Source of the DNA: Ascidia mentula
Lineage: Eukaryota > Chordata > Ascidiacea > Phlebobranchia > Ascidiidae
Direction: 5' to 3'
DNA length: 64,000 bases
Assembly (NCBI GenBank): GCA_947561715.1
Contig: OX387200.1
Coordinates: 22,012,501 to 22,076,500, forward strand
Shown in pieces: positions 1-64,000 of this stretch. The notes below the pieces were generated by a model. It did not search any database and was not told the DNA's origin. It saw only the letters and a program-made list of their open reading frames with translations. Position 1 is the first letter of the stretch, and every line of letters starts with the position of its first letter. The translations under genes were made by a program, and so were the position numbers.

Positions 1-382
1 TGATAGGTGCAGTTCGGCTAGACGAAAAATGCGGTGCGGACCCACCTGCATAACAAGGCGTCGAAAACGGTGCCTGATCCCGAGGCAAAAACATGGATGC
101 GGCCTGGTCATTAATTCCAGGGGGTGCAAAATAACTCAAGCGAGGCTGAGCTATAGAATATGATGATTCGAGAATTGCAGCGATTGGCCTAATAGTGAGT
201 TTGACAATGCTGTTGAATAAAGCGGCGCGGCACTGCCTGTAGCGTTTAAACCGCAACTGAGCAAATCGTTACCTTGCAAATCATCAACACTATCGCTGTT
301 ACTCGAACTCATGTCTGTCTCAGTAGCTGCGTGAGAGTTAGCATCGAAATTACCTGGTGTGACCAACGGGTCTGACTTTCAA
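1..382 (-). CDS. possible 3' part of an unidentified minus-strand gene, cut by the window edge
   Basis: I do not recognise this protein. Read on the minus strand from about 382, an open frame of about 75 codons runs to 151 and has the Ser/Asp/Asn/Ala-rich composition of a disordered region (for example SDPLVTPGNFDANSH, then SSSNSDSVDDLQGNDLL). From about 180 down to base 1 a second frame is open and is equally Ser/Pro/Ala/Gln-rich (SIAQPRLSYFAPPGIND, SAPHFSSSRTAPI). Two consecutive frames of similar biased composition suggest one coding exon with a frame change near 160-185, or a short unrecognised intron. A minus-strand AG before the first frame (near 380-383) could be its acceptor. No domain is visible. 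It could also be chance, so confidence is low. Confidence 0.3.
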
Positions 383-1769
383 AACCCTTTGAATTTAATC
401 AAACTTTTTATAAATTGCGGAATGACACCAGAAGCCTTGTGCGACATAGTTAAAGCGCGTAAAAAAATCTTAAATCAGAAGATTGAAATGCCCGTTCAAA
501 TATCACGTCGGGGTCACAAATTTTTATGTAGGGCGTTATTTAAAACTTCTACACAAAATATTAACACTACCGTATATCTGACTCCTGATAAAAAAGCTAC
601 TCTCTAACCCTAAGTCAATCTGTTAGTTTAATACATAAATAACGGTCCCACGAATATTACAATAAAACGATACAAAACACTCGTACTAACGTCTCTTTCT
701 GTTTTTAACCTCGAGTTGAGTTATAGGTTTGAAATGAATTATAAACTGTTAGAAGCCAGACTCGAATGCGTGAAGGAATGACTGAATGTTTTTTCCCAAA
801 AATATGTGGCTTATATAAAACATGCATACAGGGTCGTTTGACTCCTTTGAAAAGACAGCTTATTACTGGAAGTTGTCACAAAATAGGTCGGCAGGATATT
901 TAGTTGTCTTCCGTGCAACGAATGAATAACACGCTCGCCGTATGGGTTGAAATGGTTTCGTGGCTATTATCCGACGTTAAAAGAAAATACAGTTAATGCC
1001 ACGAAAACACAACATAACATTTGGGAAATATGACGTCGGATATACAGGAATAATACTGGGCCTGTCCACTTCAGTCGAATAGTAACTTAGACGCGATTAA
1101 AAGAACAACAGTAAATTGCTATGGTAGTGACTTCTTTGGCAGTAATACACCGGGATAAATCCTTCTAGTCCAGAGTAAGAGATAATCGGAATTACTGCGT
1201 GTCAAACTTCGCGACGTAAAGCAACTATTGTCTTTATTGATTATATGATCTAAAATCACTTGGTGTGACCTGTAGTGTTTCTATACTATTGCTTTTCCAA
1301 ACCGTTCAATGCAATGTAACATAACTATGATGATGTGCCGTAAATGGACAAAACAAACTAACCGTAAACCTTTACGGTGTTGGCATTCCTGTCGAAGCGT
1401 TCGGCAGTAAGCATTGTTTCTTGGTTGTAAAGCGTATTTTGTTTGCTGTGTCGTATATTTGTTTTCAATAGGAAAACATGTTTTGGCTTGTAACGCTATT
1501 CCCAAATACCATTATCATGACAGTTTAGTCCAAATAACAAAAATGTGTCCAGCCCTTGATGTTTTCGAAATAACTTTTGCAAATCCTGATTATCACCCGG
1601 CAGTTTTCTGATATTAAAACTGAAAACCCCCTCCCTTACTTTACCAAGGATGTTAACTTTAAAAACAAAACCAAATATCTGATCAAAAACAAGAATTTAA
1701 ACCAAATTGTTTATTTACTACATTAAAAGTTAATATTTAGAAGTTTAAATTAATTGGTCCTACTAAAGA
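383..1769. other. intergenic, nothing recognised
   Basis: No exon, RNA gene or repeat is evident. The open frames here, such as 359-607 plus and 1281-1505 minus, are short, resemble no family I know and lack convincing splice contexts. The last 150 bases are AT-rich and lead into the first exon of the GTPase gene. Confidence 0.5.
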
Positions 1770-4700
1770 ATGCACTGTGGTAATGAAGGTAAGAATGTTT
1801 ACAAGTTTGTATAAGAAAATCAAATGGTTGTACATTGTTGCTTTAGAAACCTCAAGTGGAAGCACAAAGTATAGAAGAGAACCCGTACAGATCATTAAGC
1901 CACAGGAAGGAGGCGGTTACTCCATCAATGAAATTGAAATTGGTCGAATTTTTGGAGACCAGGATGTCGCTGACACCCCAGTTGCAATCTATTCCATTGC
2001 TGGAGCTTTCAGAACAGGAAAATCATTCATGTTAAACTTTTTCCTGCGATATTTGTGGGCAAACCAAAAGAACAAGGTAATTTTTATTGCTAACAATTAA
2101 CCGTTTGCATGTATTAATGTTTGCATGAAGGTGGATGATTGGCTTTCGTCCAAAGAAGATCAACTGATTGAAGGTTTTCCGTGGAGAGGAGGAAAAGAAA
2201 AACATACAGAAGGAGTTTGGATTTGGGATGAACCGTTTTTCTTTTATACAGCAGGGGGCAAGGTAACAAATATTCCGCGTACCAAGTTTGGTCTATTTTA
2301 AAAAAATACAAGGTTATGATTTTTGTTTCATTACGAATTTTATTTAATATATGCGTTGTTGTATGTGATCTGAAAGGCAATCGCTTGTGTCTATAGACGA
2401 AGTTTATTCCATTCAAAAATTCTGGTATGTTTCATTGATAGATTGCATTGTTCCTCATGGACACACAAGGTGCATTTGATCACGACACAGACATACAAAA
2501 AAACTCAGTTATTTTTGGAATGAGCACACTTATGAGTTCTGTCCAAATTTACAACGTGAAAAATGAAATAAGAGGCGACACTCTCCAGCACTTACAAGTT
2601 AGTTCAGAAAATATTATTGCAAAAACGCATTACGTTTATGTTTTATTTGACAGCTGATGACAGATTTTGCACAAACTGCCAAGCAATCATTTGCGAGGTC
2701 AATCATAGAAGCTTCGAAAACAGGTCTTGAGAACATTTACAAAACGGGAAAAGCATTATTTACCGGTACGTCAGATGCGGATCATCCACAAAGTGACGAC
2801 CAAAGGCCATTTCAGGTTAGACTTGTAGCGTTATTGTTAATTACTGTCTGAGCGTTGCATTTTTATATTTCTTTTGACGAAGATTGGTAAAACCACAATA
2901 AAAAAGGCCAAATAAAAATTATTAACAGACTAAAATTTCAACTGCTCTCCGTTTGTTTGAGTCTAACGATTGGCGGATTTTTGAACTATAAACAATATTT
3001 TAATGACAACGTTGATTAAATATTATGCAAGCCCAAAGTTATGTTTAATATCAAGCAAAAGTCGCAGCCACTGTTCTTTTGGATTTTAAATGGGAATCCA
3101 CTTGGAACCAGCAATATTGTCCTTGTGTAAACACTGCCCGGTGTCCGACACAGTGCAATAATACATTACGTGTTGTTAAATTAAGTGCAACAAACTCAAA
3201 TTCGTATAAGAGAACATCAAAAGAACGCAACCGTCGGTCACATTTCACATCCTGCTGGGCCATAATGTACGTCATGGATCCAAGTTTCTATTCGTTCCAC
3301 TAGAGAAGAGCTTATTGTCTCAACCTGATACGGCTTTCACTGCCTAATTCAGGGGTTCTTAACCTGGGGTCCATGAACCCCCAAGGGGTCCGAGAAGATG
3401 CATTTAGGGGTCCATGAAACGAAATACAATTATTCTGAAAATCCCCGACAAGCAGACAGCTAAAAGCTAAAATTATCATTGAAAAAAGTTTCTCTCTGGG
3501 TTTAACTGTTGTACGTGCGTGCTAGTGTTTCGACCATCACTATGTTGATTAAAACCTAACTTCGACATTTGCAATGCGTTTCTTGCAAAGAGGTCCATAG
3601 CTTTTCAAAGAATGTTTTAGGGGTTCGTGATCCAAAAAAGGTTAAGAAACACTGGTCTAATTGAATTAGGAACATTCATATTTTCATTGTAATTATGATC
3701 ACAGTGATTGGTTACCTTTCATATGCAGAACATGATCTTTCTGATTCGTGATTGGTCAGACCCAGATTACAGTCTTGACTTTGAAGGAGGGAAGGAAGTT
3801 TTAAGAGAGGTTCTTGGAAAAAAGTCTGAAAACCCTAAAATTGAATCAGTTCGAAAACACTTACGGGATTCATTTGAAAGCATTTCATGTTGCTTGATGA
3901 AATCTCCTGGAGAAACAGTGACGTATAGAAGCCAAAAACAAGGAAGCAATTTGTGTATAAAAGGTATTAAGCAAAATATCTTACACATGCAGATGTCTTT
4001 GTTATTTTGAAATTTGATGTGTATGTATTTTTTTGTATTTGTTTGTGTTTCATCCGTTAACACACAAAAAATTACAATTACATTTGTAAAATCACACATG
4101 GTTTGTTACCTTGACTACATGTAGAATATTTTATAAAGACTGATATTAATTGATAAATACGCAAATTATTTCAGATGTAACGAAGGAATTCTTAACCACA
4201 CTTGGCATTTTGGTGAAAGAGATTTTTTCCCCGGAACGGATTGTGATAAAAAAAAGTCCATAAAAGTCCAGTTACAGGAAAAGATTTGATTAATTTTACA
4301 CTGTCTTACTTTCAAATATTTGACAGTGATACTATGCCGGAGTTGAATAATATGTTGCAGGTAAGAATGGGCTCTCATAGAAAAAGATAAAGTATCGAAT
4401 TTGTATCGGGACTTTTCAATACAAAACTTTTGTAAAATAATATAATGACTGTGACCTCTGGATGAAAAAAATTAAACTTTTGTTTAATTTGATTTAAAAT
4501 CACTAGTATGAAATATTTGATGCCTCGCATGCAGATTGCATATTTTAAAATGCAGCTCTTATGGTTCTACAGGCTGCAGCAGGTGTTGGAATTTTGCAGT
4601 GTATTAGCGATTGCAAAGCAACCTACAAAAATCAAATGCTAAAAGTTGGTGTTCTGTATTATTAAAAAAACTTGCCATTAAACAGGTTGTGTTTTAGATT

Positions 4701-7049
4701 TGTCAAAAAGGATATCTGAAGGAAAATGACTTCAGAAGACACCATGAGACACTGAAGTCACAAGCTATAGCAGATTTTGATCAACGACCAAAGTTGGGCG
4801 ATGAGGAATTCATCTTAAAATATCGAAAGCAGTTGGAAGAAAGCATTCATATGGAATTTTGTGTGTTTGAGCAAATTAACCGAACTAAAATGGTTTGTAA
4901 GAACATGTAACTTTCTGAACCATTTGCAATATAAGTTAACGTAAGAAATTAATCTTCTCTTTGTTTTCTGCTTCCTTCCAAGCAAGTACAAAAAATTTCA
5001 AAAAAAAAATTTCAACTATCTACTGTACAAACATTCTGGGAATCATTTCCCATTCTGTTGCAATTTGGCCCTGAAGATTTCCACCTTATTATATATACCC
5101 TGAAACGAAAGTTTCTTAGACAGTTACTATACAAACATATATTAACGTCGGTAAAACAATATTTGTCAGGAACAACTGAAACAGGAAACTAGAGTCGCAA
5201 TGACTGAAGCATTGGAAATATACAAGAGTTCACTGAAAGAAGTATGTATATCACAACGACACCCATAAAAACAACGATTTTTCACATTTTTGTGAATTAA
5301 CGAACTTTTTCAATTAGCCAAAAATTGCTTTATGTAATGTGACTGTGTGTTTATTTTAAAAAAACTTATTTCAATCAAGTAGCAATTTTATCAAAGGCTT
5401 TTTTACTCTCGGCGATTATTACAGAAAAGACTTTCCAGCCACCTTTTCCACTTGCTAGTGGCTGCATATTCATGCATTAATCACGTCTTGATCAAAGAGT
5501 CAATGCTGCTGAATTATCAAATAGGAATAGTAGGGATTTCTTATTTTTCTCTAAATCTTTATCATAAAAACAGACATTTTTATATATTGCCGAAGCCAAA
5601 CATATCTGTGTAAATTTGTTACACGGCAGGAAACGTTTGGAAAGTACGTTACCCAGGAACTATTGGAAGACTTTTCAGAAACGTTAACAACAAAATCTCT
5701 TGACCATTACACAAAACAAACAGTAGACATCCCCGAAGATATTGCGAATCTTTGCAAACTTACACTCCTCAAATCAACTGAACTTGAGTTTAAGCGTGTT
5801 ATGGAATCCAATGATGAGGAATATGTAAGTTTAAACTTGCATTAAGTGGCAATTTGGTATTGTCATAGCTTTCTTAGTTATGCAGTAACTCAATCTTTTT
5901 TAAAGGAAAAATTACATTTTCATCTTGAAAAACTTCAGAAAACTGTAGAAAAGTACAAGAAAACATTGCAAAAGGTAAGAATGATTTTTCAATAATATAG
6001 CTAGTTTCATTTTACTTTTTTTTTTTTTTTTTTATTCAAAGTAATACGTATAGGTAAATTGATGAAGTGTAAGAAAAAGAAACATAATGCCGTTCTAGTT
6101 TGCGGTGAACTTTGTTTGTAGGCAACACAAGAATACGTGGATGAGGATGAATTGCAACGATTTGATATGAAGGAAAGGAAAGAGGCCCGTGTTTACCTAA
6201 AACAATTGTATTCGAGAGATCAACAGGAAGTTGGCGATTCAATACTAAATAAGTTGGAACGTAAAATGGAAGAACATTACAACCTGGTCAAAGAACAAAA
6301 TGCACACTACAAGGTTAGTACGTTTTACGTTTAGCATTTCATGGCGCACAGTCGTCTGTTCTTCTTGTTTCTTTGGCAAACAGAATGTTTTAGGAATAAC
6401 ACAATTCTACACGAGAATACAAAATTACATCAAAATTTTGCTTTTTGTGCAGCTGATGCTTGAGGAGCAAGCAGAACTAATTTTGCAAGAGAACATGGCC
6501 AGCTATTTAATTGAAATGAAAGAAGTAAGTAACACATATGGATTTAATTCTTACTACATAGCAGTATTAAGATTTTATCTTCGTTTATTATGTCCCCAGT
6601 TGGTTGATGGAAAATACGTTGAGCCTTCTCTTCTAAAAGATGCTCACAGCAGAATGAAACAGAGAGCAGAAGATATCTTTTCTTCAAGATTTAAAAAAAG
6701 CCCTTCAAAAATCAAAAATGCATTTGTGGCAAAGTATAAGCAGAAAAGCCATAATATGTTCCTGCAAATTCAGAACTATAACAATAACAACAAGCACATT
6801 TTTTTGAGAAAAATAGGAGGGTTTTTCGTTGGCACTTTCAAAGGATTAGGGGAAGGTTTTATAACAGGGGCAAGAGGCGGAGCAGAAGTGGGCAGAACTC
6901 CACTTGGCCCGGCTGGTGTGGTGGCCGGGACGGTAATTGGTGCTCCTGTTGGCGCACTTTACGGTTTGCTTACAGGTGGTGTGCGTGAAGTGCAATCAAT
7001 TGGTGCCGGTTTTGAACCGAAGTCAGAGAATGAGCGTAAAGACGAATAA
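1770..7049 (+). CDS. atlastin/GBP-class large GTPase with four tandem middle-domain modules and a glycine-rich C-terminus
   Basis: A dynamin-superfamily GTPase of the atlastin/guanylate-binding type, which hydrolyses GTP to drive dimerisation and membrane work. My exon model is 1770-1788, 1847-2076, 2131-2262, 2442-2597, 2654-2815, 3729-3963, 4175-4360, 4573-4644, 4698-4892, 5170-5241, 5630-5824, 5906-5974, 6122-6313, 6453-6524 and 6600-7049, about 811 residues. Phases agree except for a one-base misfit in the A8 run of exon 7 (near 4248-4255). Visible motifs are P-loop GAFRTGKS (59-66), switch threonine in KHTEG (109), DTQG (134-137), and the atlastin/GBP RDW guanine-recognition motif (240-242). 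The start ATG at 1770 opens a 19-base exon whose phase matches exon 2. Exon 5 adds about 30 residues before the RDW strand. Residues 374 to about 727 are four repeated helical units; 735-789 are Gly-rich (GGFFVGTFKGLGEGF). No atlastin-type transmembrane hairpin is visible. It is closer to atlastin than to vertebrate GBPs by sequence. A paralogue with a lost function remains possible. Confidence 0.85.
3350..3654. mobile_element. hAT-like MITE, 305 bp, in GTPase intron 5
   Basis: The ends form imperfect inverted repeats: CAGGGGTTCTTAACC at the left and CAGTGTTTCTTAACC, read from the other strand, at the right. The flanks GCCTAATT (3342-3349) and GTCTAATT (3655-3662) are an 8-base target duplication with one mismatch, the hallmark of hAT elements. 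It has no coding capacity and depends on a transposase in trans. It shares its terminal motif with the element at 43392-43841. It enlarges an otherwise ordinary intron (2816-3728). Confidence 0.85.
4573..6794 (+). repeat. fourfold tandem duplication of a two-exon helical module inside the GTPase gene
   Basis: Exon lengths alternate as 72+195, 72+195, 69+192 and 72+(first ~195 of the last exon), all in phase 0. Each pair encodes a 23-24 residue helix followed by about 64 residues. The short exons share a Tyr-x-x-x-Met/Leu-type ending (ATYKNQMLK, EIYKSSLKE, EKYKKTLQK, ASYLIEMKE). The long exons share a G/E-K/x-Y-V/L start and a Leu-rich second helix (GYLKENDF, GKYVTQELL, EYVDEDELQ, GKYVEPSLL). 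Unit 1 aligns by eye with the three-helix middle domain of atlastin (compare AKDTYNKKMEEI and the FLAPNDL region known from human ATL1). Protein divergence between units is high, so the duplications are old. Confidence 0.75.
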
Positions 7050-7218
7050 GTGATCGTAAAACCCTGTATATATGTTTGTATTGTACAAAGGAATCAATGT
7101 AAATGCGAAAACATCATTCTCGCTTCGTGTTTTAATCTAGATTGCCGTGAATTATTTGCTTTGTGTAGCTTGTGTTGTGATCACTTGTCATAAAAACCAA
7201 CTACCATTATGTATCAAC

Positions 7219-7224
7219 AATAAA
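7219..7224 (+). terminator. poly(A) signal of the GTPase gene
   Basis: AATAAA lies 170 bases after the TAA stop and is the first canonical signal downstream, so the 3' UTR is probably about 190 bases. Confidence 0.6.
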
Positions 7225-9028
7225 ATGGTTTACTGTATCTTGGGTTACGAGAGTGTGTCAGGTTTGGTGGTTATCGAGACAGTAGACACCCATGCAGGAA
7301 GATAATTTCCTCACAGAGAAATTGCAGCAAGTTACAGCCGGAAGTGATGGGTTTTGATATAACGCATGACGCCGTGTCAGCCAAACCAAAACTCACTAAT
7401 CGCCAACTCGGTTTAAGGAACCGCAGATATTATATAGGATGTTACAAATCGATTATTGTGTTTGCAAAATAACAAAGTAATTTGTATTAATTCGAACCAA
7501 AGTCCTCTGTCAGACTGTCGACCGCGAAACACATCACGATATGTATTTCCATATTAATTACAATACAGTGATCTTGCAGACAGCCTAGTTTGTTGGTATT
7601 TAGAAAAATACATTTTGCCCAAAAGGAACTATCAGAAACAGTTACTTCACGCAAAAAGCTTTCGTTTCAGTTTCACCGGTGGCAGTTGTAGAAACTGATG
7701 ATGCCTTTAAGGCGAAATACATTTTTCATTTCGGTCAAAGTATCTGACGGGAAGACGTGATCAAAAGATCCTGACCTCCAGTGCGGTAAAAAAAGCGGGA
7801 AAATATATCATATTATAGCCAAAGATAATGAAGCAAAATCCCTTGCTGTGCGGAGCCACTAATTTCAAATTTGTATTAAGGAAGCTGTGGATACTGATTA
7901 TGACAATTTTATTAAATCATTACAAACGTTTCTTGTCTCGTCACTTGGTCGTCACTTATTCCCGCAACAAATTCTCACATGGTGATTGGACTGCATATAG
8001 CGCAGGCTTAATCGCGACAGATTATTTACTATTATATTTTGTATATTTCCAAGTGTTTTAGACCAAATGCGTACTTCTCTTCGTTTATGGTAATTTGAAA
8101 AGGGTTTCTTCATTTAGTTCACCGACATCTTATCGCAGTGCATATAGCACAGATGCGTCAACTTACCGCGCACGGCGTGACAAGCAGTCCACAGATGATA
8201 TATATTATTTGGCCTGAACATACAACTAAATCGAACGGAAATTTAACACGGGGTCGCCAACCAACGTGGTACTAGACTTTTCCGCTATGTTGCTATCGAT
8301 AAAATAGCGATGAGATAAATTGCTCTATTTGGGTGATTTTCAAAGTGCCCAAGGTGGTAACTGAGATGCAACGTCTGATGTTACACAATTTGTGTTCTAA
8401 CCAACACACTTGCATCATAGGGATTTATGGCATCATAAAGAAATAAATTAGAAATTTCAAACACAGTAGTGCAAAAAACTTGAAATAGTTTGAACAAGAA
8501 AGCCTATCATGCTAGACATAGAGCAGATTTTCCAACCACGCTGTGTTCATCATGAGTGCTAAACTGTATTTAATGAGTTGCATCAACGCGTGCACAGAAG
8601 TGGGCGGGTAGGCTCCAATCTCCGATCCGATCAGACGCAAAAACAGCAACATAGCACGTGACTTTTCAACCAAGATTCCTGATCGGGAATCGGGCTGAAG
8701 AAAAAAAGTAAAAAAAAGTTGATCCGAAAGTAGATGGAGAAACTTGAATTAGTTTACGGGGAACAAAATCCCTGGCAGATCATGTTATCCATGTTTTTTA
8801 CCCTATTCAACACACAACTTATATACAGACGGGACTAAGGATGCATGCAGTTATGGCCATTAAATCAAAGAAATCCTGTTTTCAAGTCCCTCTGCAATAA
8901 TCCACTTAAAAGTTTAAAAAGTTTTGCCCTTGGAAGGGACAGTATACATGGCAAGGATTTGTAAAGCCTCTAAGAACTTTACATGAGATTGTATGTGCGA
9001 CGTAGTCTTGCTGATTGAAAACCTAATC
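7225..9028. other. intergenic between GTPase and trefoil-CCP gene A
   Basis: No gene recognised. It contains the hammerhead-like motif at 7695-7717 and a stretch near 8860-8900 (GAAATCCTGTTTTCAAG, then CCCTCTGC) that recurs with small changes at about 31960-31987, so it is probably a dispersed repeat. Confidence 0.5.
7695..7717 (+). ncRNA. hammerhead-ribozyme-like core
   Basis: CTGATGA (7695-7701) is followed by a stem II helper GCCT/AGGC (7703-7706 with 7710-7713, TTA loop) and GAAA (7714-7717). This is the conserved CUGANGA-stem II-GAAA order of a hammerhead. I could not assign stems I and III or the cleavage triplet with confidence. Such cores are known at the ends of Penelope-like elements, so this may be the only surviving piece of one; no coding remnant is visible beside it. 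Confidence 0.5.
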
Positions 9029-10055
9029 GTAAAATGCAGAGTTGTAATGTTGTGTTAACCTATCAATTCTCTGAAGTGAGTATTAAAATGAATTGCCTTT
9101 GAGGCAGTTTACTCAAACTAGCTCAAATTCGTCAACCTCTTGCTTATGCAGAACTATCAGCTCAGCTCTAAAAAGAAATATGGGAGTGGTTTAATGGAAC
9201 GACGAAGGTACTAATAACCTGGCATAATTGCGCGATCGTTAGAGTATTCAAAGCATTTGCTTTCTCTAGGACAGCGATTTTCAATCGGTGTTACGTTAAA
9301 GATCGCCTGGTGTTCCGCAAGAAATTCATTAGTTTCACTGATGTTCCATGGAACACGGGTCGGAAATCACTTGTTTATCACAAACGGCGTAAAGTAGCGT
9401 TATGAATGTAATCATCCACTATCACCAGTTTGAGTGTTCCATCGTGAATTGCTTCATTTATTGTGTAACAATAAGAATCGTTTTGTAATGACAAGAATGA
9501 AATTGCGCGAGCCTTTTGCTGGTTAAGTACAATGCCGCAGTACTTCCAACAATTTGGTGTTCCGCAAGATTCTTTTCATAGAAAAAGTGTTCTGTGCTCA
9601 AAAAGGTTGAAAAATACTGCTCTAGGATGCAATACCCGAGGTTCGACTGCTGGCACAATTTGTCCGGTTATCATGTGCATAGATAGAGGATTTGCCAAGC
9701 ATCAGCAAGTACTCATTGGGTTGCGCAATTAGCTTTACACAAACACACAATATAATCACAATGGATAAACGCGGGAAGAGGGCGCTTGTTCAATATGCAT
9801 TGTTCAGATTTCCTGTGGTTTGGGGAAGCATTTCCTCGTAAACATGTTTTCCAATTGGAATGATTGTGGTGTATAGTTACAACGTGTATGTTAATTGTGT
9901 TATGTGTTCCAGCCTTGTACCGCTCTTATAAATCTGTAGATAAAAAGATTAACGTTCGTAGACGCAATAAGGTTTTGCGTCTCCTAAAAGTTTGGGATTT
10001 TTTAGATCAAGTCGTGGGATAAGTTTGGTGAAAGACGAAAAGGAACATTGTAAGA
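9029..10055 (+). repeat. 5' flank of gene A, duplicated upstream of gene B
   Basis: This flank matches 15642-16321 over its whole length apart from the MITE at 9272-9619, for example TGGGAGTGGTTTA and CAATACCCGAGGTTCGAC in both. The homology continues through exons 1-6 of genes A and B, so one segmental duplication carried promoter and gene together. The last part (TTTTTAGATCAAGTCGTGGG, then AGTTTGGTGAAAGACGAAAA) is nearly invariant between A and B and probably holds promoter and leader. No TATA box was assigned. Confidence 0.8.
9272..9619. mobile_element. hAT-like MITE, 348 bp, upstream of gene A
   Basis: Ends are CAGCGATTTTCAATC and, from the other strand, CAGTATTTTTCAACC. The flanks are a perfect 8-base target duplication CTCTAGGA (9264-9271 and 9620-9627). 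The paralogous site upstream of gene B (near 15886-15900) lacks the element and has one copy of the target, so the insertion came after the A/B duplication. Confidence 0.9.
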
Positions 10056-13000
10056 ATGCGTTTATTTAATTTGTGCGCCATTGTCTGGTGCATGTTGTTG
10101 GTTTGCTGCTTTAAAACGGAAGCATCTGAGAGGACTTGTGCTGCGTCGTATGCAAGAAGACAAGCTTGTGCGAGCAGCGTTATCACCCGAGCACAATGTG
10201 AAAGAAGGTAAAATACATAAGGTTACGAAAATAAAAATACAATTGTAACGTAGCTATTAACGTTCTGAATTCCTCCACATCTGTGATGTTACAAAAATAC
10301 TTTAACCTTTCACAGAGATTGTTGCTTTGACGAAGAACCGAAAGATCAATCTATGCAGTGCTACCGTAAAGGTATAAAGTTTATAGCTTACTGCCTTGCC
10401 CAATGTGGGCCTATCATCTGTGCAGTCTAATATTGCCTATCTTCTGTGTAGTATTTTAGTTGTGACAGAGCAGGAAATACTTGCATAGGCCATGCTAATA
10501 AAAAATCTAATTCTGTAACAATAATACAGTTTTGGGCATCAACAGCGCTGAGTAAAATCGGGAGTTTTACATATAGTGGTCATAGAGGTTATGCGACCTA
10601 CAAATTCTGGTTGAATTGATGTTTTATTTTATCGATTTTGGTGAAAATTAAAGTTTGAGAAATTGGGTTTGTGGCATCCGATGTATTAAAAAATTCAAAA
10701 TTTTGTTTTCGCACTTTGAAGTGGGTGTGATTTTTAATACTCTATATTGGACGGAACAAAGAACAAATTTGAGAAACACTGATCGTTTTTAAATTAAATC
10801 GAGAACAAGAAAGGTAGTTTCCCTGTGAAGTATCAGATTTCAAATCAAAATGTTTTGTGACGGAAATTTATGTTCAACACAATTTTATCCGACAAAGTTA
10901 ACAAACAAAATCAACCCATAAATTGGCACTTACACACACTTTTGAGGTATTGGTATGGATTGAAATTAATCCCAAAACTACTGCTATTTCTCGTCGTATT
11001 TCTACGTGTGCTACGTCTAGTTTAACAGAACACAATTTTGCCTCTTGCGTATGTTTGAAATGTTGATTTGTTTGCTAGCCCAAGCAATTAAATTACTCAG
11101 TTCTTTCTGTATTTGAAATAAATTTTTCCACATTTGTGTTAGCAGCAATATCCCAATTACGAATAGTTTTCTGAAGTGTTTTTGTCTAGATTCAACTTCA
11201 ATACAATGCCAAGAAACTGGTGTGAGATGTGGTTTCTTTTTTTGCCCTACAAGGTATTGGAATAATGGTGGTTTTTATAAAGTGATAAGAATTAATCAAG
11301 TTTTTTCTTCAGGGAATTGTGTCAACTTTGGGGCTGTTGCTGGAATAACAATAGAGCAGCTTGTTTTTATCCTTCCAACCACAGTAAGATTTAACAAAAA
11401 ATGGTTTCTTGATTTTAATTTTTTTTTGCATTAATTTGTTTCACAGCATGTTCTTCTCCACCAAGCCTTGATGCTGGAACATATTCACCAATCAAAGATT
11501 CCTATGACCCAGCAAAAACTGTAACATATTCATGTCCACATCAAATCCAGGGTGATCCAATACTGACTTGCCTCAATGATGGAACATGGGACAAAGACAC
11601 TGCACCAGTCTGTTACAATACAAATGGTAAGTTTTTCGTCATTATAATACCTGTCTCTTGGGAAACGCATATATGGTAAAAAAAAATACAAGTTTTGATA
11701 TACAGCGTAGTCCCATATCTAAAAAAACTCCAACTTTTTCCTTCCACAAAATCCTTCCTCTCAAACCATTCTTAAAAGGGTCTTTATTATTTTTAGTATG
11801 CAACAAACCACCGAACATAGCTGCTGGCTCATTTACTCCTGTTCTGGATCAGTATAACTCTGGTGATATGGTTACATACAGTTGTTCTGATACTACAACG
11901 CACACACTGCTTGGAACTGCACAAGTTACTTGTAACAACAAAACTTGGAGTGAAATCCCTTTCTGTCATCCCAAAGGTCTGTTCATTAAATATGACTTGA
12001 GTTTTAAGAGCTTGTTGTAAAACGTTCACAAGTAGAATGTGTTTACATGATTTAATTATGGTGTGTTTAGGCTGTTGGGTAATAAAAACTATCAGCAAAA
12101 GTTTAATAAAATTGTGAGGAATACATCACATATTTGGAACTAATGACTGTTTCTATTTTAGAATGTTATTCACCTCCATTTATTGATGATGGTTCTTTTT
12201 TACCGGTGACTGGTGTTTATGCAAGAACAACACAAGTTACTTACTCATGTGATGATGGTTCAACACCAACTGGTACAACCATGAATACTTGCCAGGATGA
12301 TGGTACATGGTCTTTAACTGGTGCTTCATTGCCATCATGTCCTGCACGTAAGTATTTGTTAGTTGTTGTTTTTTTTGTGATATATAATAGGCTATTCATT
12401 AAAAACAATAATAAAAACATTGTGTTACACTTGAGATCAAATATGTTTTCTTGTTGGAATTTCCACAATGTTAAACCACGGTTAATGACATGTTTTTCAA
12501 ACACCACATATGTTATTTTTGTTGGAAGTTGCTGAAATCTTATATCACACAAACCATTAGTTTGCAGTTCTGTCACTTCAACCACTTGGTACCCATGGTT
12601 GTATATTAATAAATGTTGGTTTTGCTTTCAGTATGTTCTGACCCTCCAACTGTTACCAATGTGCAAAGTGTTACACCTTCTACCGGACCTTACTCATCAG
12701 CAGTAAATCCCACAGTAACATATGTATGTGCCACTGGTTATACCTTGGTAGGAAGTGCTTCAATAACTTGCCAAAGTACTGGAGTGTGGACTGAAAACCC
12801 ACAGTGCAGAGAGAATGGTAATTGGTTATATCAGTTTTCTGAAAATATTCAGGATTAAAGTAATTTTTGGTCATTGTGGTGCTAAAAAACGTTTATGTTT
12901 GTTTGATTTGAGCACATTTCTTAATACTGTTTTCATTTTGTTACTCAATGCTTTAATGTCAATAATACTTGCTAGGTTAATGGTGCATGGTCTGTAACTA

Positions 13001-14277
13001 GTGTTTCTTTGCCATCATGTTCAAGTTGTAAGTACACAGTGAACTGGTTTAGAAAACTTCTGTTTTTTGAAAAACTCTGCTATGACTTTTATTGATGTCC
13101 TATCTGCCTATTTATGTTATTCCAGTGTAAAAGTGAAAGGTCGTTACTCATATAATTATCTTTTTACAAAGTCTGGTAAAAACCCCAAAGCAACCTAACA
13201 TAATATATGAAGAAATAGGTTCAGAAAGTTTACCCGATTGCTCTGTTAATAATTTGCATCTAGGTGAAGTGATAGTTTTAGCAACAATCTTAGATATTTT
13301 TACGAATCACAAAATGTTGTCAGTACTGTAAATTAAATTCATTCATTTTTGAGCAGGCTGGTGTATAACAGCAAGCCTTAACTTTAAGATTAGACCACTG
13401 TCTGCATGGATAAGAACTGTTTATCACCAAAAATCTTTGGTAACAAAATATCAACTTTGTGTCTTTTTACACAAAATCCCAGATTGTATCAGCAATAATT
13501 TATTGTCACAGTTTGTGGCGAACCACCGGACATCGTGAACATGAACACTAAAACCCCATCCACTGGAATATTCTCCCCAACTTTAAATAGTACAGTAACC
13601 TACACCTGTGTTACTGGGTATGAAATATTTGGTTCAAGCTCCATAAACTGCCTAAGTACTGGATGCTGGGAGGCTAACCCTCAGTGTGGGCCTATCGGTA
13701 AGTAATGTTCATGCCTTAAACTGAGATTGAATCTCATGTGTTTTATTATTCTGCTATATGGCTTTTTGAGCAACATGTATTAGTGATTTTAACAAAACTG
13801 AAGCAATGGTTTGTTTGTTTGTTTCCACTTTTTAATTTTTGGTATCTGATGCAACAAACTTGATGTTGTTTTGTTAATGTGTGCCTTTGTTAAGATTTGA
13901 TTTCCACCATAAAATGTTTCTTCCAATCATGTATTTGTGATCTTCATGGTTTTAGTTTTTGTAGCGCATGCTTTGTAATGAATGGTTTTGGTCTTTCAAG
14001 AACTTATTTTTAATTTCACTCCAATACCAACAGTTTGTTATAAAATGTGAAATGTGAAGTGATTGTAAAACATATGTGTGTTTGTTTAGTGTGTGGTCCT
14101 CCACCAAACCAATCAGGAGCTGCAACAACACAGCACAGGCCAATCAAGGATATTTATTCACCTCTAGAAGTGGTCACGTACGAATGCACAACGGGAACGC
14201 AGGTTGGTTCGGTAGAACAAAACACTTGTCAACCAGATGGAACTTGGGAGTTCACAGTTATTAACTATTGTGGATAA
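10056..14277 (+). CDS. gene A: secreted protein with 2 trefoil and 6 CCP (sushi) domains
   Basis: Exons: 10056-10207, 10316-10371, 11190-11253, 11313-11383, 11447-11626, 11797-11976, 12162-12347, 12632-12817, 13512-13697 and 14090-14277; 482 residues. Phases agree throughout. The N-terminus MRLFNLCAIVWCMLLVCC is a signal peptide. Exons 1-2 give trefoil 1 (six Cys, CCFDEEP core). Exons 3-4 give trefoil 2, GCCWNNN then CFYPS, with a seventh Cys in FFFCPTR. Exons 5-10 each encode one CCP of 59-62 residues with four Cys and the late Trp; all internal CCP exons are phase 1-1. The last CCP ends NYCG and stop, so the protein is secreted with no anchor. Trefoil domains are typical of mucosal peptides and CCPs of complement and adhesion proteins; a recognition or mucus-associated role is inference. 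A decayed CCP exon sits in the intron after exon 8. Recent paralogue of gene B. Confidence 0.9.
12976..13027 (+). pseudogene. relic of a CCP exon in gene A intron 8
   Basis: The bases encode the tail of a DDGS-type CCP (NGAWSVTSVSLPSCS) and continue into TGTAAGTACACAGTGAACTG, the donor and intron start of gene B exons 17 and 19. The first two thirds of the exon are gone and no acceptor for it remains. Gene A therefore once had a seventh CCP here, in the same alternating order as gene B. Confidence 0.8.
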
Positions 14278-15641
14278 AACACATTGCAATCAAACGCAGT
14301 TTACCAAACAAATGCAACGTTTCATACAAACTTTATGATGACTCACTTTGAAATATTGATACCCGTATTATCAAGTGTTGTCTTTATTTCTAGCTCTATT
14401 CCAACATGTTACCGGTGACGTCATCCGCAAGAAAGGTCTGACCTAAAACATTTTGTTGTTCCATACTGACCTGAATCACCGCTTTAAATCAGTTTGTTAA
14501 ACAAGGCACATGCCATGAACTTTCCTATCACATTTACACCCCCGTCTTTCTGCCGCCTTCGCTAGTTATCTTGCTTGCTTTACGTCTTTCAACTTGCGCT
14601 ACTTCAAGTCTTTCCACAAATAAACAGAACATGCCTTTGGTCTCACAGATCGCTGTTTGGTCACAAAGATCAGAACTTTTGGTCTCACAGATCAGTTCAG
14701 ATCTCGAACTTGGGCCCGAGAACAGACCGTCGGTGATGGGACCTGCAGTCAGTATGGTGTCAGACTGGGTCTTGTCAACTTGATGTTGGGTAAGACGCAA
14801 GTATCAAACCATCTGCGTCCCTTTATGTTTGGTGCTCATGCCATCTGTGATCTCGAACCCAACGCCAAGCTTGCATTGTTTCCTTTCTTTTAGTCACAAA
14901 ACGTGTTTCTTAACTTTGCTTTCAAGTAATTTTACTGCAGGTTTGTTAACGCACGTCGACAAAATGGTAGTTTGTAATTTTTTTTTTTACTGCGTGTTAT
15001 AACGTCATCACATAATGTTATGCCAGGTATGTCTACATGCTTCAAGCAAGCGGACCAAAGTGCCGCGATGTATTGACTCATTTTAGCAAGCCTTCACAAC
15101 GCGAGAAGCAGGACACCAGAAAAAAATCTGCTTTAGGCAAGGGTTTAGACACAAAGGCAGAAATGAATCTCCACACAAATTTTCCAAACAGCAGCAAAAG
15201 TTTGAGTCAAACGTGCGTATATTGGTCCCATTGGCTGCTTTTAGTGCAGAGGATTGGCTCCGGGAATTTCGTCTTTCATAGGCTGTTAGCGGAGTTACAC
15301 TAACCTCTGCAACGCTGTCTAATAAAAAGAGGATTTTTTGAGGTCCGGTTTGGGACGAAAAGGGATTGACGTTTTTTATGTAAATGAAAAGACGGACGAC
15401 CTGGTCGTCTTCCTGATAGGCACAAGGCTTGCGGAAGCCTTTGCCTTGGCACCAGTTCAACGAGCAGCACAAAAACGAGGTGCACGCAGAAAAGGCAATC
15501 GCGACGCATGTCACGGTTCGTTAAACACGCAGTAGTTACTACACCATCTTGATATTCATTAACCCCTAACACACTCATATATGACCTGGTTAAAACATAA
15601 GATAAAACACCTCAATAGGCGAACTTTAAAAAAAAATAATC
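14278..15641. other. intergenic between genes A and B
   Basis: No gene recognised. A 13-base motif GGTCTCACAGATC occurs at about 14639 and 14681. The stretch 15320-15535 is GC-richer and open in plus-strand frame (65 codons) but has no recognisable motif or splice context. Confidence 0.45.
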
Positions 15642-16321
15642 CTAAAATGCAGATTTGTGATGTTGTGTTAATCCCATCTTTTCTCTGCATTAAGAATTAA
15701 AATAAGTTGCCTCCAGAACAAATCCCGCAAGCTCCCTGCTTCCTCCAAATTCGTCAACCCCTTATTTACCCAAAACTATCAGATCAACTCCAGAGATGGA
15801 TTCATGGGAGTGGTTTAGTGGAACGACAAAGGTTGTACAAACCTGGCATACATATATGTGATCGTCGCAGTGTTCAAAGCATTTGCTTTATGTAGGATGC
15901 AATACCCGAGGTTCGACCACTGGTACATTTTGTCCGCCTATTACGTGCATAGATAGAGGGTTTGCCAAGCATCAGCAAGCAATCATTGGGTTGCGCAATT
16001 AGCTTTACACAAACACACAATATAATGACAATAGAAATTTACAACACGGGAAGAGGATGTTTGATCAATATGCATTGTTCAGATTTTCGGCGGTTTGAGG
16101 AAGTATTTCCCCGTAAACATGTTTTCCAGTTGGTATGATTGCGGTGTATAGTTACAACGTGTATGTTGAATGTGTTCTGTGTTCCAGCCTTGGACCGATC
16201 TTATGTGTAGAGGAAAGGATAAACGTTTATACACAAGGTTTTGCGTCTCCTAAAAGTTTGGGATTTTTTAGATCAAGTCGTGGGATAAGTTTGGTGAAAG
16301 ACGAAAAGGAACGCTGTAAGA
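15642..16321 (+). repeat. 5' flank of gene B, paralogue of the gene A flank
   Basis: Matches 9029-10055 without the hAT-like MITE and thereby supplies the empty site. The final 100 bases before the ATG are almost identical to those of gene A. Confidence 0.8.
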
Positions 16322-19300
16322 ATGCGATTATTTAATGTTTGCGCCATTGTCTGGTGCATGTTGTTGGTTTGCTGCTATAAGACGGAAGCATCTGAGAGGA
16401 CTTGTGCTGTGTCGTATGCAAGAAGACAAGCTTGTGCGAGCAGCGTTATCACCCGAGCACAATGTGAAAGAAGGTAAAAGACATAAGGTTACGAAAATAA
16501 ACATACAATTCCAACGTACCTATTCACTTACTGAATTCCTCCACATCTGTGATCTTACAAAATTACGTTTCCTCTTTCACAGAGATTGTTGCTTTGACGA
16601 AGAGCCGAAAGATCAATCTAGGCAGTGCTACCGTAAAGGTATAAAGTTTATGGTCTACTGCCTTGCCCAATGTAGGCCTATCATCTATGCAGTCTAATAT
16701 TGCCCATCTTCTGTGTAGTATTTTAGTTGTGACAGAGCAGGAAATACTTGCATAGGTCATGCTAATAAAAATCTAATTCTGTAACAACAGTTTTGGGCAT
16801 CAACAGCGCTGAGTAAAATCGGGAGTTTTACATATAGTGGTCATAGAGGTTATGCGACCTACAAATTCTGGTTGAATTGATGTTTTATTTTATCGATTTT
16901 GGTGAAAATTAAAGTTTGAGAAGTAGGTTTGTGGCATTAGAATAATTAGAAAATTAAAAACATTTTTTCGTCTTTTAAGTTGGTGGCGTCGTTTTTATTA
17001 CACCATTTTAAGGCGGAACAAAGAACAAATTTGAGAAACACTGATCTTTTTTAAATTAAATCGAGAACAAGAAAGGTAGTTTCCCTGTAAAGGATCCGAT
17101 TTCAAACCAAAACGTTTTGTGACGGAAATTTCTGTTTGACACAATTTTATCCGACAAAGTTAACAAACAAAAGCAACGATAAAATGGCACTTACACACAC
17201 TTCTGAGGTATTGGTAAGGATTGAAATTAATCCCAAAACTACTGCTATTTCTTGTCGCATTTCTACGTGTGCTACACGTCCCAACGTCCAGAACAGAACA
17301 CAATTTTGCTTCTCGCATATGTTTAAAGATGGCGTGTTGTTGATTGTTTGCTAGCCCAAGCAATTAAATTACTCAGTTCTTTCTGTATGTGAAATAAATT
17401 TTTCCACATTTGCGTTGGAAGCAATAGGGGAGACCGGGGATATACCTCGGACACGGGGATACCTCGGACCAAGTATTTTACGTCACAATTAGGTATTGTT
17501 AAGACACTTTTACAAAAGCTTTATGTCTCCATCAAACGTTAACAGGAACTTTGGAATTAAATCATGTCTGCTTAAAAAGTTATAATCGAAAAAGTCAATT
17601 TATTAGTGAAACCAAGTTTTTCAATTTGTATGTGGAAGGCTATATATCTGTCACAGTTAATCAAAATGCAGTAATTTTGGGTTGATTGCATAATCAAATA
17701 TGTATTCTTGGATAGGCCAATGATGATTTTGCCTAACCTTTAAAAATACGACCATAGTTTAAGAATTTCGATGTCGTCACGTGGTCGGGGATACTTCGGA
17801 CATCATGGCAAGAAATCGCAAAAAGGCAACAATTTTTGAGTTTTATGAAAAATTATCGGGCAGAGAAGAGAATAAACAGAGGCTGAATAAAATGATTGAA
17901 TTTCGGCAGTAAGAAAAAGTCCCAAAGATAAAAAATTGTTTGTTGACTCTAAAATCTATGATATCCGTGCTGCCGTTAAATGTACACGATTTACCCAAAG
18001 CATGAACGTGTGTAAGGGTGTCGAAACGATAAGTGGCCACGCCCCGATTCCTGAAAGCTTGAATAATATTTTATGCACTAATGCCCCAATGCTAATATTG
18101 CGCCAAGTTTGATTTCAGTTATTTGTTAAATAAACAAAAAAACGTCTGTTAAAACTTGCTGTCCGAGATATCCCCAGTCACGTCCGATGTGACCCCGGTA
18201 CCGGGGTGACTTCGGACATTTGAGACCTGTTTAAAAAATGGGCTGAATAAACATTTTTAGTGAGCTATAACGAACGAAAAACCTTTTGTTTTTTGAGTAA
18301 TGCTTTACTAGTTACAACAAAATACAATTTAAGAATGTGGTTCTTAAATTAAAAAAAATATGAGCAATTTTCCCAAAACCGTCCGAGCTATCCCCGGTCT
18401 CCCCTATCCCAATTGCGAATAGTTTTCTAAAGTGTTTTTGTCTAGATTCAACTTCATTGCAATGCCAAGAAACTGGTGTGAGATGTGGTTTCTTTTTCTG
18501 CCCTACAAGGTATTGGAATAATGGTGGTTTTTATGAAGTGATAAGAATTTATCAAGTTTTTTCTTCAGGGAATTGTGTCAACTTTGGGGCTGTTGCTGGA
18601 ATAACAATAAAGCAGCTTGTTTTTATCCTTCCAACCACAGTAAGATTTATTAAAAAATAGTTTCATCACCGTTTAAAGGCTTGCAAAAAAAGTTTTTTAT
18701 TCAATTTTAATTTTTTTTTGCATTAATTTGTTTCACAGCATGCTCTTCTCCACCAAGCCTTGATGCTGGAACATATTCACCAATCAAAGATTCCTATGAC
18801 CCAGCAGAAACTGTAACATATTCATGTCCACACCAAATCCAGGGTGATCCAATACTGACTTGCCTCAATGATGGAACATGGGACAAAGATACTGCACCAG
18901 TCTGTTACAATACATATGGTATTTTTTTGTGTTATGACACCTTTCTCTTGGGAAACACCTCTAGGGTGATAAAAACATAGAGTTAACATTTTGATGTGCA
19001 TTGTTGTCTCATATATTAAAAACCTAAAACTTTTTATGCACACTGCTTTATTTATTACGCCTCATCTTGCTAGTCAAGTGCGGTTGCTTGTTTAGTAGCA
19101 ATGATGTTTTAATTTATTGTTCATATTTGTTAATAAAAACAAAATTTGGAAAAAAAAAACCAGACAAGAATTTCGATCATGAAAAAATCCTTTCATTTCA
19201 ACCATTCTCAAAAAGGTCTTTATTAATTTTAGTATGCAACAAGCCACCAAACATAGCTGCTGGCTCATTTACTCCTGTTCTGGACCAGTATAACTCTGGT

Positions 19301-22300
19301 GATATGGTTACATACAGTTGTACTGATACTACAACGCACACACTGCTTGGAACTGCACAAGTTACTTGTAACAACAAAACCTGGAGTGAAATCCCTTTCT
19401 GTCATCGCAAAGGTTTGAATATTTGTAATTATTTGTTGTCTAAGCATTTACTTAAATTTCAGCAAAAAGTGTTTGAGATGGTTTTCACAAAAAAAGTTTA
19501 TTTTTGGACTTATTTCTTAAAACAATAACTTGAGCAAATTATTTTTTTTTACTGGCACACATTTCAGTGTGTACAAGACCACCAGACAATTTTTCATCTT
19601 CATACCAGTGCTTTTTTTAGTTTGTACAGATCCTTTTAATGTCAAAGATGCAACTTTTACAATCACACGTCCACCTGGAGCACCAGTTAATGTTCCCACA
19701 ACCACAGCAACATATACTTGTAACAGTGGATTTACAATAGTTGGGCCCAACGTTATAACTTGCCAAAATACTGGAGTGTGGACTATAAACCCAAAGTGCG
19801 AAAGTGTTGGCAAGTGTTTTGTAAAATAACTTTTTTCATGTTTTACCAGTGTATTTTTTAGTTTGTGCAGTTCCTTTTAATGTCAAAGATGCAACTTTTA
19901 TAATCACACGTCCAACTGGAGCACCAGTTAATGTTCCCACAACCACAGCAACATATACTTGTAACAGTGGATTTTCAATAGTTGGATCAGACACTGTAAC
20001 TTGTCAAAGTACTGGAGTTTGGACTGAAAACCCACAGTGTGAAAGTGTTGGTAAGTTTTTTTTTTATTGTTTTTTGTTCCTGTTTAACCAGTGTGTTTTG
20101 TAGTTTGTACAGATCCTTTTAATGTCCAAGATGCAACTTTTACAATCACACGTCCACCTGGAGCACCAGTTAATGTTCCTATGACCACAGCTACATATAC
20201 TTGTAACAGTGGATTTACAATAGTTGGATCAGACACTGTAACTTGTCAAAATACTGGAGTGTGGACTGAAAACCCACAGTGTGAAAGTGTTGGTAAGTGT
20301 TTTATAAAATAACTATTTTTCCTGTTTTACCAGTGTGTTTTTTAGTTTGTACAGATCCTTTTAATGTCAAAGATGCAACTTTTACAATCACACGTCCACC
20401 TGGAGCACCAGTTAATGTTCCCACAACCACAGCAACATATACTTGTAACAGTGGATTTTCAATAGTTGGGCCCAACGTTATAACTTGCCAAAATACTGGA
20501 GTGTGGACTATAAACCCACAGTGCGAAAGTGTTGGTAAGTGTTTTGTAAAATAACTTTTTTCATGTTTTACCAGTGTATTTTTTAGTTTGTGCAGTTCCT
20601 TTTAATGTCCAAGATGCAACTTTTACAATCACGCGTCCACCTGGAGCACCAGTTAATGTTCCCACAACCACAGCAACATATACTTGTAACAGTGGATTTA
20701 CAATAGTTGGGCCCAACATTATAACTTGCCAAAATACTGGAGTGTGGACTGAAAACCCACAGTGTGAAAGTGTTGGTAAGTGTTTTTTATAAAATTGTGA
20801 AAGAGTGATTTGTGAAAGAGAATGAAAGCAGTTTGTGATCTGTTATAACAGTAAAGGTGTGCCTTTAATAAAATATCTAAAATGGCAGACATCAAATACA
20901 TAGCCAGCATTTTCCATAGATGTTCTCTGCTATGGTTTCACAGCTTGTTAGCAGTTTATATAGACATTCTTCATTGAGTTGTTTAAAAGTTTTATACATG
21001 GGGAAATGCCTGTCCAACACTGATGTAACATTAACAAAGGTTTAATTGAATTTTACTATAAATTTGAGTATTGTTTTATTGTAGTTTGTTATTCACCTCC
21101 AGCGATTGAACATGGTTCCTTGGCACCAGTAGAAGATTTTTATACTGAAAATCAACAAGTTACTTATTCATGTAATGATGGTTCAACACCAACTTGCACA
21201 ACCATGAATACTTGCCAGAATGATGGAAGTTGGTCTTTAACTGGTGCTTCGTTGCCAACATGTCCTACACGTAAGTATTTGTTGTTGATCTTTATTTAAA
21301 TTATTTATAAAGTTATTTGGCTGCAAATTTTGAAATGCATTAAGTAAGCGATAACTATCAATGAGCATTGTTTATACATAAAGAACATCCATGCATAAAG
21401 TTTAATGAATATATGACACATTTGTTGTAAGGAGTTTTTTTGTGAAAATCTCACCATTCCAAGTCAGTAGTCAATGTTTACATTGCTGCACACTCAAAGG
21501 CACTTTTGCTGTGATTAACTAATAATTAAATACATTATAAATAATCCTTCATGTTTACTGTACTGGTTATAAAAACACCTTTCATGAATATACCGCTCTT
21601 ATTATATCCATATTAATTTGTTTAAAATACGTTTTACAATTAATTGCTGTCACATTTTTGGTATCACTATGTGCCTGTAATAATGTTTTATCATCTCATA
21701 TCTGCATTTCAGTATGTTCTGACCCTCCAACTGTTAGCAATGTACAAAGTGTTACACCCTCTACTGGACCTTACTCATCAGCAGTAAATCCCATAGTAAC
21801 ATATGTATGTGCCACTGGTTATACCTTGGTAGGAAGTGCTTTAATAACTTGTCAAAGTACTGGAGTTTGGACTGAAAACCCACAGTGCCAAAGTGTTGGT
21901 AAGTGTTTTTTTGTTGTTGTTTTTTTCCTGTTTCACCAGTGCTTTTTTTAGTTTGTGCAGATCCTTGTAATGTCCAAGATGCAACTTTTGCGATCACACG
22001 TCCACCTGGAGCAACAGTTAATGTTCCTATGACCACAGCTACATATACTTGTAACAGTGGATTTACAATAGTTGGATCAGACACTGTAACTTGTCAAAGT
22101 ACTGGAGTGTGGACTGAAAACCCGCAGTGTGAAAGTGTTGGTAAGTGTTTTTTATAAAATTGTGAAAGAGTGATTTGTGAAAGAAAATGAAAGCAGTTTG
22201 TGATCTGTTATAACAGTAAAGGTGTGCCTTTAATAAAATATCTAAAATGGCAGACATCAAATACATAGCCAGCATTTTCCATAGATGTTCTCTGCTATGG

Positions 22301-25300
22301 TTTCACAGCTTGTTAGCAGTTTATATAGACATTCTTCATTGAGTTGTTTAAAAGTTTTATACATGGGGAAATGCCTGTCCAACACTGATGTAACATTAAC
22401 AAAAGTTTAATTGAATTTATTGTAAATTTGTTTGAAAGTCAACACATGTCGGAACTGAGTATTGTTTTATTGTAGATTGTTGTTCACCTCCAGTGATTGA
22501 ACATGGTTCCTTGGCAGCAGTAGAATTTTTTACTGAAAATCAACTGGTTACTTACTCATGTAATGATGGTTCAACGCCAACTGGCACAACCATGAATACT
22601 TGCCAGAATGATGGAAGTTGGTCTTTAACTGGTGCTTCGTTGCCAACATGTCCTGCACGTAAGTATTTGTTACAGTTGTTGTTCTTTATTTAAATTTTGA
22701 AATGCATTAAGTAAGTAATTTTTGAAAACAAGCGATAACTATCAATAAGTATTGTTTATACATAAAGAACATCCATGCATAAAGTTTAATGAATATATGA
22801 CACATTTGTCGTAAGGAATTTTTGTGTAAAAGTCTCACCATTCCAAGTCAGTAGTCAATGTTTAAACTCAAATGCACTTTTGCTGTGATTAACTAATAAT
22901 TAAATACATTATAAATAATCCTTCATGTTTACTCTACTTGTTATAAAAACACCTTTCATGAATCTACCGCTCTTATTATATCCATATTAATTTGACTAAA
23001 ATACATTTTACAATTAATTGCTGTCACATTATTGGTATCACTATATGTGCCCGTAATAATGTTTTATCATTTTATCATTTCAGTATGTTCTGACCCTCCA
23101 ACTGTTACCAATGTGCAAAGTGTTACACCTTCTATCGGACCTTACTCATCAGCAGTAAATCCCATAGTAACATATGTATGTGCTGGTTATTCCTTGGTAG
23201 GAAATGCCTCAGTAACTTGTCAAAATTCTGGAGTGTGGACTGAAAACCCACAGTGCAGAGAGAATGGTAATTGGTTTTATCAGTTTTCTGGTTTCATTAT
23301 TGTGGTAAAACATAATTATTTCAATTTGATTTCTGTGAACAATTTCCTAATACTGTTTCCATTTTGTTACAATATGCTTAAAAGTCGATTATTTTTAGAA
23401 TGTTGTCCACCTCCATCGATTGATGATGGTTCTTTTTTACCGGTGACTGGTGTTTATGCAAGAACAACACAAGTTACTTACTCATGTGATGATGGTTCAA
23501 CACCAACTGGTACAACCATGAATACTTGCCAGGATAATGGTACATGGTCTGTAACTGGTGCTTTATTGCCGTCATGTCCAATGTGTAAGTACACAGTGAA
23601 CTGTTTTCAACAAATATGGGATTATTGGAAAAACGTTTTTATTTTGTTTTTGTCTTTTCGTCATATTTGTGTCTGGTTGAAATAAGAAATTTAAAACGCA
23701 TTACTTATGTAATTACCTTTTGATAACTGTGAACACTCTTCCATTACAATGAAACCATATTTAATTTTGAATTTTATTAATATTAACTTTACTTTCAGTA
23801 TGTTCTGACCCTCCAACTGTTACCAATGTGGAAAGTGTTACACCGACTACTGGACCTTACTCATCAGCAGTAAATCCCACAGTAACATACGTATGTGCAA
23901 CTGGCTATTCCTTGGTAGGAAGTACTTCAGTAACTTGTCAAAGTACTGGAGTGTGGACTGAAAACCCGCAGTGCAGAGAGAATGGTAATTGTTTTTATCA
24001 GTTTATCAGGTTTCTGGTAATTTTCGGTCATTATTGTGGCAAAAAAAATATATTTCAGTTTGATTTCCATCAACAATTTTCTTAATATTGTTTCCATTTT
24101 GTTACTATTTTTTTTTAGAATTTTTAGAATGTTGTCCACCTCCATCGATTGATGATGGTTCTTTTTTACCGGTGACTGGTGTTTATGCAAGAACAACACA
24201 AGTTACTTACTCATGTGATGATGGTTCAACACCAACTGGTACAACCATGAATACTTGCCAGGATGATGGTACATGGTCTGTAACTGGTGCTTTATTGCCA
24301 ACATGTCCAGTGTGTAAGTACACAGTGAACTGTTTTTGAAAAGTATGGGATTATTTGAAAAAAAGTATATTATTTTTGTCTTTTCGCCATATTTGTGTCT
24401 GGCTGGAATAAGAAATTGAAAACGCATTATTCATGTAATTACTTTTGACTACTGTGAACACTCTTCCATTACAATGAAACCATATTTAAGTTTGTATTTT
24501 AATATTATTAACTTTACTTTCAGTATGTTCTGACCCTCCCACTGTTACCAATGTGCAAAGTGTTACACCTTCTACTGGACCTTACTCATCAGCAGTAAAT
24601 CCCACAGTAACATATGTATGTGCCACTGGTTATACCTTGGTAGGAAGTACTTCAATAACTTGTCAAAGTACTGGAGTGTGGACTGAAAACCCACAGTGCC
24701 AAAGTGTTGGTAAGTTTATACCGAAGGTTGTGTTCGTGTGATTGACATTTGTTCCTCGTATTTAAAAAGCATTGCTTCCCCTTGCTCATTCAGTATGTCA
24801 CGATCCCGTGGAAATGCAAAATGCAACTTTTGAAATTAACCGTCCCACCGGAGAAACAGCTAATGTTCCCGGCACAAATGTCACGTACACTTGCTTCAAT
24901 GAACGTGGATTGATGGGCTCAGATACAGTGCTATGTGGAAGTGATGGGAGTTGGAACAGAATCCCTGATTGCCATTCCGTCGGTAAATACGTGAGATTTA
25001 ACAATATTACACGAACTGTTTGTTCTCGTATTTTGTCCGGATGTGATTTTTAATTTCTTAAAAATTTTTTTTAGAAAGCAATAATTACATAAATAAATTG
25101 GTGTACGTCTATTGCAATGCATTATTTGTGGTTTTTACATGTTTATAATTTAAGTTTGTTTGGTGACGTCAAAAAAACTGTTATGTTTTTAGTTTGTTCG
25201 GTTGCTGAACTGGATGTAGTGGCAGGAAGTTACGAAATAACTCATACTTTGTTGGGATTCACAAGCTTTCTTCCCGGCACTACTGTAAAGTACGATTGTC

Positions 25301-25446
25301 AACCAGATCATATTTTGAGTGGATCTGACACAGTTACTTGTAATGAGGACGGCAGATGGTCTGCAAAGCCCACTTGTATTCCATTCATATTTTTCTTCCC
25401 GAATCCCCTTTCTACTATTCCAATTCCAGTATTGACTTCAAAATAA
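16322..25446 (+). CDS. gene B: secreted protein with 2 trefoil and 18 CCP domains
   Basis: Exons: 16322-16473, 16583-16638, 18446-18509, 18569-18639, 18739-18918, 19233-19412, 19621-19809, 19862-20050, 20104-20292, 20346-20534, 20587-20775, 21085-21270, 21713-21898, 21952-22140, 22476-22658, 23084-23266, 23399-23584, 23799-23984, 24128-24313, 24524-24709, 24794-24982 and 25193-25446; 1253 residues with consistent phase. Signal peptide and both trefoils match gene A. Eighteen single-exon CCPs follow. Three subtypes recur: Z (ITRPPGAPVNVP), X (DDGSTPTGTTMNTC) and Y (SVTPSTGPYSSAVNP). Order after the first two is ZZZZZ-X-Y-Z-X-Y-X-Y-X-Y-Z-Z. The protein ends in a short hydrophobic tail after the last CCP (PFIFFFPNPLSTIPIPVL), too short for a clear anchor. 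Intron 7 has a GC donor (19810). All internal CCP exons are symmetric (1-1), so copies can be gained or skipped without a frame change. A 978-base element lies in intron 2. Confidence 0.9.
17427..18404. mobile_element. non-autonomous DNA transposon, 978 bp, TA target, in gene B intron 2
   Basis: Perfect 16-base inverted ends GGGGAGACCGGGGATA, flanked by TA on both sides (17425-17426, 18405-18406). Gene A intron 2 has the uninterrupted site (GCAATATCCCAATT near 11145), which proves the ends and the 2-base duplication. Variants of the motif CGGGGATACCTCGGAC recur inside near both ends. An internal 35-codon frame (17805-17912) starts MARNRKKATIFEFYEKLS, similar in feel to a basic transposase N-terminus, but too short to classify. 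The TA target suggests the Tc1/mariner-pogo group; the ends are not typical for it. Confidence 0.9.
19567..19596 (+). pseudogene. fragment of a lost CCP exon in gene B intron 6
   Basis: After TTTCAG the bases read V-C-T-R-P-P-D-N, the start of a CCP like gene C exon 9 (VCTRPPDI), and then break off into AT-rich sequence. It retains an acceptor-like site but no exon body. It points to a further CCP lost by deletion just before the Z array. Confidence 0.6.
19621..20775 (+). repeat. five-copy tandem array of a CCP exon plus its intron, period 241-242 bp
   Basis: Exon starts at 19621, 19862, 20104, 20346 and 20587 are spaced 241, 242, 242 and 241 bases. Each unit is a 189-base exon and a 52-53 base intron, and exons differ at only a few sites (KDATF or QDATF, GPNVITC or GSDTVTC). 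Sequence tags are shared out of order: copies 1 and 4 share GPNV and TINP, while copies 2 and 3 share GSDTVTC. That pattern fits unequal crossing-over or gene conversion. A sixth, displaced copy is exon 14 (21952-22140). Confidence 0.9.
20587..23266 (+). repeat. direct duplication of a three-exon Z-X-Y block in gene B
   Basis: Block 1 is exons 11-13 (20587-21898) and block 2 is exons 14-16 (21952-23266). The introns match over hundreds of bases, for example the stretch ending ACATGGGGAAATGCCTGTCC at both about 21000 and 22365. Period is about 1365 bases. Near-identity of intron sequence implies a recent event. Confidence 0.85.
23084..24523 (+). repeat. direct duplication of a two-exon Y-X block in gene B
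   Basis: Exons 16-17 with their introns (23084-23798) match exons 18-19 (23799-24523), period about 715-725 bases, including intron text such as AACACTCTTCCATTACAATG. The boundary coincides with the exon start, so the copies keep frame and splice signals. One Y copy (exon 16) is one codon shorter. Confidence 0.85.
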
Positions 25447-26455
25447 TTCAATAACAGCTAAAATTAGCTGCTTTACATGACTCATATACACAGATTTCAG
25501 TGTTGTACAACTTTCCAAGGGCATAATCCGATAGGCTATATTATTTGAATCTGGATTCGACGTAGTCCGCGTTTCGTCTGTGGTCTTTTGTTACCTGCAC
25601 TATCGCATTCCTCGTAGATACACGTGATAACTATTGTTATGTGTGCTCTAAAATAGAATATGATGTGCGAATTAAACAGCTGCTCACATGCTGTGAGAAT
25701 ATTTTACTAAATGCCGTGCCCAGGTTATTCAGGCCACAGATAATGAGGAAGATTGCATGTTCCGGTTCAAATGCATTACGTAAGTTTCCGGGCAAAACAA
25801 ATTCAAATAATGAGCATTTGGGGAGGTTTTAAGCCAATACCTTCTCTGGGCAGTGGTTCTAACGTCTGAGCAATATGAACCGTACCCCGGTCATTATGAA
25901 GCCACTGCCGTGCTTAAAACACATTATTATCCAGGCAATTATAAATCATACTGAGAGCATATGTCCTACCTACTTCATTAACCTTACTTTTTACGTCTCC
26001 TGAAAACAGTCACTTTAATTTGAAACTTAATAGCAACTAGAAGGAGTAATAGTAACTACCAAAGGAATAAGTAAAGTCTTTAAATTTGCTCGCAATAATA
26101 TAATCTGTGATAGTCACAAGTGGGCGTTTGATTATCGCATACTTCCAGATGTTTTGCACATTGTTGCTTGGTTTTGTGAAAAAATTAAGTGAAAATGCGC
26201 AAATTCAGTTGTATTTTGCAGAAATGAATTGTAAATGTGCACTGATTTGTGTTGTTGTGTGGCATTCTTACTTCTTCCACAGGTTAACTCTGAATATACT
26301 GGATACGAATTCCGATCAGGTTTTCTTCCAAGTAAGGTATATTCGTCGGATACTGAAACCACAAACCCTTTTTGCTCTATAGCGCTACCAATAAAAAGGG
26401 TTTATGCAAGTTTTATTACTCCGCAAGGTGGCGCTAATGTTTATGGACTTGAAAA
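25447..26455. other. intergenic after gene B
   Basis: No gene recognised. The stretch 26395-26450 (CTCCGCAAGGTGGCGCTAATG) recurs near 34165 and 41190, so it belongs to the same SINE-containing repeat block as the flanks of genes C and D. Confidence 0.5.
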
Positions 26456-26566
26456 CATGGGAAGCATATTCCCGACCCATATACCATGAAGAAAACCTGA
26501 TCAGGATTCGAGGCCAGGATATCCAGGGTTTAAATCCCGGTGTAGTCAAAGCAAATGAATAAATCG
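26456..26566 (+). mobile_element. tRNA-derived SINE, degraded copy
   Basis: CCTGATCAGGATTCGAGGCC followed by the T-arm-like B box GGGTTTAAATCCC and an A-rich tail. The A-box end is more degraded than in the copy at 40472. It is not a functional tRNA gene, because no cloverleaf with acceptor stem closes. Confidence 0.6.
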
Positions 26567-26934
26567 TGGTACGGTAATAACAAATGGATGAGGTACAAGT
26601 TGACCGACATGTTCCGCTAATTCTTACCTATTTATACTTTCGAGATGTCGAACTGTCTGCGTTCCAAAATGATTTTTGTTGCGATTGAACGAGTCCTGGC
26701 TTTTCATTCACACTTTTTGCAGCTTCTTTCATTCTAATCCAGGAGTTACAACCAGCAAGTACGCGGACCTGTGTACTTTTTAACATTTCTTCTTGGTTTC
26801 GTATCTCCGGCAAAATTCCATGTATACGTGAAGAGGTAAGCTTCATCACCTTGTGTGTCAAACTTATCCCGTTATGATTAAATGACACTACAATTTAACA
26901 AAACGTCGTAATAAACCGACACAATTAAAAATAA

Positions 26935-27190
26935 AAGTGATTGAAGTAGTTTTGTATGGGATAAGATGCAATATCTGGAAATCATAAAATTCGCCTACTG
27001 CCTATGTTTATACAGAAGGTATTGCTAACAGTAAACATTTATTGGAGTTAGTGATGAACAGTAAGCACATTGATTAAGCATGCTTCTATTGTTGTGCGAA
27101 CATACAGTTAATAGTAAAACAATTGTCATACAATAGAGGAGGATGCTTGAGTCAATGTGCATTGTTTCCAGTTTCCGTTTTTGTGGCAAG
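26935..27190 (+). promoter_or_regulatory. copy of the trefoil-CCP family 5' flank, now fused to a CCP exon
   Basis: The sequence aligns with 34525-34710 upstream of gene C (GATGCAATATCT, CTAACAGTAAACATT, ATAGAGG then GGATGC). In genes C and D this text is followed 250 bases later by the signal-peptide exon. Here it stops at about 27190 and continues directly into the middle of a Y-type CCP exon. The signal-peptide and trefoil exons were lost. Confidence 0.7.
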
Positions 27191-27389
27191 ACAGGCAAGT
27201 GTTACACCCTCTACCGGACCTTACTCATCAGCAGTAAATCCCACTGTAACATATGTATGTGCCTCTGGTTATACCTTGGTAGGAAGTGCTTTAATAACTT
27301 GTCAAAGTACTGGAGTGTGGACTGAAAACCCTCAGTGCAGATACGTTGGTAGTCTAAAAATGATATATTTCTTGTTTACTTCTATATAT

Positions 27390-29890
27390 TTAACATTCGA
27401 GCTGAAGTTGGCGAGGACGTGGAAACTGTTGATTGGGCCAGAAGCCAATACAACACCACTTTGCAGAAATTAATTAACAATAAGAATCGCAAATTACACT
27501 ACTTGCGAGAGGAGGCGCACCCCAGTTCACATATCAACAAACAAGGGGATACGAACATAATCAACTTATCTGAGCAGAACCTAAGCAGTGGTCAAACATC
27601 GCTTCTGCGAAGAGGCCTCAACTTTTGTCCATCGACAAAGCTAGACAAAATTGAAGTATGCGCAGATGTAGAGGCGTTCTTTCGCCGAATGCGCTTGGCA
27701 GAATATTTCCATGGCAAGGAAACCAACACACAGGAAAGCTACAATGGCAAAGTGAACTCTAAGCCGCACTTTTGTGAGTGGACACCTCCAGAAGGACGTA
27801 ACCCAAATCTGGATTTATACATCAGTTGTTTTCGCAATCGTGTTGAGACAGAAATTCTCAACCATAAACGTGACCATCGACCGAACTTATCACGAGAAGA
27901 ATCGGTAGCTGTCCACCAACTAAAGAAGTGTGAAAATCTCGTTATCAAACCTGCTGATAAGGGAGGCGCTATAGTTGTTATGGACACCGAAGCTTACATG
28001 CAAGAAGCTTGCCGTCAGTTAGACAACGTGGAATATTACCAGAAGCTGGAAACAGACCCAACCGACAAGTTCAGGAAGGAACTCATGAAGTTGATAAAAT
28101 CGTTTCCAGAAGGCGTGAGGAACGACACTGCGTCTCTAGTTCCTGAAGATCCGACACCAGGCGTATTTTACTTGCTACCTAAGGTGCACAAACCCAACAA
28201 CCCAGGACGTCCAATTATAAGCGGCCTGGGAACGCTCACGGAGGAAATATCCGGATACGTCGAAAGAATTTTGAAGCCACACGCTCAATCAGCAAAAAGC
28301 TACATTCAAGACACAACAGATTTCATCAAGCGCTTGTCAACCATTAAAAACCTTCCCTCCAACGCTCTATTGGTCACGTTGGACGTGACATCGCTATACA
28401 GCAACATTGACCACGAGCGTGGACTGAAGGCTGTACAAGAAGCACTCCCGGATGAAGATATCCGGTCTAAACCGGCCCTACGACTGACCCGTTTTATTCT
28501 GGAACACAACAATTTCAAATTCGACGGCAACAATTATATCCAAATTAAAGGTACGGCAATGGGTACCCGCCTGGCACCACAATACGCCAATATCTTTATG
28601 GCAAGTTTGGAGGAACGCTTCATACAACCATATGAGTCATCGATAAAAACATACCACCGGTTTATCGATGACGTTTTCTTGATTTGGACTGCGGGGGAAC
28701 GACCCCTCCAGCTATTCGTGCAAGAATTTAATCGAGTGGACCCGAACATACGATTCACGGTGGAGTGGTCTACCACATGTGTCCACTTCCTGGATGTAAC
28801 GGTCGCACTGCAAAACGGTGAACTTTTCACCTCTATCTATCATAAACCGACGAGGCACGTATCTACACCCTTCGAGTTCCCACCCCAGACATGTGTATCG
28901 GTCCATAATATATTCCCAAACGCTGCGATACAGACGGATATGTTCTCGTTACGACGACTGCAACACACGTTTACGTGCTTTGCGGGAGGTATTTCTGGCG
29001 AATGGCTACCGGGCTAGCTTGGTAGATAAAGAAATGAAAAGAGCAGCAAAGATCCCAAGAGAACGTCTTCTACAATACAACAACCAAAGGAAGAACCCAA
29101 CGCGTATACCACTTGCAATCACCTACAACTATTCGGTTGGTCGCCTCAAAAAGATCGCAAGAGACCTGCAACCAATTCTTCAACAAGACAAAGCAGTAAG
29201 TGAAATTTTTCCACACCTGCCAGTAATAGCCTATCGGCAACCTCCTAATCTTAAGAAACTTTTAACTGCCTCGGCACTGAATGCAACCAAACAACAGTTG
29301 GGAACTCGTCCGTGTAAAAGCACTAGGTGTACTCTGTGCAAGCAACAAATTTACACCAAATGGATCATTCACTTGCAAATCAACGAACGTGGTGTACGCA
29401 ATAACATGTGCACGCTGCCCCCGCGCTCTGTACATTGGACAGACAGGGCAAACTCTGCGAAAGAGAATGAATGGCCATAAGAACGATGTCCGACATAACA
29501 ACACTGAAAAGCCAGTGGGGGCACACTTCAACGAGCCTAAGCATAGCGTCGACGACATGCGGGTAATGGTCTTGCAAAAAGTTAAAGGGAAATCAAGATC
29601 AGCAAGGGAGACGGCCGAGCAACACCACATTAACCGCTTCAATGCCATCAAAGATGGGCTCAACAGAGATTGGGGATTCCTGAGCCATTATCAACACGAC
29701 GATGCCGCAGGAACGATGCAGCAACACGACGACGCCAACTAACGGCAGCTTATCGTTTACAGTGCCTTTTTTCTTCGACCGCCTTGCGCTTGTTTTTTTG
29801 TATCGCATTGTGTTTATTTACACCTGACGAAGCGAAGGAAATTCGCGAAAGCTTGTGTACCATTTACAATACAAAAGTCAGTCTTTTGCA
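27390..29890 (+). mobile_element. Penelope-like retroelement, 5'-truncated, inserted in locus E
   Basis: The coding part (about 27419-29742) shows a Penelope-type reverse transcriptase: KPADKGGAIVVMD, FYLLPKVHKPNNPGRPIIS, LDVTSLYSNI, GTAMGTRLAPQYAN and the catalytic RFIDDVFLIW. It is followed by a short Cys cluster (CKSTRCTLC) and a GIY-YIG endonuclease (VYAITCARCP, LYIGQTGQTLRKRMNGH). This RT plus GIY-YIG order defines Penelope-like elements. The coding region is broken, with about two interruptions, but long frames survive, so the insertion is fairly young. The 3' end carries a hammerhead-like core at 29824-29850. Exact ends are uncertain because no target duplication was found. Confidence 0.9.
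29824..29850 (+). ncRNA. hammerhead-ribozyme-like core at the 3' end of the Penelope-like element
   Basis: CTGACGA (29824-29830), stem II GCGAA/TTCGC (29832-29836 with 29842-29846, loop GGAAA), then GAAA (29847-29850). Hammerheads in the terminal repeats of Penelope-like elements are known, and this one is 82 bases past the GIY-YIG frame, where it is expected. It would cleave the element's RNA. Stems I and III were not settled. Confidence 0.75.
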
Positions 29891-31386
29891 AAAGAGTGCC
29901 AATCAGAGAAAGAATTTGTTTACTTCTGTAAAACTTGTATGTTTCGTTTAGTCTGTCCTGCTCCTGTGATTGTATCTCATGCAATCCTTTCTATCATTCG
30001 CCCAGTTGGGGAAACACTAAATTTTCTCGGTACTACAGTCCATTACACTTGTAGCAGTGGCTTTTTGATTGTTGGGATTAATACGGTAACTTGTAATATG
30101 GACGGAATGTAGACTGGAGATCCTCAGTGTGAAAGATTCGGTAGGCGTTCGGTTTCATTGAAGTTTGTGTTCGCCCATTTTCTTAACTAATTCCTATTTT
30201 ACTTTTTAGTTTGTCGTCATCCAGTGAATGTTTAAGATGCTACTTTAACTATTAAACATCTATCAGGAGAAACGGCAAATGTGCCGGGAACAACAGCAAC
30301 TTACTCAACAATCTTTTGTGGCAGCGATGGAAGATGGGATGTTGCTCCTTTACTGCCACTCTGTTGGTATAAACAATTTGAATTTGTAATATTTTTCCAT
30401 GGTTGTTCAACAAGTTTAGTTTTTCTTTTTTTTGCACTTTATTTAATGTTTTTGTTTGTTTGTTGTGTTTATTTTACTTCCGCAATGTTTGTATTTGTTT
30501 CCCTTCTTTTATAACCTGCCCAGACCCTGTTGATATTGAAGATGGAACTTACGTCATTTCTCCGCCGCCAGGAATCAGCCACAATGTTGTTGGCACGACA
30601 GCTACGTATGCTTGTAATAATCGATATAAACTAACTGGGGGAGATACAATGACTTGCATTGATTGTGGAACTTGGACCACTGCCCCACAATGCGACAAAA
30701 TTAGTAAGTGCACAAATTGTGTTAATACCTTGCATCTGGTATCATTTCTGTGAGCACATTTTATCTCCACCCTCCGCCCCTGGTATGAGCTGTTTACCCG
30801 GGACTTTGTTTTATTATCCCGGGTTTAGCGTGACATGTTCATGCATTTCCCCCTATTTCAAAACTGGCTCACCAACATCAAACACATGTTAACGTGGTGG
30901 TACATGGTTAAATGTGATTATAAAAACGTGTACTCTTGTTACAGGTAAGAATCAACTCGTAATATTTCAACTGTTATACACGAACCAAACTGTTTCGGCC
31001 TGCATCAAAATTTAAGAACAATTACTTTTTCATGTCATAACAATTTGTGAAATATTGACCAGTGGTTGTAGTTGCAGAGTGTTCGGAGGCACAACTAGGC
31101 TACATGTTTTTCGGGCAACTTACATAATCACACGACCTTCAGGAGGAACAAGCAATGTTCTCGGTACCACAGCAAAATATTGTTGCGAACCCGGGTGGAT
31201 AATATCTGATAATTTCTTAGTGACTTGCTTGTCTGGCTTCCAGTGGTCTATAAAGCCTTACTGTATTTATAGCCCGTAGCGGAACTCGACTTGTAAATAC
31301 AATAGCAAACAAAAACTGATTATAAACAGTTTATCCCTGCTTTTTGCAAAGTTTCTATTTTGCTAGATGTCAATGTGTTTAATGGT

Positions 31387-31610
31387 TTAACAGACGATAA
31401 CACACATTCATTAACATAAATTCTTGTGAGCAATTATTTTTTTATATAGCTCATGTACTGTGTAATATACCTCCTGTTACTTAAATGTCCTAAGCCCATG
31501 AATATTGTTCACTTTTGACCTATAGTTAAAGGTTATTTGAATCCAAACCCGCGTTTTAAGGTTCCTTACTTACTTAAGTTCTGTTTTCTGTGAAATAAAT
31601 TTACAGATGG
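31387..31610 (+). repeat. 3' flank of locus E, paralogue of the gene D 3' flank, with poly(A) signal
   Basis: Matches 42918-43140 from AATGGTTTAACAGACGATAA through GCCCATGAATATTGTTCA to the AATAAA (31594-31599 here, 43130-43135 in D). The signal is conserved, so this is probably the family 3' UTR end. Confidence 0.75.
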
Positions 31611-33616
31611 AAAATATGTAATCTTTTCTGCAAGATTGTATAGTCGCCTAAGTTACTACTAGCAGTTTTTTTTTAGCAGTACCAATGACGCATTGATTAA
31701 CTATTTAAATGCAAGCCTTCTTTTAAGATTACCGGGCAGTATGCAAGGGGTTCCTTGGGTGCCTAAATCACTATGTTCAGTTTTTAAGTAAAGTCGAGTA
31801 AGCCAGTGATAAGAGGTTTTGTTCGGATTTTTAAACAGTGGCTTGGATCAGCCTGTAGATAGTTACTAAAATTAAACGTAGTTTTATAATTTAAGATTCG
31901 CTCCCATTTCATGAGAAATATTTGCTCCGGGTTAAGGACCTATATGGGTATTACATTGGAGAAATCCTGTTTTCAAGACCCTCTGCTGTAATGCATCTAG
32001 CGACTGTTCCGTTTGTTTCCCAATGACCGTTGATGGGTCTTGTGATTTACATAGGGACCTAATATTCTTCAAAGTTGAAAAAAAATTTTTTTCTTCTGGA
32101 TGAGACTGTACAGAGCAAGGACTCCTGGAAGATCTTATGACCAACAGGGGGATATAAACAGCACTGTGGAGTGCTTCCGTTCTTTTTTAGAAACTAAATT
32201 TGATGCCACTGCATAGAGAAGAGTTGTAACTTACAAAAAATGCAAATGAGTGGGTAGTTGAACCATTCATTTTTACGCAAAACCCAGTTCCATTTTTTGT
32301 TGCTTTTTTACCAGGATATTGACTAACCAGGGGGGAAATGCCCCAGGGGGTGGCTAAACCATTCTTCCAGAGACTAATTTTGATCAAAAATTTGTTGATC
32401 TGGGATGGATGTTTAAAAAAAAAACGAATAATCGGCCACTTAAACCATTCATTTTTTCACAAATACTGCAAGAATTCTGTGCTCCATTTTCAACAGCACC
32501 TGTAACATACGTCACAGAAACCAGTGCTTATTTTGCGTGATGTTTTTTGTGCAGCATTGGATAAGTATTGCATAATTCATTTCGTTTGCAACATTGCACA
32601 AGCATTTGCAAGCCCCGTTACCAGGTGTTGAGTAAAGTGATTCACTTAACATCCTGTTTACCACATAAAATGTTCTTCTATGCTTATGTCACACCACACC
32701 TTTGTTCTTGTAATATATTAACCCCAGTGATGTATAACTGCTTAAACCAACCAAAAAGATTCCGATAATCCAAGTATAAATAGCAATGTGCGTCTGTTAA
32801 TTGGGCTTTTTGCATTCGACTTTATTCTATTCGGAATTATCTTTGATCTTTGATTTTCTGTTCGGTGACAAGATACTGCTAATATTATCACTGAGACTCT
32901 ACAAGCTTTTCGCCGGCTTGGGATTCATTCCCACAGCCTGATAATAAACTGGTTATTCGGATTCAAACGGTTTGCTGGTGAGGTAGGTAAAACCTTACAC
33001 ACCCACCACCAAGTAACTGCCGGAAACAGCCCAAAACCCCACTAAAACTGCCCCAAACACCCTCAAATTCGCAATGATAACAGCACACGCATGTGCCCTC
33101 ATTCAACCAAAAAATTGACACCCCTATGCATTACTGGTTTGCTCTGTGACGTGCCCTTTCAATTGTGGTAGAAGTGTACACGGTGAGCATTTCCCGCCAC
33201 CGAAACTTAATCAAGTTATTAAACAAATTAGATATTTCCATTAAATTCCTTTACTAATTAGTTATGGAACACGAAAAACAATGGCGTTAATTTAAACCAA
33301 ATAGAACGATTGGTCCAGGTTTTCGGATGTGCTGCTCATATGGCGTAAGACAATTAAACAAATACCTTCACAACCGATATCGCAGTAAAAATGCAAATTG
33401 AAGGTGGTTCTTTAAGTCTCAGTTCATACACATTTGCGTTGGTAAGATCTGATTCGTAAAATTACACCACGAAAGGTAGTGGTCTACGGTGTTGATTTTC
33501 TGCAAGAGGTAGCAAGGGTCAAATGATGGCATTAGCAACTCGCCCCTGAGTTGCCCTCAGCAGTATGTTACATTTTAACCTATTTATAGTGATGCAGTTT
33601 CATGAGGTGGGTTAAA
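31611..33616. other. intergenic, unclassified repeats
   Basis: No gene recognised. The motif AAACCATTC or AACCATTCATTTTT recurs at about 32262, 32357 and 32444 with GACTAATTTTGAT-like neighbours, so an old repeat is probable. 31960-31987 resembles 8870-8898. Confidence 0.4.
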
Positions 33617-34007
33617 CAAGATAAGGTATCTCTGCTTGCTTCGTGATAAAACTTCCAGTCACGATCAAACTGTTGCAACCTATCACATTCCACTGCAGGC
33701 TGTGGTCAGACGACGATTGTCCGTGTGAAACTGTGCACATGTCTCAGTAACCCTTTTATCGGATGCCACCTAATGTTCCATGTTCGTTGTTCACTTTGCA
33801 TTTTAATATATTTGATTATAATACTTGCTAAAAAACAAAGCAACAAAAACACACGAAGCATTTTCGGTAATGGTGAATGCCAACCTGTTTTTTCATTGCT
33901 TGTTCCCAAATGACACATTTTTCGAGACGTTTTCTAAATAAAACATGTACGAATTCAGTTAAAATTAGGACTTTTTATTTACCTTTACTTCGTTAAAACT
34001 TTTTTTG

Positions 34008-34102
34008 GACCACACCGGGGTTTAAACCCAGGATGTTCTGGGCACGAATCCCGATCAGGTTTTCTTCTTGGTATATGGGCCGGGCGCTTGACCAATGCTG
34101 CC
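34008..34102 (-). mobile_element. tRNA-derived SINE
   Basis: Read on the minus strand: GGCAGCATTGGTCAAGCGCC (A-box-like), then CCTGATCGGGATTCGTG and the B box GGGTTTAAACCCC. Same family as 26456, 40472 and 41030. Confidence 0.7.
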
Positions 34103-34234
34103 AATCAAAGTGATAAACTTTACACCTTCTGCTAAATGACACCCTTGTAGAAAAGCTATATGCAGTGTTTACTCCGCAAGGTAGCGCTAATGTTTATATA
34201 TTTGCTAAAAGGAATCACATGATCGACCCACACA

Positions 34235-34300
34235 CAAAGAATAAAATCTGATCGGGACTCGTGACCAGGACAACCTGGGTTCGAATCTCAGTGTGGTAGG
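34235..34300 (+). mobile_element. SINE fragment, plus orientation
   Basis: AATCTGATCGGGACTCGTG, then the B box GGGTTCGAATCTC. It lies head-to-head with the minus copy at 34008-34102; the duplicate pair upstream of gene D has the same arrangement. Confidence 0.6.
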
Positions 34301-34984
34301 GTGATCGATGACAATTTCAGTAAATACTTATATTTAATGATTCACTTTCGAGCCATAGAGCTACCCGACACAAAAATCTCCACACGATGGGATGACAGGT
34401 TTGCGCAGATCAGATCCATGATGATTCCATTTGCATTAAAGCGATGTTTTTACATTAACAATTTTACCACTTGCTACCGTTCCCTGTCCGCAACTTTTCG
34501 AAAAACGCAAACGCTTTGCATGGAGTGAGATGCAATATCTCGGGCTGATAAAGTCCTATGCTCATACGGAAAGAATTACTAACAGTAAACATTCATAGAA
34601 TTATATATGATACTGAGGTTTAAACAAACAATTGGCATAACAACAAACATGTTCACAATAGAGGGGATGCATGATCAATATGTATTGTTCAGGTTTCCGG
34701 CGATTCGATAAAGCATTTCAGCACAAGGGCTACACGTTTCCAGTGTGATTGAGTTGTATTGTTGCGAGGCGGATGATTCTGCACCGTGACTGAGGTACTG
34801 AACAGACCGATTGTAGGAAAAACTCTGTATACGTTTTATCAATATAAATCATTCTATCGATTGGCACAGAAGTCTGTCATCAGTAAATTATGTTTTTAGC
34901 GTCTTAATTTTAAGCATTTGCATCGAACATTTACTAGAAGTTTAACTTTTAAGTTAGGAAACTAAACAAAAAGATTTTCTGATA

Positions 34985-37900
34985 ATGCGTTTGTTTAAAA
35001 CTTGGGCTTTTGTCTGGTGCGTGTTGGTGACTTGCTGCTTTGAGACGGAAGCATCTGAGAGGACTTGTGCTGTGTCGTATGTAAGAAGACAAGCTTGTGC
35101 GAGCAGCGTTATCACCCGAGCACAATGTGAAAGAAGGTGGGGAGAAATATGGTTACGAAGAGTAATTACATGACAACCTAGAAGTTCTGTTTTATTTATG
35201 TAACATAGAACTGACGTCTATTAATACGTTCACAACATGCGTCTCGATACGTCAGCTATGATCGCCAAGAAAGGGCCTGCGCAATGGGGCGATCCTGTCT
35301 GCCATGCTATTGCATAAAACTTTTATGTTAATAATACAATTTATTTTATCCACGTGTAATTTGTTTTCTAAACAGAGGTTGCTGTTTCGACGAGGAACCA
35401 ACAGATCAAACCATGCTGTGTTACCGAAAAGGTAAAAAAGTTTTTAAGCACAAATGTTTAAACGTATTTTCTTGGTGGAGATGGATGTATTTTTTGTCAG
35501 ATAGAAATCTGTGCGAATGTTGGCGGTACAAGTCATGTACTATTTAGTGCAGTATTTTAATTCAAATATGTGACCTAAAATAGCAGGTGGTTGCTTTGTT
35601 AACACCTGAACATAGATTTCTATGTTACACAAACATGAGGATCACAATTGCAGACCTAGCTGCTGTGAGGTGGTTCTGTAAGTATGTACCGAATTACCTG
35701 GGGTATTTCCCCTCTTTAGGACATCAAATTTTGACAAGTTAACGTTAATGAACAGAAGTCGCGTAAATATGTTGTGCAAATTGATCAATACAACCCATAA
35801 CCTCAAGACCAAAGCATAAGCTGCAATTGTTATTTTCCGCATTATTCTGAAATTTTGTGTGAAAGTTATAAGCGTTCAAAGTTTTGTCGACTGGAAAAAA
35901 AGTTTTGTCCACTAGCGTCTCGTTGGTGTTATGTTCCATTATGATAGCTATGTTTTTCCAAAAAAACATGATGTTCAGATTTAACTTCACTACGATGCCC
36001 AGAAATTGGTACAAGATGTGGTTTCATTTTTGTTCCAACAAGGTAAATTAAAAATATTGTGGTTGCAGCAAAATTAATTAATTTTCATTTCAGGTTTTTT
36101 TGTCAGCTTTGGGGCTGTTGTTGGAATGATAATAGAGCAGCTTGTTTTCACCCTTCCAGCTACAGTAGGAATTAAAGAAAAAAAGTTTTAGTGTTTCAAA
36201 ATTTGCAGAATAGTTTTTTTTAACAATCTGTGTGTTTGTTTCACATCATGCTCTTCTCCGCCAAGCCTTGATGCTGGAACATATTCACCAATCAAAAATT
36301 CCTATGACCCAGCAGAAACTGTCACATATTCATGTCCACACCAAATCCAGGGTGATCCAATACTGACTTGCCTCAATGATGGAACATGGGACAAAGACAC
36401 TGCACCAGTCTGTTACAATACAAATGGTAAATTCTTTTTTGCAGGTTTTTTTTAAATTCATTTATACCTATTTTATTGAGTTATAAGCACTGGAGGTAAT
36501 ATTGCCCTGTATCTGGATTTCGGTTCGATTATTTTGTAACTTCTAATTCAAGGCATCAGTAAAAGTACATATTTTAAAGCCTGATATAGCTGTTGCTGTC
36601 AGATTCACAAGCCTTGTTTTTTAGTTTGTCCCATCCCACCAAGTGTTCCTAATATGCAAAGTTTCACACCAAGCTTTGGGCCTTACACACCTAACACAAA
36701 CAACATTGTCACCTACACCTGTGCTGATGGACATGAGTTAATTGGATCAAGAACAATAACTTGTCAGATTAATGGTGCATGGACAGCTAACCCACAATGT
36801 AGCTTAATAGGTAAGTATAAAGTATGTTTCACAAAGTGCAGAACATGTTTGTGTTTTGATGGATATCTGCAATCTGTGTATTCATTGTGGCATCTTGAGT
36901 AACTTCACTTTTGCCTTGAGATACATTTCAAAACAACATATTATTATTTTGTGTAAATTGTAAACCTCCTTAAACTCTTTGCCTTGACTCACTTAGCTTA
37001 CAGCAAATTTCACCACTTACCTACTCTTCATTACAAAAAAGCTACATTGCATGATAAATATCAAGGATCCTAAATAATTTACAACAATTTCACCAACCAA
37101 CAAAACATTTATCAATAGGATATTATTCCACACCCCTCCACATGGCACATATGATTTTAAGTTGTATTATTCCATATCCTGATAAAAATAAATAAAGATG
37201 TCATTAGAATAAACTTTAAATAGCAATCAATCCAACTTTGGTATCCATACCATGCATCACAATGCATGCTATCAAACAACAAGATTGCCTTAGTGTGAAA
37301 GTCCTTTATACATGATCTTATAGTTATTGCCTTTCTGAAACTTAGATCTGTTTAGAATGCATTCCACCACAAAATATTGATCATGGCACATTCAGTCCAG
37401 TGAAGCAAACTTATGATGAAAATGATGATGTTACTTATTCATGTAACGATGGTTCATCACCCACTGGTACAAGAATAAACACTTGCCAGCATAGTAGAAG
37501 TTGGTCATTAACTGGTGATTCTCTACCAACTTGTCCAACAAGTAAGTTTGTTGGTAGTAGCAATTATAACAATATTAAGGGTGGGTGTAAGGTGGGAGGT
37601 TGTCATTGTTTGCTTTATCTAAATTGATTAAGAAAACCTAAGTTGGATCACTTAGTTTGCCAGTTTCAAGATTTTGTTTTTCTTCAACAATATCTATCTA
37701 GTATTGAAATAAATTGTTTTGTTCTTGTGCGAAATATATATAGAATGGACTGAAAATAGTTATCCCACATTTTAATTATGTTTTCAGTATGTTCTGACCC
37801 TCCAACTGTTAGCAATGTGCAAAGTGTTACACCTTCAACCGGACCTTATTCATCAGCAGTAAATCCCACAGTAACATATGTATGTGCCACTGGTTATTCC

Positions 37901-39190
37901 TTGGTAGGAAGTGCTTCAGTAACTTGTCAAAGTACTGGAGTGTGGACTGAAAACCCACAGTGTGAAAGAGTTGGTAAGTTTGGCACAATATTTTTATCTG
38001 TTCAAAACAGGTCAAGCTTAGCTTTACTGTACTACCGCTGTTTAATGCGTTGAAAGTGTAAATTTGTTTCAAGCGTTAATTACCTTTTCCTCCACTTTTA
38101 CCATACTTACTTCGTTATCAAAGTTAAGCTGTTACCGAATATGCGTTAAGTTGCCAATAAAGCCTAATTATTATCGGCAAACCACAGTTTATGTCAGATT
38201 TTTCCTTCGATGCGGTTGAAATTCTTGCGGTTATTTTTTGCTTTTAGTGAATGTCGCACCAAGTGGAACATTAATACTTACGTCACTAACAATGACGAAT
38301 TACGTTAGTTCATTATGAAGTCAAACGGTAACACTTAGATATAGGGATATTTTGCAGCAAGACCCTTAAGAAAATGCAAACAAAATCCTTAGTTGTTGAA
38401 GTCGCGTTAAGACGAAATAATAGTGGCGAAAGAAATGTTACGGAATTGCATAAAAACACGTTCTTATTCGTTTTTGTAGTTTAGGCAACAGAAAATCAAT
38501 TTATGAAACCTGTGGGTTTTCGACAAAACAGAGATTTTTATTACAAATTGTACCATATGCTAATAAGTGTCAATGTTCTGTTTATTTTAAATACATTGCG
38601 TTGGGAACCATTTTATTGAACACGATCCAAGTATGTCATACATTCCAGTGTGCACAAGACCACCAGATATCGCAAACGGACAATTTACAGTTGACCAAAT
38701 GGAATACTCACCTACAGAGTTTGTGACGTATAGTTGCATCTTATCTGGTTCAACCACTTATTCCTTGGTTGGGAATAACATTGTCACATGTTCACAAACT
38801 GGCACATGGTCTCAACTTCCGTTCTGCCAACCTTCAGGTTGGATTAAAACTTTGTGTTCAGTTTTATTCAGGTTGTTTATTAAATTCTGCATTCATTTTA
38901 ATACAAGTGGTAAAACATAAGGTTTTATTTCGTTTTTGATTATTTTCAAACTAGAATTGAAGGAAATTGTTATGTTTGTTTTATTAAATCTCGCCTATTA
39001 ATCTTGGCTAGGATGTGGAAGTGCTCCTCCCCCACCTGCTATGGGCACGATGTCGGGTACACCGAAAGCATCATATGATGTTTGTGATCGCATCAATTTT
39101 GAATGTCCTTCAACCGGTCCAGACTATAATCTCTGTCAGAGCAACGGGCTGTGGTTGGACCCGAACTCAGCGAACATTTGCACCCCGTGA
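34985..39190 (+). CDS. gene C: secreted protein with 2 trefoil and 6 CCP domains
   Basis: Exons: 34985-35136, 35376-35431, 35979-36042, 36094-36164, 36247-36426, 36625-36810, 37356-37541, 37788-37973, 38649-38837 and 39012-39190; 482 residues if all are used. Signal peptide MRLFKTWAFVWCVLVTCC. Trefoil 1 has the canonical GCCFDEEP core. Trefoil 2 has six Cys, the extra Cys of A and B being Val here (FIFVPTR). Six CCPs follow; the last ends NICTP and stop. Odd point: the acceptor before exon 5 reads TTTCACAT where A and B have TTTCACAG. The exon itself is intact and phase 1-1, so it may be skipped, leaving 5 CCPs and a 422-residue protein in frame. Donor 1 is GTGGGG, weaker than the GTAAAA of A and B. 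The later CCP exons are more diverged from A and B than the first ones, so C is an older branch. Confidence 0.85.
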
Positions 39191-40188
39191 CCTTGAACGT
39201 TGACATTGTTATAAAAATAACCACCCGCGTTAGTGGTGAAATTAACGTTTATTGAATTGCAAGTTTTGTGAAGATGTCCATGATCAGTTTTTGGTGCGAA
39301 CCAAGATATACTTTTCACAGATAATCATCAACTTTATGTTGTACATAAGGATGTCAGAGAGACTTGGTCCTTGATAAATTTGGCGAATTAACGTTTTTTT
39401 TTGTAACACTCGATCAATGACGCTGTTTTAGATTTAAGCCTCCAACCTGCTTTGTGGTGATTCTTGACGTTTTCAGGCACTGATATTTCTTTAATTTACA
39501 TCGTATCCCCTATACACACATTATTACCCACAATCAACACTTTCTTGCAGCAGTGTAATGAGTGGAATAAACAAATGTGTTGAATGCGGTTTGGTTGACC
39601 ATGCATAGGTAGGATCACTCCAAGTAAACCGATCCCTCAGTTATATAATGCCGAAAACGCCAGTGCGACGGGACGTGGTCAAACCCAACTGGAAGAAACA
39701 CCTGCACCCTTGATGGTCCACATTGTCAATATACCACGAGCGTGTTGATTCCTGTGATATTCCCAGTTCCAAATTACCCGACTGGACTCATCAATCAAAT
39801 CCTGCTGTCTCGAACCGTAATTGAAGTGTGTGTTTTACCAGTATAGCAAATATAGTTAATAACTGGAGATTCTGCTTTGTTAAAGGTTATCTTAACATAA
39901 GTCAAACAAATATTAGTTGGGAGTAAATTATTGCGAAACAAGTATCGTTGTTCAGTCTTCTGATAAAACATCTTCATTACTGACTAAAGTTAGGTCTTCC
40001 ATTTTGCCGACATATTGGGTGACAAAACGACTATGAAATTCCTGTTGCAACGGTTTGTTGTAACTGTTGCGCATCCTGCATTGTTTGATGTTTTTGCGTC
40101 TAGCACGTGATTTTACAAGCGGTGTCAACATGTCCTTTTTTCTTTTTGGTGCCCCTGAATGTTTTAGTGTAGTTCACTTTCAAATTGC
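39191..40188. other. gene C 3' region and intergenic sequence
   Basis: No further exon recognised. The last 170 bases lead into the hammerhead-like motif and could be a remnant of a Penelope-like 3' end, but no coding match is visible. Confidence 0.4.
39566..39571 (+). terminator. candidate poly(A) signal of gene C
   Basis: AATAAA 376 bases after the TGA stop; no earlier canonical signal was seen. Confidence 0.4.
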
Positions 40189-40263
40189 GGCATCAATACC
40201 TGATGAAGTCTCGCTGAATGGCAGACGAAACGTCGAATAAATACAGCACGTATATTTTATGCC
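40189..40263 (+). ncRNA. hammerhead-ribozyme-like motif with possible stem I closure
   Basis: CTGATGA (40200-40206), stem II GTCT/AGAC (40208-40211 with 40223-40226), GAAA (40227-40230), then CGTC. GGCAT (40189-40193) can pair with ATGCC (40259-40263) as an outer stem I. CGT (40231-40233) can pair with ACG (40248-40250) as stem III, leaving TA as the cleavage dinucleotide. One pair next to the core is a C-U mismatch, so the fold needs testing. It resembles type I hammerheads of Penelope-like elements. No RT remnant was found next to it. Confidence 0.6.
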
Positions 40264-40471
40264 AGAAGAGCAGTACATTTTAAATATAAAAACATTTTGC
40301 AAATGACAAATCAATGCGTTAAATTTGTGTGATCCGGTAAATTTAGGTGTCTTATCCGGTGAACGGCATTAACCTGCTTGAATGGATATGGGTTTTTTGA
40401 TGTTTTTTTCACTTCAATGTTTTTATTTGTTTGTTGTGTTTATTTAACTTCTGCAATGTTTGTGCGGGTGA

Positions 40472-40582
40472 TTGGCAGCATTGGTCAAGCGCTCGACCCA
40501 TAAACCAAGAAGATAACCTGACCGGGATTCGTGCGTGGCCAGGATATCCTGGGTTCAAATCCCAGTGTTGCAAAAAAATAAA
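40472..40582 (+). mobile_element. tRNA-derived SINE, best-preserved copy
   Basis: GGCAGCATTGGTCAAGCGCT (A box), CCTGACCGGGATTCGTG, B box GGGTTCAAATCCC, then an A-rich tail. Useful as the reference for the other copies. Confidence 0.75.
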
Positions 40583-40618
40583 TACTCCCTTGGTTGCCCT
40601 CGGAAGTATTTTTCAAGA

Positions 40619-42014
40619 AACAAGATAAGGTATCTCTTTTTGCTTCGTGACAAAACCAGTCACGCTTTGGTAAGCACTACCAAACTGTGGCAACCCATCA
40701 CCTCCCAGTGGTCAGACGACGATTGTCCGTGAGGAACTGCGCACACGTCTCAGTAACGCTTTTATCGGATGCCAGTTAATGTTCCATGTTCTTTATTCAT
40801 GAGTGGCAACTTTGCATTTTAATATATTTGATTATAATACTTGCTAAAAAACAAAGCAACAAAACACACGAAGCATTTCTGGTAATGGTGAATGCCAACC
40901 TGTTTTTTCATTGCTTGTCCCAAGTGACGACACAATTTTCAAAACGTTTTCTTACTAAAACATATTTAAAGTCAGTTTAAGTAAGACTTTTCATTTACTT
41001 GTCCTTTTCTTCGTTAAAACCTATTTTTTTGACCACACCGGAATTTGAACCCAGGATATCCTGGCCACGAATAATTTTCTTCTTGATATATGGGTCGGGC
41101 GCTTGACCAATGCTGCCAATCAAAGTGATAAACTATAACACCTTCTGCTAAATGGCGCCCTTGCAGAAAAGCTATATGTAGTTTTTTCTCCGCAAGGTGG
41201 CGCGGATGTCGCTGTTTATAGATTTGCTATAAGTAATCACATAATCGAACTACACACAAAGAATAAAACCTGATCGGGACTCGTGACCAGGACAACCTAG
41301 GTTCGAATCTCAGTGTGGTAGGGTGATCGATGACAATTTCAGTAAATACTTATATTTAAAGATTCACTTTCGAGCCATAGAGATACCCGACATAAAAATC
41401 TCCACACGATGGGATGACAGGTTTGCGCAGATCAGATCCATGATGATTCCAGTTGCATTAAAGCGATGTCTTTACATTAACAATTTTACCACTTGCTACC
41501 GTTCCCTGTCCGCAACTTTCTCAAAAACGCAGATGCTTTGCATGGAGTGAGATGCAATATCTCGGGCTGATAAAGTCCTATGCTCATACGGAAAGAATTA
41601 CTAACAGTAAACATTCATAGAATTATATATGATACTGAGGTTTAAACAAACAATTGGCATAACAACAAACATGTTCACAATAGAGGGGATGCATGATCAA
41701 TATGTATTGTTCAGGTTTCCGGCGATTCGATAAAGCATTTTAGCTCATACACGTTTGCAGTGAGATAGCGGTGTATTGCTGCGAGGCGTTGGTTGATTCT
41801 ACACCGTGACTGATGTACTGAACAAAATGATTGTAGGAACAATTCTTCAAGTGTATACGCTTTATTAATATGATCTATGATCATTCTATCGATTGGAACA
41901 AAAGTCTGTCATCAGTAACTTTTGTTTTTCGCCTCTTAATTTTAAGCATTTGCATCGAACATTTACTAGAAGTTTAACGGTTAAGTTAGGAAACTAAACA
42001 AAAAGATTTTGAAA
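40619..42014 (+). repeat. 5' flank of gene D, paralogue of the gene C flank
   Basis: Matches 33617-34984 and runs on through the signal-peptide exon to about 42105, where homology fades inside the old trefoil exon. It contains SINE pieces at 41030-41122 (minus) and 41243-41322 (plus), in the same positions as in the gene C flank, so they predate the duplication. Confidence 0.85.
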
Positions 42015-42841
42015 ATGCGTTTGTTTAAAACTTGGGCGATTGTCTGGTGCGTGTTGTTGACTTGCTGCTTTCAGAGGAAAGTGTCCGGGAGGAATTGTAG
42101 TTGTTCGTATAAAAGTAAACAAAACTTTATTGTGCATTACAACACTAAAATTCGTCTAGAAATGTGTCGTTAGCAGACATTTGGCCTTCAGATAACAGTG
42201 GATCAACCAATATTAAATGTATTCCATGTTCACAGCATGGTCACAATGGAACAATTGGGGAGTCTGTTCAGCATCATGTGGATCAGGGTCACAAGTGAGA
42301 ATACGATCCTGTCCACCAGGAAACACTTGTGCTGGAGATCCACACTCAACTAGATCATGCGAGACACAAGCTTGTCCAAGTAAGCAGCAAAGCTTAAACG
42401 TAGTAATTAGTCTATATATGGTCTGCTTTGCCACCAAGTTTAAAGTATGGAGAGTTGAAAGTTAGGAACTCTATAGTCAAGCGAAAATTTTCAGCGCATC
42501 ACCCACAAAGATAAATAAAGTCTATTAGTCTGACCCTCCACATAAGTCATGACGATTTGCCATACCTGCAAGTAGAACAAAACTTTAGTGGCAATGAAAT
42601 GACAAACGATTATAGAAGTGCTGTGTTGTCAGCAGAGTTCGTGGAAGTTGGTCATAGTTCAACCAATATCGAGTGTGTTGTATGTTTTACAGCATGGGGA
42701 GACTGGGGTCCTTGGTCAACATGTACAGCAACATGTGGGCGAGGAATACAAGTACAACGTCGAACCTGTCCAGTGCAAGACGCTTGTGAAGGATCATCGT
42801 TTTCAACTCAATCATGCCTGATACAATTTTGCCCGCCGTAA
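42015..42841 (+). CDS. gene D: secreted protein with two thrombospondin type 1 repeats, chimeric origin
   Basis: Exons 42015-42114, 42236-42379 and 42693-42841, phases 1-1, 130 residues. The signal peptide MRLFKTWAIVWCVLLTCC is the one of gene C. The trefoil exon is cut short after CSCSYK by a GTAAAC donor that lies inside the former trefoil 1 exon. Two thrombospondin repeats follow: WSQWNNWGVCSASCGSG with six Cys, and WGDWGPWSTCTATCGRG with six Cys, then stop. Both show the WxxW C-mannosylation motif and the Cys-x-x-Ser/Thr-Cys-x-x-Gly O-fucosylation motif. Such repeats bind glycans, matrix or partner proteins outside the cell. The other family members have no such domain. The next poly(A) signal, 43130-43135, is shared with locus E. 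All splice phases agree, so the gene looks intact. Confidence 0.85.
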
Positions 42842-42917
42842 TTGCCGTAAACGTTTCCAAGCATTGTTCTGTGCATTGTCCTTTACGACGCATTGTTCTG
42901 TTTCAATGCTTTGAATT

Positions 42918-43140
42918 GAATGGTTTAACAGACGATAATACACAGACATTAACATAAAATCTTGTGAGCGATCATTTTCTTATGTATATGTAAAATGTCA
43001 TATGCCTTTCGCACGTAAATGTTATAGGCCCATGAATATTGTTCATTCTCGACCGACTTGAAGATCCCTTTAATTCAAACCCACGTTTTGAAGTTCCTTA
43101 CTTATTCAAGTTCGTCTTTTTTGTTGTGCAATAAATATGC
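42918..43140 (+). repeat. 3' flank of gene D, paralogue of locus E 3' flank, with poly(A) signal
   Basis: Matches 31387-31610. AATAAA at 43130-43135 is conserved and lies 289 bases after the gene D stop. Confidence 0.75.
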
Positions 43141-43391
43141 AGATGCAAAATATAAAGCTACAGTCGTCGTGACCAACATAGTTTTGAGGAAAACTTTATG
43201 AAAGGCACTGAATGAATGTTGTGCGGCGCCACCATGTGAGCAATTCACCGCCATCTTGTCTTTTCTAATACCTCTATCTCGTGTTTTTTGCAGTAGACCG
43301 TCATTGCAAGGTTGCCTGGACGTTTACCAAATTGAGGTTGGCGAACTTGCCTAAAATCCCAGTTCGGGTTGGGTTAACTGTTAATTTAGAC

Positions 43392-43841
43392 CAGTGGTTC
43401 TTAACCTTTTTTTCTATCACGCCCCCTTTTAGTAACGGACTTGTGCCTTACTTCCCCCCAAACTGTAAATAGGTTTCGTACCAAAAGCAATTGTGTTTTT
43501 GCCGATCTACGTAAATAAGCTAGCTAGCTAAACACTGCAACACGATAAAAACATAATATGTATCAATTTAAGCTTGCTTATTTTAACTAAAAAATTACGG
43601 GAACAATAAACGGTTTGTGACGAAACAGATGAATCATAACAAAAGGTTTTTGTGACGTAACAGTAACTTATAACTGCACAGGCGGAAGTTTTTATTTAAA
43701 GTAAGATTTTTGTTCCGAAACTGTAAGAAAAATATAACAGACAGTATAGGATACAAAGTCACAACAAAAAATGAAGTTTGGGCACAGAGCTTGCGCCCCC
43801 CATGAGAATTGGTTGGCGCCCCCCCCGGTTAAGAGCCACTG
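43392..43841. mobile_element. hAT-like MITE, 450 bp
   Basis: Ends are CAGTGGTTCTTAACC and, from the other strand, CAGTGGCTCTTAACC. Flanks ATTTAGAC (43384-43391) and ATTTATAC (43842-43849) are an 8-base target duplication with one change. Next to both ends are C-rich stretches (CACGCCCCC; GCGCCCCCCCC). Same terminal family as 3350-3654. Confidence 0.88.
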
Positions 43842-44057
43842 ATTTATACCCTTAACAACTCGCCACCTGAACGTCAGGCAGAATTGTTGTGTTATCAACT
43901 CAGATATTAAACATGTAGCTAAGTTATAATGCTGGGAAAGAACTAAAATAGATAACCCTGCCTCAAAGTTGGTAATTGTTTTCAAACAACGCCACCTATC
44001 AATAATATGTATTGAGTAGACTTTCCGCGAGAGGGAGCTAAGGTCTAACAGTGGTAA

Positions 44058-44192
44058 GGCCGGGTTCACACTCACGCTTTGCGCCGGCGGATTCTTTGTT
44101 TGTTTCAATGTCCCGAGCGTACGCCCGCACGTCGGCGTATAATAAAACAAACAAAGAATCCGCCGGCTCAAAGCTTGAGTGTGGACCCGGCC
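44058..44192. mobile_element. palindromic Harbinger-like MITE, 135 bp
   Basis: Arms 44058-44105 and 44145-44192 pair over 48 bases with about three mismatches (GGCCGGGT then CACACTCA at the tip). The flanks are TAA on both sides, the 3-base target typical of PIF/Harbinger. Transcribed copies would form a long hairpin. Open frames on both strands here are products of the palindrome. Confidence 0.8.
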
Positions 44193-45338
44193 TAAGTAAA
44201 AGTCTACCATTGTTTTTTTGCCCTTTGTTGCCATCAGAAATTCGCCATTTTTTAAATTTGCTTGTTTTACTGTGATTCAGTTTGATATGTTGAAAAAAGT
44301 ATGGTTTAGGCGTTTCAACCACATGTCCGCGTGTGGGTGTTAAAGGTCATCTTAATTAATGTCGTTATCAGGTTGAGTGGTTTGCCCCCTGTGCGAAGTG
44401 TATTGTTTGCAATGTTAAATTTTCATTATTTATAAATATTATTTCACTACATTTTAGCTTGGATTTTAAAAAGTCACCGAACTGTAAAAGATGTTTCAAA
44501 AAACTTTACCGGAGTGCAGGAAGATTGAGAACCGCTGGTACGGGTTAGATTTAAACGATAATCATTTGTTATCTCGGTTACTGCCAAATGAATATGAGTG
44601 CACCCCGGTCGGAGATTGGTTAAAATATACTACAGCGTAAATCCAATACTTTCAACCATCAAATATGTTGAACATCACAACCACTACATAAATACAACAC
44701 ACATTAAACTTGCCTGTTGTACAAAATGTGGCAGCAAAATTCACGCCAAAACTTGTAAAACTATTTGCTGCGGTTTCCAGACCAAATTATAAAGACTTTT
44801 TATTGACAAACTTCAGCCTATAACAATCCAAACGAGCTGAAATATAAATCACAAGCACAAAATAATCCATTACATTCGGAGGTAAACGCAACGGTGGTCT
44901 CAACCAGTCTCCGATTACCATTTGTCAACGTCATAATGCGTCATTGTTGTCGCCTGTTTCCCTATAATTCTCCCCTCATCACCGGGAGTGTGTGCTTTAC
45001 CGCCCAGTGTGACGTAACACAGGCCATTGGTTTGCAACAATGGAAATCGAACAGCGATTATGGGGTAGACAAACACGTGAATTTACCCTGGAAGTTATTT
45101 TCTTTATGCTGTCAATCAAACACCCTCAATCTGCATATTTGCGGTTAAATAAGATTTTTAAAAACAACCGATGCAAAGCATAATTGTCTTAAACACGGGT
45201 TTCTACAAATGTTTGCAATGTTTAGAAAACTTAGAGGATAGAAAACCTTGTAAAAAAGACACAGGTTTATTTCATGGGAGCATGAAGATTCTTGCGCAAT
45301 TTCCTACATACATTTTTAACTTATAACTGCCTTTCCAG

Positions 45339-45555
45339 TGAGAGACAAAACCTCAAATCGGATTTCTTCCGTCACAACAATGCGAAAAGTCAAAGGATTG
45401 TCTGAACTTCATCCGGTGTTTGAAAGGTTCGAGTGGAAAGTTCGGGGAAAAGTTGAACCAAAGTCTGAAGCTTTGGGGTCAAGAAAGCGTCATTTTTGTT
45501 TGCAAAACACTTTTCGTTTGTTGAAAACTATTCGAATTCTAAATTTAATCTTCTT
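45339..45555 (+). CDS. candidate single exon of unknown gene
   Basis: A pyrimidine-rich acceptor (CTGCCTTTCCAG) precedes, and a perfect GTAAGT donor follows, a frame open for all 217 bases. The translation includes MRKVKGLSELHPVFERFEW and is rich in Lys and Arg. I recognise no domain and cannot join it to another exon, so it may be chance. Confidence 0.2.
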
Positions 45556-47054
45556 GTAAGTAATTCAATTTTTTTACAAGAAAGAGGATTTGTTTTGGTC
45601 CCAACATCGCGACTCGCAATGTGATGAGCTTATTTTGAACAATACAAGGAATTGACATAATTTGCCATTAGCTTTTATATTAAATCCATGCCAGATACTG
45701 TGGGTGATATTTCATGTTAACATAAATCCGTTTCCATAAAGAACAAACATATTCCACGAACACCTAAGCAAAAACGCCACCTTTTCACGACTGTGAAGCA
45801 TAAAACGGCCTTCAACAACCGTATTTATCACGTTTTCACCTCCAACCACCCGTGCACGGTTTGTCAGTGATATTACGCCACACAAAACAGAGGGAGTGCC
45901 GGCGTCAATGTTGAAATTATGATGAAGGGTGAATTCGTTCAACAGTTTTTTACAAGGTTATTTACTGAGATTTAAGTAAACAATATGCAGGGTTTGGGGA
46001 ACAACTTGATAAAGTGTATGTGGTTATTCCGCTTGAATACAATACGTGCCATCCCTGTACCTTGTCCAATCTCTTGTTTTTTATAATATTTACCTGGTAA
46101 ACGATTCAGGGAATTACTCCCAATTCCCGACCCATGGTTGCAATAATTTCCACACTTTGATTTTGACGACATTTATGGAAAGATATGTTTCCAAGGTATT
46201 AATTTTTATTTTTCGATTATAACGTTGTTGAAAATTTGAATGCGCATTTCGTGTTTCCAGTAATTAACATTTTATACCGAAAAATAACTGACGACGGGCG
46301 CCGATACACAGAATACAATTTGTGTGTCTTCCTTGCATGGAGCGCAATAAAAACAGGTTTGCCTGCGTTGTGTACATACAGCACCACTCGCTAAGGCTTG
46401 ATCTGAGAACTTGTCTGTTTTATTTACAAACCCATACTTGGGGTGTTCGATTCCACCCACAGCCTGGCAAGGAAGTTTCTTTTGCGCTCAATCAGGTTAC
46501 ATCACGCCTCATTACCAAACTAAGGTTTAATTTCAAAGCTTTTACTTTGCTCAGCTGGAAATGGACCCGCTCTTGTCCAGTAGATCGTTTGCCCACAGAA
46601 CTGACCGACCTGAGATAGTTCCTAGAAGCAAAGATGAATTCTTGCAGTTTGAAAGAAAAACAGCCTGATAGTAACATTGTTTTATCCTAGATATTTATTC
46701 GAAGAGAGATAAATACTGAAACAAGGGAGATGATCCTTACAATAGAGTTCTTACAAAGATATTGAGAGGAAAAATCACTGCAACGCACAAAACAACACAA
46801 ATATTGAAAGTTACCTTTTTGTTACAGTGAGCTGCAGACCAGGCCACTGTTTCGAACTAACAAGTCTCAAAGAAGCATTGCTTGTGCATTGTCTTTATCT
46901 GGTGGAGGTCAATAAATTAAGTTGATGATGACAAACGTAACTAAGAGGTAAAAGTGTCGATAAAATAGTTGACGCAAGGAAGGTTTATTGCTTTTAACGT
47001 CGTTGTCTTCCAAATGCTTTCCTAACCTTCCATTCACCCCACAACCGGCCTGCG

Positions 47055-47062
47055 TGACGTCA
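47055..47062. promoter_or_regulatory. CRE palindrome TGACGTCA
   Basis: Perfect ATF/CREB-type site in a GC-rich patch that also holds CACGTG (47071-47076) and AGATAAG. Candidate promoter or enhancer element. Confidence 0.4.
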
Positions 47063-49992
47063 CCGAGACCCACGTGACCGTGGGGGAGATAAGAGCGTCG
47101 CGCGTTCGCACTGCAGTGCCAAGTGTTATAAATGAGCGACTGGAGGTGGATTAAGAGGGATGGCCAAGCGGGGAAGGTTGCACTGCGCTTCTCTAATGGA
47201 GTGATGAGTTAGCTAAGGCAGCTCGCCCTTCAGTGCAAGTATGTCGGTAATGTTGGGCCTCCTGCCTGTTTCTGACGTGTTTCGTAAACAACCTGTGTCG
47301 GCTTTTTGGCTCTGTGAGTCCCAGGAAACGCCGCACAAAGTGGTTACGGCCCAGTGTCGGATCGAGCTTGTTCCTCATCAAGTCGACATCAAACAGGGAA
47401 GAGGGGTTGAAGAAGAAGCAGGTGTGTGGGAGGTTGTAATATACAAACATGCGAATGCTTTAAGTTGGTTTTGTTAATTATCCGAATATTGGTGGCACTT
47501 CTGGTCCATTAGTTTCCAGGCAGAGAGAGGTTATGCAGGAGCATGTGTTAAGACAAGGATCCCCACTAAACAAAACTATTCTGCTTTTTTTTGTAGTGAT
47601 AGAAGGTAAAATGCTCTTATGTTCATGGGCTTGTCTTGTGAGTATGACTATGAGACGATATATTTTATTCAAAACCTCGAAACTATTCAGCAAAAATGCG
47701 AGGAATTTTGGCAAAACCTGGCTATCGCTACTGCTATTTCATCCGCAAGGCGCGATTAATCAACAGCGAAATTCGATCGCTGATTGGTCAGATAACGTCA
47801 GCTAACAAGTGCACACGTGTCTCGTGACGACGCGTCGAATTGTGATTGGTGGAGCCGATCATCGGATCACTGTCAAATTTAATTCAATCGAGTTGTTTGC
47901 TCATTCGTTTGGAGGTCGGTGTTCCGAGCATCGTAGGAGGATCTTTTTACACTTGTAAGAGACCATCAATATTTACGTACAGTGCGGTCGTAACAGTTCT
48001 GCGGGACACCAACTTTATGCGGTTTTTAATATACCTGGATCCAACATTGGATCTGTAATGACGCCATCAGTTCGTTTCGCAATGAAATCTCCTCATGGTG
48101 AATATGCCCCTATGTATAGTTAGTGTTTGGAATGTCATCAATACATTCAAGCATGCCATGAGAACACTTTCTTCTCAATGAGTTGAATGAACGTTCGCAG
48201 GGTTTGATGACTTCCAGACCTTTCTACTTACGATCCGTCTGGAATAAGTTCTATATGCATCCCCTTTCTTTCACCACTAATATTATGACTCATAATGGGT
48301 TTTCCAGATTTTGTTTTTTTGAAATTTACGTTCCAAAGTTGGTAGTTTCGATGTTGCTTAAATTAAAAGCATGTTTAACGAAATCCAGACGCGTTGTTTT
48401 GTCGGTGTTCATTGTTGCGTTGTTCTCGGTTCACGCCACGCAACAACTTCCGTCATGTGAACAACAACGATAAAAATATATTTGGTGAAGTTTGCGAAAC
48501 TTGGGTTGTAGTGTTTGGGAAAATTCTTTTGTTGTTGTAAGGATTTGGCAAGTTTCAAACAAAGCTTAATTCACAAACTCGGGATTTATTGGTTTGTTGT
48601 TTCTGATCTTCATCATTTCTCAGGCCTCTGTCGGTTTTGTGGTTGTATGTAGAACTTTGCGGAAGCGTTTTGGCAGAAATCGATTAAATCGAAAATTAAT
48701 TTGAACTCAAGTCGTGTGTTTTACGTCACAAAGAAAATTGTTTTCGTATTATCTGACAACAATCGGAACACAATCGAGGTCCATTGTTATTATATTCGTG
48801 ACATAAAAGTAAACGAAAATAATTTCGGATGACAGACAGGTTTTCCTCCGCACATTTTCCGTCGCCATTGATGAGTTAAAAATGACCACTAGTAGCGCTA
48901 TTGAGCCACAAGAAAAAGTGCTACTTTATAATTTTCCGCACTTAATCGGTTATCGGACTTTCCTGTTAACTTAACTTTAACAAAGACTTGTAACAGATTT
49001 TGGTCAACAGTTTTACAAAAGCTGTATTTCTGTTCTTTTAACTGTTTAGCACATTCGGTCAACAAACAAGAATATTTGATTTTGAATTCAAATTGTAACA
49101 GAATCCAATGGTGTTAAGCCACTAACTTGCCCTGAAACGCAATAAGAGCGTTCAATAGCACATTGTCTTGCAAAGGCGATTCAATAATGGCTTTTCTCAC
49201 GCAGGTCAAACGTCACAAACGATTGGCAAGATTTTTTTCGTTAAGTTTAACGTAGAAGATTGTGAGTTGCGTTGTTTGTAATTTATTTCACTCGAGGCAG
49301 TTGCAGTCGCTGGGCAGGAGAGGAATTGGGCAAGTAATCGTCAACCCTTGTTATCAGACTAAGCCAGAACATAATCTTGTTGTTAACTCAAATTTAATTG
49401 TTATTTTTTACTTTGTATTAAATCCCAACCTTATTACATTCAAAAAGTTTATGCCAATAACATTCCGAAAACAACAATTTTAACTTGAACAAGCATACAA
49501 AGATTGGTCAAAGTTTGGCGCCAACACAACTACATCTGATTTGTTTCAACAAGACCCTGGGTATGTTTTCCACAGCCATTTTAACCCCTATGTGACCGCG
49601 AGTTCGGGGAAACAACACAAGACTTGCGGTGTTTTGGTAATTGAATTTGCCGCCGATCTGTCTCCACCAGCCCGTCGGGATCGTTTAAATTCAAGTCTCT
49701 TGATTCTATTATATGGGGGCACATCGGCGGAGGGAGACTATGCCCGAACCACGGGAAGGATAACCGGTAACACAATTACGCGTCCCAAGGGTTCACAACT
49801 GCTGGCTTTCCAAGAGCAATGACTTGAGTTTTGCAATAAACCCACCACCGCTAAAACGATGGATATGACGCACAGTCATCCTTGATAATTGCATTGTTAT
49901 CATGCTTTATGCCTACGTTACGCTGATTTCGTTACATTACACAAAAATATATCGTGAATGTTTTTGGTTACACAGCTGTATACCGAACTTTT

Positions 49993-50111
49993 AACTTTTA
50001 ACCACTTGAATTCAAACACAGCTGTATAAAAGGTTACGTGAGCGAGATATCCAGTTAGTATCCGATAGGTTTGCGGCCTAGTACTTGTTTGAATTCAAGT
50101 GGTTAAAAGTT
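49993..50111. repeat. perfect 25-base inverted repeat, 69-base spacer
   Basis: Left arm 49993-50017 (AACTTTTAACCACTTGAATT then CAAAC) and right arm 50087-50111 are exact reverse complements. The left arm is bracketed by two copies of ACACAGCTGTATA. No target duplication was found, so it could be a foldback element or a structured RNA. Confidence 0.7.
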
Positions 50112-51622
50112 TGACTTAAAAGTTTAATTTGTACAGGAAGTTTTGATTTCATTCTGAACATAGCCATGAACAATTTTGTTTCCAACGATGACTGAAATTT
50201 TACAGGGGAATGACGGAATATTCCGTTTTTAATGAGTTGGATTGCTGTAACTGGAGTAAATTGTTTCATGTTGTTAAAATATTGTCTCTGCTGCAAACGC
50301 CAGGATACCTTCCTTTGATTGAAGTTTTTCCTTAAAAAAAAACTTAATTTAAAAACATTTCTGTCAAAACTATCCATGTTTATGCGTGAACTTTTGAACA
50401 TTTTTAATAAATGTCCGCTAACTGCTTGTTATTGGAAAAAAACGAAGAAACAAAATATGGTGGAATATTGAGATTATTCGAGGAAGTTTTCTAAAACATG
50501 GGTGGCCTTTTTGGTACAAACTTGATCTTTAAAGGCTAAAGCTGTTCAGGATCTGACAGTAATCGCTGACAAACTTGGCTTAATCCAAGAGGTTGCGCTT
50601 GGCTACAAGATGCAGATGTAATTTGCACTTTGGCGTTTTTGTACCGTGATAGTTATGGTATGTGGTTCAACCGCGGTATGCAGACTTGAGGCTTCTCCAC
50701 TGCAACTTCGCCGCCAATTCGAGAATTTTACCTAAAATAGAAAGTGCGACCTCTAGTGCCAGGCACCTGCGTTTACTTTACCGAGAAACGACCGCTGCGT
50801 CATAAAGGCTACTATGTCGTAACAGTAAGCGTAAACTCTTGCATGCTTCGCGTCGAACAGTCTTCAGTTTTTAATTACGTACAATTAGACATGAGCCTAA
50901 TCACATAATTACACACGGCATTTAGAGGCCAAGCGTTAAACTCTTGAGGTAAGCACGCAAGCTAAAGATAGCAATCCTTAACACTTTCTCATAAATTACG
51001 AATTTCGTCATTGCCATGTCCATATTCGATTTTTCAGAAAAGGTTGATCTGCCGGACGTCGTTGAACAAATTAACAGTCTCTTGTCTAAATGTTGGAATG
51101 AATGGCGTGATTACAAAGCACTTTAATTTCGCTTTGACACAAAGCGCCGGCGTTTGGCGGATTATGTTGAAGGAATCAAATATTACAGCCTTTTGGTGAC
51201 GATGGTAAAATTCAATACAATTCGACTGAAATCAATTTAAATGAAATTTGCATTTAACATTTCTAAGATACAAAATGTCTGTTGTCTTTAACCACCCTGT
51301 GTTTACTTGTGACAATATGTTTACGCAAGATAAAAGTTAATTAAAATAGTTTTGTAAACGAAAGGATTGTTCACGGAAAGTATACTGAATTGCTTTGGTC
51401 CCACGTGTCAATGGATGACATCAAGGTCACGTTGACCTCGAATGATTGTTGCCGCACAAAAACAAGAACTGACCCTCTCCCGAACCCACAGTCACCGCGC
51501 ACGTCGTCATAATGCCCATTGCCGCGCAACAGACGAGCATTGTAACGAGCCAAGAGAGGGCAGCGTCGCCCGGGCGCCCATAAATCTTTTCAGCGTCGCG
51601 CTATTACGTCGCAGCAAGGCAT

Positions 51623-51630
51623 TGTGACGT
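51623..51630. promoter_or_regulatory. CRE palindrome TGACGTCA
   Basis: Second perfect site, in the CpG-rich patch 51440-51900. Confidence 0.35.
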
Positions 51631-54048
51631 CATTTGGTGAATCGAAAGTTCGTCGTCGAGGTCAACTTGGGGTCACGACATTTCAAACTCGCTCCAAACG
51701 GCGTTTTACCGAAGTTTTCCCGCGTGTAATTCCTGGCTTCGAAATCGAGATTAGTTTTAATTCTACACGAGCGAGAAGCTCGCATAGAAATGAAATCGAT
51801 AGTTGGGGCGCAGAGGTCCGGACGAGGCCTTGACCCTGGTGGTACGGATGGCGGATGGGCGCACCCGGGCAGATGGCGGGTTATCAATTATGCGCATGGC
51901 GGCAGATTCCACATCAAGGCAACGAAACGGCCTTGCAATAAAATAGGGGACTTTTAATTGAAGAAATTAATTGTTTATCCCACTTAACACGACCACGTTC
52001 ATAGATATTCCTTTTCTTCAATTAAACGTAGGCAGAGATGACGAAGAGGTAAATCTGTATGTTGTGATGGAACCGATTAATGAGATAGCGATGGGTGTTT
52101 TGCCAAAACGGAGGTAAGCGCGGTCTCATGACGCTGATATAATAAGTTGATTTGTATCATTTTTTTCCAAATTTTAACGCAAAGGTCGTATCTGGGAATA
52201 ATTACCCCTGAGGCATAGAAATGGAAATTACGTAAACCAAAGTTTGTTGAAGTGATTTTTCTTTCAAGAAAGTTTATGGAACACCAGGTGGCAGACAAGT
52301 GCACAACTAAATGTAACGATCATCTTTAATGAAAAAGTTTTATGTATGAAAATGTTTCGGCATAGACTTAACGTTTATCTATCTAAATTTTGCACAAACA
52401 AACAGCGCCACAGCATTGTTGTAACCGCTAAACCATAGAGTCGGCTATTGTTACGTCACGGAGACCAAAGAATAACGACATTAAGTTGTCTCGTAAAGTG
52501 CTGGATAGTTTTTTATTCTTTGCCATTCGGCAGCAAAGATTTGAACTCGAGATTATCGAAACGCGAGATGTTCTGTTTGTTTAAGATCGAGTCACAACGG
52601 CGCTCAAGTCCATTGTTACGCGACAGTTGTGTGTTCTGAAACTCGCGAAAAGCGTCGTTTCGGCGAGGATCGGTTTTAGGATCGTTGACTTTCCTTGCGA
52701 TTGGTTTGCGATTGACGCCGTGCAGAAACCACTCTGTGAAAGGCGATGTTTAATCTGAGAAATATTGAATACTGTTTCCACAACTGAAAATAGCGTTTTG
52801 GTAATTTTAAAATTGAGGTAAGTTTTTGAGTTTTCATATTACCAAAGCTGACATCAGCTTGATTGAATCTGTAGAGGATTAGTGGTTATAATTTGAATGT
52901 TTGATGGAAATTAGATGAAGTATTGGAAAGAGGGATAAAAAATATTGTCATCGAAATTCAGAGTTGCTTAAATCCAAAGATTCGCATTCTGTAAACTCAT
53001 AAAGGTTTCTCAAAAATCAATAAATGTTTAAGTTTCGAGTTATAAGATCTTATCACTGCAATCATTCTGTCTTGAAATTTATATTTGATCAACAAACACA
53101 TTTAAATACCATTTCTGTGAAAAATGCACAAAAAATGGCGTCAGGTGGTTTCTTTACCTGCTCACAAATCCGGGATTTCATCGTTATCTTGAATAAACTT
53201 CAAATTATTTACGACAAATATTTGGTAAAATCGCGACAAGCTGAGAATGAAAATTGTGGCAAATAAATGACTTTCGGGGCTTCACCGAGAAACGGAAGTC
53301 GATTGACGCAATTATGATTATGGATCTCAATTGTTGCGTGATTGAGATTGTTGTGATGTAATAAATTGCTCTCTAGCTATTGTTCTGTGACCGCATTATT
53401 GGGCAATGGGCAGAACGAAGGTTGTTTTGTTTGTGGATGAATGAAATCCTTTTGCAAGACATCAGAAAGTCAAAGAATTTTATTGCAAATACCTGTCAGG
53501 TACAAAAAATTACGTATCGTGTGTGGATCTAAACGACAACATGACGATTGCTGACTTTTCAGCAATAATACCACAGACAAGATGTACTGAGGTGCAAGTA
53601 CAAAAATGACGAAAAAAAACATTGTGCCGATGGGGCCGGGGGGCCGATGTGTTTCATCATAACAGTGTGTTAATTTTGGTTTATCGTTTCTTTCGTAAAT
53701 CTCTACGAGTTCTGGTCGTCAATATTTACCACCAGACATGTCAAGCGCAATGCGGCTTTTTGTTTCAAGCCAGAGGTTCCCGAATATTACGCCAGGACGC
53801 ACTGGCCAGACGTTTTAATATCATTGGGCGACGCAAAGCGTTTATTTTTTAAACAAACCACGTTTCAGTAATTGCTCTGCTAAAAAAAAAAACGTTACAA
53901 ATTGTTTTTGGGGCGAGAGCGACATCGGTTCGAATAAGCCGGGAACCATTGTTTCAAACAAAAACATTCGCGTCCAATTCTTCGCCTTTAGTTCACCTTT
54001 ACGCGTTCCAGCATGTAGCAAAGTCATTCTACGTCATACTTAGTTCTG

Positions 54049-54056
54049 TGACGTCA
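54049..54056. promoter_or_regulatory. CRE palindrome TGACGTCA
   Basis: Third perfect site, in the context TGTGACGTCACA, which extends the palindrome to 12 bases. Confidence 0.4.
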
Positions 54057-57000
54057 CAAAACCGTTCCCCTTCAAACAATCGCTTCCTCCTATTGTTACG
54101 ACGTCGCGCGCTTGGTCAGGGACGTAACCACAATTGACTCATTACGACGAACCACAATGACCAATCGAACATAAAACAATCGCGATTGTTGAACATGGAA
54201 CGCTGTAAAGTTTGGGTCAACCTTCCAACCCGAGCACTCCTCTCTCGTTATCTCACTCAGCGATTTTCTTATCGCCACAAAATACGCGTCCAGTATTCCT
54301 GCATGGGGTCTCAACTAATCTCCCGACAGTTTTCTAAACGGTTCTGCTCGTGTGTTAGTTTGTCTGGGTTGCTTGTCTGCTTGAACTGTCGCAAATACAA
54401 GGTTGTCTGTGTGTGGAATTATTTGACTTAAAAATGCAAGACACATTCTCTGCTTAAATGTAAATAATGTGTGTTTGTCATAGCGCTTTGCAGCTATTGC
54501 TATTCCTTAAATTCCTTAAGCATATTTTACCACTGCCGTGCAATGCCTGCAAAAGTAGGTGTTGGTTGGCGTTTATCACTTAATCTAAAATTAAAATAGC
54601 CAAAAATATTTCCGCGGGATTTGTCGCTTTTGTTTCCGCCCAAAATCTTATATTGTGTCGATGTCTGCAGCCTTCATTGGTTTACTGGAAAGGGCAACTG
54701 CCTTCGATTGGGCAAACAGGAAACAGCATAGCAGACAAGTTGACTGCAATTATTCCATAACTTGTCACTGTTTTGGCCCCGATCCGCGAAGTGTATGTCG
54801 GGGCGCCATTTTGTGTATGCCGTCACAATCCATTACCGCGCGCGCTAGCCCGAGCGACCGTCCAAGCCCCAATTTACGTCACTGCGGCTTGGCAAAGTCG
54901 ACGCGAAACGAACGCGCGAAGATTCTGAACAGTGTGAGAAGACCCGTCGCCGAAAACGAACGGCGTCTGATTGTGAAGCAGGCTACCGCTGCTGGTCGTT
55001 CGCAGTCAAGGTGCTAATATAAGCTCTCAGGGAAGGGATCACACGTCAGGCAGGCGCCTGTGTGGATGTTTCAGTCTGATTGTGGCACGATTGCTCCTGG
55101 AAATGTAAATTATCTGACAGTTTATCTGAACATGTATTGTGGTAGTGGGTATGCAGCAGTACTTTAATTAGCCAAGGTCGATATTTGGTTGCGTAACTCC
55201 AGTCGAACGGCAAAGTTATTTAACAAGGTAAAATGATTTGCAGTTTTGTTAAAACCTTCTCTTTCGCTTTGGAAGGATAGTGCTTAAAAAGCTGTATATA
55301 CATAAAAAACAAGAGCTTTCAAACTGTTATTATACTTGTAAAATTGTCATGTCTGGTTTAGTGGATGTCCGTTGATGAAATGTTCTGTAGTTAACATTAT
55401 GTCTGGACATTGGAATGCGAGACTATACGAGAGTATTGTCCTAATATAGGGGTGAAGTACCTCTTTGTGTAAACAACCCATAGTGACCGAAGCCTGTTTG
55501 TAGAAGACTCTTACACGGGCTATTGCTATCCGATGGTATCAAGAGATAAGCATTATAGCCAGTAAGCATAAGAAGGTCAGGGAAAGGCAAGTTTTAATGC
55601 ATTAGAAAAATGTTGCAGCAATGCCGTAAACAAGGAGTTTAACTAAGTGTTTATAAACTGGTTGGGTGTGTTTCCTTCACTGTGTTTTGTGTGTTATGTG
55701 ATATTTACTGATTTCATTTGTTCCACAGGTGTTTAGGTAGAAGCTGTTACAACAAACGTTTACATTTGGATGCTGTTGAAAATCATTTCTGGTTAATTAG
55801 TCGAAATCAAAGCTTTCAGGCCCATTTCGTTCGAAGGAGAGAAATGTGGGTGTAGGAAGTTGAAACAGACAGGGGAGTATAAACCTACATGTTTTGCGTG
55901 TTGACTGAAACCATCGACGTTTCGATTAAAGGTGAAATCGATAAAAGCACTGAAAAAGGAGCTTGCAGATGAAGGCCTCAGGTAAAGTTTTTGCATGATG
56001 AGCCAAGATGAAAAGCAGCTTTGTAAGCAACCACTTTAAAATTATACAAACTCCCAGACTCCTTTTCAAAATAGTTGGGAGTTAGATTAACTACTTAAGG
56101 TTTTCATAATCCTACTTTTACTTAAATGCAAACAAATTAATTAACATAAACATCCAGTAGCGATTGGGCATTTGCAATGGCGGACAAAAATTAATCTCTG
56201 AGTAAAATGGTGAGTGATATTTCTGGCCGAAATGCCGCTCTTGTATTTTACATAAATGTGCGGAGAATAGCGAACTGCATGGGATTGTTTGGGGCATGCT
56301 AGGAAAGTTCGAGAGATTATTGAATGAGTCGTGGTAATTACGAAACAAACAATATTTTAAAGCTGGTTTTATTGTGTTGTGATAATGACAGGCGTGCGTT
56401 TATTTACGTGCGCTCGTTCCCACAAAATACTCAAGCGCCAGCAGTCGAGACGCTTGAGTCAACTCCACAGTAATATTCTGACACTTTGACTTGCCTTGAT
56501 TCGCCCACACGACCTCTCGCGTTTAAGATAACAGATTCTTCCTCTGCGACAACAGAGGAACGGTTTCGTGTTCCTAATGTGAATAGTTTTACTTGTCGGC
56601 CACTAACCGAACCCAAGTTTAGGCTCAACAGGGGCATTCAAAGTTCGCTTAGTTAAGGCAGGGGATCCATGTCTGCAAGGAGAGATGTCCCTCCCCTTGC
56701 GCTGTCCGCTGTTTTGACTTCTCCATCGGTTGACATAACACCGCGCAAAATGTTTGCCCGTTTAAAGCGGATGAGATGACCCCTCCGTCAGAGGACTGTC
56801 TGTCCGTGGATTAACACTAGCTGTCATCCTGTTTATTTTCGGCATGTGAGCTTGTCCGGATTTACTGCCGGACTTGGATGCGCTCCGTCACATACGAGCC
56901 ATGTGACGACATTGATCTTACTTTGGTCAGTGGTCAGGACAGTTTCCCAAATCATCGTTAATAATGCTGTCAGGAAATTGTTATGTTATGTCTGACATCA

Positions 57001-59033
57001 GACGCGTTGGGGTGAACGGGATTATGAAAGAAGCAAAGTTTTGAAAGAATTCGGCCATTTTGTTTCCGCTATATATAGTGAGTTTTTCGTTCTAGAAAAT
57101 ACTTTGCAAATCTGGAGCAAGTGTGTCAGTTATTTTATAGGACAGGACTGCTAAGTTCACACCAATGCGAAAATTTATCTAGTTAAAAAAGTTAAAAAAT
57201 GGTGTATGCAGAATTTTAGCTATTGGTAAAATTATTTGAACCCAAAATAATTACTTCAACTTGGACCACCAGTGATGGGGTCAGGCTCCGAAGGGGGCTA
57301 ATCGCACCCCCCCCCCCAATACGTCACTGCCACACCGTTTCATGCAGACAGTGCCACTCTGGCATTGGAGCTTGGGCAAGTAATTTTGACAAAGCGCGGC
57401 TAAGTAATCCTATTATCGTTGCCGGCCATCCTCTCGGGGCCCTTTTAGATTTAGACAAATAAACCTATGGTCAAGGGTTAAACCATAACAATGTGGATAT
57501 GAGCAAGCAAATGTGGTCAGGATACTGTGCTTAGTTGCCTCTAACCCTGTGGTTGTAAACATTTTATTGAATTTATGTCCTGACATAAGGTTCACCTGAA
57601 TATTAAATTTCATCACATTGACTTTTCATTATGCGGTGTTATGATTTTTGTGTTGTTCTTGTTCAATGTTTTAAATGAGCGAAATTATTGTTAGTTGAGG
57701 CGTGGCGAAGGATTTTTATTGATAGTGGAGTCTTTAACGATTAATCGACAAAATCATTCGATAAAGATTACTTCGCTTTCAACGCTCCTCTATTAAATTC
57801 TTCAAACCAACAAACAAGTTTCTGCATGGAAACTGTTTTTGGAAACATTGCAAAGTTCAAAAGGATTCGTTGCACGAAAGTTTGAGCTTTGCAATTACGA
57901 CAAAGGTGGTAATTTAGGCCACCGCCCAATTAAACGTAATTCGCAAAGAATTCGTTTCGCTTTCTAATTTTCCTGGAAGTTAAGATCAACCTGGTTATTG
58001 GCGAATGGCAGAAACTGATTCTTCAAAAATGTTTGTGGTTCGGTTGATAATCACCTTTGGGCCTCTGCTATTTTTTAACCATAAAGGTGTTATTAGAAAC
58101 TTTTAACTGACTAAAATAAACGAAAAGATAAATGATTATGCCTTAATACCTAAAATTAAAACACAGAATTCAAGTGTTTAGAGAAATAGTTGGTAGTTTT
58201 TGATCAGATTCTTTTGCACAAGTTGTAATGATCCATAAAAATTTTCCTTGACAAAGTTATTACCTGCCACACGTTTCTTGACTTGAGTTAATCTACATCA
58301 CGTACAAGGGTGCGTATTGCGAAGCCCCGAGGGTCATCCACTCTGCTTGGATTAGAACGCGAGCACTGAAGTTGAAAAAAAATGTGCAAAATTTTACGCG
58401 GCTTTACACAAAAGCAGATAAGGTCCAATTTTGTCACGCGGCTGCAGTAACTTTATCACGACTGGTCCCGTTTATTTGATTAAAACTAAACGTTGGTATT
58501 TATCAAATGACCGAATCTGGTGGGTAAAACTTAATCCGACAGCTACACAGGATGCGCATTAGAGGCATCACCTTCACGCGTGTGTCGGGCCCCACCATTT
58601 TCTCTGCAAATTCAGTGTAGAGGTTTGTTGTTGAACTTGGCGCTGTGAAAATATGCGTTTCTCCTCAGTGTGTGGTTTCACACGTAGATGAAGTGAGCAA
58701 GATTGGGTGGCGAATATTGGACACTGAGGTCCAAAGGAATTTGGATTGTGTGTTGTCAAACTTGATGATTGGAGCGGACAACGTTGACATATCGCATCTG
58801 TTCACGCCTGCTTACGTGGTCAATAAGTGTCACTGGCTCCACGCAAGTTGGAATTAACGGTCGCAAGAGTTTTTAATTGTAACACTTGCTCGTATTGACG
58901 GAATAACGTGAATGTTTGCTGCTTTTAGTGTTAACGGGTTTCGCGGTTGTAACAAATGCTTTTCAGCCATCCACCAAAGTTTGTCCATCGGCTTACAAAA
59001 ATTATTTACAATCCTGAATGGATAAATTGTGGT

Positions 59034-59108
59034 TTATATATTTAAAATTAAACCTCCGAGTCCTTTGTCATTTTATATATTTAAAATTAAACCTCTTTGA
59101 GTTCGTTG
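59034..59108. repeat. two-copy tandem repeat, period 39
   Basis: TATATATTTAAAATTAAACC occurs twice 39 bases apart, each followed by a GAGT and TTGTCATT stretch. Simple local duplication. Confidence 0.7.
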
Positions 59109-62100
59109 TCATTGTTATTTATTTGAAGAAGGCAATATTTGCAAATCACTTTTTCAGTTTTCGCAACAGATGGAAATTAAAAAAAAGGGTTTTCCATCGA
59201 CCAAAGTAATTTTCGTTGTTTCCGTCTGCCTTTGTGAAAGACTTTTCATAAAAAGTCAAAGCACAAAAATAATCATTGAAAGTCTACACAAGCGAAACTT
59301 CTCAAATGGCAATCACGTGTTGGTGGGCGTTTGTTGACGGACAAGTGAAATTTATTGTGCGTTTTAACGACACAATGGAGCTTTATGAGGTGACAGAGGG
59401 CGTTGCTTAAACACACAGGGGCAAGAGGTGCGACGGCTAAATTGCGCGATTGACATTAAACTATCGATCGAAGCTAAACAGCAGGGAATCCCTTACCAAA
59501 AAAAACCAGTAACTTTGAGCGGCTGTTTGCCCGAAAACCTTTTTCGTGTACTTCCATCGTGATCAATGCTTTACTTTTGCCTTTCCGGGAGTTGAATTCA
59601 TCTGCATCCAGTATTGATTGTACGAACGTGTTTCCCTTTCAGGTGAGTCGATCTGCCAACCGGTGGCCATTAAACTCTGACCCCCCTCCGGCCCCAGGTT
59701 TGATTATGACGCAATAACGCGTTTTCTTGTTAGTTGGGATCACCCCAAAGTGTGTAATGGGAACGGTAGTGAACAACTTAAAAGCAAGTTGGTTTACGAG
59801 AACCTTTAGCAACTGATATGTAAACAAACTTGAATGTGACTTTAAAATGGTTGGAGCGCACATAACTTTACTTGGGTGCGCATAACTTGAAGCAACAAGT
59901 TAATGCTTGGGTTTTTCTGTTTGAGATGCTTTTGGGAGTGTCCGTATGACCTTTAAGTGTCCCTGACGTTGGCACATATGTTACTATCTCTACCGCTCTC
60001 AGCGGTCGCACTGAGGGCCGCATTACGAACGAATGTGAACTCTTGACATTGCGAGACTTGCAATTATCTTCAAAATCCGAGCGCATTAGTCGGGATTGGC
60101 GCCCCACCTCATGATACATATGCGCACAGCCACTTTAAGAGGACGGTTGGCGGTTTTTCTTCCACCACCAGCAGACCTCCTCGCCGTGATGTCTCACGCT
60201 TTTTCTGGAGGAGAAGGTATTTGCATGATATTTATGCGGTCGCTTGTTTTTCGCGAAAATATTTTACACAACTCGAAGCGATTTGTTCTGCAACGAGTTT
60301 TAATTTGAAAAGTCGTTTTCCAGGTTCATGTGGTTTGATGAGGTAGGTTCTACCTCTCATCCACTTTAGTGAGTGCAACCTCCGACAGGCTGCAGTTTGT
60401 GTTGCCATGCATATTTCATGCTTTTTACCTTACAACATTTCGCCGTAAATCCAATGACCCTTGAAACCTTGCACCCCAGGAGTTGTATAGTTGTTATTTA
60501 AAGAATTGTGTTGGGTTTACAAACTGTATGTTGTTTTCTGAAAAAAAAATGCAGTTGTATCCTGACTTTCTTCCGAGGTAAAAAGTAAGGTAGAATTGTT
60601 TCAAAGAAGAAAGATGTTTGTGACCTTGAGGTTAAGTTCGAACCATGCTCGTGTTTCTAAGCCACCGATCAATGGAATTCAATAGCTAGCGGAAATAGCT
60701 GGCGTGGACCAGAGTTAGTCGCCTGTGGAATCTAAAAATCGCGGCTTTCCCGCCTCTGATGGCGACCGCAATACTTCAGTGATAGTCACGACTTGTTTTA
60801 AATGCGTGGGTTATATGAAGTGTTTTTGCCCGCCCACTTCTCTTGTTTTGCATCATGACTTGACATTTATGAACTGACAACTGGATTCGATTTCATGATC
60901 AAGCTGATGAAAAGAAAGAATAGAAATTTCGTGCAAAGATTCCACAATTACTCAAAGAACCTCCAAACACTAATGCCCAATTTCAGCTGCCACGTAGACA
61001 AAAATTGACACGCCTACAATAACGTACGGTATATCCAAGTAGCTATCAATGTAGTTTCCATTTCAGGCCTTGTGTTACACGACAAGCTTCAATCTAAATC
61101 CCACTCATAACCACTGGTGCTTTGTTTCTATCGGGAGTTTTCAGCATAAAAGTTGGATGTTTGTTTTGAAACTTTCACTACTAACAGATGCCTGACACCT
61201 ACAACAAACGTGAGTCATTCCTGATACGCAAAGTGCTGAAGGTAAAAAAGTTGACTTTCAACTCATGGGACGCCACGGCTAATAAGCGGTCGACTCTAAT
61301 CCCCACAGGAGAAAATCCTACTCCGTTATAACTTTTCCACATCGCTTATCGGTGATTGGTCCTCTCAAGATGTAGGCGATTGTGTCGTCACGACATTGTG
61401 ACATGACAGGCGTCTTGATCGAGCGTTCGTCGCTGATAAGACAATATTTGGTGCGGAAACATGGGAACAGTCACTCAATTTTCCTTGTTTTTTTATCGCG
61501 TTGAAGTTTATGTCAGACTTTTTAAATTCAGGCACTGAAATGTTTTTGCTTCTAATCAAATAACGAACCAAGTAGCAGAGCTTTAATTACATTTGATCCA
61601 AACATTTGATCAGTTCTAAAACTGAGCCTGAATTTAAATTGTTCCAATCCTGACAAAAAGTCCAGTTTCCAAGCACGGTTTCCGAACCACAACCTCAGGT
61701 AGAGAAGTCATAGATTTTTGAACATTTATCGCAGCCGTAAAACCTGCCTTCCTTTGGTCGCAACGAAACTTGTAAAATGGCGACATGCGAACTTTGTGGA
61801 ACCTCATTGAATTCGACGACGCGCAAATAGTTGAGAGGCCGCCGCTCGGCGAAGAATAAATAATCAATTTAGGAACACAGCGAGACCGTAACTCGCTGTA
61901 GACCTGATCGCAGTGCAGAGAATTCTGTTCAAACGATTTCACCTCCTTGTATCTCGGCATAACATCTCCTTTACTTTCTCGCAATCCTTCAAAGCTTTCC
62001 CGGCGTCTCAGTTTGTTGTGGGACTGCCATCTGACTCGCCATGTGTGTCACAGTTTCATGGTCATCTGTGTTGTGCCAACATCGTGCAGTGCCTTCAACC

Positions 62101-62626
62101 AAGGCCCACACAGGGAGACGTTTTTAAGTTAGAAGTCGGTCGGTCGCTTATAATAACGTCACCGAAGAGGGTATGCGATTCACGCTCGACAAAGTTTTGG
62201 TAAGTTGAGTCAGATACCACTTTAATTGCGAAACACGGTGCTTTTTGTTGATCTTTGCTCGGTAATTTGTGGTTTAAAGATTGAAACTCTACATTGAAAC
62301 CTATGTTTATTTTCTGTTAAAATGGTCTTACATAATGCAAACAAATTGGTGAAACATAATTTAAGATTTTAACTTATTCCAAAAAACTATTTCCCAGAGG
62401 TTAAAGGTAAATGAAAGTTTGTATACTTTGAATCTCCTCTCGTCTTTATGGCCAACTAAGACTCAGTAACAGATTTTGTAACAGTTCCTGCAAGAAATCC
62501 TAAGTCGTTTGTTTGACGTTGTTTATAATATATATATTTGCCTGTATTTACAATCGCTTATTCAAACAGAATCAGATGTGAAAGGGATTAATTTCGATCT
62601 TGAAAAAACATTGGAACGTTTCTCTG

Positions 62627-62634
62627 TGACGTCA
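62627..62634. promoter_or_regulatory. CRE palindrome TGACGTCA
   Basis: Fourth perfect site, context CTGTGACGTCATTTACG. Confidence 0.35.
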
Positions 62635-64000
62635 TTTACGATTGCATCGCGATCTTTCCATATTTGTAAAGTTGGAAAATCCGGAGTTCGTTTACGGTAC
62701 TGACTCGTTTAAGAATAGTGAACGTTTCGTTGATTCGGTGGAGTTCGCACTCTTGACCTTTAGTTGACCTCCGCTGTGAACCGCGTGTTTATCTTGTGAC
62801 CGGTTTTGAGAGGCGTGAAGTTGTTTTTCCCGCGCTAACTACCGTTGACGATACGAGATTCGAATTACAACATTCGGGTTATATTGTAATTTCATTGTGT
62901 TTTCGTGTTAAAACAATTTCCTTCATTTAAATTGAATTGTGTCGATAAACACAAGCAACTATAGGCGTACAAAGTGCAGATGGACAAATTTGTCGTTCAG
63001 TTTTTCAGGCGAAAATATTTTATATTTAATTTTTTTGTGAAAGCAATGTGTTGTGGATTTTTGTTTGTGTTTTAATCTGATGTTGGTAATGCTGAGAGCA
63101 AGGACTGCGAAAGTGATTAAATCAATTTAACCCACAGAAGTAACGACACACTGTTATGCTGTGCACGATCCGGTCAGTTCCACAGAAAAAAGAGACGCTT
63201 TCATTGGAGGCGTTGACGAGGGCTCACTCATCGAAGAAAGGAAAACACCGACAAAATAGTTTGTCCAGCGCTGCCGGCCTCAAGTGCTTGAGTACCATAG
63301 AAAACATAAGTAGCTTCGGCACCCTCTTGACACCTCCCAGTGGCCAATTGACCTAGCGATGATCTTTCGCAGCCTCTTGAGCTACCAAAGAAACAAGGGT
63401 TATATTGGATTAGCCCTTGTGACTTCTGCTGGCTGGCATATGTTCGTGGCAGGGAGACATCTACAGTGACCAGCCGGCCAGGCAATGACCAGACCATATG
63501 GGATTATTACGCGATAATCCCGGATTATGTGACATAATAAATGCGTTTCAAATCGTTTTGTGACGCAGTAAACTGACATGAGAAAGTCTTTTGGAGATAA
63601 AATCGATTAGGTTTACGACCCATAACATACTCCCACATTACAAAGTGATCTGAATTTAATTTTTTGTTCCATATTTTCTGACAAAAACAAACTTGCTTCA
63701 AAACTTTTTGGTGTTGGCCCGAGGTTAAAGCGATCTTTTTATTGTTGTTCGCTGGGTGACAAAAATAATAACTACACTGGACTTGTATTGAAAATATTAC
63801 CAGCAATTCGTTTCGAAGTGTCCGATGCCAGTTCGTGTTGTGTTCGAGTGTAAATAGTCTCAGCCCGGCTAACAATTATGCCTTCGTTAACCGCCTGGCA
63901 AATACAAAGTTGCTACACAAACGTCAGCAAAATGGCCGAAGTTCAAATTGTTTGTGTCATTTTCGCCACGTAATCCCCACCACCACCACAATATCCATTA

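What the first reader, a model, noticed from the sequence alone, without database searches (positions are those of the whole stretch)
4573..6794. Atlastin-class GTPase with four tandem middle domains
Exon lengths 72/195, 72/195, 69/192, 72/(195) and recurring motifs show a two-exon unit present four times. Known atlastins carry one three-helix middle domain before their membrane hairpin; GBPs have a different elongated helical domain. Four units in series would give a long lever between GTPase head and C-terminus, a design I do not know in this family.
Basis: partly seen in the sequence, partly recalled or inferred. Interest (0 to 1): 0.78.

Follow-up and report, generated by a model that had tools for sequence, protein, structure and literature searches.

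The report
Atlastin-like GTPases with stacked middle domains
This gene, probably from an animal, belongs to a large family of atlastin-like GTPases in which the single helical arm of the known protein has been copied in series, 4 to 20 times in the members read so far, perhaps to make the same machine at different lengths.

Summary
Window 4573-6794 holds four two-exon units (72/195, 72/195, 69/192, 72/195 nt, phase 0) behind an atlastin-class GTPase (gene 1770-7049). With paralogs, profile-profile tests show that the units are copies of the atlastin three-helix middle domain. A model of exon 2b overlays ATL1 residues 374-438.

The genome has at least 107 GBP/atlastin GTPase loci. Six unit types recur in order: the window gene reads 1-2-5-6, others 1-2-3-4-5-6, 1-(2-3-4)x3-5-6 (12 units) and 1-2-(3-4)x8-5-6 (20). 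The five genes read to their end close with a Gly-rich hydrophobic tail. dN/dS of unit exons is 0.21-0.81.

Caveats: window exon 7 is one base out of frame, and the closest paralog's exon 14 is cut. There is no cDNA, the species is unverified, the spliced array was not folded, and some loci show no array. GBPs already stack two bundles, so stacking has a precedent; I found none for 4-20 in open-access searches. Best mechanism (inferred): a length-graded rod between head and membrane anchor, possibly for defence.

The parts
1770..1788 (+). Exon 1: start codon and first 19 coding bases (inferred)
   Evidence: ATG in frame, GT donor at 1789; short, the least certain exon
1847..2076 (+). Exon 2: GTPase, P-loop GAFRTGKS
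   Evidence: Pfam GBP and atlastin alignments; splice sites
2131..2262 (+). Exon 3: GTPase, WRGG and the Thr aligned with the first of atlastin's TT (switch I, recalled)
2442..2597 (+). Exon 4: GTPase, DTQG motif
2654..2815 (+). Exon 5: GTPase with an insert of about 40 residues absent from the aligned atlastins
   Evidence: query residues 188/190 to 228/230 lie between the two aligned stretches; the same exon is present in the paralog L019
3729..3963 (+). Exon 6: GTPase, RD motif (FLIRDWS)
4175..4360 (+). Exon 7: end of GTPase and linker; frame broken by one extra base, at about 4248-4261, relative to the close paralog
   Evidence: of 10 counterpart sites found by motif in paralog stretches, 9 are in frame and 1 is also broken
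4573..4644 (+). Unit 1 (type 1) helix-1 exon, 72 nt
4698..4892 (+). Unit 1 (type 1) helix-2/3 exon, 195 nt
   Evidence: aligned to the ATL1/fly atlastin middle domain; HMM
5170..5241 (+). Unit 2 (type 2) helix-1 exon, 72 nt
5630..5824 (+). Unit 2 (type 2) helix-2/3 exon, 195 nt
   Evidence: AlphaFold pLDDT 88, helical hairpin; first by Z among Foldseek's candidates is ATL1 374-438
5906..5974 (+). Unit 3 (type 5) helix-1 exon, 69 nt
6122..6313 (+). Unit 3 (type 5) helix-2/3 exon, 192 nt
6453..6524 (+). Unit 4 (type 6) helix-1 exon, 72 nt
6600..6794 (+). Unit 4 (type 6) helix-2/3 part of the last exon (195 nt)
6795..7049 (+). Gly-rich hydrophobic C-terminal tail and stop, same exon as unit 4b
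   Evidence: 8 matches of the tail in the own genome including itself; Kyte-Doolittle 19-mean 1.71, Gly 24%

Best explanation
The gene encodes an atlastin-class large GTPase in which the three-helix middle domain has been duplicated in tandem: head, then four bundles (types 1, 2, 5, 6), then a Gly-rich hydrophobic tail. It is a short member of a large multigene family whose arrays, where read through, have 4 to 20 units. Shown: domain identity, number and order of unit types, exon module, family size. Supported: constraint on unit exons. Inferred: each unit folds as a three-helix bundle, with helix 3 running on into helix 1 of the next unit (as helix alpha-9 is shared in GBPs), giving a stiff rod. 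GTP-dependent dimerisation of the heads, with the first bundle crossing over as in atlastin, then pulls or holds the tail-anchored membrane at a distance set by the number of units. From the predicted helix lengths (22 and 29 residues at 0.15 nm) four units give about 13-17 nm and twenty about 66-87 nm, if stacked end to end. Inferred: clustered genes in many copies with changing array length point to cell-autonomous defence of the GBP kind rather than ER fusion. I put the architecture at about 0.93, the rod at about 0.7, membrane anchoring by the tail at about 0.6, the defence role at about 0.45.
For: GTPase and unit 1. Unit homology: profile-profile, 21 of 21 pairs of seven profiles (two atlastins, six unit types) align nearly end to end and in register within about four columns, 20 with E<=2.2e-4 and one (types 1 and 5) 0.0051, against 42 reversed controls all E>=0.0078. 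An HMM of two atlastins plus window unit 1 finds window unit 4 at 5.9e-6, unit 3 at 0.008, unit 2 at 0.03 (three sequences searched). Fold of exon 2b: pLDDT 88, two helices, the second to residue 64 of 65; ATL1 (6b9d) has the highest probability and query TM-score (0.57 and 0.80) of the 50 Foldseek rows listed, and comes first by VIA-align Z (7.6, rmsd 1.8, residues 374-438). Unit types and order: tree of 60 rows. Arrays of 4, 6, 12 and 20. No GTPase exon found in L032 or L012, which hold most of the longest array. Tails Gly-rich in the five genes read to their end. dN/dS of unit exons 0.21-0.81 in 12 comparisons. At least 107 GTPase loci.
Confidence: 0.6

Rival explanations
1. Multivalent scaffold, not a lever: the bundles are docking or self-assembly modules (coat or lattice building), and array number sets valency rather than reach. 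Unit types differ because each binds something else.
For: Six diverged unit types kept in the same order, with amplification of types 3-4 or 2-3-4 in the two long arrays read through, as expected if types carry different contacts.
Against: A rod made of different units would look the same; within the 20-unit array most amplified units are close copies, which suits length as much as valency.
Confidence: 0.25
2. The window gene is a decayed, non-functional copy; only longer relatives work, and the four-unit form is a deletion product without a role.
For: One extra base in exon 7; the closest four-unit relative has a cut exon 14; array dN/dS between the two 0.72.
Against: One lesion found in about 2.4 kb of coding sequence, the other exons open and with splice sites; a one-base difference beside a run of A is a usual assembly error (recalled); unit exons of the window gene against the 20-unit gene give dN/dS 0.45 at dS 0.77.
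Confidence: 0.35
3. ER or organelle tether: the family are ordinary membrane tethers or fusogens with longer arms, unrelated to immunity.
For: Head and first bundle match atlastins far better than GBPs (E 4e-75 against 4e-8 at best); GTPase motifs kept.
Against: At least 107 loci, many in clusters, and changing array length are unlike the few ER atlastins of other animals (copy number recalled).
Confidence: 0.3
4. Coiled-coil convergence: the units resemble each other only because all are charged amphipathic helices.
For: In the window alone four of six unit pairs are no better than shuffles (40-212 of 500).
Against: In-register profile matches against reversed controls, repeated exon lengths and phase, type-specific groups across genes.
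Confidence: 0.02

Closest known systems
Atlastins (ATL1-3, fly atlastin)
   Same: GTPase of the GBP/atlastin class with GAFRxGKS, WRGG, DTQG and RDW motifs; a three-helix middle domain directly after the head
   Different: Four to twenty bundles instead of one; Gly-rich hydrophobic tail after the array instead of a transmembrane hairpin plus amphipathic helix; about 40-residue insert in the GTPase; large multigene family
Guanylate-binding proteins (GBPs)
   Same: More than one stacked three-helix bundle after the same class of GTPase: two bundles sharing alpha-9 (PMC9005921, passages); gene clusters (pig: 7 in one cluster, same passages)
   Different: Weak match to the GBP helical domain (PF02841 17.9 bits, cut-off 24.3, profile 4-119 of 297, unit 1 only); no CaaX end (ends ERKDE); up to 20 bundles
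Spectrin-repeat rods (recalled)
   Same: Tandem three-helix bundles with continuous linker helices, evolving by unit duplication
   Different: No spectrin family among the Pfam rows up to E 10; joined to a GTPase head; no direct comparison run
Vertebrate very large inducible GTPases (GVIN/VLIG; recalled)
   Same: Very long, multicopy large GTPases
   Different: Not compared here; no such name among the rows

Membership tests
Atlastin/GBP class large GTPase | PF02263 domain above curated cut-off | tested here: met
   175.4 bits against 21.1
Atlastin/GBP class large GTPase | Catalytic/guanine-binding residues: P-loop Arg and Lys, WRGG, switch I Thr, DTQG, RD motif | tested here: met
   aligned; residue roles recalled
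Atlastin (strict) | Three-helix middle domain after the GTPase | tested here: met
   unit 1
Atlastin (strict) | Only one such bundle | tested here: not met
   four in the window gene, up to 20 in paralogs
Atlastin (strict) | Transmembrane hairpin and amphipathic C-terminal helix right after the bundle | tested here: not met
   units 2-4 follow unit 1; the match to the 541-residue fly atlastin chain ends at its residue 414. The Gly-rich tail (KD19 1.71) might do the same job; transmembrane segments were not predicted with a dedicated program
Atlastin (strict) | ER residence and homotypic fusion | not testable with these tools
   needs experiment
GBP | PF02841 helical domain above cut-off | tested here: not met
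   17.9 bits against 24.3, covering residues 340-458, unit 1
GBP | CaaX prenylation signal (not in all GBPs) | tested here: not met
   C-terminus ERKDE
GBP | Stacked three-helix bundles sharing a helix | tested here: inconclusive
   helix 3 of unit 2 is predicted up to the exon end; the joint was not folded
Tandem-bundle atlastin-like family (this work) | Two-exon units 72 + about 195 nt, ordered types 1-2-(3-4)-5-6, Gly-rich tail | tested here: met

The most novel reading that the evidence does not exclude
Probability: 0.4. Interest if true: 0.85.

Novelty: new variant of a known kind. Interest (0 to 1): 0.7.

Why it matters
How atlastin turns GTP hydrolysis at the head into membrane fusion through its helical arm is disputed (PMC10954664, passages). 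Natural proteins with the same class of head and 4, 6, 12 or 20 copies of that arm segment would let lever, tether and scaffold models be tested by length. The family also bears on a question that a review leaves open: whether atlastins took over defence functions in invertebrates without GBPs (PMC9005921, passages).

Tried and rejected
Chance resemblance and coiled-coil convergence: rejected by reversed-profile controls and the reversed-DNA control. An earlier control line printed 14 reversed rows at a domain limit of 0.01, with a looser whole-sequence limit, beside 171 real rows at 0.1; the matched recount gives 0 reversed and 147 real at E<=0.01.

My first reading of the exon 7 lesion as a 10-nt tandem duplication (notes) was wrong: against the paralog there is one extra base plus substitutions.

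A model of unit 4 with its intron retained and the tail: pLDDT 42, discarded. Foldseek alone was not significant. GBP structures did not appear among the rows shown, which proves nothing. Pfam rows for the array and the tail were all below cut-off (Gly-zipper_YMGG, RTX and others) and were not used.

Literature: ten searches listed no paper, by title and abstract start, on tandem atlastin/GBP middle domains or a tunicate GBP family. One listed paper on ascidian tunic proteins (PMC7401272) holds the words guanylate-binding protein once; I did not open it. The library is open-access only, so a report elsewhere is possible. I read passages of three papers and none in full. Confirming the tunicate origin by the mitochondrial code failed because the search did not complete.

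Rows dropped: hits shorter than 36 residues before the exon count; units 13-14 of the L024+L031 stretch, which belong to the next gene, and 12 of the 19 stretches, before the tree. For the profiles I chose members by type after seeing the tree, and put in four low-scoring helix-1 exons of type 5 by hand.
Full report
WHAT IS THERE. The gene runs on the + strand from an inferred ATG at 1770 to a stop at 7049, in 15 exons. Exons 1-7 encode a GTPase of the GBP/atlastin class: PF02263 at E 1.7e-51, and PDB atlastins down to E 4e-75. The aligned motifs GAFRTGKS, WRGG, a switch I Thr, DTQG and FLIRDWS are kept (their roles are recalled). About 40 residues, mostly exon 5, have no counterpart in the aligned atlastins but are present in the close paralog. 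Exons 8-15 are the finding: four pairs of exons, 72/195, 72/195, 69/192 and 72/195 nt, all phase 0. The last exon runs on into a Gly-rich tail of about 80 residues.

IS IT MORE THAN CHANCE. Within the window alone the case is thin: of six unit pairs, one beats all 500 shuffles (u2-u4), one is reached by 8 of 500 (u1-u4), and four are unremarkable. The paralogs decide it. The genome (195.8 Mb, 79 contigs) has 154 PF02263 matches, of which 150 are listed; merging listed rows within 3 kb on one strand gives 107 loci, a lower bound. I hold 38 loci: eight came with the search, 20 were chosen around the tail matches, the window and neighbouring clusters, four filled gaps, and six sampled other clusters. 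An HMM of the helix-2/3 exon, started from the four window units and iterated on the loci, gives 147 hits at E<=0.01 in the 38 loci plus window and none in the reversed DNA; 25 of 39 sources hold at least one at E<=1e-6. Of 145 hits in 19 assembled stretches, 142 fit an open phase-0 AG..GT exon, most often 195 nt (50 of 142). Helix-1 exons are 72 nt in 113 of 127 accepted picks, and the excess of 72-nt exons shows without any HMM (178 of 980 candidates, mean 67 for each other length).

A MODULAR FAMILY. The tree of 60 rows from seven genes and two atlastins groups most units by position, not by gene. Type 1 is the first unit of five array genes and the paralog (94/76). Type 2 (97/86) holds the window's u2. 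Type 4 (96/72) and type 3 alternate in the middle; type 3 is not one clade but lies in a 19-row set (87/78) that also holds type 5. Type 5 (92/89) holds the window's u3, and type 6 (94/86) the window's u4. Several supports are below the tool's star, and the columns are few. Read in order: window and L019/L009, 1-2-5-6; L038 and L023, 1-2-3-4-5-6 (the sixth unit of L038 is weak, E 0.03; the sixth of L023 was read by eye); L024+L031, 1-(2-3-4)x3-5-6, 12 units; L027+L032+L012, 1-2-(3-4)x8-5-6, 20 units. In the last, the helix-1 exon of unit 16 was not found and its second exon is irregular. No GTPase exon was found in L032 or L012. The simplest history is a six-unit ancestor, with loss of 3-4 in the window lineage and block amplification elsewhere; the direction is inferred. 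In L016/L017 units that resemble type 1 and the atlastins are repeated at least six and five times (L016 also in the tree). Units 9-10 and 13-14 of the 20-unit array are 98% identical over 900 bases, either a recent duplication or an assembly repeat. Of the six loci sampled from other clusters, L038 has five units at E<=1e-5 and a weak sixth, L037 three at E<=1e-4 and weaker ones, L033 one clear unit, and L034, L035 and L036 none at E<=1e-3 within 6 kb. So arrays are common but not shown in every locus.

TAILS. The window tail has eight matches in the genome including itself: the close paralog and six in the cluster C71:16.88-17.04 Mb. The 12-unit gene and L023 end in different but also Gly-rich hydrophobic tails. 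Peak 19-residue hydropathy is 1.49-1.75 and Gly content 17-24% in the five tails examined. The tail of L038 was not seen, as the fetched DNA ends soon after unit 6. Membrane insertion is inferred.

CONSTRAINT AND LESIONS. dN/dS of unit exons (Nei-Gojobori, no test of significance) is 0.21-0.81 in 12 comparisons: for example 0.27 at dS 0.70 over ten exons, 0.45 at dS 0.77 for the window against the 20-unit gene, but 0.71 and 0.81 in two C71 comparisons. Window against its close paralog gives 0.56 overall, 0.45 in the GTPase and 0.72 in the array. The window's exon 7 has one extra base relative to the paralog, so its frame is broken; this may be an assembly error beside a run of A, or a real null copy. 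In the paralog only the last 26 bases of exon 14 were found, beside exon 15, about 26 kb from unit 3, with no unit in between. Both known four-unit copies thus look damaged in this assembly. The family claim does not rest on them.

HOW IT PROBABLY WORKS. In atlastin, the GTPase domain and the three-helix bundle rearrange with GTP, the bundles of two molecules come to lie parallel and tighten, and the motion is passed to the membrane (PMC10954664, passages; PMC8688574, passages). Here the head and first bundle are kept, more bundles follow, and the hydrophobic tail sits at the far end. The simplest reading is a rod whose length is set by unit number, about 13-17 nm for four units and 66-87 nm for twenty if stacked end to end (my estimate from the helix lengths). 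Gene number, clustering and changing array length suggest a defence role as in GBPs. These are inferences.

NOVELTY. GBPs give a precedent for two bundles (PMC9005921, passages). I found no report of longer arrays in the listings of ten open-access searches. I file it as a new variant of a known kind.

Noticed in passing
window 27353-29742 (+): Long ORFs of 554, 226 and 153 aa with reverse-transcriptase-like text and a GIY-YIG-like motif: looks like a Penelope-like retroelement (by eye).
   Followed up: no
window about 11400-27200 (+): Several sushi/CCP-like exons, with near-identical copies at about 11.8 and 19.1 kb: a complement-type or adhesion gene with repeated modules (by eye).
   Followed up: no
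L016 and L017: Neighbouring GTPase genes with at least six and five near-identical units that resemble type 1 and the atlastins: a separate, more recent array expansion (only L016 was put in the tree).
   Followed up: partly
L027+L032+L012 (C71:16929500-16955499): 20-unit array; units 9-10 and 13-14 are 98% identical over 900 bases: a very recent duplication or an assembly repeat.
   Followed up: partly
L019 and L009 (C67:21951500-21986499): Closest paralog of the window gene: exon 14 reduced to its last 26 bases and about 26 kb between units 3 and 4.
   Followed up: partly
L031 8166-9585: Start of another family member whose exon 7 counterpart also runs into an early stop.
   Followed up: no
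window 2654-2815: About 40-residue insert in the GTPase domain, absent from the aligned atlastins, just before the strand of the RD motif.
   Followed up: no
L015 7745-9065: A piece of the Gly-rich tail lies just upstream of a partial GTPase and unit 1: a rearranged or truncated copy in the C71 cluster.
   Followed up: no
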